DNA from: Ramlibacter terrae | GTDB taxonomy: Bacteria > Pseudomonadota > Gammaproteobacteria > Burkholderiales > Burkholderiaceae_C | NCBI GenBank assembly: GCA_013127575.1 | Contig: CP053418.1 | Span: forward strand, 4,154,001-4,218,000 | Length of the DNA stretch: 64,000 bases | Reading direction: 5' to 3' | In this document: piece after piece, positions 1 to 64,000 of the stretch | Layout: each line of letters starts with the position of its first letter | How positions within the stretch are numbered: the stretch's first letter is position 1 | Notes under the pieces: generated by a model | Databases searched by the model: none | The model's input: the letters and a program-made list of their open reading frames with translations, nothing else | Told to the model about the DNA's origin: nothing | Translations under genes and position numbers: made by a program

Positions 1-808
1 ATTCCACCGTCAGGTCCGGGGCGCGCTGCATGGCGGCTGCGGAGATGATGGCGACGATCAGCCGCTCCTGCGCCAGCTGCTGAACCAGCTGGAACATGCC
101 CTGCCCTTCCTCCTCGCCGAGCAGATTCGCACAAGGCACGCGCATGCCCGAGAAGAACAGCTCGGAAGTGTCCTGGCCCTTCTGTCCGATCTTGGCAAGG
201 TTGCGCCCCCGTTGGAAGCCGGCGAGGCCTTCCGTTTCCACGACGACCGGGGACACGCTGCGGCTCCCGGTCCCCTCTGCCGTCTTCACGACCACGATGA
301 TGAGGTCTGCGTTGATGCCATTGGTGATGAACGTCTTGCTGCCATCGATGACGTAGTGGTCGCCATCGCGCACTGCACGCGTCCGCACTGCGCGCAGGTC
401 CGAACCGGCGCCGGGCTCCGACATCGCGATCGCCGCGATCAGCTCCCCGGTCGCCATGCGCGGCAGCCACTTGCGCTTCTGCTCCTCGTTGCCATAACGC
501 AGGAGGTAATGGGCGACGATTCCGCTGTGCACGTTGTTGCCGAAGCTGGTCACGCCGGCGCGCGAGAGCTCCGACGTAATGACCGCTTCGTGGGCGAAGT
601 TTCCGCCGCCGCCGCCGTATTCCTCGGGAATGCTGGCGCACAGCAGGCCGGCGCGGCCGGCGCGCCGCCACATGTCGCGGCTCATGCGCCGTTCCTCGAT
701 CCAGCGCTCTTCAGTCGGCGCGAGTTCCTGTTCGACGAAGCGCCGCACGCTGTCGCGGAACATCGCGAGATCTTCGGTCATCCAGGCAGGGGAGTGTTCG
801 GGAAACAT
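1..808 (-). CDS. Acyl-CoA dehydrogenase (3' part cut by window edge)
   Basis: Flavoenzyme that oxidises an acyl-CoA to the trans-2-enoyl-CoA and passes electrons to ETF. Reading leftwards from the ATG at 808, about 269 residues are open with no frameshift. They include the N-terminal helical domain, the family signature [11 protein letters not shown], and a middle beta domain with ITNGINADL followed by GEEEGQGMFQLVQQLAQER. The C-terminal helical domain with the catalytic base lies beyond base 1. It is divergent from the SDR gene at 961, with a 152-base intergenic region likely to hold both promoters. The family is clear; the substrate is not. Confidence 0.9.
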   Translation of the reverse strand, partial: MFPEHSPAWMTEDLAMFRDSVRRFVEQELAPTEERWIEERRMSRDMWRRAGRAGLLCASIPEEYGGGGGNFAHEAVITSELSRAGVTSFGNNVHSGIVAHYLLRYGNEEQKRKWLPRMATGELIAAIAMSEPGAGSDLRAVRTRAVRDGDHYVIDGSKTFITNGINADLIIVVVKTAEGTGSRSVSPVVVETEGLAGFQRGRNLAKIGQKGQDTSELFFSGMRVPCANLLGEEEGQGMFQLVQQLAQERLIVAIISAAAMQRAPDLTVE

Positions 809-960
809 GCGGCATTGTGGTCGCCGCGAGGGTGGCCGCACAAGGCGCGCGACGCAAAATCGTCCCTTCCGACGATGCCGCACCAACCCCTCCACCAAGA
901 ATCCTTCCGAGCCGCCCGCCGTCGCGGGTGACGCCATCAGCGCATCGCGAATCGAAGGAA

Positions 961-1733
961 ATGGACATGAATCTGCAAGGGACCTCCGCCGTCGTCACGG
1001 GCGGCGCATCGGGCCTCGGGTTGGCAACGGCGAAGCGCCTGCTGCAAGCCGGAGCCAAAGTCACCATCGCCGACCTCGCCACGTCCAGCGGCAAGCTGGT
1101 GGCCGAGGAACTGGGCGCGTCCGTCCAGTTTGTCGCCGCCGACGTTACCGACACGGCCGCGATGGAAGCGGTGTACGACGCGGCGGAGCGCTGGGGACCC
1201 GTCCGCGCGCTGGTGCACTGCGCCGGGCGCGGCGGCGCCGTGCGGCTGGTGGAGAAGGACGGCAGCCCGGGTTCGCTGGAGACCTACGAGGCCGTCATCC
1301 GGACCAACCTGGTGGGCACCTTCAACACTCTGCGACTGGCAGCGGTACGCATGGCACGCAACGAGCGCATCGACGGAGGTGATCGTGGCGCCTGCGTGCT
1401 GACCGCCTCCGTGGCGGCCTTCGAAGGACAAATCGGCCAGATCCCCTACGCGTCGGCCAAGGCCGGCGTGGTCGGCATGACGATCGTCGCCGCGCGCGAC
1501 CTGGCTACCAAGGGCATCCGCGTCTGCACCATCGCGCCGGGCCTGTTCGACACCCGCGCTGCTGGCCCGGCTGCCGCAACAGGTGAAGGATTCGCTCGGG
1601 CAGTCGGTTCCGCACCCGGCGCGGCTAGGCACGCCGGACGAATTCGCGCACTGGCGCAGCACATCTGGAGAACCCGATGCTCAATGGCGAAACCATCCGC
1701 CTCGACGGCGCCATTCGCATGGCGCCGCGCTAA
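961..1733 (+). CDS. Short-chain dehydrogenase/reductase (frameshifted near the 3' end)
   Basis: NAD(P)-dependent oxidoreductase of the classical SDR family, probably a 3-hydroxyacyl-CoA dehydrogenase (type II HSD10-like) given the neighbours. Visible motifs are the cofactor site [10 protein letters not shown] near residue 12, NxxG-equivalent HCAGRGG, and catalytic Ser-Tyr-Lys in [23 protein letters not shown]. The C-terminal part is spread over three frames (shifts near 1555, 1650 and 1670). Joining them gives the usual family ending with [14 protein letters not shown] and a TAA at 1731. The second in-frame ATG (967) is an alternative start. The gene is followed 16 bases later by an enoyl-CoA hydratase. 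Confidence 0.85.
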
Positions 1734-1749
1734 GCGAACCGCACAGCCC

Positions 1750-2547
1750 ATGAACGCACAGTCCACAGCCCGCGCGGAACCGGATCCCACCGCGATCCGG
1801 TGGCCACGCTGCCTGGCGGCATTCGCGTCCTGACGATCTCGCGGCCAGACCGGATGAACGCCCTTGATCCGGCCGCGTCCGCGGCGCTGCGCCAGACCCT
1901 CGCCGACGCGATGGAGGACCGTGCACTGCGGGCGCTTGTGCTGCACGGCGCCGGGCCGCATTTTTGCACCGGCTTCGACCTCAAGCACCAGCGCGTGCCC
2001 GGCGAGGAAGGCGTGCTCGCGATCCTGCAGGACTGCTTCGTGTTGCTGCAGGAAGGTCCGCTGCCCAGCGTCGCGGCGATCGAAGGCAATGCCTTCGGTG
2101 CCGGCCTCTCTCTGGCCCTCGCCTGCGACCGGTGGTCGCCGCCGACAATGCCCGACTGTGCGCGCCTTTCACCGGCATCGGCCTGCTGCCCGATGTCGGG
2201 CTGGTGCTGACGCTGGAGCGCCGCGTCGGCTTCGGACGCGCGCGGCGCTGGCTGGTGGAAGGAACCGTGGTCGACGCGGCCGCCGCGATCGCAGCCGGCC
2301 TGGTGGACGAAGTCACCGCAGCCGGTGCGGCGCGCGACGCCGCAGTGGCGCAAGCGGCGCGATGGAGCGCGCGCGCACCCCTCGCGATTGCCGCGGTGCG
2401 CCAGCTCTCCCGGTTGCCCGCATCCCTCGTCGCCGAGACCTTCGCACACGAGCGCACGCTGCAGGGAGAACTCGGCGCCAGCGCCGACTTTGCCGAAGGT
2501 GTGGCCGCCTTCCGGGAGCGCCGCAAACCGGCGTTCGGGGACGCTGA
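1750..2547 (+). CDS. Enoyl-CoA hydratase/isomerase family protein (frameshifted)
   Basis: Crotonase-fold protein, likely hydrating or isomerising an enoyl-CoA in this cluster. Frames change near 1800 (one G of a GGG apparently lost), near 2140 and near 2537; joined, the product is about 265 residues. Oxyanion-hole segments HFCTGFDL and GNAFGAGLSLALACD are visible. The two glutamates of a canonical hydratase are not: the second position lies in APFTGIGLLPD. The stop TGA at 2545-2547 overlaps the ATG of the ligase gene, indicating translational coupling. The exact reaction is uncertain. Confidence 0.8.
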
Positions 2548-4111
2548 TGAACGGCCTCCAGCATTGGGCCGCGCTGCGCCCCGACGCGGTGGCCGCAGTG
2601 TTCCTGCCTACGCACCAAAGCCTGACTTTCGCGCAGCTGTCGGCGCAAGCGACCGCGGCTGCGCACTGGCTTATCTCGCAAGGCTTGGGGCCCGGCGACA
2701 GCCTGGCGGTGATGCTGGAGAACCGCAGCGAGCTCATTGCGCTCGCGTTCGCGGCGAGACGGGCTGGGCTGTACTTCACACCCCTGAGCGTGCACCTGCA
2801 GGAGCGGGAGATCGCGTTCATGCTGGGCGACTGCGGCGCGCGCGTGCTGGTGGTTTCGGCGCAGACGCGCGCATTGGCCCTGCGGACGGTCGCCGCGGCG
2901 AGCGGCGCCGAACCAGCGGTCTTCAGCGTGGACGACAGCGCCGACAACGCCGTGACGTCGCTTGCACCGCTGGTGCATGGCCGCCCCACGGACGACGCCA
3001 CCTTGCCGCCGCGGCCGGTGGGTCGCGACCAGCTCTATTCATCTGGCACCACCGGCATGCCACGCGCCATCCGCAAGCCGCTCGGCGCACGGGAACACCG
3101 GCACGAGGAGGATCGCGAGGTCGCGGCCTGGCGTCGCACCTTCGAGTTCGACCACACGTCGGTCTACTTCTCGGCGGCGCCGCTATACCACGCCGCTCCG
3201 CTGCGCTACGCGCTGCGCACCATCGACTGCGGCGGCACCTGCGTGCTGCAGGCCCGGTTCGATCCGCCACAGGCCCTGCATGCGCTGACCGAGTGGAAGG
3301 TCACACACAGCCAGTGGGTGCCGACGATGTTCGTGCGGCTGCTGGCGCTTCCACCGGGGAGCGCGAACGCTGGACGCCCCGCGCCATGAAGCTTGCCATT
3401 CACTCCGCGGCCCCGTGCCCCCAGCGGTCAAGCAGGCCATGATCGCCTGGTGGGGCCCCATCGTGTACGAATACTACGCGGGCACCGAAGGCGTGGGCCT
3501 GACGGCCATCGACAGCCGCGAGTGGCTGCAGCGGCCCGGTTCGGTCGGCACGGCGAAGCTGGGCCGACTGCGCATCCTCGGGTGATGGCGGCGAACCGCT
3601 GCCCCCGGGGAGATCGGGCACGTCTACTTCGAAGGTGGCCCCGATTTCGCGTACCTCAACGATCCCGAGAAAACGGCCGCCATGCGCAATGCGCAAGGGT
3701 GGACGACGTACGGCGACATCGGCCACGTCGACGCGGACGGCTACCTGTTCCTCAGCGACCGGCGCGCGGACCTGATCCTCTCGGGCGGCGTCAACGTCTA
3801 TCCGCGTGAGGTCGAGGAAGTGTTGATGGGCCATGCCGCCGTCGACGATGTCGCCGTGGTCGGCGTTCCGGACGACGACCTCGGCGAAACTGTGAAGGCC
3901 GTGGTCAAGCTGCGCGATCCGGCCCCTGGCGGCAACGTCGCGTGAACTGCTCGCGCAGGAGCTCATCGCCTACTGCCGCGAACGGCTGTCGCACTTGAAG
4001 GCGCCGCGCTCCGTCGATTTCGCCGCGGAGTTGCCGCGGATGGAGAACGGCAAGCTGATGCGCCGCCGGCTGAAGGAACACTACCGCAACCTGGCGCGCC
4101 ATGACACCTGA
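2547..4111 (+). CDS. AMP-dependent acyl-CoA ligase (frameshifted)
   Basis: ANL-superfamily ligase that activates a carboxylic acid to its CoA thioester through an acyl-adenylate, likely the entry step of this catabolic cluster. It shows the P-loop motif SSGTTGMPRAIRKPL near residue 165, the YEYYAGTEG motif of the adenylate site, the hinge-like YGDIGHVDADGYLFLSDR, the core GGVNVYPREVEEVL, and the C-terminal lysine context PRMENGKLMRRRL. Shifts are apparent near 3357, 3590 and 3940. Joined length is about 520 residues, normal for the family. The 3' end overlaps the CoA-transferase start by 11 bases. The acid substrate cannot be read from the sequence. Confidence 0.88.
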
Positions 4112-5325
4112 CGACACCCCGGAACCCCTGCCGCTGGACGGCCTGCGGGTGGCTGACTTCGCCGCCGGCATCGCCGGGCCGCACGTGGGCCTGCTGCTGG
4201 CGCACCAGGGGCGCCGACGTCGTCAAGCTCGAACCGCCCGAAGGCGACTGGAGCCGCGTGCTGGGTTGCAGCATCGACGAGTTCAGTCCCTTCTCGGTCT
4301 ACTACAACCGCGGCAAGCGCTCGCTGGCCATCGATCTCAAATCCGCTGCCGGACGCGCACTGGCCCTCGAGATCGCCTGTTCGTGCGACATCGTGATCGA
4401 GTCGTTCCGCCCCGGCGTGATGAAACGCCTCGGCCTCGACCACGAGACGCTGCGCCGGCACAAGCCCGGCTTGATCTACCTCTCGATGAGCGGTTTCGGG
4501 CAGGACGGTCCCGATGCGCAGTTGCCGGCCACGGACACCGTCATCCGGGGCTACTCGGGATTGATGAGCCTCAACAAGGATGCGCAAGGCGCGCCGCAGC
4601 GATTTCCCTCGATCATCATCGACGTGGTATCGGGCCTCTACGGCTTCCAGGCCGTGATGGGTGCGGTGGTGGCGAAGCTGCGCTACGGCCGCGGCGCGTA
4701 CATCGACTGCAGCCTGCTGCAAAGCGCGCTCGCGCTGCAGGCGCCTTCGATCGTCAAGCACCGATTCGAGAAGGGCCAGCCCACCGTGATGTACGTCCCG
4801 CTTGGGGTCCTCGCCACGCAGGACGCGCACGTGAGCATCTCGGTCAACCGCGACGAGCACTTCACCGCGTTCTGCCGGGCCATCGAACGGCCAGAACTCG
4901 CCGACGACCCCGCGTACAGCACCCTCGCCGCGCGCATCACCAACGAGAAGCCTTTGATGGCGCTGATCCGGGATGAATTTCGCCGGCGCACCACCGACGA
5001 ATGGGTGGCACGGCTGCAGGCCGAAGGCATCCTGCACGCGCGCATCCGCACCTACGATGAACTGCTCGCCGACCCGGAACTGCAGCGTGCCGGCATGCTG
5101 GACTGGCTGCTGCACACGGCCGTGGCCGAGCCGCTTCCGATCCCCAACATTCCGGCAGGCCCTCGCGCCACGGCGTACGGCGTACTGCGCGAGTGCCCGC
5201 GCGTTGGCCAGCACACCGCGGAAATCCTCACCGGCTTCGGCTGGTCCGCCGACCGGGTGGCCGAGGCCGTTCGGCAAGGCGTGGTGACCACGCAGCGGCG
5301 CACGCGCGCTCCTTCCTCCTCCTGA
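4101..5325 (+). CDS. CaiB/BaiF family III CoA-transferase (one frameshift)
   Basis: Moves CoA between an acyl-CoA donor and a free acid, or racemises alpha-methylacyl-CoA. Family marks are GLRVADFAAGIAGPH at the N-terminus, the CoA-binding run ADVVKLEPPEGD, NRGKRSLAIDLK, ESFRPGVMKRLGL, and the segment GAYIDCSLLQS, which carries the catalytic Asp. A single shift near 4210 splits the first 35 residues from the rest. The gene is embedded between the ligase (11-base overlap) and the thiolase-like gene (2-base gap), so it is in the same operon. Confidence 0.88.
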
Positions 5326-5327
5326 CC

Positions 5328-6510
5328 ATGCCTGCCATGCGAACCGCCCTTTCAGATCACCCAGCCGGCGATGACGTGTGGATCGTCGACGGCGTTCGCA
5401 CGCCGCTCACGCCGCCCGGCGCCCTGCTGGAAGTCCAGCCGTCGGCACTGCTCGCGGGGCTGGTCCAGGCCCTGCACGAACGCGTGCCCGGCCTCACCGC
5501 CGGCGAGCCCGGCCGCTGGACGGGTTGGTCGTCGGCAGCCTGCCCGAAGGTGCGCTCGCCGCGGGCGCCGTGCCGCGCGCGCTGGCGCGGGCCGAGGCGC
5601 CGGCCGGCGCGGGTGCCGGGCAACTGGAAGGCACCGGCGCCGAAGCGATCCGCCAGGCGGCTGCGCAACTGCGCAGCGGCGACGTGCGGCTGCTGCTCGC
5701 CGGAGGCATCCACCACCCCGCAGGCCGGGCGTCGCTGCCCGTCCACGGCGACATCGGAGGCGCGGTCGCTATGCGCGTGGTCAGCCCCCGCGTCGCGGCC
5801 GATGTCTGGCCGCGTTGGAAGACATCAAGGCGCCCGCGGTCGCGGCGCAGGCGCACAAGCAGCAGAGAGCCGGCGCACCCGCGGCGGCCGACGGCGAATG
5901 CGTACCCGTGCACGACGTCAACGGGCTGCCCATCGTAGCCGCCGACGACCTCCGCCTCGCACCCGGCGAAGCGCCCGAAAGCCCTTGGCAGAACCACCAC
6001 GTGGTCGCACGCCGGTGCACCCGCAACTGGGCGACATCGCCCGCATCCACACGCTGGACCTCGACCCGCCTCCCGCCGAGGGCGCCTGCTTGCTGCTGCT
6101 GGCCCGCGCCGACGCCGCGCTTCCCCTTGGCTTGGTTCCGCGCGCGCGGCTGGTCGCCACGGCGAGCGCGGGCCACCTGCCGTTGCGGGGCCACGAAGCT
6201 GCCGTCTTCGCATTCGCGCGGGCGTTGGCACGCGCCGGCTGGACCCGCGACGAGCTGGAGATGCTCGAAGTCTCGAGCCCCTTCGCGGGCGTGCCGCTTG
6301 CGCTGGGTGCGGCGCTCGGCATCGACGGCGCGCGCATCAACCCGGACCCCGGCAGCTGGTGGTTCGCACGGGCCGGCGCCGCGTCATCCGCCATCGCTCT
6401 AATGCGCCTGCTGCGGATCCCGGAAACCAGCCGGCGGCGTCGCGGTGCGTTGCTTTGCACGGGCGCGGCAGGACAGGCAACGGTTCTCTGGTCGAGCGAG
6501 GCAACGATGA
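5328..6510 (+). CDS. Thiolase-like protein lacking catalytic Cys and His (frameshifted)
   Basis: The fold is recognisable: WIVDGVRTPLTPPG at the start, the AGGIHHPAG turn after the first active-site helix, ELEMLEVSSPFAGVPLALG, GARINPDPGSWW and a terminal LLCTGAAGQATVLW. The normal nucleophile segment (Cys-x-Ser-Gly) reads QLEGTGAEA with no cysteine. The normal GHPxGxxG loop reads FARAGAASS with no histidine. The segment around the nucleophile position is open in one frame, so the missing Cys is not explained by the frameshifts near 5515, 5815 and 6010. The end overlaps the next gene (ATGA at 6507-6510). It probably works as a non-catalytic or altered partner of the FadB-like protein downstream. 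Confidence 0.7.
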
Positions 6511-8411
6511 TTGAAGCGGGCACCGAAAGCATCCGGGTCGAGATCGGCGATGACCGCATCGCCACGTTGACAATCGACGTTCCGGGCCGGGCGGCCAACA
6601 CGATGAGCTCCGGCTTCAAGGCCGAACTCTGCGAACTGGTGCCACGGCTGCGCGCGGTGCGTTCTGAACTGGCCGGCGTGGTGATCACCTCCGCGAAGAA
6701 GACTTTCTTTGCCGGTGGCGACCTGCGCACCCTCCTCGCCGTGCAGCCCACGGATGCCCTCGGCTTCTTTGAAGGGCTGGAGCGGTTCAAGGCCGGCCTG
6801 CGCGGGCTGGAGCAGCTCGGGCTGCCGGTCGCCGTCGCCATCAACGGGGCCGCACTCGGAGGCGGCTGGGAGATCTGCCTGTGCGCCCATGCGCGCTTCT
6901 GCCTGGCGGACGACAAGCTGCTGCTCGGCCTGCCCGAGGCGTCGCTCGGCCTGCTGCCCGGCGCCGGTGGCGTCACGCGCATGGTGCGCAAGCTGGGGTT
7001 GCGCAAGGCGCTGCCGCTGCTGGTGGAAGGCCGCACCTTCGCGCCGGCGCAGGCACTGGCCCGGGGCCCTCTGGATGGCACCGGCCCCGACCTGCCTTCG
7101 GTGATGGCGCAGGCGCGGGCACGGGTGCTGGCCAACCCGGATCCGAAGGTGCCCCGGGATGCGCCCGGGTTCGCGATCCCGAGCCTCGACGCGGACCTGC
7201 AGGATGTAGCGTGCAACGGACCGGCCGACCTGCTCGCGAGCGGGCACGGGCTCTATCCCGCGCGCCAGGCCGTGCTCTCGGCCGCTGTCGAGGGCGCGGT
7301 GGTCGACGTCGATACGGCACTGCGGCTTGAGAGCCGCTATCTCGCGAGCCGGCCACCGGACAGGTGGCGAAGAACATGATCGGCACGTTCTTCTTCCGGG
7401 CCGGCGGTGAAGGCGGGACGCAGCCGGCCGGCCGAAACCGAGCGCGTCGCAGCGGCGGTGATCGATGTGGAGGGAGCCTCCGCGCCCTTGCTCATCGCAG
7501 CTCTTGCGAGCGCATCGCGGCGCGTGCCGGCCGTGGTCCACGCGCGAATGCCCCGGGCGACAGGCGATGCAGTGCAGGCACTCGACGCCATCGTTCGCGA
7601 CCTGGTGGCCGCAGGCCGCATGCCGCAGGCACGCGCCGCGACGGCACGCGCAGCGGTGCAAATCATGGACGCGCCTGCCGCGTCGACACTGCGCCTGGTC
7701 GATGCGCCATTCGGCGATGCAGCCAGCGGCGTGCTCCTGCTGGCCGATGCCGAAGTGGTGGTCCCTGCGGGCTGGGTGGGTGTTCGGGCGCTGCCCGACC
7801 TGCTCGCAGCAACCGTCGTCGAAGTCGTGCGGGGCAGCGGATCCGACGCAGCGCATGCATCACGCGTGTACGACTGGCTGCAGCAACTGGGGAAGACGCC
7901 GATCGCCATCTCCGATGCGCCGGCGGGCTTCCTTGCGCGTCTTGGCCGCGCAGCGGGTGCCGAGGGACTGGCCCTGTGCCGCGAAGGTTTCGCACCGGCG
8001 CTGGTGGAGAACGCATCGCTGCAGGCCGGCATGGCCGCGGGCGCGCTCACACTGGCACAACGGTTCGGGCTGGGTCGACCATCAGAAGCGATCTCCGGTC
8101 ACCAGTCGTCCCAGCCACTGGTGCAAGTCCGGGAAATCCGGGAGCGCCTGCTGTTCATCCAGGCGCTCGAAGCGCTTCGCTGCCTCGACGAGGCTGTCGT
8201 TGCATCGGCGCGCGACGCCAATCTGGCCGCGTTGCAGGGCCTCGGCTTCCCGGCGTGGACCGGCGGCGCCATCCAGTACGCCAACCATTACGGCCTCGGG
8301 CGGTTCTGCGAGCGTTCCGACGCACTCGCTGCGCGCCACGGCCACCGCTTCGCGCCGCCGGCCTTGCTGCGGCGGATGGTTGCCGATCGCGCGCTGGCCG
8401 TCGAACCATGA
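6507..8411 (+). CDS. FadB-like multifunctional protein: intact hydratase domain, eroded 3-hydroxyacyl-CoA dehydrogenase domain
   Basis: About 634 residues, against roughly 700-720 for the family. Residues 1-200 form a crotonase domain with oxyanion-hole AKKTFFAGGDL and both catalytic glutamates (E122 in GAALGGGWE, E144 in GLPEASLGLLPG). After the linker VAKNMIGTFFF comes the dehydrogenase part, aligned by VVEVVRGSGSD, QLGKTPIAISDAPAGFLARL and ALVENASLQAGM. The Rossmann GxGxxG is absent (the segment reads ERVAAAVIDVEGASAP), the catalytic His before VEVVRG is an Arg, and the usual Asn after the PGF motif is missing. A short out-of-frame stretch at about 7365-7395 has compensating shifts. Hydratase function is likely; NAD-dependent dehydrogenase activity is doubtful. 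Confidence 0.75.
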
Positions 8412-8418
8412 GTCCGCG

Positions 8419-8847
8419 ATGAACGCAGACGGAGTTGCCCGCGCGCCGGAGCCCGCCACCAGCGGGCTGCGCGAACACCTCGGAATCCGCTTCATCGGGA
8501 TGCAGGACGGCGCGGCGGTGCTGGCCCTCACGATCGGCCCCGAGCACATGAACCTCGCCAGCACGCTGCATGGCGGCGCGATCGCCACCTTGGTCGACAT
8601 CGCGTGCGCGCTCGCTGCTCGTGTGCCGCCCGGTCTGCCGGGTGCCGAACCAGCAGCTGCCAGGCGCGGGGTGGCGACGTTGTCGATGACGCTCAACTTC
8701 ACACGGCCCGTCAGCGCGGGCACGGTCCGCGCCTTCGGCCGCCGCGTTGGCGGAGGCCGCAGCATCGTGTTCGCCGCCTGCGACGTTTTCGACGACCAGG
8801 ACCGGCTGGTGGCCAATGGCTCCGGCTGCTATGCATTCCGTAGCTGA
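8419..8847 (+). CDS. PaaI-type hotdog thioesterase
   Basis: Single-domain 4HBT/hotdog protein of 142 residues, predicted to hydrolyse acyl-CoA and release trapped CoA. The core signature MNLASTLHGGAIATLVDIA matches the HGG-x-hydrophobic-D motif of PaaI-like enzymes, with the Asp as the likely catalytic residue. MTLNFTRPVSAGTVRAFGR forms the following strands. There is no frameshift. It begins 7 bases after the FadB-like gene and is the last gene of the 961-8847 operon before the regulator. Confidence 0.85.
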   Translation: MNADGVARAPEPATSGLREHLGIRFIGMQDGAAVLALTIGPEHMNLASTLHGGAIATLVDIACALAARVPPGLPGAEPAAARRGVATLSMTLNFTRPVSAGTVRAFGRRVGGGRSIVFAACDVFDDQDRLVANGSGCYAFRS

Positions 8848-8880
8848 CGCGTCCACCGCGCCGTAGAATTGCGCGGGACT

Positions 8881-11581
8881 ATGCCCAGCCACTCCCCTCC
8901 TGCGCGCGGCATCTCGTCCCGGGGTGTTCCGCGCGCCAAGCTCCACGCACCCATGGCGCCGGCGACGCAAGTCCGGCGCGAGGACATCTGCGAGCGCGTG
9001 AGAGCCGCCGGCGCCGTCCGGCTCGTGCTGGTGCGGGCGCCCGCGGGCTTTGGCAAGACCACGGCGATGGCGCAATGCCGCGCCGACTGGAGGCGGCCGG
9101 CTGCCGCACCGCATGGCTCACGCTCGACGGCGCGGACAACGATCCCGTGCGCTTCATCAGCGGCCTCCGGGCCATGGCCGCGGCGCTGGGTGCGCGCGAA
9201 GTCCGGCTGGAGACCGGCGACTGGCCGATGCCGCGCTGGTGCTGATGGAGCAGTTGGCGGACAGCAACCCCTTCGGCCTGTACTTCGACGATTTCGAGAC
9301 GATCCAGAACCCGGTGGTGCTGTCGATCATGCGCGAGCTGATCCAGAACCTGCCGCGCCAGGGCCGCGTGATGATCGCCTCGCGCACGGCCCCCGATCTC
9401 GGACTGGCTCGCATGCGCGCACGCGGCCAGTTGCTGGAGGTGACGGGCAGCGAGCTGCGCTTCACCATCGAGGAGGCGCAAACCTTCTTCGGCCGTCGTC
9501 CCGAGAGCAGGCTGCCCGACGACGACGTGCGCAAGCTGCACCTGCAGACCGAAGGCTGGGCCGCGGCGCTGTGGCTCGCCAGCCTGGCGCTGGAGCGCCA
9601 CGGCGTGCGGGAAAGCTTCATCGAACGCTTCTCCGGTTCGAGCCGCATCGTCACCGACTACCTGCTGGAGGAGGTGTTCGCCGCGCAGCCCCCGGCGATC
9701 CGGGACTTCCTGCTGCGCACCAGCGTCCTGCGCACCTTCGACGCGTCGATGTGCGAGGCCGTGATGGGCAACGGCTGCGGCGCCACCATGCTGCAGCGGG
9801 TGGCCGCGGCCGACCTGTTCCTCGTCCCCATCGAAGGGGAAGACGCCTACCGGTACCACAGCCTGTTCGCCGAGTTCCTGCGCGGTCAGCTCGTGCGCGA
9901 CCAGCCGGCCATCCTGCCGCAGCTCCATCTCGCGGCGTCGTACTGGTTCGAGCGCAACGAACGTCCGGTGCCGGCGATCGACCACGCCATTGAAGGCGGA
10001 CACTTTGAGCGCGCCATGGACTTGCTCCAGACGCAGGCCGACGACCTGCTGGAGGTCGGCCGCATGCGACTGCTGGCGCGCTGGTTCGACGCCCTGCCCT
10101 CCGCCGCCGTGCGCGAGCGGCCGCTGCTGGACATGGCCAAGGTCTGGGCCGTCTGCTTCACGCGCGGACCACGGGAGGCGATGCGGCTGCTCGACATCTC
10201 TGGCCGCACCGCCGAAGACCCGTTGGTTGCGCCACACGTGCTGGCCTTGCGGCCGCTGCTGCTCGGCATGATGGACCGCTACGAGGCCGCCTACGACGTG
10301 GGCCGCCGCAGCCTGCTGGCGCTGCCCACCGGGCACCCGTTCGCCGACAGCGTGCTGGCGACGACCATGGCCTACACCTTTCTCGTCATGGGCCAGTACC
10401 GCGAATCGCACCGGCTGCTGGGCACGGCGCGTCGGTCACAGGGCGGCCCGCGCAGCCACTTCAACAGCATGTACGCGGAGACGGTAGAGGGCCTGCTGGA
10501 ACTCGAGGAGGGGCTGCTGCGCAAGGCCACTGCGCGATTCCGATTCGCCGTGCACGCCGGCGGCCAGCACCACCTGCGGCACGCGGGCGGGAACGCGTTC
10601 GCCGGCGTTCCGTATGCTCTCGCCCTGTACGAGGCCGGCGAGCTCGCCCAGGCGGAGTACCTGCTGGGCGTGTACGTGCCCATGGCGCGCGACGTCGGGC
10701 TGCGGGACCACATCGTCATGGGCCACGTGATGCTGGCGCGCATCGCGTTCCAGCAGGGCAATCGCGACCACGCACGGGAATTGCTGACGCAGCTCGAACA
10801 GGAAGGCCACGAGCGCAAGCTGCCACGCATCTCCGCCAGCGCGCGCCTGGAGCGCTCGCACCTGCACGTGCTGCAGGGCGACGCCGACGCCGCCAGGCTG
10901 GAACTGGAACGCGCCGCCGCCGACGAACAGGACGTGTGGGAACACGTGGCCAAGCTGCGGCTGCCGGCGCACGAACTGGAAGACCCGGCACTCGGCCGGG
11001 TGCGCTGGGAGACCTGCTTCGGCGATGCCTCGCAGGCAGTGCGGCAGGGCGAACAGGCGCTGGCGCTCGCCCCGGCGCAGAAGAAGAAACGGCGCTCCCT
11101 CAAGCTGCGCCTGTTGCTGGCGATCGCGCGGCGGCGCCAGGGCGCGACGCCGGAAGCGCTGGCCCAGCTCGGCAAGCTGCTGCACGCCCTGTCGGGCGAA
11201 GGTTTCGTCCGCCTCGTGGTCGACGAGGGGCTGCCGGCGGGGCAGTTGCTGCAGCTCTTGCAGGCGCATCCGCAATACCTGCGCGGCATCGCCGGACAGC
11301 CGATCTTCGACGACTACCTGCAGCGCCTGCTGCGCGCTTTCGGCCCATTGCCCGCACCGCCCGAGGCGCCCGAGTTCGGCGCGATCGAGGCGCTGACGCC
11401 CAAGGAGTCGCGCATGCTGCAGCTGCTGGCGGACGGTTCCTCGAACGTGGAACTGGCCAGCCGCCTCTGCGTCTCGGAAAGCACCGTGCGCACCCACCTG
11501 CGCAACATCAACATGAAGCTGAATGCGCAGAGCCGCACGCAGGCGGTGGCGATCGGTCGGCGCCTTGGCCTGATTTCCTAG
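8881..11581 (+). CDS. MalT-type LuxR family ATP-binding regulator (frameshifted near the 5' end)
   Basis: Large STAND-type transcriptional activator, about 900 residues. An N-terminal NTPase has Walker A APAGFGKTT near residue 60 and Walker B LYFDDFE. A long helical repeat (TPR-like) region follows. The C-terminal LuxR DNA-binding domain reads LTPKESRMLQLLADG, then VSESTVRTHLRNI. Such proteins switch on an operon when a small ligand, here perhaps a CoA ester or a free acid, binds the repeat region and ATP. The first 70 codons and the rest are in different frames (shift near 9090, another near 9225). It starts 33 bases after the thioesterase, so it may be co-transcribed and may control this cluster. 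Confidence 0.88.
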
Positions 11582-11588
11582 CGGGAGT

Positions 11589-12746
11589 TCAGCGCGTTCG
11601 GACGGACTGGACGGCCGCGCCGCTGGCGAGCAATGCGTCCACCTCCGTTTCCTCGAGTCCCCAAGCGGCGAGCGCCTGCCGTGTGTGCTGGCCGACGTGC
11701 GGCGCCGCGCCGGCTATCTTCGCGTGCGAACGGCTGAAGCGTGGCGCAGGCGCCGGCTGGCGCGCACCCGCCACTTCCACGAAAGCGCCGCGGCTGCGGT
11801 TGTGCGGGTGATCGGGCGCCTCCTCGATCCCCAGCACCGGCGCGAAGCATGCATCCGTGTCCTGCAGCAACGCGCACCGGGCGTCGCGCGTGCGCGTGCG
11901 GAAAGCCGCCGCAAGCCGGCCGCGCAGCAACGCCCAGCCCTGTGCGTCGTGCTGCGCCGGGAGCTCCGATGCGGGCAATCGCAGCACTTCGATCAACTGC
12001 GCGTAGAAGCGCGGCTCGATCGCTCCGATGGCCACGTGCTTGCCGTCCGCCGTTTCAAAGCAGCCATACCGGGGCCGGCCGCCATCCAGCACATTGGAGG
12101 CGCGGCGGTCCACCCATTCGCCGCGCGCATGGGCCGCATGGATGAAGGTCATGAGCGAGTGGACCCCGTCAACGATCGCGGCGTCCACCACCTGCCCGCG
12201 GCCCGAACGCTCGCGCTCGACCAGCGCACAGGCGATGCCGTACGCGAGGTACATCGCGCCGCCTCCGAAGTCACCCGGGAGGTTCAGCGGCGGCACCGGC
12301 TCCTCGGCGGGACCAGTCGCATGCAACGCGCCGGTGATGGCGATGTAGTTGATGTCGTGGCCGGCGCGCTGCGCGAGCACGCCTTCCCGGCCCCAGCCGG
12401 TCATGCGCCCGTAGACCAGGCGCGGGTTGATCGCCGCGCAATCGTCCGGCCCGAGTCCGAGGCGCTCCATCACACCGGGGCGAAAGCCCTCCACCAGCAC
12501 GTCCGCATCCGCGAGCAAGCGCTTCAAGGCGGCTATGGCATTCGCATTCTTGAGGTCCAGCGCCACCGACGGTCGCCCGCGGTGCGTGAACTCGAACCGC
12601 GGGTCGCGTTCGCCGGGCGCATCGACCAAATCCGCGCGGTCGATGCGCAGCACCTGCGCGCCCATGTCCGACAGCATCATGGCGCAGAAGGGGCCGGGCC
12701 CGATGCCGGCGATCTCGATGACCTTGATGCCCTGCAAGGGACCCAT
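11589..12746 (-). CDS. Alpha-methylacyl-CoA racemase-like family III CoA-transferase protein
   Basis: Intact 385-residue protein. The start is set at the ATG at 12746, where the family begins MGPLQGIKVIEIAGIGPGPF; an upstream in-frame ATG would add 31 unlike residues. AGHDINYIAITGALHATG matches the active-site His region of alpha-methylacyl-CoA racemases, and GDFGGGAMYLAYG the following Asp/Gly segment. It inverts the 2-methyl centre of branched-chain acyl-CoAs so that the stereospecific dehydrogenase can act. It converges with the LuxR gene (7-base gap) and diverges from the aldehyde dehydrogenase. Its presence argues for branched or isoprenoid-like substrates. Confidence 0.85.
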   Translation of the reverse strand: MGPLQGIKVIEIAGIGPGPFCAMMLSDMGAQVLRIDRADLVDAPGERDPRFEFTHRGRPSVALDLKNANAIAALKRLLADADVLVEGFRPGVMERLGLGPDDCAAINPRLVYGRMTGWGREGVLAQRAGHDINYIAITGALHATGPAEEPVPPLNLPGDFGGGAMYLAYGIACALVERERSGRGQVVDAAIVDGVHSLMTFIHAAHARGEWVDRRASNVLDGGRPRYGCFETADGKHVAIGAIEPRFYAQLIEVLRLPASELPAQHDAQGWALLRGRLAAAFRTRTRDARCALLQDTDACFAPVLGIEEAPDHPHNRSRGAFVEVAGARQPAPAPRFSRSHAKIAGAAPHVGQHTRQALAAWGLEETEVDALLASGAAVQSVRTR

Positions 12747-12919
12747 GCGTTTCTCCGTGTGGACTGCGGGCCCGAACGATAAGCGGCGCCGCCGTGGCTG
12801 TCCACGCCCAAGCCACTCGATGAGGCTCGCGGAGCCCAAAAATCGTCCGTAACGACGACGAGCCGATCCACCCCGCAGTCAAGAATGCCCCGCCCATCGA
12901 CCGATGGAGACGAGGCCGA

Positions 12920-14405
12920 ATGTCCCCACAGAACACCGAAGTGCTGCAGCAAGCCGCACCCGCGCATCCCGCATCCTTCTATCCGCCGCTGCGCCTGCTG
13001 GTCGCCGGCGAATGGGTCCAGCCTCCGACGGCGCCGCGTGCGATGTGATCGACCCCGCCACCGGCGACGTCATCGGCCGCTTGCCCGAGGCTGGGCCCGC
13101 GGACGTGGAACGCGCGCTCGCCGCGGCGCAGGCCTCCTTTCCTGGCTGGCGACGCACGCCGGCCCCCGGTCGCGCCGCGGTGCTGGTGCGCGCCGCCGCG
13201 CTGCTCCGCGAGCGGGCGCAGTCCATCGCCCGCACCATCACGCTCGAACTCGGCAAGCCGCTGGCGGAGTCGCTCGTGGAGGTCGAACGGCTTGCCGGCG
13301 TGTTCGAGTGGCATGCAGCCGAGGCGCAGCGCATCTACGGCCGAATGGTTCCCGCCACCGAAGGCATCAACAACCTCGTGGTGCGCGAACCGGTCGGCGT
13401 CATCGCGGCATTCACGCCCCGGAACGGGCCGGCAGCCTCGCCCGGCCGCAAGATGACGGCCGCCTTGGCCGCAGGCTGCACCGTCGTCATCAAGCCGGCC
13501 GAGGAAACTCCGGGCTCCGCCATCTGGATCGCGCAGTGCCTGCTGGATGCCGGCCTGCCGGCCGGCGCATTGAACATGGTGTTCGGCAACCCGGCGCAAG
13601 TGTCGGAGCAGCTGATCGCCTCGCCCATCGTGCGCGCCATCAGCTTCACCGGTTCGGTGCCCGTCGGCCGGCAGCTCGCCGCGCTGGCGGGTCGCCACCT
13701 CAAGCCGGCCATCCCGGAATTGGGAGGCCATTCGCCGGTCGTGGTGTGCGACGACTACGATGCCGTCGCCGCAGCGCAAGCCTGCGCCAAGCGCAAATTC
13801 CTCAACGCCGGCCAGATCTGCATGGCGCCCACGCGCTTCTACGTGCACGAGAGCACGTACGACCGCTTCACGGAAGCTTTCGTCGCGACTTCGCGCGGCA
13901 TCCGTGTCGGCTCCGGCTTTCACGCCGAGAGCCAGATGGGCCCCTTGGCGAACGCGCGGCGGCGCGAGGCGACCGAGCGTCTGGTGGACCAGGCTCGCTC
14001 GGCTGGCGCGCAGGTGGTGACGGGCGGAGAACGGCTCGGCGACCGCGGCTTCTACTACGCGCCGACCGTGCTCACCCGGTGGACGCCGCAGTCGAGGCGC
14101 TGCACACGGAGCCGTTCGGGCCCATCGCGTTGCTCATGCCGTTCCGCGAGCTCGACGAAGCCATTGCGCTGGCCAACGACACACCGTACGGGCTCTCGGC
14201 TTTCGCTTTCACGCACTCGAGCGCCGCCGCCGACAGGCTGCTGCGGGAGATCGACTGCGGCATCGTGTCCATCAACCACTTCATGGGCGCGGGCGACAGC
14301 ACGCCCTTCGGCGGCGTCAAGGACAGCGGCTACGGCCGCGAAGGGGGCGCTGAGTGCTTCGACGGCTACCTCGCCGCCAAGCTCTGGTCACACAAGGTGC
14401 GCTGA
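12920..14405 (+). CDS. NAD(P)-dependent aldehyde dehydrogenase (frameshifted)
   Basis: Oxidises an aldehyde to the acid. The family order is complete: LVAGEWVQPP at the N-terminus, substrate and cofactor segment FTPRNGPAASPGRK with the conserved Asn, VVIKPAEETPGSA, ISFTGSVPVGRQLA, IPELGGHSPVVV with the general-base Glu, FLNAGQICMAPTRFYV with the nucleophile Cys, and EPFGPIALLMPF. Shifts occur near 13025 and 14080. Joined length is about 494 residues, normal for the family. It heads a plus-strand group with an SDR and a Bug receptor. Confidence 0.88.
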
Positions 14406-14446
14406 CGCCAACCGGCCCGTCCACAACTCCTCTACTCCATCCCACC

Positions 14447-15431
14447 ATGAAATCTACCGATTCGGCGCGCGAAACCGCGCGCATCACCTCCCGGTTCGAC
14501 CGCGAGGCCACCGTCTTCGACGTCGTCGCTGGCACCGACCTGCGCGGCAAGACCGCGCTCGTCACCGGCGGCGGCGCGGGTTTCGGCTACGCCACCGCCC
14601 GCGCGCTGGCGAAAGCAGGAGCAACCGTCTATGTGGCCGACATCGACATGGCCAAGACGCAGGCGGCGGTGGATGCCTGGCGCCGGCACGACCCGACTGC
14701 CCTCCTGCATGCGTTGCCGCTCGACCTCGGTTCGCATGCCGGCGTGCGCACATTCGCGCAGTCCTTCGCCCAGGCCGCGCCGGCGCTGCACATCCCGGTG
14801 AACAACGCGGGGATCATGGCCAGCCCCCGGGGCTACACCGACGACGGCGTCGAGCGGCAGTTCGCCGTGAACTACCTTGGCCACTACCTGCTGACCCGGC
14901 TGCTCGAGCCGGCGCTGGTGCGCGCCGAAGGCGCACGGGTCGTCTCCGTCAGCTCGATCGGTCACCGCCGCTCCGACATCCGCTACGACGACATCCAGTT
15001 CCGCAGCACGCCCCGGAACACGTGGGATGCCTATGGCCAGTCGAAGACGGCCTGTGCGTTGCTCGCGGTGGCAGTCGACGAGCGGCTGCGGGATCGCGGC
15101 GTGCGCAGCAACACGCTCAATCCCGGTGGTTCGCTGACCGGCCTGCACCAGCACTGGGCGAAGACGAACGCCGGCGCATGGGCTGGCTCGACGAGAACGG
15201 CAAAACGCCGGCCAAGTGGCGCACGCCCGAGCAGTGCGCCGCCACAGCCACCGGCTGGCGGCAGCGCCCGAACTTGCGGCCGTGGGCGCGCGCTACTTCG
15301 AGGAATGCCAGGAAGCCGCACCCTGGACCGAGGAGAACCCGGGGGTGGGCGTGAAGCGCTACGCCGTCGACCCGGAGAACGCCGCGCGACTGTGGCGCGT
15401 ATCCGCCGACATGGTCGGCCTGCCCGCCTGA
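14447..15431 (+). CDS. Short-chain dehydrogenase, retinol-dehydrogenase-like (frameshifted)
   Basis: SDR of about 328 residues with a longer N-terminus than usual. Cofactor motif TGGGAGFGYATA, structural NNAGIM, VNYLGHYLLTRLL, catalytic Ser in VSVSSIGHRRSDI and YGQSKTA with the Tyr-Lys pair are all visible in the first frame. The C-terminal 90 residues lie in two other frames (shifts near 15170 and 15250) and end with VSADMVGLPA. It probably reduces or oxidises an alcohol/ketone intermediate, and may supply or use the aldehyde handled by the gene just upstream (41-base gap). Confidence 0.82.
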
Positions 15432-15464
15432 GAGATCCCAAACACAACGAAACCGGAGACAAAG

Positions 15465-16433
15465 ATGAAGATCCTGCGAACCCCGGCCACCAGCCTTGCG
15501 GCATGTGCCGCCCTCCAAGTCGCGACGCCCGCGTTCGCGCAGGTCTTTCCGACCAAGCCCCTGAAGCTGATCACCGGCTTCGCGGCAGGCGGACCGTCGG
15601 ACGTGATCGCACGATCCATCGCCAAGGCGCTGGAGGACGAACTGAAGCAGCCGGTGGTGGTGGAGAACCGCACCGGCGCCGCGGGCGTCGTCGGCATGGA
15701 CGCGGTCACCAACAGCCCGCCCGATGGCTACACCATCGGACTCGTGGCCAACACGTCGACCAATGCGCTGCACTTCGCCAACAAAAAGCTCGACGTGGAA
15801 AACCGGTTCGTGCCGGTCGGCCGTTTCGTCTCAACCCGCATCCTGCTGGTGGTCAACCCGGAGAAGATGAACGTCAAGACGATGCCCGAGTTCGTCGACT
15901 CCCTGCGGCGCAACCCCGGCACCGCGGTGACCAGCGCCGGCCACGGCGGACTGGGCCACACGGGCTGGAGCTGTTCGCCCGGAGCAGAAGCTGAAGATCT
16001 CGCACGTGGCGTACCGCGGCAGCGCGCCCGCGATGCAGGACGTGATCGGCGGACAGGTGGCTGCCATGGTGGTCGACGCCACGTCCGCGATGCCGCACAT
16101 TCAGAGCGGTCGCCTGCGTCCGATCGCCTTCGTCTCGACCATGCGCGCCCCCACCCTGCCCGACCTGCCGACGGCGCTGGAGCAAGGCTACAAGTCGCTG
16201 CAGATCGACTCCAGCATGGGGATCGTGCTGCCGCCCAAGACGCCGCAGCAGATCGTCGACCGGATGCGGGCCGCACTCAAGGCTGCAGTGCTCAGCGCCG
16301 GGTACACCGAAGCGGCGGCCAAGCACGGCAACGCGCATTTCCACGAAGATGCCGATGCATTCAAGACTGGCTGCAGGCGGACTTCGATCGCTATGGCGAA
16401 GTGATCCGGCTGGCCAACATCAAGGTGCAGTAA
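15465..16433 (+). CDS. Bug/TctC-family periplasmic substrate-binding protein (frameshifted)
   Basis: Secreted receptor of the tripartite tricarboxylate transporter type. The N-terminal signal peptide ends near ATPAFAQ. The mature part begins FPTKPLKLITGFAAGGPSD, the typical Bug carboxylate-binding beta1-alpha1 loop, followed by VVENRTGAAGVVG and SPPDGYTIGLV. Frames shift near 15970 and 16365. Joined length is about 322 residues, as expected. No TctA/TctB membrane genes are beside it. It lies 33 bases after the SDR gene and probably binds a carboxylic acid related to the pathway. Confidence 0.87.
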   Translation: MKILRTPATSLAACAALQVATPAFAQVFPTKPLKLITGFAAGGPSDVIARSIAKALEDELKQPVVVENRTGAAGVVGMDAVTNSPPDGYTIGLVANTSTNALHFANKKLDVENRFVPVGRFVSTRILLVVNPEKMNVKTMPEFVDSLRRNPGTAVTSAGHGGLGHTGWSCSPGAEAEDLARGVPRQRARDAGRDRRTGGCHGGRRHVRDAAHSERSPASDRLRLDHARPHPARPADGAGARLQVAADRLQHGDRAAAQDAAADRRPDAGRTQGCSAQRRVHRSGGQARQRAFPRRCRCIQDWLQADFDRYGEVIRLANIKVQ

Positions 16434-16463
16434 GAAGCTCGCTGCCGCCGACCCGGAGGCAGC

Positions 16464-17439
16464 TCAGCGGGCCCGTGCGTGGAACACCGGCACGGCGCAA
16501 GCCGCGCGGTACTCGCGCTCGACCTGGTCGACGAGCTCGGCCACCGGACAGATCGCGTCGATCATCTCGACGCCTTGCCCGGCGCTCCAAAGGTTGGACC
16601 AGGGCACGACGCCCTCTGGCAGATGCGCGTAGCCACGTGCACCTGATTCGCGTCGCGGCAGGTTCTCCGGATCCAGGCCGTGAGACCGCATGGACGGCTT
16701 CAGCCAGCTCGCCGGCACGCCGTTGACGTTGGGCGTGTAGAGCAGGTCGCCGGAACGCGCTTGCACCAGCATCTCCTTGTACGCCGGCGCAGCGCCCGAT
16801 TCGTGGGTCGCGATGAAGCGCGTTCCCATGTAGGGGTCGGCGCCCGGGATCTCGGCAGCACGCACATCCGCACCGCTGCCCACGGCGCCGGCCATCACGA
16901 TCGTGCCGTCGAAGCCGCGCCGGATCGCAGCGACGAGGGTCAGGTGGTTGATGGTTCCCGCATGCCCGCCGCCACCTCCACCGATCGCGATGATCCCCTG
17001 CGCACCGGCCGCGGCCGCTTTCTCGGCAAAGCGCAGGTTCACCGCGTCGCAGAACACCGGCAGTCCATGGCCGCGCGCCCGCCGCACCAGCTCGGTGGGG
17101 TCGCCGGTTGCGCTGATGACGAGTTCCACGCCATGACGGACACAGGCCGCCGGTGCCGTTCCATGTCCTCGGCGGCCATGCGGGTGGAGAGGTTCACGGC
17201 CAGCGGCGGCGCAGCGGACGTGCCGTCAGCGGCAGCGGTGATCTGCCCCAGCCAGGCGTCGAACTCCTCGAGACTGCCGGCGTTGCCGCGCGGCAGGGCG
17301 CCGATGATGCCGGCGCGCCGCGCGGCGATCACGAGTTCGGGCGTGGTCACCTTGTACATGGGCGCGCAGATGAGGGGGACGCGCATACGCGCGGTCCGGT
17401 GGCCGGCAGGCGAGCGTCGGGAACTGCAGGTGTCTTCAT
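16464..17439 (-). CDS. Nitronate monooxygenase-like FMN protein (frameshifted)
   Basis: TIM-barrel flavoprotein of the 2-nitropropane dioxygenase/NPD family. Visible are VPLICAPMYKVTTPELV at the start, GIIAIGGGGGGHAGT (the FMN phosphate-binding glycine loop), IVMAGAVGSGADV and DPYMGTRFIATHES. The N-terminal 110 residues and the C-terminal 220 are in different frames (shift near 17130). I use the ATG at 17439, which gives a family-like 17-residue leader if a further single-base shift is allowed near 17385; the alternative start is 17386. In acyl-CoA clusters such proteins often have unclear roles and need not act on nitro compounds. Confidence 0.75.
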
Positions 17440-17555
17440 GGTTCGCCGAGTGTGGCCCAGCGGCGCCCGCGCTGCTTCGTCGCTTCCGACGACGCCGCCT
17501 GTGGGGCGAGCCGGTACGCTCTTGCGCAGTCCTTCATCCACACCCGGAAGTCTCC

Positions 17556-18737
17556 ATGAACACTCCCGTCATCGTCGAAGCCCTCCGAACACCGATGGGG
17601 CGCGGGCGCGCCGACGGCGCGCTCTCAGGTGTGCACCCCGTCGAACTGCTCGCACAGACACTGCGCGCGCTGCTGACCCGCACTGGCATCGATCCGGGCA
17701 CGGTCGACGACGTGATCTGCGGCTGCGTGAGCCAGGTCGGCGAGCAGTCGGGAACGCCGGGGCGCATGGCTTGGCTGGCGTCCGGCTATCCGGAGCACGT
17801 GCCGTCCACGACCATCGACCGCAAGTGCGGATCGAGCCAGCAGGCCGTTCACTTCGCGGCGCAGGGGATCATGGCGGGCGCCTACGACGTCGCGATCGCC
17901 TGCGGCGTCGAGTCTATGAGCCGCATTCCCATGGGTACCTCCAAGCTCGGGCAGGACTCCGCCGGCCCGGGCATGGCCGCGCGCTACGCGCCGGGCCTGG
18001 TGCCGCAAGGCATCTCGGCGGAGATCATCGCTGCGCGCTGGGGTCTGACCCGCGATGCTATGGACCGGTATTCGGCGGAGTCGCATGCCCGCGCCGCCCG
18101 CGCCCGCGCGGCCGGCAGCTTCCGCCGCGAGATCTGCGCGGTGGCCACGCCGACCGGCATGGTGGAGGAAGACGAAACCATCCGCGAGAACACCACGGTG
18201 GAACGCCTCGCCTCGCTCAAGCCCGCGTTCGAGAACGACGCCATGAAAGCGCGTTTTCCGCAGATCGACTGGAGCGTCACCGCCGGCAATGCGTCCCAAA
18301 TCACCGACGGAGCCTCGGCCATGCTGATCATGAGCGAGCAGACCGCCATGCGGCTGGGACTGCGTCCGCGGGCCCGCTTTGTCGCGTTCGACGTGCGCGG
18401 CGATAGCCCGGTGGACATGCTCACCGCACCCATCCCCGCGACGCGCAAAGTCCTCGAGAAGGCGCGCATGCAGGTCGGCGCCATCGACCACTTCGAGATC
18501 AACGAGGCCTTCGCGTCGGTGCCGCTGGCGTGGCAGCGCGAACTCGGCGCCGACGCCGCCCGCCTGAACCCGCGCGGCGGGGCGATTGCCCTCGGCCACC
18601 CGCTCGGTGCTTCGGGCGTGCGGCTGATGACGACGATGCTGCACGCGCTGGAGGACACCGGCGGCCGCTACGGACTGCAGTCGATGTGCGAAGCGGGCGG
18701 CATGGCCAACGCCACGATCATCGAACGGCTGGCCTGA
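17556..18737 (+). CDS. Acetyl-CoA acyltransferase (thiolase)
   Basis: Intact 393-residue thiolase that cleaves 3-ketoacyl-CoA with CoA to give acetyl- or propionyl-CoA and a shortened acyl-CoA. The nucleophile Cys is in DRKCGSSQQAVHFAAQG, the base His in GGAIALGHPLGASG, and the second Cys in QSMCEAGGMANA. Unlike the thiolase-like gene at 5328 it keeps all three active-site positions. It diverges from the nitronate-monooxygenase-like gene with a 116-base intergenic region. Confidence 0.92.
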   Translation: MNTPVIVEALRTPMGRGRADGALSGVHPVELLAQTLRALLTRTGIDPGTVDDVICGCVSQVGEQSGTPGRMAWLASGYPEHVPSTTIDRKCGSSQQAVHFAAQGIMAGAYDVAIACGVESMSRIPMGTSKLGQDSAGPGMAARYAPGLVPQGISAEIIAARWGLTRDAMDRYSAESHARAARARAAGSFRREICAVATPTGMVEEDETIRENTTVERLASLKPAFENDAMKARFPQIDWSVTAGNASQITDGASAMLIMSEQTAMRLGLRPRARFVAFDVRGDSPVDMLTAPIPATRKVLEKARMQVGAIDHFEINEAFASVPLAWQRELGADAARLNPRGGAIALGHPLGASGVRLMTTMLHALEDTGGRYGLQSMCEAGGMANATIIERLA

Positions 18738-18740
18738 TCC

Positions 18741-19699
18741 TCAGGCGAGGTTCAGGCGTTCCCGTGCCTGCGCGTACTCCCGCGCCAGCCGCCCCACCAG
18801 CGCGGCGGCGGTCACGACGGCTTGCACGGGAGCAACGCCCTGCCCGCAGCCCCAGATGTCCTTCCACGCCTTCTTGATCTCGCCACCGAGTTCCACCTGC
18901 TTCCCGGCGCCGGGCGCGGGCAGGTTGTCGGGATCCGGCCGGCCGCGCGGATCGAGGGCAGCAGGTAGTTGCCGTGCACACCCGTGAAGCAGTTGGTGTA
19001 GAGGATGTCATCCGAGCTGGCCGCCACCACCGCCGCCTTGTAGGCGTCGCTGGCGGCGGCTTCCTCGGTCGCGATGAAGGCGGAGCCCACGTAGGCGAAG
19101 TCGGCGCCGAGCGCCCGGGCGGCGAACACGGCGTCGCCGGTGGCGATCGCGCCCGACAACGCAATCGGTCCGTCGAACTCCGCGCGCAACTCTTGCATCA
19201 AGGCGAACGGACTCTTGGTGCCCGCGTGGCCGCCTGCGCCTACCGCCACCGCGACCAGGCCATCCGCGCCCTTCTCCAATGCCTTGAGCGCGAAGCGGCG
19301 GTTGATCACGTCGTGGAAGACGAAGACGCCGGCGGCGTGCAACGCGTCGTTCACGGCGGCCTGCGCGCCGAGCGAGGTGATGCAAATTTTCACGCCGCGC
19401 CGCACGCACACCTCGATGTCACGCTCGAGACGCGCGTTGGAACGATGCACGATGAGATTGACGGCGTACGGCGCCGACCTCCGCTCGGGATAGGCGCGGT
19501 CCCATGCCGCCAGCGCGTCGTTGATCTCGCCAAGCCACTCGTCGAGTTGCTCGCTGGTGCGGCCGTTCAGCGCAGGCAGCGAGCCCACGATGCCGCTGGT
19601 GCACTGCGCGATCACCAGCCGCGGCGTGCTGACGATGAACATCGGGGCGGCGATCACGGGCAACGCGAGGTGCTGCAAGGCGGCGGGCATTCTGGTCAT
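18741..19699 (-). CDS. Second nitronate monooxygenase-like FMN protein (frameshifted)
   Basis: Paralogue of the gene at 16464 with the same domain plan: LALPVIAAPMFIVSTPRLV at the start, VAVAVGAGGHAGTKSPFAL as FMN loop, IALSGAIATGDAVFAA, and GADFAYVGSAFIATEE. The start ATG at 19699 gives MTRMPAALQHLALPV; longer in-frame starts add unlike residues. The last 65 residues shift frame near 18935 and end in ERLNLA. The two copies flank the thiolase gene on both sides, pointing outward gene order but the same strand. The substrate is unknown. Confidence 0.78.
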
Positions 19700-19842
19700 G
19701 CGCGGAATTCTGCTGCGCTTGCTTACGTCCGCAGCCAACTCCCGCCTCATTTCAAGCATGTGAAATGGAAGGGCGATCACGAGCGAAAGCTTGACGCTAG
19801 CGGCCCCGTGTTGGGATATTGGCGGCAGCAGGAGACCTACGT

Positions 19843-20688
19843 GTGACCTACCAACAGATCCAGTTCAGCGTCGATGCCGACGTGGCGACACTCACGCTCG
19901 ACCGGCCGCAAGCCCGCAATGCGCTTTCCATCGAGATGCGCGCCGAGATCGACGACGTGCTCGCGCGCCTGCGCGCCGAAGCCGGCAAGACCGTCAAGGC
20001 ACTCGTGCTGACGGGCGCGGGCGGACACTTCTGTGCCGGCGGCGACGTGAAGGCACAGCACGCGCGCAGCGCCGGTGCGCAGCCCGCCAGCGCCGTGATG
20101 GACGCGCGGCAACGCATGCGCAACGACCAGGCGCGCATTCTCGCGCTGACCAACCCGGAACTGCCTGTGATCGTGGCAGTCGACGGCGCCGCCGCGGGCG
20201 CGGGTTTCAGTCTGGCGCTGATGGGCGACATCATCCGGCCAGCGAGCGCGCGTTCTTCGTACAGTCGTTCGGCCGCACGGGGCTCGTGCCGGACTGGAAC
20301 AGCCTGTACCTGTTACCGCGGCTGGTCGGTGTCCAGCGCGCCAAGGAACTGATCTTCTCCGCTCGCCGCGTTCATGCGCCCGAGGCACTCGCCATGGGAC
20401 TGGTGCATTCGGTGCATCCACACGGCGAGCTGCTGCAGCGTGCGCAGCGCATGGCGCGCCGCTTTACGCAGGCCTCGCCGACAGCCCCGGCGCTGTCCAA
20501 GAACATCCTCAACCAGTCGCTGCACGGACAACCGGACCATCCCGGACATGGAGGCGATGGCACAGGCGGTGGCACGCGATACGCCGTATCACCGCGACGC
20601 CGTCGCGCGCTTCGTTGCGAAGGAGCCGGCGCAGCTGGACTGGGAGCGCATGGACCGCGAAGACGACGCCGCTCAGGGAGCCGCGTGA
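19843..20688 (+). CDS. Enoyl-CoA hydratase/isomerase family protein (frameshifted)
   Basis: Crotonase-fold protein, about 281 residues after joining frames that shift near 20230 and 20520. A GTG start at 19843 is preferred because GGAG lies 8 bases upstream; a TTG at 19819 is the alternative. Oxyanion-hole runs GAGGHFCAGGDVK and DGAAAGAGFSLALMGD are visible. The usual second catalytic Glu position falls in FVQSFGRTGLVPD, so this resembles PaaG-type isomerases rather than a canonical hydratase. The stop overlaps the start of the next acyl-CoA dehydrogenase gene (TGATG). Confidence 0.82.
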
Positions 20689-21830
20689 TGGACGAACACG
20701 CGGAAGTTCGGCGGATGTTGCGCGACAGCGCCGGCGAGTTCGCTCGTTCGCGCCTTGCCAGCACGCACGTGCGTGAACTGCGCGACGTGGGTCCCGACGC
20801 GGCGCACGCCCTCTGGCGCGAAATGGCTGAGCTCGGCTGGTCCGGCCTGATGGTCGATGCCGAACGGGGCGGCAGTGGCCTGGGCCTGCGGGAAATGGCT
20901 GTAGTGCTGGAGGAACTCGGGCGAGCCGCGGCACCGCAACCGCTTGCGGCTTGCGCCGTACTCGGGGCCTGCGTTCTGGCTGCTTCCGAGCCGTCGCCTT
21001 TGCGTGACGAAGTGCTGGCCGGACTGGCCGACGGCAGCCTGGTGCCCGCTGTCGCCGGCAGGAAAGCGCACGGCTTGGGGCATCCACTGCCTGCGAGACG
21101 CTCGCGCAAGCCGTTCCGGGCGGATGGACGCTTCGTGGCGCCAAATCCCTGGTGCGGCCCGGAGCGAACTGGAGCGGATTGGTAGTGTCGGCCCAGACGC
21201 ACCAAGGCGTCGCGCTTTTCTGGGTGCCCGCAGGTGCAGACGGCTGGACGCACGGCCCTGCACACTCGCGGATGGGTCCTCCGCTGCGGACGTCACGATG
21301 CACGACGTGCACGTCGGAGCGGCCCATCTGCTGGCTTCGCCACCGGTGGCCTCAAGGCTCTCGCCCGGGGGCTCGACTTCGCCAAGCTGGCCGCCGCTGC
21401 CGAACTCCTCGGTGTGATCCGCGGTGTGACCGCCCGTGCCTTGCACCACCTGCGCACGCGCGAGCAGTTCGGTGTGGCCATCGGAACGTTCCAAGCCTTG
21501 CGCCACCGCGCTGTCGACCTGCACCTGCAGCAGGAACTGGTGTCCGCCGCCCTCGACGACGCCTGCGCCGCGGCGGACGCCGGCGCACCCGACCTGCCGA
21601 TGCGCGCAGCGCGCGTTAAGGCACGCGCTTCGTCCGCCGCCCTGCTCGCCGCCAAGGAGGCGACCCAGATGCACGGTGCCATGGGCTACACCGACGAATG
21701 CGAAGTGGGGCTGTTCCTGAAGCGCGCACTCGCGTTGTCCGCATGGCTCGGCAACGCTTCCGAACTCCGCGCGCTGCACGCCCGCGCATGCCTCCATCCG
21801 CAGTCCCTTCCGGTAGCCGCGACCGCATGA
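20688..21830 (+). CDS. Acyl-CoA dehydrogenase, subunit-like partner (frameshifted)
   Basis: About 380 residues when fragments at 20688-21180, 21150-21340 and 21340-21830 are joined. N-terminal helical part includes EMAELGWSGLMVDAERGGSG. The C-terminal part has LRTREQFGVAIGTFQALRH, the ETF/FAD contact region, and ATQMHGAMGYTDECEVGLF. The middle beta domain is poorly readable because of at least two shifts, and the usual AMSEP motif is not seen. It overlaps the following acyl-CoA dehydrogenase by 4 bases. Such neighbours commonly form an alpha2beta2 enzyme in steroid and other ring-acid pathways. Confidence 0.78.
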
Positions 21831-22983
21831 CCGACCACAACACGATGACCGACGAGGCGTTTCGCGCTGAAGCGCGGAGCTTCATCGAGACCCACTATCC
21901 CCCGGACAAGCGCCACATCATCGGCCGCGCCCGCTGGAGCGAGATCCGGGAGTGGTACTTCACGCTGTCGCGGCATGGCTGGATCGCGCCGGCGTGGCCT
22001 CGCGAGCACGGCGGCATGGGCTTGTCGCCTGGCAAGCTGCTGGTGTGGATCGAGGAGCAGGAGCGCCACGGCGCCGCGCGCGTACCCGACCACGGCATCA
22101 ACATGGTGGGGCCGACTCTGCTGCAGATCGGAACGCCGGAGCAGGTGGCGCACTACCTGCCCCGCATCCTCAGCGGCGAGCACCTTTGGGCCCGGGGCTA
22201 CTCGGAGCCGGGGGCCGGCTCCGACCTCGCCAGCCTGCGGACCACGGGCGACGTGGACGGCAGCGAGCTCGTGATCAATGGGCAGAAGACCTGGTCCACC
22301 ATGGCCCACGAGTCGACGCACATGTACATGCTGGTGCGCACCGACAGGTCAGCCCCAAAGCACAGGGGAATCAGTTTCGTGCTGCTGCCCCTCGATACGC
22401 CTGGCATCACGGTGCGGCCGATCCGCGACATCGTCGGCGAAGCGAACTTCTGCGACGTGTTCTTCGACAACGTGCGGGTGCCGCTCGCGAACGTCGTCGG
22501 CCCCCTGCACCGGGGTTGGTCGGTCGCCAAGACGCAGTTGGGATTCGAGCGGCTGATGCATGGCAGCCCGAAGACGCCCGAGAATTTGCTGCTGCGCCTG
22601 AGCGAGCTCGCCGGCCGCGCCGGGCTGGCAGACGACCCGCTGTTCTGCGATCGCTTCGCCCAGTTGTCTGGGACGTCGAAGACCTGGGTTCGTTGTACGC
22701 CCGGTTCGCGGCGATCGTACGCCGCGGCGAGCCGTTGCCGCCCGATGTTTCGCTGCTGAAGATCTGGTCGTCGGAAACCTATGGCCGCATCGCTGACCTC
22801 GCGATCGACGCGCTGGGTGCGGGCGGCGGACTGCACCCGGCCGACGACCGTGACGGCTGCAACGTGATGGTCCACTTCCTGCGCGCGCGTGCGGCCACCG
22901 TGTACGCCGGCAGCAGCGAGATCCAGCGCAACATCCGGCCAAGGCCCTTCTGGGCTGAGCGCCGCTTCCAACACAGCTACTGA
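21827..22983 (+). CDS. Acyl-CoA dehydrogenase (one frameshift)
   Basis: FAD-dependent dehydrogenase of about 385 residues. [15 protein letters not shown] near residue 50, [19 protein letters not shown] as FAD/substrate motif, [31 protein letters not shown], and the C-terminal [11 protein letters not shown] are all present. The residue before GSSEI in this last motif is Ala, where short/medium-chain enzymes have the catalytic Glu. The frame shifts once near 22675. It is translationally coupled to the upstream dehydrogenase and followed 9 bases later by etfB, its electron acceptor. Confidence 0.88.
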
Positions 22984-22992
22984 TTGCAGAAC

Positions 22993-23741
22993 ATGAAGAT
23001 CCCGGTCCCCGTGAAGCGGGTGGTGGACTACAACGTGAAGGTCCGCGTGAAATCGGACAACACGGGTGTGGACATCGCCAACGTGAAGATGAGCATGAAC
23101 CCCTTCGACGAGATCGCCGTCGAGGAGGCCGTCCGGCTGAAGGAAAAGGGCGTGGTGACCGAGGTCATCGCCGTGTCCTGCGGCGTCCAGCAGTGCCAGG
23201 AAACGCTGCGCACCGCGATGGCGATCGGCGCCGACCGCGCGATCCTGGTGCAGACCGACGAGGAACTGCAGCCGCTGGCCGTGGCCAAGATCCTGAAGGC
23301 GCTGTTCGACAAGGAGCGGCCGGGCCTGGTCATCTGGGCAAGCAGGCGATCGACGACGACTGCAACCAGACCGGCCAGATGCTGGCCGCGCTGTGCGACC
23401 TACCGCAAGCCACCTTCGCCTCGAAGGTCGAAGTGGCCGACGGCAAGGTGAAGGTCACGCGTGAAGTCGATGGCGGCGCCGAGACGCTGGAGCTCACGCT
23501 GCCCGCGGTCGTCACCACCGACTTGCGCCTGAACGAGCCGCGCTACGTGACGCTGCCGAACATCATGAAGGCCAAGAAGAAGCAGATGGACATCGTGAAG
23601 CCGGAAGACCTCGGCGTCGACGTCAAGCCGCGCATCAAGACCCTGAAGGTCACCGAGCCGCCGAAGCGCTCGGCCGGCGTGAAGGTGCCTGACGTCGCGG
23701 CGCTGGTGCAGAAACTCAAGACCGAAGCGAAGGTGATCTAA
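22993..23741 (+). CDS. etfB: Electron transfer flavoprotein beta subunit (one frameshift)
   Basis: With EtfA takes electrons from acyl-CoA dehydrogenases to ETF:quinone oxidoreductase. [14 protein letters not shown] at the start, [19 protein letters not shown] (dehydrogenase recognition and AMP region), [19 protein letters not shown], and the C-terminal [12 protein letters not shown] are hallmark segments. One C of the CC in the expected ATC-CTG-GGC codons near 23337 is missing, splitting a normal 249-residue protein. The third codon region reads MKIPVP where the family has MKILVP. The start is ATG 22993. Confidence 0.95.
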
Positions 23742-24676
23742 GTGACCGCACTTGTTGTTGCAGAACACGACAACGCGTCCGTCCGCGGCGCGACCCTCAA
23801 CACCGTGACCGCTGCGCTCGCTTGCGGCGGCGACGTCCACGTGCTCGTGGCCGGCGCTAACGCCGGTGAAGCCGCCAAGGCCGCCGCGCAGATTGCCGGC
23901 GTGTCCAAGGTGATCCACGCCGACGGCGCGCACTTCGAACACGGCCTCGCCGAGAACATGGCGGCGCAGGTGCTGGCCATTGGGTCGAACTACAGCCACA
24001 TCCTGTTCCCGGCCACGGCGAGCGGCAAGAACATCGCGCCGCGCGTCGCCGCGAAGCTCGACGCGGGCCAGATCTCCGACGTGACCAAGGTCGACAGCCC
24101 CGACACCTTCGAGCGCCCGATCTACGCCGGCAACGCGATCGCCACCGTGCAGAGCGGCGATGCCACCAAGGTGATCACCGTGCGCACGACGGGCTTCGAC
24201 CCGGCGGCCGCGACCGGTGGCAGCGCGCAAGTTGAAGCCGCTACCGCCGTCGGCGACAGCGGCAAGACCACCTTCATGGGCAGCGAGATCGCCAAGAGCG
24301 ACCGCCCCGAGCTGACCGCCGCCAAGATCATCGTGTCGGGTGGCCGCGCGATGGGCTCGAGCGAGAAGTTCAACGAAGTGCTGACGCCGCTGGCCGACAA
24401 GCTCGGTGCCGCGCTCGGCGCTTCGCGCGCCGCGGTCGATGCGGGGTACGCGCCCAACGACTGGCAGGTCGGCCAGACCGGCAAGATCGTCGCCCCGCAG
24501 CTGTACATCGCCGCCGGCATCTCCGGCGCGATCCAGCACTGGCCGGCATGAAGGACTCCAAGGTGATCGTCGCGATCAACAAGGACCCGGAAGCGCCGAT
24601 CTTCAGCGTGGCCGACTACTACTGCACGGAAGCCGACCTGTTCACGGCGGTGCCGGAGCTGGTCAAGGCGCTGTAG
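23742..24676 (+). CDS. etfA: Electron transfer flavoprotein alpha subunit (one frameshift)
   Basis: FAD-carrying partner of EtfB, about 311 residues. It starts with GTG directly after the etfB stop. The C-terminal FAD domain is clear: [38 protein letters not shown], then in the next frame [19 protein letters not shown]. The shift near 24540 is explained by loss of one C before TGGCCGGCATG. The last 14 bases overlap the convergent MaoC gene. Confidence 0.95.
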
Positions 24677-25150
24677 TTGCGTCTGCGCGTCCCGCCAGCA
24701 GCCGGCGCGCCGTGTACGTCATCACCAGCTCCTTGCGCTGGTTGTAGACCAGCACCTCGGAGTCGACGACCGCTCGGTTCCCCTTCGACGTGGGCCGAAT
24801 GCCGGTGACCGTCACCACGGCGTGGATGGTGTCGCCCACGCGCACCGGCAGGTGGATCTTCTGCGTCAGTTCCAGCATCGCCAGGCCAGTGCCCGGATCA
24901 TCGTCTGCAGGATGAAGCCTTCGATCAGCGTATAGGTCAATGCACCCGGCACAGGCCGACCGCCGATCGCACCACTGGCGCCCTCGGCATCGATGAAGAT
25001 CATCTCCAGCATGCCGGTGACACTGATGAAGTTGACCAGGTCGGTCTCCGTCACGGTGCGGCGGAAGGTCTGGAATTGCTGGCCGACCTGCAGGTCCCGG
25101 AAGTGGAAGCCCTGCCCCAGCAGCGGCGGCGTCTTGCCATAGTCGTTCAT
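24663..25150 (-). CDS. MaoC-like (R)-hydratase/hotdog dehydratase (one frameshift)
   Basis: Hotdog-fold protein of about 162 residues related to FAS1-type and MaoC dehydratases. It begins [20 protein letters not shown], then [16 protein letters not shown], which in the family carries the catalytic Asp/His loop (here without an obvious His), and [18 protein letters not shown]. After a shift near 24880 the frame continues [17 protein letters not shown] and [18 protein letters not shown]. It overlaps the CoA-transferase stop upstream by 4 bases, so it belongs to the minus-strand operon that begins at 31677. Likely hydrates an enoyl-CoA. Confidence 0.8.
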
Positions 25151-26297
25151 GGTCTCTCCTCGCACGCGCTGATCTCGCGCAGCAGTTCTTCAGTGTGCTC
25201 GCCCAGCCGCGGCGGCATGCGCACCGGCAGCGGCTCGCGGTCGATCCGGACCGGCGGGCCGGGAAAGCGCAGCGTCCCCATCGCAGGGTCCTCGATGGTG
25301 CGGAAGAAGCCGGTGGCCTTGAGGTGCTCGTCGCGCTCCAGGTCTTCCAGACCGTTGACGCGCGCGGCCGGTATCTCCAGCCGCTCGCAAGCCTCCACCC
25401 AGTCGGCGGTGCCGCGCATCGCGATGATCTCCGCGGCCAGCCCGTACAGCGCGTCGATGTTGCGCGTGCGCTCCGCCATGCTGGCAAACCGGGGGTCCGA
25501 GACGGCATCCGGCCGCCCTGCTTCGGCGAAGAAGCGGCGCCAGTGCGCGTCGGTGTCGGCATTACGCACAGGAAGCCGTCGGCGGTGCGGTACGGCTTGC
25601 GGTGCGGCGCGAACAGGCGCGGGTAGCCGCAGCTGGCCAGCGGCGGGTCGAAGTGGTGGCCGTAGTAGTGCTCGACGAGGTTGAACGCCGCCATGGTCTC
25701 GAACATCGGCACTTCGAAGTAGCTGCCCTTGCCGGTGCGCTCGCGCGCGAACAAGGCCGCCAGGATCGCATGCGTGGCGACCAGCCCGCAGGTCTTGTCG
25801 GCCGCGATCGTCGGAAAGTACTGCGGCGTCCCGGTCTGCCGCTCCATCAGCGCCGCGCTGCCCGACATGCCCCGGATGATGTCATCGTAGGCCGGCCGGC
25901 CGCCGTACGGGCCGGCTTCGCCGAAGCCATGCAGGCCCACGTAGACGAGGCGCGGGTTGCGCGCCATCAGCGCCTGCGGGTCGAGCCCGATCGCCGCCAG
26001 CTTTTGCGGCCGGATGCTGTGCATCAGCACGTCGGCCGTGTCCACCAGTTTCAGCAGCGCCTCGCGCGCTTCCGGGCGCTTGAGGTCCAGCACCATGCTG
26101 CGCTTGCCGCGGTTCACGCCGAGGAAGATCGCGCCCATGCCGGGCTCGGTGCTCGGGCCCGTGTGGCGCGTGGAGTCGCCCTCCGGCGGCTCCACCTTGA
26201 TGACGTCGGCGCCGTAGTCGGCCGGGTTCTGGCTCGCATAGGGGCCCAGCACCACCGCGCTCAGGTCGACGACGCGGATGCCTTGCAGCGGCAGCAT
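25147..26297 (-). CDS. CaiB/BaiF family III CoA-transferase (frameshifted)
   Basis: About 383 residues. MLPLQGIRVVDLSAVVLGPY, NRGKRSMVLDLKRPEAREAL and DIIRGMSGSAALMERQTG are typical. The active-site segment reads GSYFEVPMFETMAAF, with Glu where the Asp of formyl-CoA transferase stands, as in one known branch of this family. The frame shifts near 25560, and the C-terminal 140 residues end in EISACEERP. Spacing to the Bug receptor gene upstream is only 3 bases and it overlaps the MaoC gene, so it lies in a tight operon. Confidence 0.87.
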
Positions 26298-26300
26298 CGC

Positions 26301-27287
26301 CTACTCGATCGTGACGCCGGAGGCCTTGACCACCTGCGCCCAGCGCGCCAGTTCGTTCTTGACGTACGCGCCGTACTCGGCGGGCGTGGAACCCAGTGGT
26401 TCGGCGCCCTGCACAGCCAGCTTGGCGCGCACGTCGGGGCTTTGCAGGGCCTTGTTGATCTCGGCGCTCAAGCGGTCCACGACGGGCTTGGGCGTGGCCG
26501 CGGGCACCATCACGCCCTGCCAGGCGCCGACCTCGAAGCCGGGCATGCCCGACTCGGCCAGCGTCGGCACGTCCGGGAACAGCGACATGCGCTTCGAACT
26601 GGTCACAGCCAGCAGCTTCATGCGCTTGTCCTTGACGAAGCCCATCACCGAGTTGATGGTGTCGGTCATGAACTGGATGTCGCCGCTGGCCAGCGCCAGG
26701 TCGGCCGGCGCGCTGCCCTTGAACGGCGCGTGCACGGCGTCGATGCCGTTCGCCTGCGCAAACTGGAACGCGCCCGGGTGCGTCACATTGCCGTTGCCGG
26801 CGGAGCCGTAGCTCAGCTTGCCGGGGTTCGCCTTGGCGTACGCGACGAACTCCTTGACGTTGCTGGCCGGCACGCTGGGATGCACCACCAGCGCCAGCGG
26901 AACGACGGCCGTCAGCGCAACCGGCGCGAAGTCCTTCTCCACGCTGTACGACAGGCTCTTGTACAGCGCGGGGCTGAGCGTGATCGACGAGGTGTTGTAG
27001 AGGATGGTGTAGCCGTCGGCCGGCGCGCGCACCACGGCCATCGCGCCGATGTTGCCGTTGGCGCCGCCCTTGTTGTCGACGACGACGTTCTGCCCGAGCT
27101 GTTCGCCGAGCTTTTGCGCCAGCACGCGCGCGACCAGGTCGGTCGGGCCACCCGGCGGGAATGGCACGACCATGGTGATGGGCTTGGTCGGCCGGGCAGC
27201 GCCCTGTGCGAAGGCCGGCGCGGCGATCACGCCGATGGTGGCAACAGCGGCTGCGATCGCGGCGCGGCGGGTGAAACTGGCTTGCAT
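26301..27287 (-). CDS. Bug/TctC-family periplasmic substrate-binding protein
   Basis: Intact 328-residue receptor. The start ATG at 27287 gives the leader MQASFTRRAAIAAAVATIG ending APAFAQ, with an adjacent Arg-Arg that might allow Tat export. The mature protein starts ARPTKPITMVVPFPPGGPTD, the ligand-binding loop, followed by VVVDNKGGANGNIG, APADGYTILYNTSS and DVPTLAESGMPGFEVGAWQG. It is one of two tandem receptors in the minus operon with no transporter membrane subunits nearby. Confidence 0.92.
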   Translation of the reverse strand: MQASFTRRAAIAAAVATIGVIAAPAFAQGAARPTKPITMVVPFPPGGPTDLVARVLAQKLGEQLGQNVVVDNKGGANGNIGAMAVVRAPADGYTILYNTSSITLSPALYKSLSYSVEKDFAPVALTAVVPLALVVHPSVPASNVKEFVAYAKANPGKLSYGSAGNGNVTHPGAFQFAQANGIDAVHAPFKGSAPADLALASGDIQFMTDTINSVMGFVKDKRMKLLAVTSSKRMSLFPDVPTLAESGMPGFEVGAWQGVMVPAATPKPVVDRLSAEINKALQSPDVRAKLAVQGAEPLGSTPAEYGAYVKNELARWAQVVKASGVTIE

Positions 27288-27313
27288 GCTTGTCTCCTGC
27301 TGGTGGTTGTCGT

Positions 27314-28287
27314 TCATTCCTGCTGCACCTTCGCCTTGACGGCGATGCGTCTCCACAGCTCGATCTCCTCGCCCCGGAACTTGCGCATCTCCTCGGCGCC
27401 GCCGTTCATGGTCTCGGCTCCCAGCTTCTCGTAGAAGGCCTTCGTCTCAGGCAGGCGTTCGATCTGTCCCAGCAGGGTGGCGAGCTTGTCGGTTTCGGCC
27501 TTCGGCGTCTTCGCCGGCACCATCGCGCCCACCCACACGTAGGCGCCGTAGCCGGGCAGCCCCGCCTCGCCCATGTGCGGCACGTCGGGCAAGGCGGTGG
27601 CACGCCGGCTGGAGGCGACGGCCAGCGCGCGCACCTTGCCGCTCTTGACCAGCTCGGTCGACGCAGTGATGTCGGCGAACGCCGGGTCCACCGTGCCGGA
27701 AGCGACAGCGGTGAGCGCATCGGACGCGCCCTTGAAAGGCACGTTCACGATCTCCGGCCCGCGCGTTCGTTCAGCGCCTCGTTCATCAGCTGGTAGCCGG
27801 CGGAGCCGCCGCCGTGATTGAGCTTGCCCGGCTGCGCCTTGGCCGCGGCGATGAGGTCAGGCAGCGTCTTGAAGGGCGACTGCGGCGGCACCACGATGAC
27901 GGCCGGCGCGCGCATCATCATGCTGAGCGGCGCGAAGTCGACCTGCGGGTTGTACGGCAGCTTGCGGAACAGCGCGACGTTCACGGCCAGCGTGGAGTTG
28001 CTCCCCACGAACACGGTGTACCCGTCGGCGGGCGCGGCCAGCACGGCCTGCACCGCGATGAAACCGTTCGCGCCCGGCTTGTTGTCCACCACCACCGGCT
28101 GGCCGGTCATCTCGGTCAGCTTCCTGCCGAAGTAGCGCGCCGAGGTGTCGGTGCCGCTGCCCGGCGCGAACGGCACCACGAACTTGATCGGCCGGCTGGG
28201 AAACTCCTGCGCCAGCGCGGTGGCCGTAGGCAGCAGGGTGGACGCGGCCGGGGCGGCAGCGGCGAGCAGAAAGCGGTTGCGGTTCAT
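27314..28287 (-). CDS. Bug/TctC-family periplasmic substrate-binding protein (one frameshift)
   Basis: Paralogue of the gene at 26301. A signal peptide (ending TATALAQ) follows MNRNRFLLAAAAP. FPSRPIKFVVPFAPGSGTD is the ligand loop, then VVDNKPGANGFIAVQAVL and APADGYTVFVGSNSTLA. The shift near 27750 separates the last 140 residues, which continue NVPFKGASDALTAVASGTV and end AVKAKVQQE. Joined length is about 324 residues. Presence of two divergent receptors side by side suggests two related ligands. Confidence 0.88.
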
Positions 28288-28316
28288 GGGGGTTTGTCTC
28301 CTCTTTGGTCTTTGGT

Positions 28317-29293
28317 TCAAGCGGCGCGGACGAACTCCGCCAGCGTCGTGCCGGCGGCGAGCACCTGCTCGCCGACGACGCGGTGCCAGTGGCTTTCGCC
28401 GCCGTGCGCCAGCCGCCATTCGTGCAGCCTGCGGGTGAACAGCTGCAGGTCGTATTCCTCCGTGACGCCGATGGCACCGTGCAGCGCATGCGCGGTGTTG
28501 GCGACGCCGGGCGCAGCCTCGCTGGTGCGGGCCTTGGCCATCGCGGCCGGCAGCAGGCGGGGCGTGCGGCCGTCGGTCTGGAAGGCCGCTTCGGCGGCGA
28601 TGGACGCCGCGGCCACCTGTTCGGCCATCACGCTCAGCTGGTGCTGCACCGCCGGAACTTGCCCAGCGACTTGCCGAACTGGCTGCGCTCGTTGCAGTAC
28701 TGCAAGGTCATCTCGAAGACGCGCGTGAGCGCGCCCGCCAGCAGCGCGGCGTGCACCGCGGCGGCCAGCGGCGGGAGCGCGGCGGCGTCGCCGGCGATCG
28801 GCTCGGCGGCCGCGGGATCGGCCCAGGACAGCGTTGCCAGCTGGCTGTGCGCGATGCCGGTGGAGCCGCGCCGGGCCCGCGCGCAGGACAGCAGCACCAG
28901 GCGGTCGCCGTCGGCGGCCAGCACGTGGTCGGCGATGGCACCGAACGGGACCAGCGGGCAACGGACGCCGCCGGCGGCGTCGCGCTGCAACGCCGGTGCG
29001 ATCGTCAGCAGGCCTTGCGGCAGCTGCACGCCCTCGCCCACCAGCGCGCGCGCGGCGATGGCCTGCGCCGCCGGCACCGGCACCGCATAGCGGCCGAAGT
29101 GCGCGAGCACCGGGAACAGTTCCGCCAGCGGCAGGCCGGCGCCGCCGCGCTCCTCGCTCGCAAGCAGTTCGAGGAAGCCGGCGCTTGCCAGTGCGTCCCA
29201 CAGGGCGACGGGCGAGCCGCCGGCTTCGATGGCGCGGACCACGGCGGGCGTGCAGTGGTCGCGCAGGATGTCTTCGATGGCGTCCGCGAACAT
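28317..29293 (-). CDS. Acyl-CoA dehydrogenase, short divergent subunit (one frameshift)
   Basis: About 325 residues, shorter than the usual 380-400. It keeps SAGFLELLASEERGGAG, the C-terminal QYCNERSQFGKSLGKF region and HALHGAIGVTEEYDLQLF. It lacks a recognisable [11 protein letters not shown]-type FAD/substrate motif in the middle, and the base-bearing C-terminal segment is atypical. The shift is near 28660. It sits 8 bases from another acyl-CoA dehydrogenase gene, the layout of heteromeric FadE pairs in which one chain is non-catalytic. Confidence 0.8.
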
Positions 29294-29301
29294 GGGCGTC
29301 C

Positions 29302-30456
29302 TTAGCGCAGGCCGAGACCGCGGGCGATCATGCCGCGCAGGATCTCGCGGGTGCCGCCGCGCAGCGAGAAAGTGGGGGCCACCGGGGCGGGTAGAACACC
29401 GTGGCCAGCAGGTCGGCGTCGAGGTCGGCGGCCGGGTCGGCGGCAACGGCGGCTGCGATCAATGTCGGGATCTCCTGCTCGAAGGTGGTGCCGATGTCCT
29501 TGACCAGCGCCGCCTCGACGACCGGGCTGTCGCCCGCCACCAGCCTGGTGGTGACGGCGATCGACATGTGGCGCAGCGTGGCGGTGGGTGGCGAGGCGGC
29601 CGATGGTTTCCATGTGCCGCGCGCCGCTGCCGTCGCGCCGCAGGCAGGCAAGCCAGTGTTCGAGCAAAACGATGCTGGAGTAGATGCGTTCCGGCCCGCT
29701 GCGCTCGAACGCGAGTTCGGCGTTGACTTGGGCCCAGCCGCTGCCCTCCTGCCCGATCAAAGCGTCGTCCGCCAGCAGGACGTCGTCGAAGAAAACCTCG
29801 TTGAAGTGCGCATCACCTGCGAGGTCATGGATCGGCCTCACCGTCACACCCGGCAGTGAGAGGTCGACGATGAACTGCGACAAGCCCTTCTGCCGGTCGG
29901 CCGGCTCGCCCGACGAGCGCACCAGCGCGATCATGTAGCGGCAGTGCTGCGCACTGGTGGTCCACACCTTGCGGCCGTTGAGCTTCCAGCCGCTAGCGGT
30001 CTTGGTCGCCCGTGTGCCGACGCTGGCCAAGTCCGACCCGGCGTTCGGCTCGCTCATGCCAATGCAGAAGAACACCTCGGCCGCGCAGATCTTCGGCAGA
30101 TAAAAACGCCGCTGCGCCTCGGTCCCGAACTTGTTGATCAAAGGCCCGCTTTGGCGGTCCGCGATCCAGTGGGCGGCGACCGGCGCGCCGGCGGCCAGCA
30201 ATTCCTCGACCAGCACGAAACGCGAGAAGGCGTCCATGCTCGCGCCGCCGTGCTCTTTCGGCAAGGTCACGCCGACCCAGCCGCGGGACGCGAGCTTGCG
30301 GCTGAAGGCGGCGTCGAAGCCCATCCGGGAGCGCGCCCGCTCCTGCGGTGGGCCGGGCTGCCAGGCGGTGCGAAGGAACTCGCGCACCTCGGCGCGGAAC
30401 TCCTGCGTCGAAGCAGGGAGGGCCGCATAGCGGAAGGCCGACAGCAGGTTGCTCAT
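29302..30456 (-). CDS. Acyl-CoA dehydrogenase (frameshifted)
   Basis: About 385 residues. ASRGWVGVTLPKEHGGASM, FFCIGMSEPNAGSDLASVG, LNGRKVWTTSAQHCRYM and NEVFFDDVLLADDALIGQ are standard. In the C-terminal third the frame changes near 29585 and 29385, ending FSLRGGTREILRGMIARG. The residue before the GGTREI motif is Arg rather than the catalytic Glu of medium-chain enzymes. The start ATG (30456) overlaps the stop of the CoA-transferase gene upstream. Likely alpha subunit of a pair with the gene at 28317. Confidence 0.87.
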   Translation of the reverse strand: MSNLLSAFRYAALPASTQEFRAEVREFLRTAWQPGPPQERARSRMGFDAAFSRKLASRGWVGVTLPKEHGGASMDAFSRFVLVEELLAAGAPVAAHWIADRQSGPLINKFGTEAQRRFYLPKICAAEVFFCIGMSEPNAGSDLASVGTRATKTASGWKLNGRKVWTTSAQHCRYMIALVRSSGEPADRQKGLSQFIVDLSLPGVTVRPIHDLAGDAHFNEVFFDDVLLADDALIGQEGSGWAQVNAELAFERSGPERIYSSIVLLEHWLACLRRDGSGARHMETIGRLATHRHAAPHVDRRHHQAGGGRQPGRRGGAGQGHRHHLRAGDPDIDRSRRCRRPGRRPRRRPAGHGVLPAPVAPTFSLRGGTREILRGMIARGLGLR

Positions 30457-31677
30457 CAAACGACTCCCGCTGAGTGCAGTTCGGCGATACGTTCCGGTGA
30501 GAGGCCCGGGCGGTCCCGCAGCACGGCTTGGTTGTGCTCGCCCAGCAGCGGCGCCGACCGGCCGTACCGGATCGGCGTGCCGGACAGGCGGATCGGGTTG
30601 GCAACCGCTGGCGCCTGCACGCCTGCGCCGTGCGGCAGTTCCATCTGCATTTCGCGGTGCCGCACCTGCGGGTCTTCGAAGACCTGCTTCATGTCGTTGA
30701 TCGGTCCGCAAGGCACGTTGGCGCCTTCGAGCAAGGCAACCCATTCCTCCATCGTGCGGGCACGCATCGCCTCGGCGATCAGGGGGATGAGGTCGGCACG
30801 GTTTCGATTGCGCTGCGAACCGGTGGCGAACGCGGGATCGGTGGCCGGTGCTCGCGGCCGATTGCGCGGCAAAAGGCGGCGTACTGGCTGTCGTTGCCCA
30901 CCGCCACGATGATGTCGCCCTCCTTGCACCGGAACACCGGTACGGGACCATGTTGGAGTGCGCGTTGCCCATGCGCTGGGGGACCTTGCCCGAGAGAAAG
31001 TAGTTGATCGCCTGGTAGGAGTTGATCGTGACGATGCAATCCAGCAGGGACATGTCGATGTACTGGCCTTCGCCGCTGACGTGGCGGTGCTCCAGAGCCG
31101 CGAGGATGGCGGTGGTCGCGTACATGCCGGTGAGCAGGTCGCTGATCGCGATACCGCTCTTCATCGGCGCCGCGCCGGGTTCTCCTTCGGGAATGCCAGT
31201 GATGCTCATGAGGCCGCCCATCCCCCGGAACACGTAGTCGTATCCCGGCAATGCTGCGTACGGGCCGTCCTGACCGAAGCCCGTGACCGAGCAGTAGACG
31301 ATCCGCGGGTTGACCTTCTTCAGGTCTTCGTAGGCGAGCCCGTAACGCGCCAGCGTGCCGACCTTGTAGTTCTCGACCACGACGTCGGCGTCCCGCGCCA
31401 GCAGCCGGATGATCTCCTGGCCTGGCGGCGTGGCAAGGTCGACTGTGATCGACTGCTTACCGCGGTTCGCGCTGAGGAAATAAGACGAGTCGGTTGTCTC
31501 CCTGCCGGCCGCGTCCTTGAGGAACGGCGGGCCCCACTGGCGGGTGTCGTCGCCCACGCGCGGCCGCTCTACCTTGATCACTTCCGCGCCCATGTCGGCC
31601 GGGTTCTGGGTGGCCCAAGGGCCGGCGAGGATACGGGTGAGGTCGAGCACCTTCAGGTGCCCCAGCGCGGTCATCAT
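30456..31677 (-). CDS. CaiB/BaiF family III CoA-transferase (frameshifted)
   Basis: First gene of the minus operon 31677-24663. ALGHLKVLDLTRILAGPWA, MGAEVIKVERPRVGDDTR, SANRGKQSITVDLATPPG, VFRGMGGLMSITGIPEGE and GQYIDMSLLDC (catalytic Asp) are clear. Shifts near 30945 and 30840 move the C-terminal third into other frames: GDIIVAVGNDSQYAAFC, then EGANVPCGPINDMKQVFEDP. Joined length is about 407 residues. An uninterrupted reading into the dehydrogenase downstream is an artefact of the shifts. Promoter elements lie in the 195 bases upstream. Confidence 0.87.
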
Positions 31678-31734
31678 GCGGCGAGGATAGGAGGCGGAGC
31701 GGCAGGTCGTCCAATATTTAGTTGACCTCTCCTG

Positions 31735-31749
31735 ATACCGATTCGGTAT
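31735..31749. promoter_or_regulatory. LysR-type operator candidate 1 (perfect 7-1-7 palindrome)
   Basis: ATACCGATTCGGTAT is a perfect inverted repeat around one central base and contains the LysR box T-N11-A. It lies in the divergent region between the CoA-transferase operon (start 31677) and the hydratase/LysR genes (start 31873). A TTGACC about 13 bases before it on the plus strand could be a -35 element. The likely binder is the LysR protein encoded at 32746. Confidence 0.6.
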
Positions 31750-31798
31750 AGCTGCCCGGCTGTTTAACTCTGAAGGTTCGGGTTTCTACGGATCCGAC

Positions 31799-31817
31799 CG
31801 ATACGTGGGCTGTATCG
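31799..31817. promoter_or_regulatory. LysR-type operator candidate 2
   Basis: CGATAC-N7-GTATCG, again with T-N11-A inside (ATAC...GTAT). Its centre is 66 bases from that of candidate 1, roughly six helical turns, so the two sites face the same side of DNA. Paired recognition and activation sites are usual for LysR regulators. Confidence 0.5.
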
Positions 31818-31872
31818 CCACCTTCCGTTTTGCTATTGGACTTTTAGGGGCAGCCCACCTACCCTCGCCGCC

Positions 31873-32667
31873 ATGCCCAACTTCCTCCTTTACGAACAGA
31901 ACGGCCCTGTGGTGACGCTGACCATGAACGAGCCGGCCCGCCGCAATCCGCTGACCGGCAACACGGCCGTTGCCGACTTCATGGAGGCGATCGAGCGCAT
32001 CCACAGCGACCGCAGCGTGCGTGCGGTGATCCTCACGGGTGCGGGCACCGCGTTCTCCTCGGGAGGCGACATCAAAGATATGGAGCGGCAGTCGAACGGC
32101 AGCATCGGCGGCATGCAGATCCGCCACGAGTACCGCACCGGCATCCAGCGCCTGCCGCTCGCGCTGTTCAACCTGGAGGTGCCAGTGATCGCCGCCGTCA
32201 ACGGCGCGGCGATCGGCGCCGGGATGGACCTCGCGAGCATGTGCGACATCCGCATCGCGTCGGAGCACGCGAAGTTCGCGGAAAGCTTCGTCAAGCTGGG
32301 GATCATTCCCGGCGACGGCGGCGCGTGGCTGCTGCCCCGCCTGATCGGCCTGTCGCGTGCGAGCGAACTCTCGTTCACCGGGGAAGTGATTGGCGCGCAG
32401 CAGGCGGCCGACTGGGGGCTGGTGTCGCGGGTCGTGCCTGCCGACCAGCTGCTCGAAACGGCGAACGAGCTCGCCGCGAAGATCGCCGCCAATCCGCCGC
32501 ACGCCGTCCGGCTCACCAAGCGGCTCCTGCGCGAAGCAATGCACACGCGGCTGGACACGCTTCTGGAGATGGCCGCTTCGTTCCGGGCACTCTCCCACCA
32601 GACCGACGACCACCGGGAGGCCGTGGCCGCCTTCCTCGAAAAGCGCACGCCGGTGTTCAAGGGCTGA
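31873..32667 (+). CDS. Enoyl-CoA hydratase/isomerase family protein
   Basis: Intact 264-residue crotonase-fold protein. Oxyanion holes are TGAGTAFSSGGDIKDM and VNGAAIGAGMDLASMCD. The second Glu position of canonical hydratases is replaced (AESFVKLGIIPGDGG), as in PaaG-type proteins where another acid does the work. It begins the plus-strand transcript facing the CoA-transferase operon and is followed 78 bases later by the LysR gene. Probable hydratase or isomerase of the same pathway. Confidence 0.9.
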   Translation: MPNFLLYEQNGPVVTLTMNEPARRNPLTGNTAVADFMEAIERIHSDRSVRAVILTGAGTAFSSGGDIKDMERQSNGSIGGMQIRHEYRTGIQRLPLALFNLEVPVIAAVNGAAIGAGMDLASMCDIRIASEHAKFAESFVKLGIIPGDGGAWLLPRLIGLSRASELSFTGEVIGAQQAADWGLVSRVVPADQLLETANELAAKIAANPPHAVRLTKRLLREAMHTRLDTLLEMAASFRALSHQTDDHREAVAAFLEKRTPVFKG

Positions 32668-32745
32668 GCCGTGGACGAGCGGCCGGCGCCGCCGCAAGCC
32701 GTGGAGGCGCTGGGCTATGCTTGGCTTCACCCCCAGCAACGCACC

Positions 32746-33636
32746 ATGGACCTGCGCCGGATCCGCCATTTCGTCGTCCTCGCCGAAACCCTGAACTTCC
32801 GCCGTGCCGCGGAGCGGCTGCACATGGCACAGCCGCCGCTGACCGTGTCCATTCAGAAGCTGGAAGCGGAACTCGGCACGCGTCTGTTCGATCGCGGTGC
32901 CGGCGGTGTGCAGCTGACGACCAGCGGCCGCGCCGTCTTGGTGGAAGCGCGCAAACTCCTGTTCCATGGCAGCCAGCTCGGCGCCGTGGCGCGCAGTGCG
33001 GTCGAAGGCACCGGCGGGACGCTGCATGTCGGCTTCGTCGGCACCACCACGTACGGCATGTTGCAGAAGGTGGTGCCGCGGTTCCGGGCCGAGTACCCGG
33101 GCGTCGAACTCGTACTGCACGAAGCCACCTCGGTCACGATCCTCCAGCAATTGGAAGATCACGGGCTGGACGTCGGCCTGGTGCGCACGCCGCTGCTGCG
33201 CTCCAGCGCCGCGGCGTTGCTGCCGCTGGAGCAGGACGAATTCATCGTGGCATTGCCGCGGGGGCATGCGCTGTCGGAGCGAGGGCCGCTGCGCCTCGAG
33301 GCCCCGGCCAATGAATCCTTCGTCATGTACGGCGCGGGCTCGGCGGGCGGGCTGCACAGCGCTGCGATGCTGGCTTGCCAGAGCGCAGGGTTCATGCCAC
33401 GCGTGGCGCAGCAGGGCGTGCAGGTCCAGACGCTGCTTGCCTTAGTGGAAAGCGGTCTCGGGGTCGCACTGGTGCCATCCGTGATGCAGCGCTATGTGAG
33501 CGAGAAGATTGCGTATCGGCCGCTGATCGACCTGCCGCCGGCCGCCAGCATCGGGCTCGCCCCGGCGTACTTGCCGCATTCTGAAAGCCCTGCCGCGGCG
33601 CGCTTTCGGCTGACGACGTTGGCGGCTTGCGCGTGA
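32746..33636 (+). CDS. LysR family transcriptional regulator
   Basis: Intact 296-residue regulator. The ATG at 32746 is chosen because the family starts MDLRRIRHFVVLAETLNF; an upstream GTG adds 25 unlike residues. Winged HTH reads RRAAERLHMAQPPLTVSIQKLE. The effector domain has GTLHVGFVGTTTYGML, DVGLVRTPLL and LVESGLGVALVPSVM. It likely binds the two palindromes at 31735 and 31799 and switches on the catabolic genes with an acyl or aromatic-type ligand. It is the last gene before the island boundary. Confidence 0.92.
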   Translation: MDLRRIRHFVVLAETLNFRRAAERLHMAQPPLTVSIQKLEAELGTRLFDRGAGGVQLTTSGRAVLVEARKLLFHGSQLGAVARSAVEGTGGTLHVGFVGTTTYGMLQKVVPRFRAEYPGVELVLHEATSVTILQQLEDHGLDVGLVRTPLLRSSAAALLPLEQDEFIVALPRGHALSERGPLRLEAPANESFVMYGAGSAGGLHSAAMLACQSAGFMPRVAQQGVQVQTLLALVESGLGVALVPSVMQRYVSEKIAYRPLIDLPPAASIGLAPAYLPHSESPAAARFRLTTLAACA

Positions 33637-33690
33637 AGGTTTGTCGAAAACAGGTGATGTCGCTGCCTGCATCCTCGAATCGCTCATAGC

Positions 33691-35707
33691 TCACAGCCCC
33701 TTAAGCGATTCAGTCATCATGGCGTCCAGCCAACGCGCAGTGTCCTCGCCGCGCAAATGCGCGTACGCCTTCCTGACCGTTTCCTCCCGGTCATGCAGGA
33801 CGTACGCTGCAGCACCCCACGCGTTCGGATGGGCTTTCAGGATCGCGGTGGCGACCGGGTGCCTCATGACATGCGGGCCCACCCCGGGGCAGTCTCTGAA
33901 GTATCGCCTTGTGATCGCTGCGAACTGTCGATTGAGGCTGTACATGGGCCCACCTGAAGAGTCACCTGACACGAACAGGTACGGGTTGTTGGGGTCCGCG
34001 AGCAAGGGTCGGTAGGACTTGAGGTAGATCTCCAGATCCTTCCAGACTTCTTTCCTGACCGGCATGTCGTAGGCGCGATCCTTTGCTGCGCCCGCTTGGT
34101 TTTTGAAGTCCTTCCTGTCTATGGCAATGCGCCACTCACCGTTCTCCTTGCGCAGCTGCGGAAGCTCTCGGGACACTGGGCGCTATGGTCAACAACTTTA
34201 GATTCTTTGCGCGCAGGGGGTTGGATGCAAGGAGCTTGACCATCAAGCGATCGCGAGCCCAAAGAGCTTCCGTCTTGCCTCCTGTGTTCGGCCGTGCTGC
34301 GTCCATGCGGACGACTGCGTCAGTCACGGCGTGCAGCGGATTCGGCAAGGCGAGCATGGACGCAACGGGGGCCTTGGGATCACGAGACATCTCGGCGCTA
34401 TCACCCACCTCGTCCAAAAGCTCCTTCGCGCGGGCGAAAACGGCGTGGCATCTAGCCGCCCAGTCCGCTTCGTCATAAGAGTACCGATGACCGGGGAACC
34501 GGGTGCGCGTCTGGGTCAGGTATCCAGTCTTCGGGTGACAGAGACTTGCAAAAAACTGGAGCAAGCTCGAAATCCCCCGGTGGTGCGTCCCGCCAGACCG
34601 AGCCACTCGCCAATGCACAAAAGCTTCGAGATGGTGGACATTCGCGAGCGCAGCCGGGGACTGAGCTGCTTCGGGAGCCAAGCCAAGTCCGCCGTGTTCG
34701 ACACCCGGGGTGAGCCAGCCGAGGTACTGGGAGACTCGGGACCAATTAATGGTCGCCGACTGGCAGTGCCTCGCCGGTTGCCCCGGGGACCAGGATCGAG
34801 CCAGCCCAGTGGAGGCCGCTTTCGGGCACGATGGGTCTTTGCGTAAGCGACCACTTGCCCTTCTTCTGGCGCTTCAGACCGCCGCCGCCAAGGCTCGTCT
34901 TGTGCTCAACGAATTCACGCCACTCCCGCATGAGAGATGGACTGGCAACTTTCAATGCGTATCGGAGCTTGACCTGTTCCGAGAGTCGGCGCCGGTAGGG
35001 GATGGCCTGTGGGGCTGGCGCCTCCTGAGTCTCAGGGCCAGACGGATCCCGCCGCCCGGGGGCAAGCAGGTCAGTCAATGTGCCGGGACTTGACCGAAAT
35101 GGTGCTCCGGGCGCTGAACGTGTCGGAGCGTGGTGCGCTGGGGCAAGCCTCCGGCCATCCAGCGTTTGATGGTCGCGAGAGGCACGCCCGTCCTTAAGGC
35201 AGTAGTCTTTATCGCGACTCCTGCAAAAAGCGCGCGCAGCGCGCTTTGAAAAGGTGTCTCGCTGGCGTTCTGAGCCGCCGCTGACCGATCCAGCTGCATC
35301 ACCAGCGCTCGCCACTGCTTGAGCAGTGCCTTGCGGTTGCGGATGTACGCTCCCGGCCGCTTCTCCTTTTGAAGTTCCGTGACGTGGTGGGAGATCGCAC
35401 GGTAGTAGCCGACGCGAAAGTGAGTGCCGACGCACTCGTCGTCTCGGTACCCGCGCTCTTGCATGAACTGCACGAGTGCACTCACAGCATTGGGTAGGGA
35501 ATTGGGAGAGATGCCGTCGCCGGAGCGCGTGCGCTCGCTCATGGCGCTTTTGAGTTGCGCAAAGGTCAGGGATGGAATTGTCATTGGGCGCTTACGGGCC
35601 CGACGACGGAGGCCTCCCGCCGCGCGCGAGATGTCATTTAGCGGCACAGGGAGTGCGTAATGATGTCCTATGCTAAGTGGTTGATTTCTAAAGTCTTTTT
35701 CGTTCAT
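33691..35707 (-). CDS. Large tyrosine recombinase/integrase with N-terminal HTH-like region (frameshifted)
   Basis: Joined over shifts near 35100, 34750 and 34180 the product is about 670 residues. The N-terminal 200 residues include FRVGYYRAISHHVTELQ and a HTH-like TTALRTGVPLATIKRWMAG. The C-terminal catalytic domain has LASNPLRAKNLKLLTIAP (first Arg), GPHVMRHPVATAILKAHP (His-x-x-Arg, here HVMR), and KAYAHL with the nucleophile Tyr. The start ATG 35707 is used; MTIPSLTF further in is an alternative. As the leftmost island gene it is the likely integrase. Confidence 0.8.
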
Positions 35708-35881
35708 GTCCAAGTCCTTTCCTTGCCAAGAGGAAGGACACGGGTGTCATTAACGGGAAGCCCATTGACCTGCTGCACACCGAAGTCGGGCGAATGGGTT
35801 GAACACTCGCCCTGTGTGTAGGCCTCCGCTTTAATGCTCCGGCACCCGGGGAAGCGGCGCTGCAAGCGGGCACAAAGAAAA

Positions 35882-35901
35882 GCGGCCCCAAACGGGGCCG
35901 C
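35882..35901 (-). terminator. Rho-independent terminator for the KfrA-N-like gene
   Basis: Perfect 8-base arms GCGGCCCC / GGGGCCGC around a 4-base loop. On the minus strand the hairpin is followed by TTTTCTTT. It lies 9 bases after the stop of the small gene at 35911, so it should end that transcript and separate it from the integrase. Confidence 0.85.
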
Positions 35902-35910
35902 AAGATACTG

Positions 35911-36114
35911 CTACTCGCGCTTTTTCCTTGGTGACTGCCCCGAGAAGCCTAGTTCGCGGAGCAGCGCTGTGATGGTCGTGTAGCTGCCCCTCCCGAGTTC
36001 CAGCCGCACGTTGTAGGGGCCAATAGGCCGGTCTTGAGCCTTCAATGCGTCAACCGCCTGTTGCACGTCGTCGATGGTGATGCCGTAAGGGCCCGGTTTT
36101 CCTTTTTTCCTCAT
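35911..36114 (-). CDS. Small KfrA N-terminal-like DNA-binding protein
   Basis: 67 residues beginning MRKKGKPGPYGITIDDVQQA. The segment ITIDDVQQAVDALKAQ, then GPYNVRLELGRGSYTTITAL resembles the KfrA_N helix-turn-helix domain found on plasmid proteins, but the long coiled-coil that follows in KfrA is absent. It could be a small regulator of the island. A strong terminator follows. Confidence 0.65.
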   Translation of the reverse strand: MRKKGKPGPYGITIDDVQQAVDALKAQDRPIGPYNVRLELGRGSYTTITALLRELGFSGQSPRKKRE

Positions 36115-36279
36115 CCGTTTCTCAGAGAGCGCCGTGACATTCCGGCACCGCTTATAGCGAGCTCCGTATGGACAGCGACACGGTACTAAGACGATCGCCT
36201 CCCGTGCAGGGCGGGCCGGCGCCGGCGCCTGGCGCGAACGACGCGATGCCGGTGCAAATGACGAGCGCGAAGGGACCGG

Positions 36280-36879
36280 CTACCGTGGACGCTTGAGGTA
36301 CTTCGGCGGAACCGACTCCGTGAGCCACCCGCCGTTCGTTGCCTGTGCGAAAGCGAGGCCGTCCTGCTGCATGCGACCGGCAAGGACCGTCAGAACGACA
36401 GGCCGGCCGTGCCGGGCACCCACGGCGCGAGCAGCGTCGCGCGCTGAAGACAGGTGCACTGCATGTCTCGAGCCGGGCACCAGGCCCTGCCGTTCGATGG
36501 AAGGCAGCGACGCCGCTGCAGTTCCGTGAAACAGCACCTTGGGCGGTTGCTCGTGCGCGTAGCCCAGGTCAACTCGGACGCTGTGACCTTGCACCGCTCG
36601 TATGCGGGTGCCGTCGGACGACACGGCGAATCGTCCCTCGTCGTTCTCCGCTACCACCTGCTGGAGGAACTGCCGGTTGACGGCGGGCAGGCCACGAAGC
36701 CGTTTACCCGCCAAGGGTGAACTGGCCGCGCGACCGATCGCCAGAAGCAGGTTGTCTATGTCGGCCCATCCCTGCGCGTCCAAGCGAACTCCGATGAGTT
36801 CGGGCTCGTGTCGAAGTACCTTGGAAAGCAGGCGACTGACGCCGGCTAGTTGGTCCGGCGATCCTGAAGATCTGGACAT
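36280..36879 (-). CDS. kptA: RNA 2'-phosphotransferase (KptA/Tpt1)
   Basis: Intact 199-residue enzyme that moves the 2'-phosphate of RNA onto NAD+, making ADP-ribose 1''-2''-cyclic phosphate. All signature parts are visible: R23-H24 in SKVLRHEPELIG, the winged-helix ALD segment DAQGWADIDNLLL, R94 in TRIRAVQGHS, H118-G-T in VLFHGTAAASL, and R138 in GLVPGSRHAVHLS. The start ATG 36879 gives the family N-terminus; longer in-frame starts add unlike sequence. In bacteria without tRNA splicing its role is thought to be RNA repair or removal of ADP-ribose-type marks. It sits alone in the island. Confidence 0.92.
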   Translation of the reverse strand: MSRSSGSPDQLAGVSRLLSKVLRHEPELIGVRLDAQGWADIDNLLLAIGRAASSPLAGKRLRGLPAVNRQFLQQVVAENDEGRFAVSSDGTRIRAVQGHSVRVDLGYAHEQPPKVLFHGTAAASLPSIERQGLVPGSRHAVHLSSARDAARAVGARHGRPVVLTVLAGRMQQDGLAFAQATNGGWLTESVPPKYLKRPR

Positions 36880-37009
36880 GGGTCGGCTCCTCTGCTGATC
36901 GACGGGAGCGTACGCGTGCAGCGTGTACTTGCCGGGAATTCGTAATCGAAAACGATTGCGGACTTCGGAGGTCAAGACGACGATTGCGTGTCTTTGAAGT
37001 ACTCCTACG

Positions 37010-37240
37010 ATGAACGAAACAGATGACGACTTCGAGCGCGTGCAACGAGCTCTGAAGAGGGCCGCCACGGTAGACGGCGTTCTCACGCAGTGCGATGCTG
37101 ATGCTGCAGAGCTCAGCGGCTCGTGGGAGCTGGTGACTAGGGTCCGCGCCGACACCCTTGCCCTTTTCAAAGCCGAAGGAGCGGCCTCGGTTGTCACTTC
37201 GACGCTGGTTCAACGCGAGGATTACCACTGCTCTGGGTAG
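37010..37240 (+). CDS. Hypothetical protein
   Basis: 76 residues, acidic N-terminus MNETDDDFERVQRALKRAA. No family recognised. It starts 130 bases from the divergent kptA start. Because frameshifts are common here, it may be the front part of one gene with the reading frame at 37252, giving about 200 residues. Confidence 0.4.
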   Translation: MNETDDDFERVQRALKRAATVDGVLTQCDADAAELSGSWELVTRVRADTLALFKAEGAASVVTSTLVQREDYHCSG

Positions 37241-37251
37241 TCTGCTGCCAA

Positions 37252-37614
37252 GTGCAGAAGCTCCAGCACCGCTACCTACTTCCGCTGGTCGGGGATACCG
37301 TGAAAGCCATGCTTCGCCAGCCAAGGCATCCCGGCGTGGGTCTGCTGATGCACACCGCACTGAACGCGCCCATCTTTTCGGCTCGCGCTCTGCTCTCTCC
37401 AGACACGTATCGCGCGTTGAAAGCGAATCACCGGCCGATCGTGAACGGCAGGGAGATCATCGAGGAACATGCCCGCACACTCGCTCAGTTGCTGCTGCCC
37501 CAATTCATTGAGCCTCCAATCGGAGTTCCACAGCCGACCACGATCTCTGTGTCCAGTGTGCTGCCGCCGGAGCTGATGGGTGATGCGATGGACAAGCACT
37601 TCGCGAGCGCATGA
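37252..37614 (+). CDS. Hypothetical protein, possibly 3' part of the preceding gene
   Basis: About 120 residues from a GTG at 37252, starting VQKLQHRYLLPLVGDTVKAM and containing IVNGREIIEEHARTLAQLLL. There are no known motifs or membrane spans. There is no good ribosome-binding site, which favours its being the continuation of the gene at 37010 after a shift near 37235. Confidence 0.4.
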   Translation: MQKLQHRYLLPLVGDTVKAMLRQPRHPGVGLLMHTALNAPIFSARALLSPDTYRALKANHRPIVNGREIIEEHARTLAQLLLPQFIEPPIGVPQPTTISVSSVLPPELMGDAMDKHFASA

Positions 37615-37797
37615 CTCGCTCTGCTCCCCCGCCTCCGGGGGAACGCGGCCGCCGCTCGCACGTACTTCCGAGGGCGCGCCGATGCCAAGTTTGGGCGATA
37701 GCTCTTATTAAGGAGCGGCCGCACGCAATGCTGACGGACTGGACTGTGTTCGATCCCCAAGTGTTTGCAGCTTTCACGAACCTTACAAGGACGCCTG

Positions 37798-38238
37798 ATG
37801 GCTGCAGCCTCCTCTCACGTCGAACCCCTTGACGATGAGGCCCTGCTCTTTGTGCGCTGGCTGCACCTGCAAGATCTCGCCCGTTACGCACAGCGCTACG
37901 TTGAACGCCACCGCACGACGGACTGGCTGGCTTGGGCCGACGACCAAGTCCGCGAACACGTCCAACGGCAGCTGGCCGCGCGCGCAGGCCTGCAACCCCA
38001 CGAGCTGAGGACCGTCCTCGCCTTGCTTCGCGTTGACATGCCCCATGCCCCCAAAACTAGAATCGCTATCGAAGTTCACGGGCCCTACTCCAATGAGTAC
38101 GTCGACCGTGTACAAGCGATCGTCCAAAGTATGGTCAACGATGCGTTAGCCAAGGCGGAAGCTAACCGGCGGCGGCGCTACGAGGCGCTGGTGCGAGAAC
38201 TCTCGAAGGACGTGAAGTTCAAGCGCTTTGGCGAATGA
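37798..38238 (+). CDS. Hypothetical protein, basic C-terminus
   Basis: 146 residues from ATG 37798. It is helical and charged, with VRWLHLQDLARYAQRYVER in the first third and AKAEANRRRRYEALVREL near the end. No recognised domain. It lies between the unknown genes at 37010-37614 and the HAD protein. Confidence 0.55.
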   Translation: MAAASSHVEPLDDEALLFVRWLHLQDLARYAQRYVERHRTTDWLAWADDQVREHVQRQLAARAGLQPHELRTVLALLRVDMPHAPKTRIAIEVHGPYSNEYVDRVQAIVQSMVNDALAKAEANRRRRYEALVRELSKDVKFKRFGE

Positions 38239-38418
38239 TCGTGGTGCCACGGAATTCACGGTTGGCGCTGGGCGCCCTCGCCAGCCGTTGCACTGCCCGC
38301 ATCGATGCTTACTGCTCTCACGCGTTCGGGCATTCAGGGCTGCACATCTGCACGAAGAATCTTGCCGCTCGCAGCCAGCGCGATCGCCGGGCCTACTACT
38401 GACCGAGCGTCCAACACA

Positions 38419-38924
38419 ATGCCAATGACATCACCGCTGCTGTTTCTTGACTTTGACGACGTACTTTGCCTAAACAACCCGTATGGTGGGTACGACGTTG
38501 CCGCTCCCGAAAAGCCCCGTGACCTTTACGAGCGACTGTGGCACCCACCGGCCCTCGCACTGCTGCAGGATGTCGTCCATAAGCACAAGCCACATGTGGT
38601 CCTGACAACTTCCCCGGCTGCGTTTCCTGCTGTTGGAGGATGCGCGGGCACTCTTTCGTCTCACGGGGGCCCCTTGGCTCGCTGACGCACTGCATCCCTC
38701 GGGCGAGGCACTGCCGCAGTCCGGCTGGACTCGGCTGCAGGCAATCGACGATTGGCTGGCCCGGAACCTCGCGCAACAGCCGTACGTGATCTGGACGACG
38801 CACTGAGTGGTACCGGCCGGCCGGCTCATCCCATGATCGTGCCGGGCGGGTCGTGCTTTGCGAGGTCGAAGTCGGCTTGGTGCCATCACAACTTGAGCGA
38901 ATCCATTGTGCTCTTCAGGGCTGA
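38419..38924 (+). CDS. HAD-fold protein, SAK-type HAD domain candidate (frameshifted)
   Basis: Short HAD protein of about 168 residues. Motif I is LLFLDFDDVLCLNNP (Asp-x-Asp), motif II HVVLTTS, and motif IV appears as DLDDALSGTG. Shifts near 38615, 38790 and 38825 are needed to carry the frame to the TGA at 38922. This compact type resembles the HAD domain found in bacterial RNA-repair proteins (Swiss Army Knife family), which would suit the nearby kptA, but the assignment to that subfamily is a guess. A phosphatase role is the alternative. Confidence 0.6.
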
Positions 38925-39380
38925 GCACGTGACACTGACACCGGACAGCATCCGGCCCGCGGCCTACCGGACGGCCGCTGTTGGCCGGAGCAGCCCAGAT
39001 CAGTCTTTGCGGCCTCTTGCGTAGAGCAGCACGACGCCATCCTCGGCGCCAGTCATAGGTCCAATGAGTTGAAATCCGCACTTGGGCAGGACTCGCGAGA
39101 CATCGGCAGAGATCAAGGTCGACCGCAGGGCTTTCCCCCGGGAATGGCCCAGTACGGCCTTCGCACTGCGCCGCCCGCACGCATGATCGTCCGCGAATTG
39201 GCGCACAGCAGCGACCTGCGAGCCATGCGCACGACAGCCGGGTTGGCGAAACGAAGCCGGCGCGCCTAGGACAGGGCGCAACCCGGCGGGCTGGGTTGGC
39301 TTGGGGGCCGGCCGCCCCGGAAAGCGTTCCTGCAGCCTTCCGGGACGCGCGGCATACTGTTGCCACTGACGGAGAACCCG
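38925..39380. other. 456 bases without a confident gene
   Basis: On the minus strand the end of a frame (stop at 39000) reads SRVLPKCGFQLIGP, which is reminiscent of the last helix of a GNAT acetyltransferase. Upstream sequence in that frame does not continue convincingly, so it may be a remnant. No promoter, repeat or RNA was recognised in the rest. Confidence 0.3.
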
Positions 39381-39824
39381 ATGGCAAACAGTCTCGACGA
39401 CATCAGGCCCGAAGTTCTGAACAAGTGGCTGCCGCACCCGGCGCCGCAGGGCGTCGCGGAGTGGGGCTTCGTCCTGAAGACCGCGCAGGTCTCATTCGTG
39501 AAGGTGGACGCGTTCAACTTTCAGCCAGGCGAGCACTACCTGCGCGTTCCAGTAATGCTCGGCGTGCGAACTGAACCCAGCGCTGCTCAGGCCGCGGTCC
39601 TCCCGGAGCACGCTGGCGTTTTCACGATCGACGATGGCGAAGGCAAGACGCTTTGCTACGCGCAGTTCACGCGCGAGGTCGGCGACGTATGGCAGGCAAC
39701 CCTCAACATCGGCGCAAAGCAGGTGGGAAGTGCCAAGGGCTCTGTCGGTACCAACACGTCCCCCAGCTTCATCGAGGCCGCCCCGGTGGCGCTCACCAAG
39801 CACGTTGCTGCCAAGAACAACTGA
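39381..39824 (+). CDS. Hypothetical protein
   Basis: 147 residues from ATG 39381, no frameshift, with a good protein-like composition. It begins MANSLDDIRPEVLNKWLPHP. The middle AGVFTIDDGEGKTLCYAQFT and end TNTSPSFIEAAPVALTKHV suggest a compact beta-rich protein. No family recognised. 288 bases with no clear gene follow before the nuclease-like gene. Confidence 0.6.
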   Translation: MANSLDDIRPEVLNKWLPHPAPQGVAEWGFVLKTAQVSFVKVDAFNFQPGEHYLRVPVMLGVRTEPSAAQAAVLPEHAGVFTIDDGEGKTLCYAQFTREVGDVWQATLNIGAKQVGSAKGSVGTNTSPSFIEAAPVALTKHVAAKNN

Positions 39825-40112
39825 ATGGAGAACGGCGCCATCGGCTGCCACGAGCGGATGATCCGTCCCGCGCTCGGCGCCAATCTACGCAACCGACGGA
39901 GGCGCATCGATCAGGCCGAGGCAGGCGTGTATCTGCTCCCGGCAGGATGCCCTGCAAGCAGGGCGCTTTGGCGCAGAGTTGCCGGACTGCTTGTGAAAGC
40001 CCGATAAGGCGCGGCGGCTGGCGATGTCTACCGATCGTGCGCTGCTCGCGGGCACTGTCGCTCGCTTGAGCCGGTCGAGAGCGGACAATTGCTGCTCAAT
40101 CTCAAAAGCGCC

Positions 40113-41609
40113 ATGAACTCAGAAGCAGAGATCCAAGCCTGGATGGTGGAGAAGGCGAGGAGCAGACAGCTCAGCAACCTAATCGTGTGGGGCTGCGAAC
40201 CTGCGGACGCGGAGCTTCGCGCAGCGGTGCAGGACCGTGGTTCGGCGCCGTACGTTCACTCGCACACGGTACAGGGTGCGCGCCGCATATTGGACGCGCT
40301 GATTGAACCGGAGTTCTTGTACGCTGAGAAGAATGTTTCACCAAGTCGGCCCGCCAAGCTGCTGCCGGATCTGGTGCTGCGCGATGTCGTCTCCGGAGCC
40401 TTCATCGTCATTGAGCTGAAGAGGGAACGTACGGCCGCCCGCCAATTCGCAACGGAACTGCTTGCATATGCCAACTGTCTCCGCGTGACACATCCCGGGG
40501 CCGCCGTGTTCCTTGTGCCCGTTTCCACCAGCTGGCGGCCGCTTGAAAAACATGCGGTCGCACAGATGATGCAGGGCAGGCTGCCTGTGCTGCCGTTGGA
40601 GATCGTGGACGTCAGCAATCAACCGCTCCTGCGCGTGCGATCTGATCTACTCGTGAGCGACAACGCGATGCACAACCCAGCAAGCGCGCTCATCGCGGAA
40701 ACGAAGACTTTCTTGATTTCGCGTCCTCAGCAGCCGGGCGTTTCAGGCGCGACCATCAATCAGCTGACTCACGCTTTGAGAGATGTGGCACACCGAGCCG
40801 AAAAAGAGACAGCCTCCGGCTTTGCGCTGGCGTGGCACGTGGCTGGGCACGATTCCTTGTTCGTATCAGTTGCAGTGAGCGACCCCTGCCACACATCAGA
40901 GCAGCCCTTCGATGGGAAGGAGCCGACCGATCGGCATGTGAGCGAAGAGGAGTTCGACCGCGCTCTCTCGAACGACGACTGGGAGTTTCGTGACGATGCA
41001 GCCACCCGCTTGTTGTTGGGGACCGAACTGGGCGTGGGTATCCCGTCCTACTCCTCCGAATGGGAAGGTCCCCGGCACACGCTAGAGGCGCGATTGTTGA
41101 AGGAAAACGCAGATGTCTGGGGCTTTGAGGGATTCGGCGAGCTCGGAGCCCAACTGCACTGTCGGCGCGCCCTGCAGAGAAATGTTTTCGCCCCCTTGCT
41201 CCCCGACCTCATTACGTTTTCCCCGTGGCACCCCGTGACATGGCTGCCGGTGTTGGACAGCGTTATCGTCGACGGCCCTCAGGACGACGCAAACAGTGCG
41301 GCAGCGAGGGCGCTTCGCGCCGGCAAGGTCCTGGGGAGCACCATTCAAGACTGCAGAAGGTTGGGCGTGAGACGCTTCCGGCGGGGCGCCTCAGAAGCAC
41401 GTGTTCTAGCAGCCTGCGCTGACCTTGCCGTCCTCACCCGGAAACCTGCCCAGCCCTTCGTACAGCAAGTGGCGGCGAACTCGATCTACTTCGTGCCGCC
41501 GGAACAATGGTGGGGATTGGTGCAGATCACCCACGAGTTGCTCAGAACAGCAGGAGAAGGGCTGGGTGAGGCCTTCGAGCACGGCTACCGCAGGGCCGGG
41601 AAGGGTTGA
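40113..41609 (+). CDS. PD-(D/E)XK nuclease-like protein
   Basis: Intact protein of 498 residues from ATG 40113 (a TTG at 40089 would add 8). The N-terminal third holds a restriction-endonuclease-like core: LLPDLVLRD with Pro85-Asp86, then FIVIELKRE with Glu101-x-Lys103, then RQFATELLAYANCLR, the helix that often carries the Gln/Tyr of this fold. The C-terminal 350 residues have no known domain. It may cleave foreign nucleic acid or act in recombination. There is no methyltransferase partner nearby, so it is not a classical restriction enzyme. Confidence 0.7.
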   Translation: MNSEAEIQAWMVEKARSRQLSNLIVWGCEPADAELRAAVQDRGSAPYVHSHTVQGARRILDALIEPEFLYAEKNVSPSRPAKLLPDLVLRDVVSGAFIVIELKRERTAARQFATELLAYANCLRVTHPGAAVFLVPVSTSWRPLEKHAVAQMMQGRLPVLPLEIVDVSNQPLLRVRSDLLVSDNAMHNPASALIAETKTFLISRPQQPGVSGATINQLTHALRDVAHRAEKETASGFALAWHVAGHDSLFVSVAVSDPCHTSEQPFDGKEPTDRHVSEEEFDRALSNDDWEFRDDAATRLLLGTELGVGIPSYSSEWEGPRHTLEARLLKENADVWGFEGFGELGAQLHCRRALQRNVFAPLLPDLITFSPWHPVTWLPVLDSVIVDGPQDDANSAAARALRAGKVLGSTIQDCRRLGVRRFRRGASEARVLAACADLAVLTRKPAQPFVQQVAANSIYFVPPEQWWGLVQITHELLRTAGEGLGEAFEHGYRRAGKG

Positions 41610-41647
41610 CCGGAAGCGCTGCTGGGCCAAGAACAACGCTGTATGCA

Positions 41648-42403
41648 TCAGGTTTGCTCGGGCGGCTCGGGATCCTCTTCGATCACCATCATTTCGCCAG
41701 TGCTCCCGGCTACCAAATGGATGGTGTATTCGTTTCCTTCGCGATCGGTGTAGTTGACTTGCATCCGTGAAGCGTCAGGCTGGTGGCTTCCCATTTGAAA
41801 CACGAGCAGTTCCGTCTGCTTAGACCTGAAGTGATCTACCCGTACAGGGTCAAGCCAGAAGCTGACTGACTCGTTGATTTGAACATCCACGTCAAGGCAC
41901 GACTGGCCGTCGTTCACCATTCGAACGGTGCATCGGTCCTCAATGCGCAAAGCGCTACCGAACGTGAAATCAGGCTGAAGCTTCCGAACTCGCTGGGCTT
42001 CTGCTCGGCGCTCGCGCTCCGCGGCGGCGGCGGCCCGGGCCATCGTCTCTGCCTCTAGCGCGACGCGTTCGCTGTCCATCGCACGCTGCAGCTTCTGCAA
42101 CTCGAGCTGGTGCTCTTTCTTGGCCACTTCCAGAAGACCGGAGGCGTGCGCCGCCGCTGCCTTGACTTCTTCAGCCTGCTGCCTCAGCGCGGCACTGTTC
42201 TGGCGGAGCTCTATCCCTTGCTGAAAGAAGCCCAGCACCAGCCAGAGAAATGCGAGCGGACCAAAGCTGCCGCCGAGAAAGTCGCCGATGGCATTTAGCT
42301 CCATGCCGCTGAAGGAGTTCGCCCGGTGATGGACCAGAAGGCCCCAGCCCGTCAGGTATGCGACAGTGAGAACAACCCCCAACCACCCCAGTGCTTTGCT
42401 CAT
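41648..42403 (-). CDS. Membrane protein with two helices and a coiled coil
   Basis: Intact 251 residues. TM1 about residues 5-27 (LGWLGVVLTVAYLTGWGLLV) and TM2 about 44-62 (FGPLAFLWLVLGFFQQGIEL). They are followed by a long heptad-rich, Ala/Glu-rich coiled coil (about 65-145) and a beta-rich C-terminal domain of 100 residues ending in acidic PEPPEQT. The NAIGDFLGGSFGPLAFLW signature recurs in unnamed proteins of mobile regions. It is convergent with the nuclease-like gene (38-base gap). Function unknown; a membrane-anchored sensor or effector is possible. Confidence 0.65.
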   Translation of the reverse strand: MSKALGWLGVVLTVAYLTGWGLLVHHRANSFSGMELNAIGDFLGGSFGPLAFLWLVLGFFQQGIELRQNSAALRQQAEEVKAAAAHASGLLEVAKKEHQLELQKLQRAMDSERVALEAETMARAAAAAERERRAEAQRVRKLQPDFTFGSALRIEDRCTVRMVNDGQSCLDVDVQINESVSFWLDPVRVDHFRSKQTELLVFQMGSHQPDASRMQVNYTDREGNEYTIHLVAGSTGEMMVIEEDPEPPEQT

Positions 42404-42471
42404 CTTAGCCTCCGAGCGCCATCGTAGCGGCTTAGCGAAAGCGCTTGCCGCTCTTTGAATTAGGGACTGGG

Positions 42472-42672
42472 ATGTTCAACATGAAAGAAGATTCCCGGAG
42501 AAGCAGCCCCCGGATTGGCGGGGCGCGCGCTGGCGCAGGCCGCAAGCCGCTGCCGGAAGAGGAGGCGATTGTGCCGGTCACCGTGAACATGCGCCCCGCG
42601 CAGCGCGAGAAGCTGCAACGGCTGGGCGGCGCGCCGTGGGTGCGAAAGAAGATCGACGCGTCGAAGGAATGA
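42472..42672 (+). CDS. Small conserved basic protein
   Basis: 66 residues from ATG 42472. It contains GGARAGAGRKPLPEEEAIV, then MRPAQREKLQRLGGAPWVRK. Short proteins of this pattern (Gly/Arg-rich start, then a ribbon-helix-helix-like tail) are common in prophages and islands of Burkholderiales and are probably DNA-binding. Function not established. Confidence 0.55.
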   Translation: MFNMKEDSRRSSPRIGGARAGAGRKPLPEEEAIVPVTVNMRPAQREKLQRLGGAPWVRKKIDASKE

Positions 42673-42781
42673 CGCGCAAGGCCCTGCTGCGCGAAGTGCA
42701 GGGGAAAAAAGACGACGGCCAAGGGTGCTTGGAACCACCCCCGACCGTCTGACCACCACCCGATCACGGAAGGATCGAAAG

Positions 42782-42999
42782 ATGGCTAACGGAAATTCTA
42801 CGGCGGGGGCCGGCCCGCGTCTCGGCGGAACCGCAGGGCGCCCGTACACAACCCCGAGCGTGCTCGACGGCGACATCGAATACGCCCTGCTCACTGGTAC
42901 CGGGGCGCTAAGCTGGAATTTCGCAAGGTGCCCCGCACGCCCTTCATGTGCTTGTCGCTGATCGAAGGCTTTCGTCCGATCTCGGATCTTGTCGGCTGA
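42782..42999 (+). CDS. Small hypothetical protein (frameshifted)
   Basis: Starts MANGNSTAGAGPRLGGTAGR with a good upstream GGAAGGA. One frame ends at 42961. Restoring a base near 42897 gives AKLEFRKVPRTPFMCLSLIE and a TGA at 42997, about 72 residues with native-looking codons. A GC-rich imperfect hairpin (GACGG...CCGTC, 42708-42750) precedes the gene. No family recognised. Confidence 0.35.
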
Positions 43000-43187
43000 C
43001 TCGCCGCTACGAGGGCAGGCAAAAGGTGTGGCTGGCGCATGCTGGTGCCGCGACGCCCGCACCCAGGCAGTGCAGCGCCGGTGCCCAGCGCTTGGCCGGG
43101 GTCAAACATTTTTTGTGGCGAAAACTCAAAAGTCGTCATAAACTTCGTCATAATCGCACGGATCAACTTCAGAGCTAGAAACTACAA

Positions 43188-44349
43188 ATGGCGGCCACCG
43201 CTGACGAATTTCAGGAAATTGAAAAGGATCTCGCCAGTTTAGCGCGACTGGCGTCCCAGGATGCGCACGACGACGTCCGGCTTCTTCTGGCGCGGCTCGT
43301 CCGCAAGTACCGGCAAAAGCGACCTGAGCTGGCATCGCAGCTCGACCACACGCTGAAGAGTTCCCAGACCCGCGGCGCGGGGGCGTGCTACGTCGCGGCG
43401 ACCTCGCGTCGATGCCTCCACCGAGCCCGCCGCCTGTCGACAGCGACTCGGGTTAGCCCTAATCCGCGAGTTCGATGACCGCGGGGGTTGGAGGCCCCCT
43501 TGCTCTCTGCACCGGTACACCGCCAGATCGAGTCGATCGTGCTGGAGCGCCAGGAGAGATTGAGCGCCTCGCGGCAAGAGGAATCACCCCGACCCGTTCC
43601 GCGATCCTCGTCGGTCCGCCGGGCGTCGGCAAGACACTGTCGGCACGTTGGATCGCTGCACGCCTGGGCAAGCCGCTGTGGGTTCTCGATCTCACCGCCG
43701 TCATGAGCAGCCTGCTCGGAAAGACCGGCAACAACATGCGTGCCGCGCTGGACCATGCGAAGGCGAACGACGCTGTCTTGTTGCTCGATGAGATTGACGC
43801 GATCGCCAAGCGGCGCAGCGACGTATCGGACATTGGCGAGCTCAAGCGGCTTGTGACAGTAATCCTTCAGGAGGTTGACCAGTGGCCCGCGACCGGCCTA
43901 CTGTTGGCGGCCACCAACCACCCTGAGCTGGTCGATCCTGCGCTCTGGCGGAGATTCGAAGTCGTCGTGCAGTTCGGGCAGTCCGAACCCGCCGCGGTGG
44001 CTGCTGCGGTTCGGAGATTCCGGCCGACGACCTCACCACCTTTGCGCCGTGGGTAGATGCACTGTCGTCCACCCTAGAAGACAAGTCGCTCTCGGACGTA
44101 CAGCGAGCTATCACGGGCCTGCGACGCCGCTACGCGCTTCACGAAGGCGACGCGCAGCAACTCGTTGGTCAACTGCTTGACGATGGCATGGCCACGCTTA
44201 ACAAAGCCCAGCGGTTGGCGCTCGCGATCGAGTTAGCAAAGAGCGGCCAACACACCCACCAGGAGATCAGCAAGCTGACCGGAGTGGCACGCGACACGAT
44301 TCGTCGCCACGCGGGGCCGTCGCCCCGCAAAGGAAGAGGACTCAAGTAG
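43188..44349 (+). CDS. ietA: AAA+ ATPase, IetA-like (frameshifted)
   Basis: About 387 residues. The helical N-terminus MAATADEFQEIEKDLASLAR is followed by a proline-rich stretch split over several frames (shifts near 43375, 43450, 43555). A clean AAA+ core then has Walker A LVGPPGVGKT, Walker B AVLLLDEIDAIAKRRSD, sensor-1 LLAATNHPELVD and the Arg-finger region ALWRRFEVVV. After a shift near 44010 it ends with a HTH-like tail, QEISKLTGVARDTIRRHAG. The stop abuts the protease start with no gap. In the IetAS pair of Ti plasmids the ATPase counters or controls the protease; the same pair is counted among antiphage systems. Assignment rests on domain pairing. Confidence 0.75.
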
Positions 44350-46576
44350 ATGGCAACCGCGACGCGATACCTGATCGGCAAAGGTGAGCTTCTGACCTTC
44401 GGCATTGATGCGCCGAAGAAGAAGCCATCGGAGAAGAAGCACCCCTACACATTGGCGGAGGCCAAAGCCACGCTGATCCCGCAGCTGGAAGCGGCCAACG
44501 CTGCCTTCTCTGAGCTGCCGGATGGTGCGTGTCCGGACGATCAGGCCGTTGCGCGCATCACACTGCACCCCGCGTACATCGCCAAGAGCTACTTCCCCCG
44601 CGTGCTGCTGCAGCAGGCAGGCTTGGTATCAGTTGGAAGCCGCAACCGGCGCATCCGTCCGCGCAAGGTTGTCGCGAAAACTGCGCCGGCTGAAGCGGAC
44701 ACCACGGAGTTGTTCGTGGCTGGGCCTCGCAGCGCGCTTCGTCGGCTGATGAAGCAGGCCCGCTTGCTGACAGCCGACATGGCAGCGGCGCACGAGTTCG
44801 CGCAGATCGAAAGCATCGAGCCGATGATGCCATCCGACCGGTTGCGCCCTGCCGGCGAGGGGGCCGCAAAGGACGTGTTCGAAGTCGGCTTGCACATCCC
44901 ACTGGCGACGCTGCTGCGCGTGTGCGCGCGCAGTTCAGCATCTACGCCAAGGAGTGCGGGTTCAGAGTGGATGACCGCTTCGAGTTCGAGGCCGGGCGAC
45001 TCCTGTTCCTCCCTGTTGAAGGGCCGAGGAAGCAGCTGCAGAAGCTCGCATTGTTCACTCTAATCCGGGTAGTCCGGCCGATGCCGCGACTGCGCAGTGC
45101 TCGTCCGATCTTTCGCAGCACGAAATTGCCCGTGTCTTTTGAGCTGCCCAGTGCGGAGCCGCTGTCGCGCGAGCCGAAGGTCGCCGTGCTTGACGGCGGT
45201 TTGCCGGATCAACACATCCTCGGTAGTTTCGTGCGACGGTACTTCCTTTCAGACGAGGAGGCGGACGACGTTCAGGAGTACACGGAGCACGGCTTGGCCG
45301 TAACTTCGGCGCTGCTGTTCGGGCCGATCGAGCCTGGTCAGCGCGCGGAACGCCCGTACGCAGCGGTGGACCATCACCGCGTGCTCGACGCGCAGTCGGA
45401 CAGCGAGGACCCGTATGAGTTGTACCGGACCCTCGGTCACGTCGAGGCCGTCCTGCTCTCGCAGAACTACCAGTTCATTAACCTGAGCCTTGGCCCCGAC
45501 CTGTGCGTAGAGGACTCCGACGTGCACGCATGGACAGCCGTGATCGACCACATCCGAGAGCGACGGCTCGACCCTCATGAGCGTGGCAGTCGGCAACAAC
45601 GGCGAAGGCGACGAAGCGCTGGGGCTGAACCGAATCCGGTGCCGGCCGACAGCGTCAACGCCCTCTGCGTGGGTGCGGTTGACCATGCGGGCGCCGGCTG
45701 GTCCCGCGCACCCTACAGCGCATGCGGGCCAGGTCGCAGCCCCGGTCGCCGGAAGCCTGACGTGGTGGCGTTTGGGGGTTCGCCGAAGGAATACTTTCAC
45801 GTGGTTGCGCCCGGCAAGCGGCGAAGTCTTGCGACGCAGCTGGGCACCAGCTTCGCCGCGCCGCTCGCACTTCGTGCCGCGGTGGGGATCCGCGCGATCC
45901 CGGGCGCCGATGTTCACCCGCTCACGATCAAGGCACTGTTGGTGCACGGTGCAGAGGACAGCTTGGCCGAGGGCGCCGAGGAGGTGGGCTGGGGCCGCGT
46001 ACCTTCGGATTTGAACAGCATCATCACCTGCGGCGACGGGGTCGCGCGGATCATTTACCAAGGCGAGCTCACGCCCGGCAAGTACCTGCGGGCACCTGTT
46101 CCGCTGCCGCACGGAGGGTTGCAGGGCAACGTCGACATTACCGCCACCTTCTGCTACGCCACACCCGTCGACCCCCGGGACGCGAGCGCCTACACGAAGG
46201 CGGGTCTGGACGTCACGTTCCGGCCCGACATCAAGAAATTCAAACCGAACGCGAAGCAGCCGAACAGCTACAGCTTCTTCCCCTCCAACGAGTGGCGAAC
46301 GGAAGCAGAGATGCGCAACGATCTCGGCAAGTGGGAGACCCTGCTCCACGCCGAGCACACCCTCGGGGGAGCAGCCTGAACGGCTCGGTGTTCGACGTCC
46401 ATTACAACGCCCGCGACGGCGGCGCGAACGCCGGCGGTGGCGCGACGAAGATCCGGTACGCGCTCGTTGTGACGGTGAGGGCGCCGAAGCACGTCGATCT
46501 CTACCAAGAGATCCTGAGGGCGCACGCGAAGCTCGAGGCTCTTGAGCCGCAGATCTCCCTGCCGATCCGCGCTTGA
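44350..46576 (+). CDS. ietS: S8 subtilisin-like protease, IetS-like (frameshifted)
   Basis: About 740 residues. A long N-terminal region (about 275 residues) of unknown fold precedes the protease domain. Catalytic Asp in KVAVLDGGLPD, His in YTEHGLAVTSALLFG, oxyanion Asn in VAVGNNGEG, Ser in LGTSFAAPLALR. C-terminal beta-rich region with VRAPKHVDLYQEILRAHAKL. Shifts near 44925, 45585, 45640 and 46377. There is no signal peptide, so it acts in the cytoplasm, as expected for an abortive or toxin-like protease held by the AAA+ partner just upstream. Confidence 0.78.
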
Positions 46577-46624
46577 GGCACCGCGCCATCGCTACACGCC
46601 ACACCAGCTCGGGATCGCTGACGA

Positions 46625-47223
46625 ATGACGCCTGCTGAGATCGTCGCCATCGCCAAGGACACGCTCTGGCGGGGGCAGGAGTGGCCACAGTAACCGATGC
46701 ATTCCTCGGGGTGTCGACGTGGAATCGACAACTGCGTGGCCAAGCTGACTTTGACGCCGCGCGTGCGTTGGCGAAAGCAACGTACAAGTTGCGTGAAGAG
46801 ATCGCCGTGTGTAGATCTCGGGTGATCCGAGTCTACGAGTTTGGCGACCCCGTCACGCGCCGCGGCGGCGACACCGGCGAGGAGTGCGCTCGCGTCTATG
46901 GCGAGCGATGGAAGCCCGTGTCCGAGGCGCTGCAAAATTTCGACGCTGCCGTGCTCGAAGCAGAGGCGCTTTGGGGCGAGCAGGTGCGCGGAGCGTCGGA
47001 CAAGATGCACGCCTGCCTCAGCGCGCTGGCGGCTTCAATGGATGCCGTCGTGGAGAACGCTCGATCGGGCGGCGAAGACTTCAAGTCGGACCCCGACTTC
47101 GGTCGCAAGATGAGGCGGAACGTGCACGCAAGCCGCGACGATGGTGACGAACTGTCGTTGGAACTCCAAGCAGGGATCGCCGCCATCGAAGGCATTCTGC
47201 GGCCTCACCTTCGTCGAGCTTGA
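46625..47223 (+). CDS. Hypothetical protein downstream of the ATPase/protease pair (one frameshift)
   Basis: MTPAEIVAIAKDTLWRGQEW is followed, after a shift near 46680, by ATVTDAFLGVSTWNRQLRG; total about 198 residues. Helical, charged, with ARALAKATYKLREEIAV and LEAEALWGEQVRGASDKMH. No known domain. It follows the protease gene by 48 bases on the same strand and may be a third component or cargo. Confidence 0.5.
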
Positions 47224-47389
47224 TCGGGCATTGCTCGCTTCGCTTCCAGCACACCGCGTACCGCTACTTCGGAAAGTACACGGCTCGCATCGCGAGGCAA
47301 GCCGCGCACTTCGCGAAACGCATGCGGGCTCGCCCTCGGTCGGAACGCGCAGGCATCATGAACCGGGGTTCGCCGGCGCGCAGCGAAGC

Positions 47390-47566
47390 ATGGCGAGCGC
47401 CGGCAGCTTGTTCGGGCAAAACGCCCAGATCCAGAGCCAAGCCGTCGCGAACCATGGGCAGACGGTGGCCGGCTTCGGCACGGCAATTGGGCAGATCGCG
47501 GCGTCGAGGGGTATGACTGGCTTCTTCGGCTCGTCTTCCGGTGTTCCGCCCGATCCCTACCTGTGA
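47390..47566 (+). CDS. Small hypothetical protein or 3' part of a longer frameshifted gene
   Basis: 58 residues starting MASAGSLFGQNAQIQSQAVA and ending SSGVPPDPYL, low-complexity Gly/Ser/Gln-rich, reminiscent of tails of phage structural proteins but without a firm match. A frame from 47220 to about 47390 (YRYFGKYTARIARQAAHFAK) may be its front part. Confidence 0.3.
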   Translation: MASAGSLFGQNAQIQSQAVANHGQTVAGFGTAIGQIAASRGMTGFFGSSSGVPPDPYL

Positions 47567-47694
47567 TCGGCGCTTGCGAGAGGCGTGACGAGCTCCGGAG
47601 TTCAGACGCTCCGGAGCTTGCATCTGCCACCGCCACCGCCCGTGCGACCATCAGCTTGTCCGTACGGGAGGGCGGCAATGGATGGTTTGGCGGA

Positions 47695-48054
47695 CTACAG
47701 CCCCTTCCACGCCTTGATCGCCCACATGATTACGGCGTCGAAGGGGCCTCGCAGCACGTACCAGAAGGCGAACGCCCACGCCAGCAGCTTGTTCCACGCA
47801 GCCATCCGGTAGCGCTTTTCCGCGTGCAGCCGGCGGATCTCAGCGTCGTAATCGCCGGCGAGAGCCTTCAAGTTCTTGCGAAGGTCAAGACCGAACAGGT
47901 CAGCGAAACGAACAAGCCCGTGGAGCGACGGAAATTTGCCCTTCCGAGCCGCGCTACTCAGATAGCCGCTCAGTATGCCGCTGAACAGGGATACCAACCC
48001 TACAGCGACATGCACAAGGGTGAGCCCTTCAGCGAAATCAATCAGCGCGCTCAT
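47695..48054 (-). CDS. Small membrane protein coupled to the PadR gene
   Basis: 119 residues. A first hydrophobic segment LTLVHVAVGLVSLFSGILSG near the N-terminus, a central charged part (GLDLRKNLKALAGDYDAEIR), and a second helix LLAWAFAFWYVLRGPFDAVI near the C-terminus. The start ATG at 48054 lies inside the end of the PadR gene (17-base overlap), so both are made together. Likely a membrane effector or sensor working with the regulator; function unknown. Confidence 0.6.
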   Translation of the reverse strand: MSALIDFAEGLTLVHVAVGLVSLFSGILSGYLSSAARKGKFPSLHGLVRFADLFGLDLRKNLKALAGDYDAEIRRLHAEKRYRMAAWNKLLAWAFAFWYVLRGPFDAVIMWAIKAWKGL

Positions 48055-48345
48055 CGGGGGCTGCCTCCACATCTCCCACGCGGAGACCAACGAATTCAGC
48101 GAAGTCGCGGCGTGCGCGGGCGCCATCCACCGTGATTCTGTAGCTGGTGCGCGGCAGCGCGAATTCATCGGTCGACGGTACTTCTGTGGATTTGACCAAG
48201 CCCGCCTTCTCCAACCGCCCCAGAGCGAGTACACCGAACCTCGCTTCAGCTTGTCGTCGGACATATGAACCAGCTCGGAGCCGAACGCGCCGCGAGCCTT
48301 TTGTGCAAGTAAACCCAAGATAAGGGCCTCCGTAGGTGAAATCAT
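48038..48345 (-). CDS. PadR family transcriptional regulator (one frameshift)
   Basis: About 102 residues. Starts MISPTEALILGLLAQKARGA, the PadR winged-helix N-terminus. After KLKRGSVYSL a shift near 48220 continues GRLEKAGLVKSTEV and LPRTSYRITVDGARARRDF, i.e. helix 3, wing and the start of the dimer helix. The family represses its own operon and releases on ligand. A perfect palindrome lies 23 bases upstream of the start. Confidence 0.75.
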
Positions 48346-48367
48346 TGAACGCCATCCTTTACATGTG

Positions 48368-48382
48368 GCCCCTAGTAGGGGC
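48368..48382. promoter_or_regulatory. Operator candidate for the PadR regulator
   Basis: GCCCCTAGTAGGGGC is a perfect 7-1-7 palindrome upstream of the PadR start at 48345. Flanking ATGT and ACGT make a longer imperfect dyad of the ATGT-N-ACAT kind bound by PadR proteins. A second inverted repeat, TCAACC-TGC-GGTTGA, lies at 48465-48479. Confidence 0.55.
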
Positions 48383-48622
48383 ATACGTGGTGAGCAGCAG
48401 TACAGTTTCTGGAGCCCCCGGCCTTCCCGGGATGCTTGCAATTGTACGTATGTGCGGGCAGACGTCAACCTGCGGTTGAAGAAGCCTTACGGAGCGCGTT
48501 GCCTTTGGAAGGGACTTGAGGTGGCGAGGCATCGAATGTCGGGAGAGCGCGCCTCGTCGCGCTGCCGGCAACAGCACGAAGAAGAGCCCGCAGGAAGCGG
48601 GCCGCATGTGCTCGGAGGAGGG

Positions 48623-48883
48623 TCAGTAGATCTTGCGAATGAAGATTTTCACCGGCCGCAGCTCGGCGCCTTTTCCGCGCGGCTCCGAGACGATGGTGAC
48701 GTCGGCGACGACTTTCGACTTGCCGTAGATCTCGACCTCGCTGACCTTCGGGTCGAGTTCGATCTTCACGCGCTCAGTGCGCCCCTCGCGTTTTCGCGGC
48801 GCAATGGGACTGCCACCCGCCACTTGGCTGCGCATCCGGCGCTGGGAAGTGGCTGTGGGCGCACTCGCCGGACATGAGACCAC
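48623..48883 (-). CDS. Hypothetical protein, 3' part well formed
   Basis: The last 50 residues (RVKIELDPKVSEVEIYGKSK and on to PVKIFIRKIY) look like a genuine beta-rich protein end. The frame upstream of about 48790 overlaps the AraC-like remnant on the other strand and is less convincing, so the true start may lie elsewhere after a frameshift. No family recognised. Confidence 0.35.
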   Translation of the reverse strand: MVSCPASAPTATSQRRMRSQVAGGSPIAPRKREGRTERVKIELDPKVSEVEIYGKSKVVADVTIVSEPRGKGAELRPVKIFIRKIY

Positions 48884-48971
48884 CTCGCGCGCCGAGCTGT
48901 CGTTGCGGCACGGCTTCTCGGATCAGGCCCATCTCGCCCGCGACACCCGTGCAATCGCCGACGCTTCGCCG
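48792..48971 (+). pseudogene. Fragment of an AraC-family C-terminal DNA-binding domain
   Basis: FRGAMGLPPATWLRIRRWE, followed by ELSLRHGFSDQAHLARDTR, reproduces the link and second HTH of AraC regulators. The N-terminal domain and first HTH are missing, so this is a remnant of about 60 residues at the edge of the island. Confidence 0.5.
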
Positions 48972-49164
48972 GCATGCCATGGGCTCGTGCGCCAATGGAG
49001 GGGGCTGCTACCACTATGCGTACTCCGTGGGGCGTTACCTTGGTACGGAGCTGGTTAGAAGACGCGTGCAACTGCGCCGACACCGCTCCAGTCACGGCAG
49101 ACGCGGTGGCACGGCGTTTACTCAGGTGCAGGAGCGGAGACGGTCTTCCCGCTCCGTACGACCT

Positions 49165-49359
49165 CTACTTCAATCCCTTCGCGACATGCTTCAGGAACTC
49201 CGCCCGCTGAAAGTAGCGCTGCCGGAAGTTCTTCAGCGTCTTTGGCTCAGGCAGGGCCTCGGCGGCCACCATGCGCAGGACGGTACGGCGGGAGACGTTG
49301 AGAAAGACGCAGGCATCAGCCATGGTCATCAACAGCGGAAGGTCTTTTTCAGAGTTCAT
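49165..49359 (-). CDS. AlpA/excisionase-like HTH protein
   Basis: 64 residues from ATG 49359. Core MTMADACVFLNVSRRTVLRM is the MerR/AlpA-type helix-turn-helix of excisionases and prophage activators, followed by a basic wing (KTLKNFRQRYFQRAEFLK). An in-frame longer reading adds unlike residues. Its position 250 bases from the tRNA-Thr fits a recombination directionality factor or activator for the island. Confidence 0.75.
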   Translation of the reverse strand: MNSEKDLPLLMTMADACVFLNVSRRTVLRMVAAEALPEPKTLKNFRQRYFQRAEFLKHVAKGLK

Positions 49360-49606
49360 CGAGCCGCATAGCAACCAGCAATGCAGCCCCTCGGACCGAG
49401 AACCGTTTGGTGCCGGTTGGGTCCGGGGCAGCTCAAATTGACCTTCAAAGACGCGCCGTGACACAGCAAGTCGTAGGGCTATTTGGCACAATACGAGGAC
49501 GGGTGCGAGCTGCTACAAGCGCCCCCGCAGCACGCAAGCTGTTGATTCGCTTGCGTTTTTCAGGAATTGCAGTGAAGCGAAAGCCCGTCAGGACCCTGCT
49601 AGAAGA

Positions 49607-49682
49607 TGGTGCCGATTGTCCGAATCGAACGGACGACCTACCGCTTACAAGGCGGTTGCTCTACCAACTGAGCTAAATCGGC
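49607..49682 (-). tRNA. tRNA-Thr (anticodon TGU)
   Basis: 76 bases including encoded CCA. Acceptor stem GCCGATT pairs with AATCGGC, D-arm with AGTTGGTAGAGC, anticodon loop CTTGTAA (anticodon TGT in DNA), and T-loop TTCGATTCG are all canonical. The 5' end is only 15 bases from the sspB stop, so it can be read from the same transcript. The 3' end faces the island. Confidence 0.97.
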
Positions 49683-49697
49683 AGGGGGAAGCGGAGC

Positions 49698-50206
49698 TTA
49701 CTTTACGCGCTTGAGCGCCGGGCGCGGGCCGCTCGGCGGCTTCGGCGGCTCGTGGTCGTCGCCCGGTGCAGGAGCCTGCCCCTCCGGCGTGACGAGCTGC
49801 ACCACCTTGCCTTCGGCTTCCGCCGGGGCGGCGGGCACGCTGGAGAGCGGCGAAGGCTTCGGGGCGTCTTCGCCGGAGGCGGACGGCACCGCCACCGGGA
49901 ACGCCATGCCCTGGCCGTTCTCGCGCGCGTAGATCGCGATCACGCGGCTGACGGGCACCATGATCTCGCGGGCCGAGCCGGCGAAGCGCGCCTTGAACTC
50001 GATGAAGTCGTTGCCGAGCTTCAGGGAGCTGGTGGCGTCGTAGCTGATGTTCAGCACGATCTCGCCGTTCTTCACGTACTCGCGCGGCACTGGACCGACT
50101 CGTCCACCAGCACCGCCACGTACGGCGTGAAGCCGTTGTCGGTGCACCATTCATACAGCGCCCGGATCAGGTACGGGCGGGTGGACGTCGATTCCAGTGC
50201 GTTCAT
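49698..50206 (-). CDS. sspB: ClpXP protease specificity-enhancing factor SspB (one frameshift)
   Basis: Adaptor that delivers SsrA-tagged proteins to ClpXP. TRPYLIRALYEWCTDNGF and, after a shift near 50093, VPREYVKNGEIVLNISYDAT and ARFAGSAREIMVPVSRVIAI are typical. A long Pro-rich linker follows, ending in PSGPRPALKRVK, which resembles the ClpX-binding tail. About 169 residues. Pairs with sspA just upstream (25-base gap). Confidence 0.93.
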
Positions 50207-50231
50207 GGCGAGGACTGCAGGCGCAAGCGTC

Positions 50232-50843
50232 TTACTTGCGCATCACCTTTTCGGACGGGGTCAGTGCTTCGATGTAGGCGGGGCGCGAGAAGATGCGCTC
50301 GGCGTACTTCAGCAGCGGGGCGGCGTTCTTCGACAGCTCGATGCCGTAGTAGTCGAGGCGCCACAGCAGCGGCGCGATCGCGACGTCGAGCATCGAGAAG
50401 TTGTCGCCCAGCATGTACTTGTTCTTCAGGAACACCGGGGCCAGCTGCGTCAGGCGGTCGCGGATGTGCGAACGGGCCTTCTCCAGCGCCTTCTCGTTCG
50501 ACTTCGCGGCGCGCGATTCGAGCGTGGACACGTGCACGAACAGTTCCTTCTCGAAGTTGAGCAGGAACAGGCGCACGCGGGCGCGGTCGACCGGGTCGCC
50601 GGGCATCAGCTGCGGATGCGGGAAGCGCTCGTCGATGTACTCGTTGATGATGTTCGACTCGTACAGGATCAGGTCGCGTTCGACCAGGATCGGAACCTGG
50701 CCGTACGGGTTCATCACGTTGATGTCTTCCGGCTTGTTGTACAGGTCGACGTCACGGATCTCGAAGTCCATGCCCTTTTCGAACAGCACGAAGCGGCAGC
50801 GATGGGAGAAGGGGCAGGTGGTTCCCGAATACAGCACCATCAT
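50232..50843 (-). CDS. sspA: Stringent starvation protein A (GST-like)
   Basis: Intact 203-residue RNA-polymerase-associated protein of the glutathione S-transferase fold. MMVLYSGTTCPFSHRCRFVL thioredoxin-like start, NPYGQVPILVERDLILYESN, and ERFPHPQLMPGDPVDRAR are characteristic of SspA in beta-proteobacteria. It follows petC with a 94-base gap. Confidence 0.95.
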   Translation of the reverse strand: MMVLYSGTTCPFSHRCRFVLFEKGMDFEIRDVDLYNKPEDINVMNPYGQVPILVERDLILYESNIINEYIDERFPHPQLMPGDPVDRARVRLFLLNFEKELFVHVSTLESRAAKSNEKALEKARSHIRDRLTQLAPVFLKNKYMLGDNFSMLDVAIAPLLWRLDYYGIELSKNAAPLLKYAERIFSRPAYIEALTPSEKVMRK

Positions 50844-50937
50844 GTTGAGCGTCCTTTAAAAACCAAAAAGAGTGGGCGCTGGTGCAGCCCACTCCCGAAG
50901 AGTCCGCGTCCCGGCGCGTGCCGGGGCGCGACCCACG

Positions 50938-51695
50938 TTACTTCACATCTTTCCAGAAGGCCGCGTTCAGTCGCCACACCAGCACGAACATCACCACCGG
51001 GAACATCATGACCCGGCGCCGATGCGGATGCGCGAGTTCTGCGCCGGCTCGGCCATCCACTGGAGGTAGCCCACCAGGTCGCCCACGGCCTGGTCGTATT
51101 GCAGCGGGGTCATCGTGCCCGGGCTCACCTGCTTCCAGCCCCGGAACACCTGCGTGTCGTGGCCGTGCACCTTCATGGTGGCGAACACAGGCTGGCGGTC
51201 GCCCTGCAGTTCGTACAGCACGTGCGGCATGCCGACGTTGGGGAACGCCAGGTTGTTCCAGCCGGTCGGCTTCTGCGGATCGCGGTAGTAGGTGCGCAGG
51301 TACGTGTACAGGTAGTCCGCGCCGCTGCCGGCGTGGCCCGAACGCGAACGCGCCACCGTGGTCAGGTCGGGCGGGTTGGCGCCGAACCATTCCTTGGCTT
51401 CCTTCGGGTCGATCGCCGACTTCATCAGGTCGCCGACGCGGTCGGTGCCGACCAGCAGGTTGTCCTTGATCTGCTGCTCGGTGATGCCGATGTCCTGCAG
51501 GCGGTTGAAGCGCATGAAGGCCGCCGAGTGGCAGTTCAGGCAGTAGTTGACGAACAGGCGGGCGCCGTTCTGCAGCGCCGGCAGGTCGTTGGTGCGGTCG
51601 GGCGCCTTGTCCCAGGCGATGCCGCCGTCGCCGGCGGCCTGCACCGCGCCGGCCGGGCCCAGCGCCAGCATCAGGGTGAGGATCAGTTTTTTCAT
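50938..51695 (-). CDS. petC: Ubiquinol-cytochrome c reductase cytochrome c1 (one frameshift)
   Basis: Membrane-anchored c-type cytochrome of complex III. Signal peptide MKKLILTLMLALGPAGAVQA, heme motif CLNCH in LFVNYCLNCHSAAF, and the axial Met region near KVHGHD. The C-terminal anchor VMMFPVVMFVLVWRLNAAFW is in another frame after a shift near 51010. About 252 residues. Confidence 0.93.
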
Positions 51696-51711
51696 GTTGT
51701 TGGCGCTCCGC

Positions 51712-53123
51712 TCAGTGGGCAGCGAAGGTGATGCGGTCCGGCATCGGCTTGAAGGCGCCGAGGCGGCTCCACCACGGCATCAGCAGGAAGAAACCGAAGT
51801 AGTAGACCGTGCCGATCTGCGCGACGATGGTCTTGGCGTCGGACGGCGGCTGGATGCCGAGGTAGCCGAGCACGATGAAGTTGACCACGAAGATGCCGTA
51901 CAGCCACTTGTTCCAGCTCGGGCGGTAGCGGATCGAGCGCACCGGGCTGCGGTCCAGCCAGGGCAGGAAGAACAGGATGATGACGGCGCCGCCCATCACG
52001 ACCACGCCCCAGAACTTGGCGTCGAACACCTTGAGCAGCAGGATGGCCACGGCGGCGGCGACGATCACGGCGATCTTGGCGAAGCCGGGCAGCCGGCCCT
52101 TCAGCAGGGCCAGCACGGCAGCCGCCGCGATGAGCAGGGCGAACACGTTGACCATGATGTCGGTGGTCGCGCGCAGCATCGAGTAGTACGGCGTGAAGTA
52201 CCAGACCGGCGCGATGTGCGGCGGCGTCTTCAGCGGGTCGGCCGGGATGAAGTTGTTGTACTCGAGGAAGTAGCCGCCGACTTCGGGCGCGAAGAAGATG
52301 ATCGCGCTGAACACCATCAGGAACACGACCACGCCCACCATGTCGTGCACGGAGTAGTACGGGTGGAACGGGATGCCGTCGAGCGGGTGGCCGGCGGCGT
52401 CCTTCGGGGCCTTCTCGTCCTTGATGTCGATGCCGTCGGGGTTGTTCGAACCCACGTCGTGCAGCGCCAGGATGTGCGCGGCCACCAGGCCCAGCAGCAC
52501 CAGCGGGATCGCGATCACGTGGAAGCTGAAGAAGCGGTTGAGCGTGGCGTCGGACACGACGTAGTCGCCGCGGATCAGCAGCGCCAGGTCGGGGCCCACG
52601 AACGGCACGGCGGCGAACAGGTTCACGATCACTGGGCGCCCCAGTAGGACATCTGGCCCCACGGCAGCAGGTAGCCGAAGAAGGCTTCGGCCATCAGCAT
52701 CAGGAAGATCCCGCAGCCGAAGATCCAGACCAGCTCGCGCGGCTTGCGGTAGCCGCCGTAGATCAGCGCCTTGAACATGTGGAGGTAGACCACGATGAAG
52801 AAGGCCGACGCGCCGGTGGAGTGCATGTAGCGCACCAGCCAGCCCCACGGCACGTCGCGCATGATGTACTCGACCGAGGCGAACGCGAGCGCCGCGTCCG
52901 GCTTGTAGTGCATCACCGGGAAAATGCCGGTGACGATCTGGATCACCAGCACCAGCAGGGCCAGCGAGCCGAAGAAGTACCAGAAGTTGAAGTTCTTCGG
53001 AGCGTAGTACTCCGACATGTGGTCGCGGTAGAACGAGAACGCGCTGGGGAACCGGTTGTTGAACCAGTTGCCCAGCTTGGCGCCCGCGCTGGCGTTCGGG
53101 GAGATGTCCTTGAATGCAGCCAT
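51712..53123 (-). CDS. petB: Cytochrome b of the bc1 complex (one frameshift)
   Basis: Integral membrane subunit with eight helices and two b hemes. Visible are the heme-ligand His in VRYMHSTGASAFFIVVYLHM, Qo site context PWGQMSYWGAQ, GDYVVSDATLNRFFSFHVIA with the second His set, and the PEWY-equivalent PVWYFTPYYSMLRA. At 52633 the codons CAG-GTG-ATC read CAGTGATC, i.e. one G lost, producing an early stop. About 470 residues in all, longer than mitochondrial cytochrome b, as in other beta-proteobacteria. Confidence 0.95.
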
Positions 53124-53130
53124 GGTGCGG

Positions 53131-53726
53131 TCAGGCCTTCTTGTCTTCGCCGATCAGCAGCCGGTTGTCCGAGAGGTACATGTGCGGCGGCACCTCCGGG
53201 TTGTCGGGCGCGGGCTTGTTCTTGTAGACGCGTCCGGCCAGGTCGAAGGTCGAGCCGTGGCAGGGGCACAGGAAGCCGCCCTGCCAGTCGTCCGGCAGCG
53301 AAGGCTGCGGGCCGGCGGCGAGCTTGTCGGTGGGCGAGCAGCCGAGGTGCGAGCAGATGCCCACCGCCACGAACACTTCGGGCTTGATCGAGCGGACCTC
53401 GTTCTTCGCATAGTCGGGCGTCGGGTACGCCGTGCGCTGCGAGTTCGGGTCGGCCAGCTGGTTTTCGATCTTCTTCAGGCCGGCCAGCTGTTCGGGCGTG
53501 CGGCGCATGATCCAGACCGGCTTGCCGCGCCATTCCACGGTGAGTTTCTCACCCGGCGCAGGGCCGAGATGTCGACTTCGACCGGGGCTCCGGCGGCCTT
53601 GGCGCGCTCGGAAGGTTGAAAGCTGCTGACGAAGGGAACGGCAACGAAGCCGGCGCCCACCGCGCCGGCGCAACTGGACGCGATCAGCCACGTCCTTTTG
53701 CTGGCGTCCACCGTGGAGTTGCTCAT
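53131..53726 (-). CDS. petA: Rieske iron-sulfur subunit of the bc1 complex (one frameshift)
   Basis: First gene of the petABC-sspAB transcript. N-terminal anchor [20 protein letters not shown], then after a shift near 53560 the soluble domain with cluster ligands CSHLGC and CPCHGS. About 198 residues. Its start is 42 bases from a good promoter (-10 at 53768). Confidence 0.93.
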
Positions 53727-53767
53727 GGGGTCCTCGAGGATCTCTCGCTGTTTAGGGTCAACCCGCG

Positions 53768-53797
53768 ATTGTAGCGGAGCGTTTACCGGCGCTTCAA
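53768..53797 (-). promoter_or_regulatory. Sigma70-type promoter for petABC
   Basis: On the minus strand TTGAAG (53797-53792) and TACAAT (53773-53768) with an 18-base spacer, located 42 bases before the petA start. It is in the 127-base region shared with the divergent mscL gene. Confidence 0.65.
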
Positions 53798-53853
53798 CGC
53801 GGCCGGTCCCCTGCGATACTCATGCGTCCCGAAAAGAACGAGAGGAAGCAGCC

Positions 53854-54309
53854 GTGTCCATCCTGAAGGAATTCCGCGAATTCGCCATCAAGGGCAACGT
53901 CGTCGACCTCGCCGTCGGCGTGATCATCGGCGGCGCCTTCCACAAGATCGTCGATTCGCTCGTGACGGACGTGATCATGCCGCTGGTCGGCATGCTCGTC
54001 GGCAAGCTCGACTTCTCGCAGAAGTTCATGGTGCTCGGCGACGTCCCGGCCGGCACGCCGCTGGTGCTGGCCGACCTGAAGAAGGCCGGCGTGCAGGTGC
54101 TGGCCTGGGGCAACTTCGTCACCGTGGCGGTCAACTTCCTGATCCTGGCCTTCGTCATCTTCCTGCTGGTGCAGCAGATCAACCGCCTGCGCCGCCTGCA
54201 CGCGCCGCCGGCCGCGGCGGGCGAACCGGCGCCGCCCGCGGAAGACGTGCTGCTGCTGCGCGAGATCCGCGACAGCCTCAAGGCCGGCCGGCCGACCTCG
54301 CCACCCTGA
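53854..54309 (+). CDS. mscL: Large-conductance mechanosensitive channel
   Basis: 151-residue channel that opens on hypo-osmotic shock. GTG at 53854, with GAGGAAG five bases upstream, gives the family start [22 protein letters not shown]1 [18 protein letters not shown] and TM2 [18 protein letters not shown] are intact. The 3' end overlaps the convergent pdxA end by 32 bases. Confidence 0.95.
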
Positions 54310-55296
54310 TCGCCTCGACCAGGCTGCCGGCGTCGGCACGGCCCGTGCCGGCGATGTCGAAGGCGGTGCCGTGGTCGGGGCTGGTGCGCACCAGCGGCAG
54401 CCCCAGCGTCACGTTGACGCCCTTCTCCACCCCCGGTACTTGACCGGGATCAGGCCCTGGTCGTGGTACATCGCGATCACCACGTCGAACTCGCCCCGGC
54501 GGGCGCGCATGAACACCGTGTCCGGCGCGAACGGGCCGTGCGCGTCGCAGCCTTCGGCGCGCGCCGCGGCGATGGCGGGAGCGATGGCGTCGATTTCCTC
54601 GCGGCCGAACAGCCCGCCCTCGCCCGCGTGCGGGTTGAGGCCGGCGACAGCCATGCGCGGGCGCCGGCCCAGCGAGATGTGCAGCGCCGCGTCGGCGATG
54701 CGCAAGGTCTGCAGCACGTTGTCGCGCGTCACGGCTTCGATGGCGTCGCGCAGGGCCACGTGGATGCTCACCAGCACCGTGCGCAGTTCGTCGTTGGCCA
54801 GCATCATGCGCACCGGCATTTGCGCCGGCGGCACGCCGGCGTGCGCCGCGGCTTCGGCCTGCAGCAGTTCGGTGTGGCCCGGATAAGACAGCCCGGCCGC
54901 GGCCAGCGCCTCCTTGTGCAGGGGCGCGGTGACGACGCCCGCCACCTCGCCGCGCAGCGCGGCACGCGCGGCCCAAAGCACGGCCTCGGCCGCCATCCGG
55001 CCGCCGCGGGCGCTGACTTCGCCGACCGGCGGCAGGTTGCCTGGCTCGCCTGCCTGCAGCACCGGGATGCAGCCGGTCGGGACGTCCAGCGCTTCCCGCG
55101 CCGTGGCGATGGCGGCCACCGGCAGGGGCAAGGCGCCGTCCGCCGTCCAGCCGGCAGCGCGCCGCAGGCACGCGAGGTCGCCCACGACGAAGCAGCCGCG
55201 CGTCAGCTCCGGGGCGATGCGGAAAGCCCGGGCGACGATCTCCGGCCCGATCCCGGCGGGGTCGCCCATCGTGATGGCCAGCGGCAGCGCGCTCAT
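54278..55296 (-). CDS. pdxA: 4-hydroxythreonine-4-phosphate dehydrogenase (one frameshift)
   Basis: Step of pyridoxal-phosphate synthesis from erythrose-4-phosphate. [44 protein letters not shown] (metal His), [12 protein letters not shown] (second His) and, after a shift near 54430, [15 protein letters not shown] (third His). About 339 residues. Start overlaps the NIF3-like gene stop by 4 bases. Confidence 0.95.
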
Positions 55297-56052
55297 GCCG
55301 GGTTGTCCACGTCGATGAACTGGTGCTCCAGCCCGAATTGCGCGGCGACGTGGCCTGCGACCGCCGGTGCGCCGTAGCGTTCGGTGGCGTGGTGGCCGCA
55401 CGCCGGGTAGGCCACGCCGCATTCGCGCGCGTAGTGCGCCTGCGGCTCGGAGATTTCGCCGGTGATGAAGGCGTCGGCGCCCGCCGCGATTGCATCCTCG
55501 AAGTACGACTGCGCACCGCCGGTGCACCACGCGATGCGGCGCAGGGGCGTGCGCGCGCCCGGCACGCAGGTCACCCTGGCGGCCGAGCGCGCGTTCGACG
55601 TGGGTTGCCAGCGCCTGCGCATCGGCGAAGGCGCCGCCGTCGCTGCGGGCGCCGAGGAAGCCGAGGTCCCTGGTCGCCGAAGCGCGCATCGGCGGCCGGC
55701 CGAGGTGCCGCGCGAGCTGGGCGTTGTTGCCCAGTTCCGGGTGGGCGTCCAGCGGCAGGTGGTAGGCGAACAGGTTGATGTCGTGCGCCAGCAGCAGGGC
55801 CAGCCGCTGCTTCATCCAGCCGGTGACGCGCCCGTCCTGGCCGCGCCAGAACAGGCCGTGGTGCACGAAGACCGCATCCGCCTCGGCGGCGACGGCGGCC
55901 TCGATCAGCGCGCGGCTCGCCGTCACGCCCGAGACGATCCTGCGCACCTCCTCGCGCCCCTCGACCTGCAGGCCATTGGGGCCATAGTCCTTGAAGCGGG
56001 CGGCGCCCAGCAGGTCATCGAACGCGGTCAGCAGGTGTTGCCGGTGGGTCAT
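55293..56052 (-). CDS. NIF3-like dinuclear metal-centre protein (frameshifted)
   Basis: GTP cyclohydrolase I type 2/NIF3 family, often given as Ybg[35 protein letters not shown] and [20 protein letters not shown] hold metal-ligand His residues. After a shift near 55590 comes [20 protein letters not shown], then HHATERYG, the second ligand set. About 252 residues. Molecular role unclear in the family; possibly metal or NAD-related repair. Confidence 0.9.
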
Positions 56053-56148
56053 GGGAATAGGGCACAGGATCGACCCGCATTCTCCTACGGCCCGGCGGCG
56101 CGGCCGCATCGCCCAATAGCGCCCTCGGCTGCAGAGGAGGCGCGATGG

Positions 56149-57412
56149 ATGCACTGGCCCCTGGTGGTGTGGAGCATGGCCCTCGGCGGCATCGTCGCCG
56201 TCACGCTGGCGCGGGCGGCCGACTGGCTGGCGCGGCCCGCCGCGTCGCGGTTGCGGGCGGTCAGCTACCACCTGAGCGTGTTCCTGCTGGTGCTGGTGCT
56301 CAGCGGCGTGCTGCGGCACGCCAACCCGCCCGGCGCCGATCGCCTGCAGGTGATGCAGGTGCTGGCCGGACCGCTGTGCGTCGGGCTGTCCAACTTCTGG
56401 ATCAGCGGCTGGCTCCGCGCCGCGCACCGCGACCGGCTGATGGCGGCCGGGCTCGGGCTTTCGGCCCTGCTGCTGCCGGCGCTGGGCGTGCTGGCGCTGT
56501 TGCTGCCACGCGAGCAGCAGTTGCCGGCGGCGGCGGCGGTCTCGCTGCTGGGCGGCGCGCTGACGCTGTGGCTGACGGTGCGCGGCTGGCTGATGGGCGA
56601 CCGCATGGCGCTGGTCATGGCCGGCGGTTGCCTGCTCACGCTGCCGGCCATCGGCGGCCTTTACGCGATGGCCATGCAGGTGGCGCAGTTCGGCCCGGGC
56701 GTGCAGGCCCTGCTGGCGCTGTCCGCCGCCGCCAGCAACGGCCTGACGGGGCTGGTGCTGTGGCGCCGCGACCGCGACGAGTGGCGGGCGTCCCGGCAGG
56801 ACGCCTCGGTGTCGATGCTCGACCCCGTCACCCGGCTGCACACCGGCGCCGAGGTGGTGCGCAAGCTGTTGCGCGCGCAGCGCCGGCGCCGGCGCACCGG
56901 CCGCGAAGGCGCTCTGCTGGCGGTGACGGTGTTCGACGTGCAGCGCATCGCCACGCACGTGGGCACGGCCGGCGTCAACGAGATGTGGCTGACGCTGGCA
57001 GCGCGCCTCCAGCGCCGGTGGGCGTGGTCAACCCCGTCGGCCGCTACTGGGACCGCTGCTTCATCGTGCTGGTCGAAACCATCCCCTCGCGCGCCGCCCT
57101 GCGCACGCTCGGGCTGCGGGTGGCCACCAGCCTGCGCCAGCCGATGGAGGTCACCGGGCTCGGCGGCGAGCGCATGCTGGTGCACGCCGACTGGGCGTCG
57201 GCGTCGTGCACCTGCCCACCGCGGGCGCCAACGTCGAGGACATCCTCGACGAAGCGCAGCAACTTGCCGAGGCGGCGCGGCGGATGCGCTCGCGCGCCGC
57301 GATCTTCGACCCGGCCTGCAGCGAGGTCGTGCCTGTGGAGCAGGCGAGCACGGGGCCGCGGCGGGGCGGGCCGCCGGAAGCGCTGCTGCCGGCGTCCGGC
57401 GCCCTGCCCTGA
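56149..57412 (+). CDS. Multi-span membrane protein with degenerate GGDEF-like domain (frameshifted)
   Basis: ATG 56149 is preferred: AGGAGG ends 8 bases before it. Six or seven hydrophobic segments (for example [29 protein letters not shown] region, [20 protein letters not shown]) fill the first 200 residues. Then a GGDEF-type start [19 protein letters not shown] appears, but the signature GG(D/E)EF position reads GRYWDRCF, so cyclase activity is unlikely. Shifts near 57015 and 57195. About 421 residues. Next to degQ on the same strand. Confidence 0.7.
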
Positions 57413-57465
57413 GACCCGGCGCGAGCCCGCGCCGTCTACACTGGCGCTTTCTCCAAGACAAGAAC

Positions 57466-58637
57466 ATGCGACGTTACTGGCTGGTCTTCTCGCAGGCCGT
57501 CACCGTGCTGCTGGCGGCGTATTTCGTGGTGGCCACGCTCAAGCCCGACTGGCTTTCCGCGCGCCGTTCGGTCACCTCGGGCAGCACCGGCGTGGCGCTG
57601 GTCGAAGCGCCCACCAGCCCGACCGGCCCCGCGCCCGCCGGCAGCTTCCGCAACGCCGCGCAGAAGGCCTCGCAGGCGGTGGTGAGCATCAACACCAGCA
57701 AGACCGCCGACCGCCCCGCCTCCAACGATCCATGGTTCCGCTTCTTCTTCGGCGACCGGGGCGCGCAGCCGCAGGCCGGCACGGGCAGCGGGGTGATCAT
57801 CAGCGCCGACGGCTTCATCCTCACCAACAACCACGTGGTGGAGGGCGCGACCGAGATCGAGGTGGCGCTGAACGACAGCCGCAAGGCACGCGCCAAGGTG
57901 ATCGGCACCGACCCCGAAACCGACCTCGCCATCCTGAAGATCAACCTCGACCGGCTGCCGATCATCACGCTCGGCAACTCCGACGCGCTGCAGGTGGGCG
58001 ACCGGTGCTGGCCATCGGCAACCCGTTCGGCGTGGGCCAGACGGTCACCAGCGGCATCGTCAGCGCACTGGGGCGCAACCAGCTGGGCATCAACACCTTC
58101 GAGAACTTCATCCAGACCGATGCCGCCATCAACCCCGGCAACTCCGGCGGCGCGCTGGTGGACGTCAACGGCAACCTGATGGGCATCAACACGGCCATCT
58201 ACTCGCGCTCGGGCGGCAGCATGGGCATCGGCTTCGCCATCCCGGTGTCGACCGCCAAGCTGGTGCTGGAAGGCATCGTCAAGGACGGCGTCGTCACGCG
58301 CGGATGGATCGGCGTGGAGCCGGCCGACCTGTCGCCGGAACTGATGGAAACCTTCGGCGTGCGCGCCGGGAAGGGCGTGCTGATCACCGGCGTGCTGCAG
58401 AACGGCCCGGCGGCGCAGGCCGGCGTGCGGCCGGGCGACGTGGTGGTGCAGGTGGGCGGCAACGACGTCGGCAACGTCTCCGAACTGCTGTCGATGGTGG
58501 CTGCCCTCAAGCCGGGCGCGGCCACGCCTTTCAAGCTGCAGCGGCGCGACGACGCGATGGAAGTGACCGTGACGCCGGGCAAGCGCCCGAAGCCGCGGCC
58601 GCAGCAGCAGTCGCCTCAGGGCCTGCCGCAGCGCTGA
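57466..58637 (+). CDS. degQ: DegQ/HtrA-type periplasmic serine protease (one frameshift)
   Basis: Quality-control protease anchored by an N-terminal helix ([20 protein letters not shown]). Catalytic His in [13 protein letters not shown], Asp in [11 protein letters not shown], Ser in [14 protein letters not shown]. One PDZ domain ([20 protein letters not shown], then [16 protein letters not shown]), so the DegS/MucD-like one-PDZ layout. Shift near 58007. About 390 residues with a Pro/Gln-rich tail. Confidence 0.92.
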
Positions 58638-59429
58638 TCAGGGCTTGGCGACTTCGCCGGAGTCTTCCGGCGCCTTCGTGTGCTTGATGAAGATCTGCGC
58701 GGCCCAGATACCCACTTCGTACAGCAGGCACATCGGGATGGCGGGGCCAGTTGCGACACCACGTCCGGCGGCGTGATCACGGCCGCGATGATGAAGGCCA
58801 GCACCACGAAGTAGCCGCGGAATTCCTTGAGCTTCTCGATCGGCACGATGCCCATGCGGGCCAGCACGATCACCACGATCGGCACCTCGAAGGCCGCGCC
58901 GAAAGCGAGGAACATCGTCAGCACGAAACTCAGGTACGCCTCGATGTCAGGCGCCGCCGTGATGCTCTTGGGCGCGAAGCCCCGGATGAACGAGAACACA
59001 CGGCCGAACACGAAGAAGTAGCAGAACGCCACGCCGATGAAGAACAGGATGGTGCTGGACACCACCAGCGGCAGCACCAGCTTCTTCTCGTGCGAATAGA
59101 GGCCGGGCGCGACGAAGGCCCAGACCTGCCACAGCACCACCGGCAGCGCGATCAGGAAGGCCGCCATCAGCAGGATCTTCAGCGGCACCACGAAAGGCGA
59201 GATCACCGAGGTGGCGATCAGCGTCGCCCCCTTGGGCAGGTGCGAGATCAGCGGCGCGGCCAGGATGTCGTAGAGCGCGCCCGGGCCGGGCCAGACCGCG
59301 AGCACCGCGGCGACGACGCCGACGGCGATGAAGGCGCGGATCAGCCGGTCGCGCAATTCGACCGGTGCGCCACGAAGGGCTGCTCGGAGCCGGCCAGCTC
59401 GTCTTCTGGTCTTGGGGAGTGGTGGACAT
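58638..59429 (-). CDS. tatC: Sec-independent translocase TatC (frameshifted)
   Basis: Six-helix receptor of the Tat pathway for folded proteins. VELRDRLIRAFIAVGVVA at the start (another shift near 59370), GLYSHEKKLVLPLVVSST, FCYFFVFGRVFSFIRGF, the conserved Glu/Pro-rich periplasmic loop AFGAAFEVPIVVIVLARMG, and AAVITPPDVVSQLA. At about 58750 one C of a C run is missing and the end continues PMCLLYEVGIWAAQIF. About 264 residues. The stop meets the degQ stop tail to tail. Confidence 0.93.
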
Positions 59430-59466
59430 AGGGAGGGGAAGCGCCGGCGCCGCCGGCCGCACCGCG

Positions 59467-59925
59467 TTAGTTGAACTTCTGCGGACGGTACCGGGCCACG
59501 CGGGCGGCGCCCGACAAGGCCTTGGTCCGCACGCCGTTGCGGGCCTTGTACCAGTGCGGCATCGCGCCCTGCTTCAGGCGCCACTTCTTTTTCGGGTGCT
59601 TGTACTCGGGAAAGCCGGGCGGCTCCGACAGCGCCGTCGACGCCGTGGAGGTGGCCTCTTCCCACTGCTTCTCGAAGTCGGAGGCGGCGCTGCTCACCGA
59701 CGACTCGACGTCGCGGGCGGCGCTTTCGACCGTGTCCTTCATCTTGCGCAGTTCGTCCAGTTCCATCGACCGGTTGACCTCCGCCTTGACGTCGTTCACG
59801 TAGCGCTGCGCCTTGCCCAGCAGCGTGCCGACCGTCCGCGCGACGCGCGGCAGCTTCTCCGGCCCGATGACCATGAGCGCGACGACGCCGATCAGCGCCA
59901 TCTTGGAGAGACCGAGGTCGAGCAC
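59467..59925 (-). CDS. tatB: Sec-independent translocase TatB
   Basis: Intact 152 residues. [20 protein letters not shown] and [20 protein letters not shown] are the TatB membrane anchor and amphipathic helix. The basic C-terminal tail ([20 protein letters not shown]) is typical of Comamonadaceae-type TatB. Confidence 0.93.
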
Positions 59926-59936
59926 TGCTTACGCGA

Positions 59937-60177
59937 TCAGGACTTGTTGCGGGCTTCGACGTCGATGGTCGTCTTGTCGGCCGGCGGCACTTGCGAAGCC
60001 GTGACTGGCTCGGCGGAACCGCCGGGTCGGCCGACGCGGTGCCGTCCTTCATGCCGTCCTTGAAGCCCTTGACGGCTCCGCCCGGTCGCCGCCGATGTTC
60101 TTCAGCTTCTTGGTGCCGAACACCGGGACCACGATCAGCAGCACGACCAGCCAGTGCCAGATGGAAAAAGAACCCAT
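59937..60177 (-). CDS. tatA: Sec-independent translocase TatA (frameshifted)
   Basis: Small pore-forming Tat subunit. [20 protein letters not shown], then [12 protein letters not shown]; after shifts near 60090 and 60035 an amphipathic GFKDGMKDG and acidic tail ending DVEARNKS. About 79 residues. Eleven bases from tatB. Confidence 0.9.
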
Positions 60178-60243
60178 GGAATTACTCCTTGACTACCCGT
60201 TGATTCTAGTCGGGCAGGAATGGTTCATCCCCGCCCGGCCCGT

Positions 60244-60606
60244 TCAACCCTTCAGCCAGGGCCGCGGCCCGCCGATCACGTGGAAATGCAGGTGCTGCAC
60301 CTCCTGCCCGCCGTCCGCCCCGGTGTTGGTCACCAGGCGGAATCCGCCCTCCGGGTACGGGCGGCAGCCTTCCTGCTGCGCCAGCTTCGGCACCAGCGCC
60401 AGCAGGCGGCCCAGCAGCGGCGCATCGTCCGCCTGCACGTGCGCCATCGACACGATGTGCTGCTTGGGGATGAGCAAGAAGTGCACCGGCGCCCACGGGT
60501 TGATGTCGTGGAAGGCCAGCACGTCGTCGTCTTCGTACACCTTGCGCGCCGGGATCTGCCCGGCGACGATCCGGCAGAAGATGCAGGAGGGATCAGCGTT
60601 GCGCAT
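60244..60606 (-). CDS. Histidine triad (HIT) family protein
   Basis: Intact 120-residue nucleotide hydrolase/transferase of the Hint type. CIFCRIVAGQIPARKVYEDD at the start, INPWAPVHFLLIPKQHI, and the catalytic triad HLHFHVIGGPRP. Hydrolyses AMP-linked substrates in the cytoplasm. Conserved next to his and tat genes in this order. Confidence 0.95.
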   Translation of the reverse strand: MRNADPSCIFCRIVAGQIPARKVYEDDDVLAFHDINPWAPVHFLLIPKQHIVSMAHVQADDAPLLGRLLALVPKLAQQEGCRPYPEGGFRLVTNTGADGGQEVQHLHFHVIGGPRPWLKG

Positions 60607-60612
60607 GGAAGT

Positions 60613-60969
60613 TCAGTTGGGGGCAGCTGGTTGTCGGTGAAGCGCAGCCAGCCGCGGATGCAGCGGTACAGGTACCACAGCGACACGATGGTCCGGCGAT
60701 CGCGCCGGGCAGGAAGAGCAGGATGAACAGCGGCGAGGTCACCACCAGCCAGAGGATCGACCACCAGAAGGTGCGGATCATGTAGGTGTGGTGGCGGTTG
60801 TAGAGCGGGTCGTTCTCGTCGGCGCGCCGGATGTAGTTGACCACCAGCGCGATCACCGGAAAGAACAGGCGGTGAACGGCGCGGCCGTGTGCAGCGCGTA
60901 CAGCACGTGCATCACCGTGCGGTCGCCGGGTGTCTTGGCCTCGAAGGCGGCGAAGTCGGTTTCGGACAT
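60613..60969 (-). CDS. DUF4870-like small membrane protein (frameshifted)
   Basis: About 119 residues with three hydrophobic segments: VMHVLYALHTAAPFTA, then FFPVIALVVNYIRRADEND, TFWWSILWLVVTSPLFIL and, after a shift near 60700, TIVSLWYLYRCIRGWLRFTD. The stop is taken at 60613 in the frame reached after the shifts; 60593 is the alternative. Function unknown. It links hisE and the HIT gene. Confidence 0.7.
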
Positions 60970-60988
60970 GGCGTGCTCTGGTGGGCCT

Positions 60989-61356
60989 TCAATCCTCGCC
61001 CGCCTCGCGGGCGCGGGCCTTGCGCAGCGCCTTTTCCTCGAGCCCGCTCAGGCCTTCGCGGCGTTCCAGTTCCGCCACGACGTCCGCCGGCTGGAGGCCG
61101 TAGTGCGCCAGTGCAATCATGCAATGAAACCACAGGTCCGCGACCTCGCCGACCAGCGCACGGGCACTGCCGCCGTGGGTGGCGTCCTTGGCCGCCATCA
61201 CGACCTCGGTCGCTTCCTCGCCGATCTTCTTGAGGAAGGCGTCGGGCCCCTTGTGCAGCAGGCGGGCGACGTAGCTCGCCTCCGGGTCGCCGCCGTTGGC
61301 CGGCTTGCGGCTTTCGATGACTTGGGCCAGGCGGGCGGGGAATCGGCAGCGGTCAT
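60989..61356 (-). CDS. hisE: Phosphoribosyl-ATP diphosphatase (one frameshift)
   Basis: Second step of histidine synthesis. [20 protein letters not shown], the MazG-like EExxE metal site, is reached after a shift near 61290. [20 protein letters not shown] carries the second acidic helix. About 122 residues. Five bases from hisI. Confidence 0.92.
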
Positions 61357-61361
61357 GGAGC

Positions 61362-61751
61362 TCACTTGTAGATGCGTTCCGGGTCTTTCAAGACGGGCTC
61401 GACCGCTTGCCAAGCCCCGTCGCGGTAAAGCTGGAAGAAACAGCTGTGGCGGCCTGTGTGGCACGCGATGGAGGGATCGTGGCCCTCCTGCGTGACCTTC
61501 AGCAGGACGACGTCGTTGTCGCAGTCCAGGCGGATTTCGTGGACCTGCTGGACGTGGCCGGATTCTTCGCCCTTGAACCAGAGCTTTTGGCGCGAGCGGC
61601 TGAAGTACACGGCGCGGCCGAGTTCGGCGGTCTGCTGGAGGGCGGCGCGGTCCATCCAGGCGAACATCAGCACGTCGCCGGTGGAGCGCTCCTGCGCGAT
61701 CACCGGGACGAGGCCCTGCGCGTCCCATTTCACTTCGTCCAGCCAGTTCAT
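61362..61751 (-). CDS. hisI: Phosphoribosyl-AMP cyclohydrolase
   Basis: Intact 129 residues. [36 protein letters not shown], metal ligands in [13 protein letters not shown] and [12 protein letters not shown]. Separate from hisE, as usual in beta-proteobacteria. Confidence 0.96.
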
Positions 61752-61774
61752 GGCCGGTATTGTCGCAGGCGCGG

Positions 61775-62533
61775 CTACAGGCGCACGGGGATGCCGCGCT
61801 CGGCCATGCGGGCCTTGGCCGGCCGACCGTGTACTCGCCGTAGTGGAAGATGCTGGCGGCCAGCACCGCGTCGGCGCCGCCCTGCTGCACGCCGTCGGCC
61901 GGTGGTCGAGGTTGCCGACGCCCCCGAGGCGATCACCGGGACCGGCACGGCATCGGCCACCGCGCGGGTGAGCGCCAGGTCGAAGCCCGACTTGGTGCCG
62001 TCGCGGTCCATGCTGGTCAGCAGGATCTCGCCGGCGCCCCGGTTGGCCATTTCCATGGCCCACGCCACGGCGTCGAGGCCGGTGTTCTTGCGGCCGCCGT
62101 GGCTGTAGACGTCCCAGCCGGAGCCGTCGGCGCGCCGCTTGGCGTCGATGGCCACCACGATGCACTGGGCGCCGTAGCGCGCCGACGCCGCGGAGATCAC
62201 GTCGGGGTTGGCGATGGCGGCCGAATTGAAGCTGGTCTTGTCGGCGCCCGCGTTGAGCAGCCGGCGCACGTCTTCGACGGTGCGGACGCCGCCGCCGACC
62301 GTCAGGGGGATGAACACCTGCGAGGCCACCGCTTCGATGATGTGCAGGATGACGTCGCGCTCGTCGCTGGTGGCGGTGATGTCGAGGAAGGTGAGTTCGT
62401 CGGCGCCCTGCTCGTTGTAGCGGGCGGCGATCTCCACCGGGTCGCCGGCGTCGCGCAGTTCGACGAAGTTCACGCCCTTGACGACCCGGCCGCCGGTGAC
62501 GTCGAGGCAGGGGATGATGCGTTTGGCGAGCAC
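61775..62533 (-). CDS. hisF: Imidazole glycerol phosphate synthase cyclase subunit (frameshifted)
   Basis: TIM-barrel half of IGP synthase. GTG start at 62533 ([19 protein letters not shown], catalytic Asp11), [43 protein letters not shown] (second Asp) and [13 protein letters not shown]. Two bases are missing near 61890-61925 (a G of a G run, and one more), after which [19 protein letters not shown] continues. About 253 residues. GTG overlaps the hisA stop (TAGTG). Confidence 0.95.
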
Positions 62534-63274
62534 TAGGCCGCGCCCAGTTCGTCGGCCTGGGCCTGCGCCTGGACGAAGTCGAGGTCGCCCGAATAGATCG
62601 CGCGGCCGCAGATCACGCCCTCGATGCCCTCGTCTTCCACGGCGCAAAGCTGCTCGATGTCGGCCATCGAACCCAGTCCGCCGGAAGCGATCACCGGGAT
62701 CGTCAGCGCCTGCGCCAGCTTCACGGTGGCTTCGATGTTGATGCCCGAGAGCATGCCGTCGCGGCCGATGTCGGTATAGACGATGGACTCGACGCCCCAG
62801 TCCTCGAACTTGCGGGCGGGTCGACCACCTCGTGGCCGGTCAGCTTGCTCCAGCCGTCGGTGGCGACCTTGCCGTCCTTGGCGTCGAGGCCCACAATGAT
62901 GTGGCCGCCGAAAGCGGTGCAGGCGTCCTTGAGGAAGCCGGGGTTCTTGACCGCCGCCGTGCCGATGATCACGTAGCGCAGCCCGCCGTCGATGTACTTC
63001 TCGATGGTGTCCGGGTCGCGGATGCCGCCGCCCAGCTGCACCGGGATGTCGTCGCCGACGGCCCTCAGGATGGAGCGGATGGCGGCGAAGTTCTGCGGCT
63101 TGCCGGCGAAGGCGCCGTTCAGGTCCACCAGGTGCAGGCGGCGCGCGCCCTTCTCGAGCCAGCTGCGCGCCATGGCGGCAGGGTCTTCGCTGAAGGTGGT
63201 GGCTGGTCCATGTCGCCTTGCTTCAGGCGTACACAGTGGCCGTCTTTCAGGTCAATCGCGGGAATCAGGATCAT
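62533..63274 (-). CDS. hisA: ProFAR isomerase (frameshifted)
   Basis: [20 protein letters not shown] with catalytic Asp8, [35 protein letters not shown], and [14 protein letters not shown] with the second Asp. Near 63205 CAG-GCC reads CAGCC (one G lost), and another shift lies near 62818. About 247 residues. Confidence 0.95.
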
Positions 63275-63298
63275 GGCGAGAGCGGCGGGAACCGGGGG

Positions 63299-63946
63299 TC
63301 AGGGATTCCAGTGGAGGAAGTTGCGGTACAGCGAAAGCCCCCGGTCGGCGCTTTTCTCGGGATGGAACTGGGTCGCAAAAATATTATCGCGAGCGACGGC
63401 CGCGGTAAAGCGAACGCCATACTCGGATTCCCCAACACTGTGGCGGGGGTCCGACGGGCGCGCGTAGAAACTGTGGACGAAATAGAAGTGGCTGCCGTCC
63501 GGCACGCCCGCCCACATCGGGTGCGCGCGGCTCTGCCAGACCTGGTTCCAGCCCATTTGCGGCACCTTGTAGCGGCTGCCATCGGGCTGCAGCTGCCCGG
63601 CCAGCTGGAAGCGCACCACCTCGCCGTGGATCAGCCCCAGGCCCTCGGTGGGCCCTTCCTCGCTGCGGTCCAGCACCATTTGCATGCCCACGCAAACGCC
63701 GAACAGCGGCTTGCTGGCGGCGGCTTCGAGCACGGATTCGAGCAAACCCGAGTCGCGCAGCTCCCGCATGCAGTCCGGCATGGCGCCCTGCCCCGGCAGC
63801 ACCACGCGCTCGGCGGCGCGCACCTCTTCGGGGCGCGAGGTGATCACGGCACGGAGGCCGCTCGCCTGCGCCACGTGCAGCACCGCCTGCGACACGGAGC
63901 GCAGGTTGCCCATGCCGTAATCGACCACCGCCACCGTGCGAGGCAT
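63299..63946 (-). CDS. hisH: Imidazole glycerol phosphate synthase glutaminase subunit
   Basis: Intact 215 residues. [19 protein letters not shown], nucleophile Cys in [19 protein letters not shown], and the His-Glu pair in [15 protein letters not shown]. Delivers ammonia from glutamine to HisF. Start overlaps the hisB stop (TGATG). Confidence 0.97.
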
Positions 63947-64000
63947 CAGAGCGAGCCCTTCGTGGACGGGATCGTGCCCGCGCTGCGCGGGTCGAGTTCC
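63946..64000 (-). CDS. hisB: Imidazoleglycerol-phosphate dehydratase (3' end only)
   Basis: Only the last 17 codons are inside the window, ending IPSTKGSL, the usual C-terminus of HisB in this family of bacteria. Position directly before hisH agrees with the operon order. Confidence 0.7.

Follow-up and report, generated by a model that had tools for sequence, protein, structure and literature searches.

The window analysed here is a 64,000-nt stretch of the Ramlibacter terrae genome, and near its start lies a run of plus-strand genes that would form an accessory acyl-CoA degradation operon. At its head lies a gene (961..1735, with frame breaks near 1554 and 1650) for an SDR of the HSD10 type, resembling type II 3-hydroxyacyl-CoA dehydrogenase. 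Its frame at 961–1548 matched PDB entries of 3-hydroxyacyl-CoA dehydrogenase type II at about 1e-48 to 1e-47, and these appear to be among its best solved relatives; the top two matches (8e-52) were SDRs without the type II name, and 1e3s, 1so8 and 4o5o were among the best. The next gene (1800..2540, plus strand, one frame break) encodes a crotonase-family protein without both hydratase glutamates (GAGLSLAL and APFTGIGLLPDVG at the corresponding motifs), which looks isomerase-like by eye. It is followed on the same strand by a frame-broken AMP-binding acyl-CoA ligase (2550..4090; tblastn pieces at 2577–3353, 3427–3915 and 3917–4084) and a CaiB/family III CoA-transferase (4101..5325, break near 4258; CoA_transf_3 at 8e-83 for 4258–5322). 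The central pair is a FadA-like thiolase partner (5330..6500) and a FadB-like gene (6507 to 8411), and downstream of them are a 4HBT (PaaI-like) thioesterase (8419..8847) and a MalT-like LuxR regulator (9050..11581, its N-terminus lying upstream in another frame), all on the plus strand. This regulator marks related acyl-CoA clusters of the family, and at E 1e-60 it was found in 29 of 299 family genomes, the window genome included. Elsewhere in the window are an acyl-CoA dehydrogenase piece on the minus strand (8..787), 53% identical to that of the cluster in genome G279, and a separate plus-strand thiolase (17553..18731) that scores above the curated cut-off for acetyl-CoA C-acyltransferase and is a possible source of the thiolysis step. 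FadB2 was not found in the window.

The FadB-like gene starts with a complete enoyl-CoA hydratase domain A and the linker helix B (6507..7349, plus strand), as recognized by alignment and by Pfam, which gave the enoyl-CoA hydratase family at 4.6e-22 for the first part of the protein. The first-pass annotation had claimed that both crotonase glutamates are present, and the alignment places them as E122 in ALGGGWEI and E144 in LGLPEASLG. Because the small crotonase of the run lacks both, no crotonase of the run other than the FadB-like protein has them. For a quantitative view, we counted the columns conserved in at least 90% of 24 intact FadBs, with 20 residues of the window protein masked on account of the frame break that they surround; the references exclude nine FadB2-type or planctomycete rows, L002 with its frame-broken C-terminus and L098, which is cut by the locus end. 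By this count the window protein keeps every hydratase column (37/37) and 15/17 of those in domain E; the linker retains 12/19, domain D 12/33 and the NAD-binding domain 14/57, compared with 72–100% retention in left-out intact proteins. The difference in retention between hydratase and NAD-binding columns corresponds to a Fisher p of 8e-15, and the best identity is 54% for the hydratase domain and 30% for the degenerate NAD-binding domain.

The dehydrogenase half presents the opposite picture. In domain C (approximately 7437..7910, plus strand) EGASAPLL stands in place of the Rossmann motif GxGxxG, and the catalytic His is replaced by Arg (VGVRALP), as had been noticed initially; both the glycine motif and the His are kept in all 34 comparison rows, which are the other rows of the alignment minus two other dehydrogenase-less forms. 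The segment SNTS is gapped in the window protein, and the Glu located 12 residues past the lost His is retained. It had also been claimed that the conserved Asn is missing. A Ser does replace the N of IVVND, but N occupies this column in just 22 of the 34 rows and the replacement is not diagnostic. The VNR/TSR position just after IVVND, which we take to be the site of the catalytic Asn in this enzyme class, is Ala in the window protein, and many intact rows have Ser there. Domain D (approximately 7911..8111) is a remnant from which most of the domain is missing, as judged from alignment and column counts, and it is followed by a conserved C-terminal domain E (8115..8411) with up to 57% identity to intact FadB; both are on the plus strand. 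The earlier estimate that the protein is about 80 residues short agrees with our count of 634 codons against mostly 705–721 in intact relatives, namely a shortage of about 70–90. In Pfam, the second part of the protein matched the 3HCDH C-terminal domain (29.4 bits, above the cut-off) and the tail end of 3HCDH_N (21.9 bits against a cut-off of 22). A match to DUF1805 was also listed, at E 0.07.

Compared with bacterial FadB/FadJ and with MFE1, the window protein thus shares the order A-B-(C)-(D)-E, the hydratase Glu, domain E and the adjoining thiolase gene, and among solved structures it is closest to the FadB alpha chain 4b3h; it differs in having no NAD-binding motif, no catalytic His and only a small part of C and D. 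The His-Glu pair and the Ser of the FadB/MFE1 dehydrogenase are not found together in it, the tandem of C-terminal domains D and E is interrupted by a large gap in D, and the NCBIfam models of FadJ and FadB gave 200.2 and 182.9 bits, far below their cut-offs of 869 and 870. A monofunctional enoyl-CoA hydratase (crotonase) is expected to use the same Glu pair for catalysis as the window protein, which differs from it in grouping among FadBs and in retaining the linker and domain E. A predicted structure of the window protein with one companion had a mean pLDDT of 45, which is too poor for judging a cofactor pocket.

An important check concerned the reading frame, since the single 5.28-Mb contig of the R. 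terrae genome is indel-rich and has a completeness of 63.7%. The FadB-like gene runs in frame 0 from the ATG at 6507 to a TGA at 7377–7379 and resumes thereafter to 8411, giving 634 residues after read-through; the conserved FadB stretch TGQVAKNMIGTFFF is located at 7355–7396 (plus strand), out of frame 0. Between 7460 and about 8400 it is frame 0 that codon usage marks as coding, at 0.01–0.40 bits per codon compared with 0.19–0.69 in the hydratase. The first-pass annotation had stated that the core at 7407–8411 is one open frame and that sequencing error does not explain the losses. This holds in that the breaks do not account for the missing motifs, but the gene as a whole is not one clean ORF, because of the TGA and the out-of-frame stretch just mentioned. 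A GxGxxG restored by frame correction had been named as one of two results that would overturn the claim, a visible cofactor pocket being the other, and it was absent from every frame: a profile of intact NAD-binding domains, searched in the three frames of 7250–8100, gave at most 36 bits in any frame against 382 bits on the genome's own core FadB, and it aligned GAGMMG to the same degenerate letters of the window protein. A glycine motif hidden in another frame is ruled out by this search.

Frame breaks are a general trait of this assembly and are not peculiar to the FadA/FadB-like pair. The genome's own core FadB, whose first 587 residues are 89% identical to the FadB of a congeneric species, is cut into three frames by two breaks, and its own core thiolase is in four pieces with three breaks. 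The pair in the window, with three breaks in the thiolase and two in FadB, has the same numbers, which rules out that it is unusually rich in breaks. Another broken gene in the window is presumably hisA.

The thiolase-like neighbour is read in three frames, with three breaks, and resembles degradative FadA in being alignable over its length and in lying upstream of FadB; it differs in having lost the nucleophile Cys, NEAF and GHP, and the last Cys motif, CTGAAGQ, is kept. The description of this neighbour as degenerate was therefore correct, and the column retention together with the dead thiolase motifs supports the proposal that the pair may have kept hydratase activity only. The thiolase partners of the other half-lost FadBs described below have intact motifs, and the dead thiolase is found in the window only.

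We then consider relatives of the window protein. Its orthologue was found in none of 60 genomes of the genus, 399 genomes of the family and 147 relatives, these samples overlapping one another. FadBs without dehydrogenase are nevertheless present in good assemblies, as a 587-aa form in G279 and a 470-aa form in G239, whose hydratases share 74% identity. Of 101 genomes in the genus of G239, seven gave a match at E 1e-90. The 470-aa form accounts for four of these (G239, G887, G868 and G847, the three others being 91–93% identical to G239), and the remaining three have an intact protein, of which two are FadB orthologues (65–66%) and one is a more distant FadB (53%). The 587-aa form occurs in one of eight genomes of the genus of G279. 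G896 and G848 have intact orthologues. The 470-aa form has no NAD-binding domain, and the five short forms together (G279, G239, G887, G868, G847) keep 35–36/37 hydratase, 3–16/57 NAD-binding and 12–13/17 E columns, the last being under the 79% minimum of left-out intact proteins. Pairwise dN/dS by the Nei–Gojobori method among the 470-aa forms of the four species was 0.10–0.32 for residues 1–215 (hydratase), 0–0.18 for 216–304 and 0.12–0.20 for the tail; the 470-aa form is under purifying selection in these species. The existence of dehydrogenase-less FadBs elsewhere, one of them under such selection, indicates that proteins of this type can be stable products.

The opposite loss was also found, in thiolase–FadB pairs of clusters marked by the MalT-like regulator. 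In G253 and G077, FadB has the oxyanion and Glu motifs destroyed and keeps 16–18/37 hydratase columns, while 52–53/57 dehydrogenase columns remain; the thiolases beside these mirror forms are 72–76% identical to the G279 thiolase. In a class-wide sample of 369 genomes, with at most four candidates scored per genome, a match at E 1e-60 was obtained in 16; the matching frame had at least 710 aa in 15 of these and 546 aa in one (G1166). The short forms look rare. A scan of genome contigs gave only an ordinary planctomycete FadB, a scan of viral contigs gave no match, and in plasmids only matches of ordinary FadB span were found among the best 15 of 159 records in one search and the best 12 of 123 in another. 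In the open-licence literature, no paper among the matches listed, in two cases the best 12 of 71 and the best 10 of 95, describes half-lost FadB forms.

For the phylogenetic analysis, the FadB set was composed of proteins whose match to the hydratase query spans 230 residues or more, which leaves out many of L010–L038 that are cut by the flank; the key-residue alignment also drops L009, L006 and a shadow frame of L040. Nine rows that are FadB2-type or planctomycete, and six rows of the genus that are near-duplicates, were further removed for the tree of the AU test. In the hydratase tree, the 587-aa form, the 470-aa forms, the intact proteins of G896 and G848 and the mirror forms constitute one group of nine rows (100/99). 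The window gene belongs to a 100/100 group of 11 rows whose other ten members are ordinary FadBs, showing its descent from FadB, and its branch is long, at 0.85 changes per column. The AU test rejected a single clade of the window gene and the other dehydrogenase-less forms (p 0.00017), and a single origin with these forms is thereby rejected; it did not reject the 587- and 470-aa forms as a single clade (p 0.167). The rejection indicates at least two separate losses, with the caution that long branches are involved and that the AU test is exposed to any long-branch pull. The four 470-aa species probably represent one event.

Gene order around the short forms suggests where the lost step could be carried out. 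In 5/5 loci with the 587- or 470-aa form, the short form is followed within about 5 kb by an intact FadB2 and an HSD10-type SDR, these five loci amounting to one to three events, and within the fetched DNA neither was found in the two loci with intact orthologues (G896, G848) or in the two with mirror forms. The FadB2–SDR pair is also present in L073, L075, L076, L077, L079 and L084, which have no FadB-like gene in the fetched DNA. Because one shared event is likely and the pair is common without a FadB-like gene, we regard this as an association rather than a statistic. The window has its HSD10-type SDR in the plus-strand run to which the FadB-like gene belongs, and this SDR is the likeliest oxidant. 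Oxidation could also come from the genome's own core FadB.

The survival of domain E can be considered in the light of rat MFE1. According to excerpts of two structural papers (PMC5715344, PMC10988713), its domain B corresponds to helix-10 of the crotonase fold, and this linker lies over the hydratase site and is tightly packed against domain E. Dehydrogenase-less forms keep 12–15/17 E columns while C and D go, and the packing of E on the helix, as far as these excerpts describe it, would explain this survival; by analogy, a hydratase composed of A, B and E is predicted. The excerpt of PMC10988713 also indicates, from a BCDE truncation and an E123A variant of rat MFE1, that the halves of the bifunctional enzyme are separable. 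As presented there, it is the dehydrogenase that survives in those laboratory constructs; the window protein and the 470-aa forms occur naturally and have the hydratase left.

Taken together, we propose with a probability of roughly 0.6 that the window gene encodes a FadB retaining only its hydratase, with the oxidation performed in trans, a reading based on sequence comparison. The subunit would act as an enoyl-CoA hydratase with A, B and E kept and with C and most of D eroded, domain E packing on linker helix B, which closes off the hydratase site. Its 3-hydroxyacyl-CoA product would be oxidised in trans, most probably by the HSD10-type SDR at the start of the putative operon, and thiolysis would be carried out by another thiolase. 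The thiolase-like neighbour would be catalytically dead and, if anything, may serve as a docking scaffold for the FadB-like protein. Points that speak against the hydratase-only reading include the linker with just 12/19 columns, the E columns of the parallel forms, an in-frame TGA that could be real, the long branch, the lack of an orthologue in the genomes sampled, the lack of FadB2 in the window and the dead thiolase, which the parallel forms do not share.

It is unlikely, though not negligibly so, that the pair is decaying after a duplication, with the hydratase simply being lost last. The adjoining dead thiolase and dead dehydrogenase, the lack of an orthologue in the 60 genus and 399 family genomes, the long branch, and the in-frame TGA with its out-of-frame stretch are all what decay could leave, but the 37/37 hydratase columns at 54% best identity are not what uniform decay would leave, the coding signal continues through 7460–8400, and the breaks are as many as in the genome's own core FadA/FadB. 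We give about half that weight to recruitment of the eroded dehydrogenase half to a new role, for example in binding a partner, an acyl-CoA or a regulator. Such a role would fit about 160 residues of C that stay in frame with coding signal, the more so as the 470-aa forms show that domain C can simply be deleted, and it would fit the Glu kept beside the lost His; against it, this half keeps only 14/57 conserved columns with a best identity of 30%, and Pfam shows nothing there except pieces of 3HCDH and DUF1805 at an E value of 0.07.

Crotonase folds carry many CoA reactions, and the crotonase half may do another one, such as that of an isomerase or a C–C lyase, in which case the term hydratase-only would be a misnomer. 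The versatility of the fold and the isomerase-like crotonase in the neighbourhood are in keeping with this, but both hydratase Glu and all 37 hydratase columns shared by intact FadBs are kept, and we consider such an activity improbable, slightly more so than a recruited domain. Least probable of all, and very doubtful in itself, is an ordinary FadB whose dehydrogenase has been scrambled by indels in the assembly. The indel-rich genome of 63.7% completeness and the two frame breaks in the gene would favour an artefact; however, no intact NAD-binding domain is present in any frame, although the test does find one in the genome's own core FadB; good genomes show losses of this kind too, and small indels cannot remove the SNTS segment and most of domain D.

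The hydratase-only reading of the window gene can be placed in a wider picture, which we put forward tentatively and with clearly less confidence. In acyl-CoA clusters of this family, FadB may have been taken apart repeatedly and in both directions: the dehydrogenase would be lost where FadB2, an HSD10-type SDR or both are present, with domain E acting as a strut and with the window thiolase as a pseudoenzyme scaffold, and the hydratase would be lost in sister clusters.

FadB/MFE1 is a textbook multi-step enzyme thought to gain from having two sites on one chain, and it appears to have been taken apart more than once in evolution. Natural half-lost forms with a candidate replacement nearby would test both the value of the fusion and the need of the hydratase for domain E. 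They are also a warning for annotation, because such genes may be named bifunctional dehydrogenases by similarity; the window gene, which descends from FadB but lacks the defining dehydrogenase features and scores below the curated FadB/FadJ cut-offs, should not be annotated as a bifunctional FadB, and its product is expected to act like an enoyl-CoA hydratase.

Two other genomes of the family carry FadB genes with a mirror-image pattern of loss, that is, the opposite of that in the FadB-like gene at 6507-8411: positions 1061-3178 of locus L094 (genome G253) and 1007-3115 of locus L096 (genome G077). The oxyanion loop and the Glu motifs are changed in both, so that the hydratase motifs are destroyed, and the dehydrogenase is intact. 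Neighbouring genes in each locus encode a MalT-like regulator and a thiolase whose motifs are intact.

Frame breaks are frequent throughout the window and the genome (G000; one contig, completeness 63.7%), affecting also its own core FadA/FadB and the gene at 62721-63274, which we take to be hisA. Any other broken gene reported in the window should therefore be weighed against these assembly-wide breaks.

Elsewhere in the window, several ORFs at 15465-16433 and 26301-28419 were assigned by eye, from their translations, as putative tripartite-tricarboxylate-type binding proteins. The G+C content between 33700 and 50000 is about 60-67%, versus about 69% upstream. This stretch, which resembles a genomic island located at a tRNA gene, has an integrase-like ORF (33691-34176, minus strand; Phage_integrase at E 1e-4, under the family cut-off), a subtilase (44922-46379) and a tRNA-Thr (49607-49682).

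The MalT-like LuxR regulator (9050-11581), with counterparts in the fetched loci L073-L101, is carried by 29 of the 299 family genomes, and its neighbours are mostly genes for acyl-CoA dehydrogenase, HSD10-type SDR, thiolase or ligase. This regulator is a possible marker of such acyl-CoA catabolic clusters.
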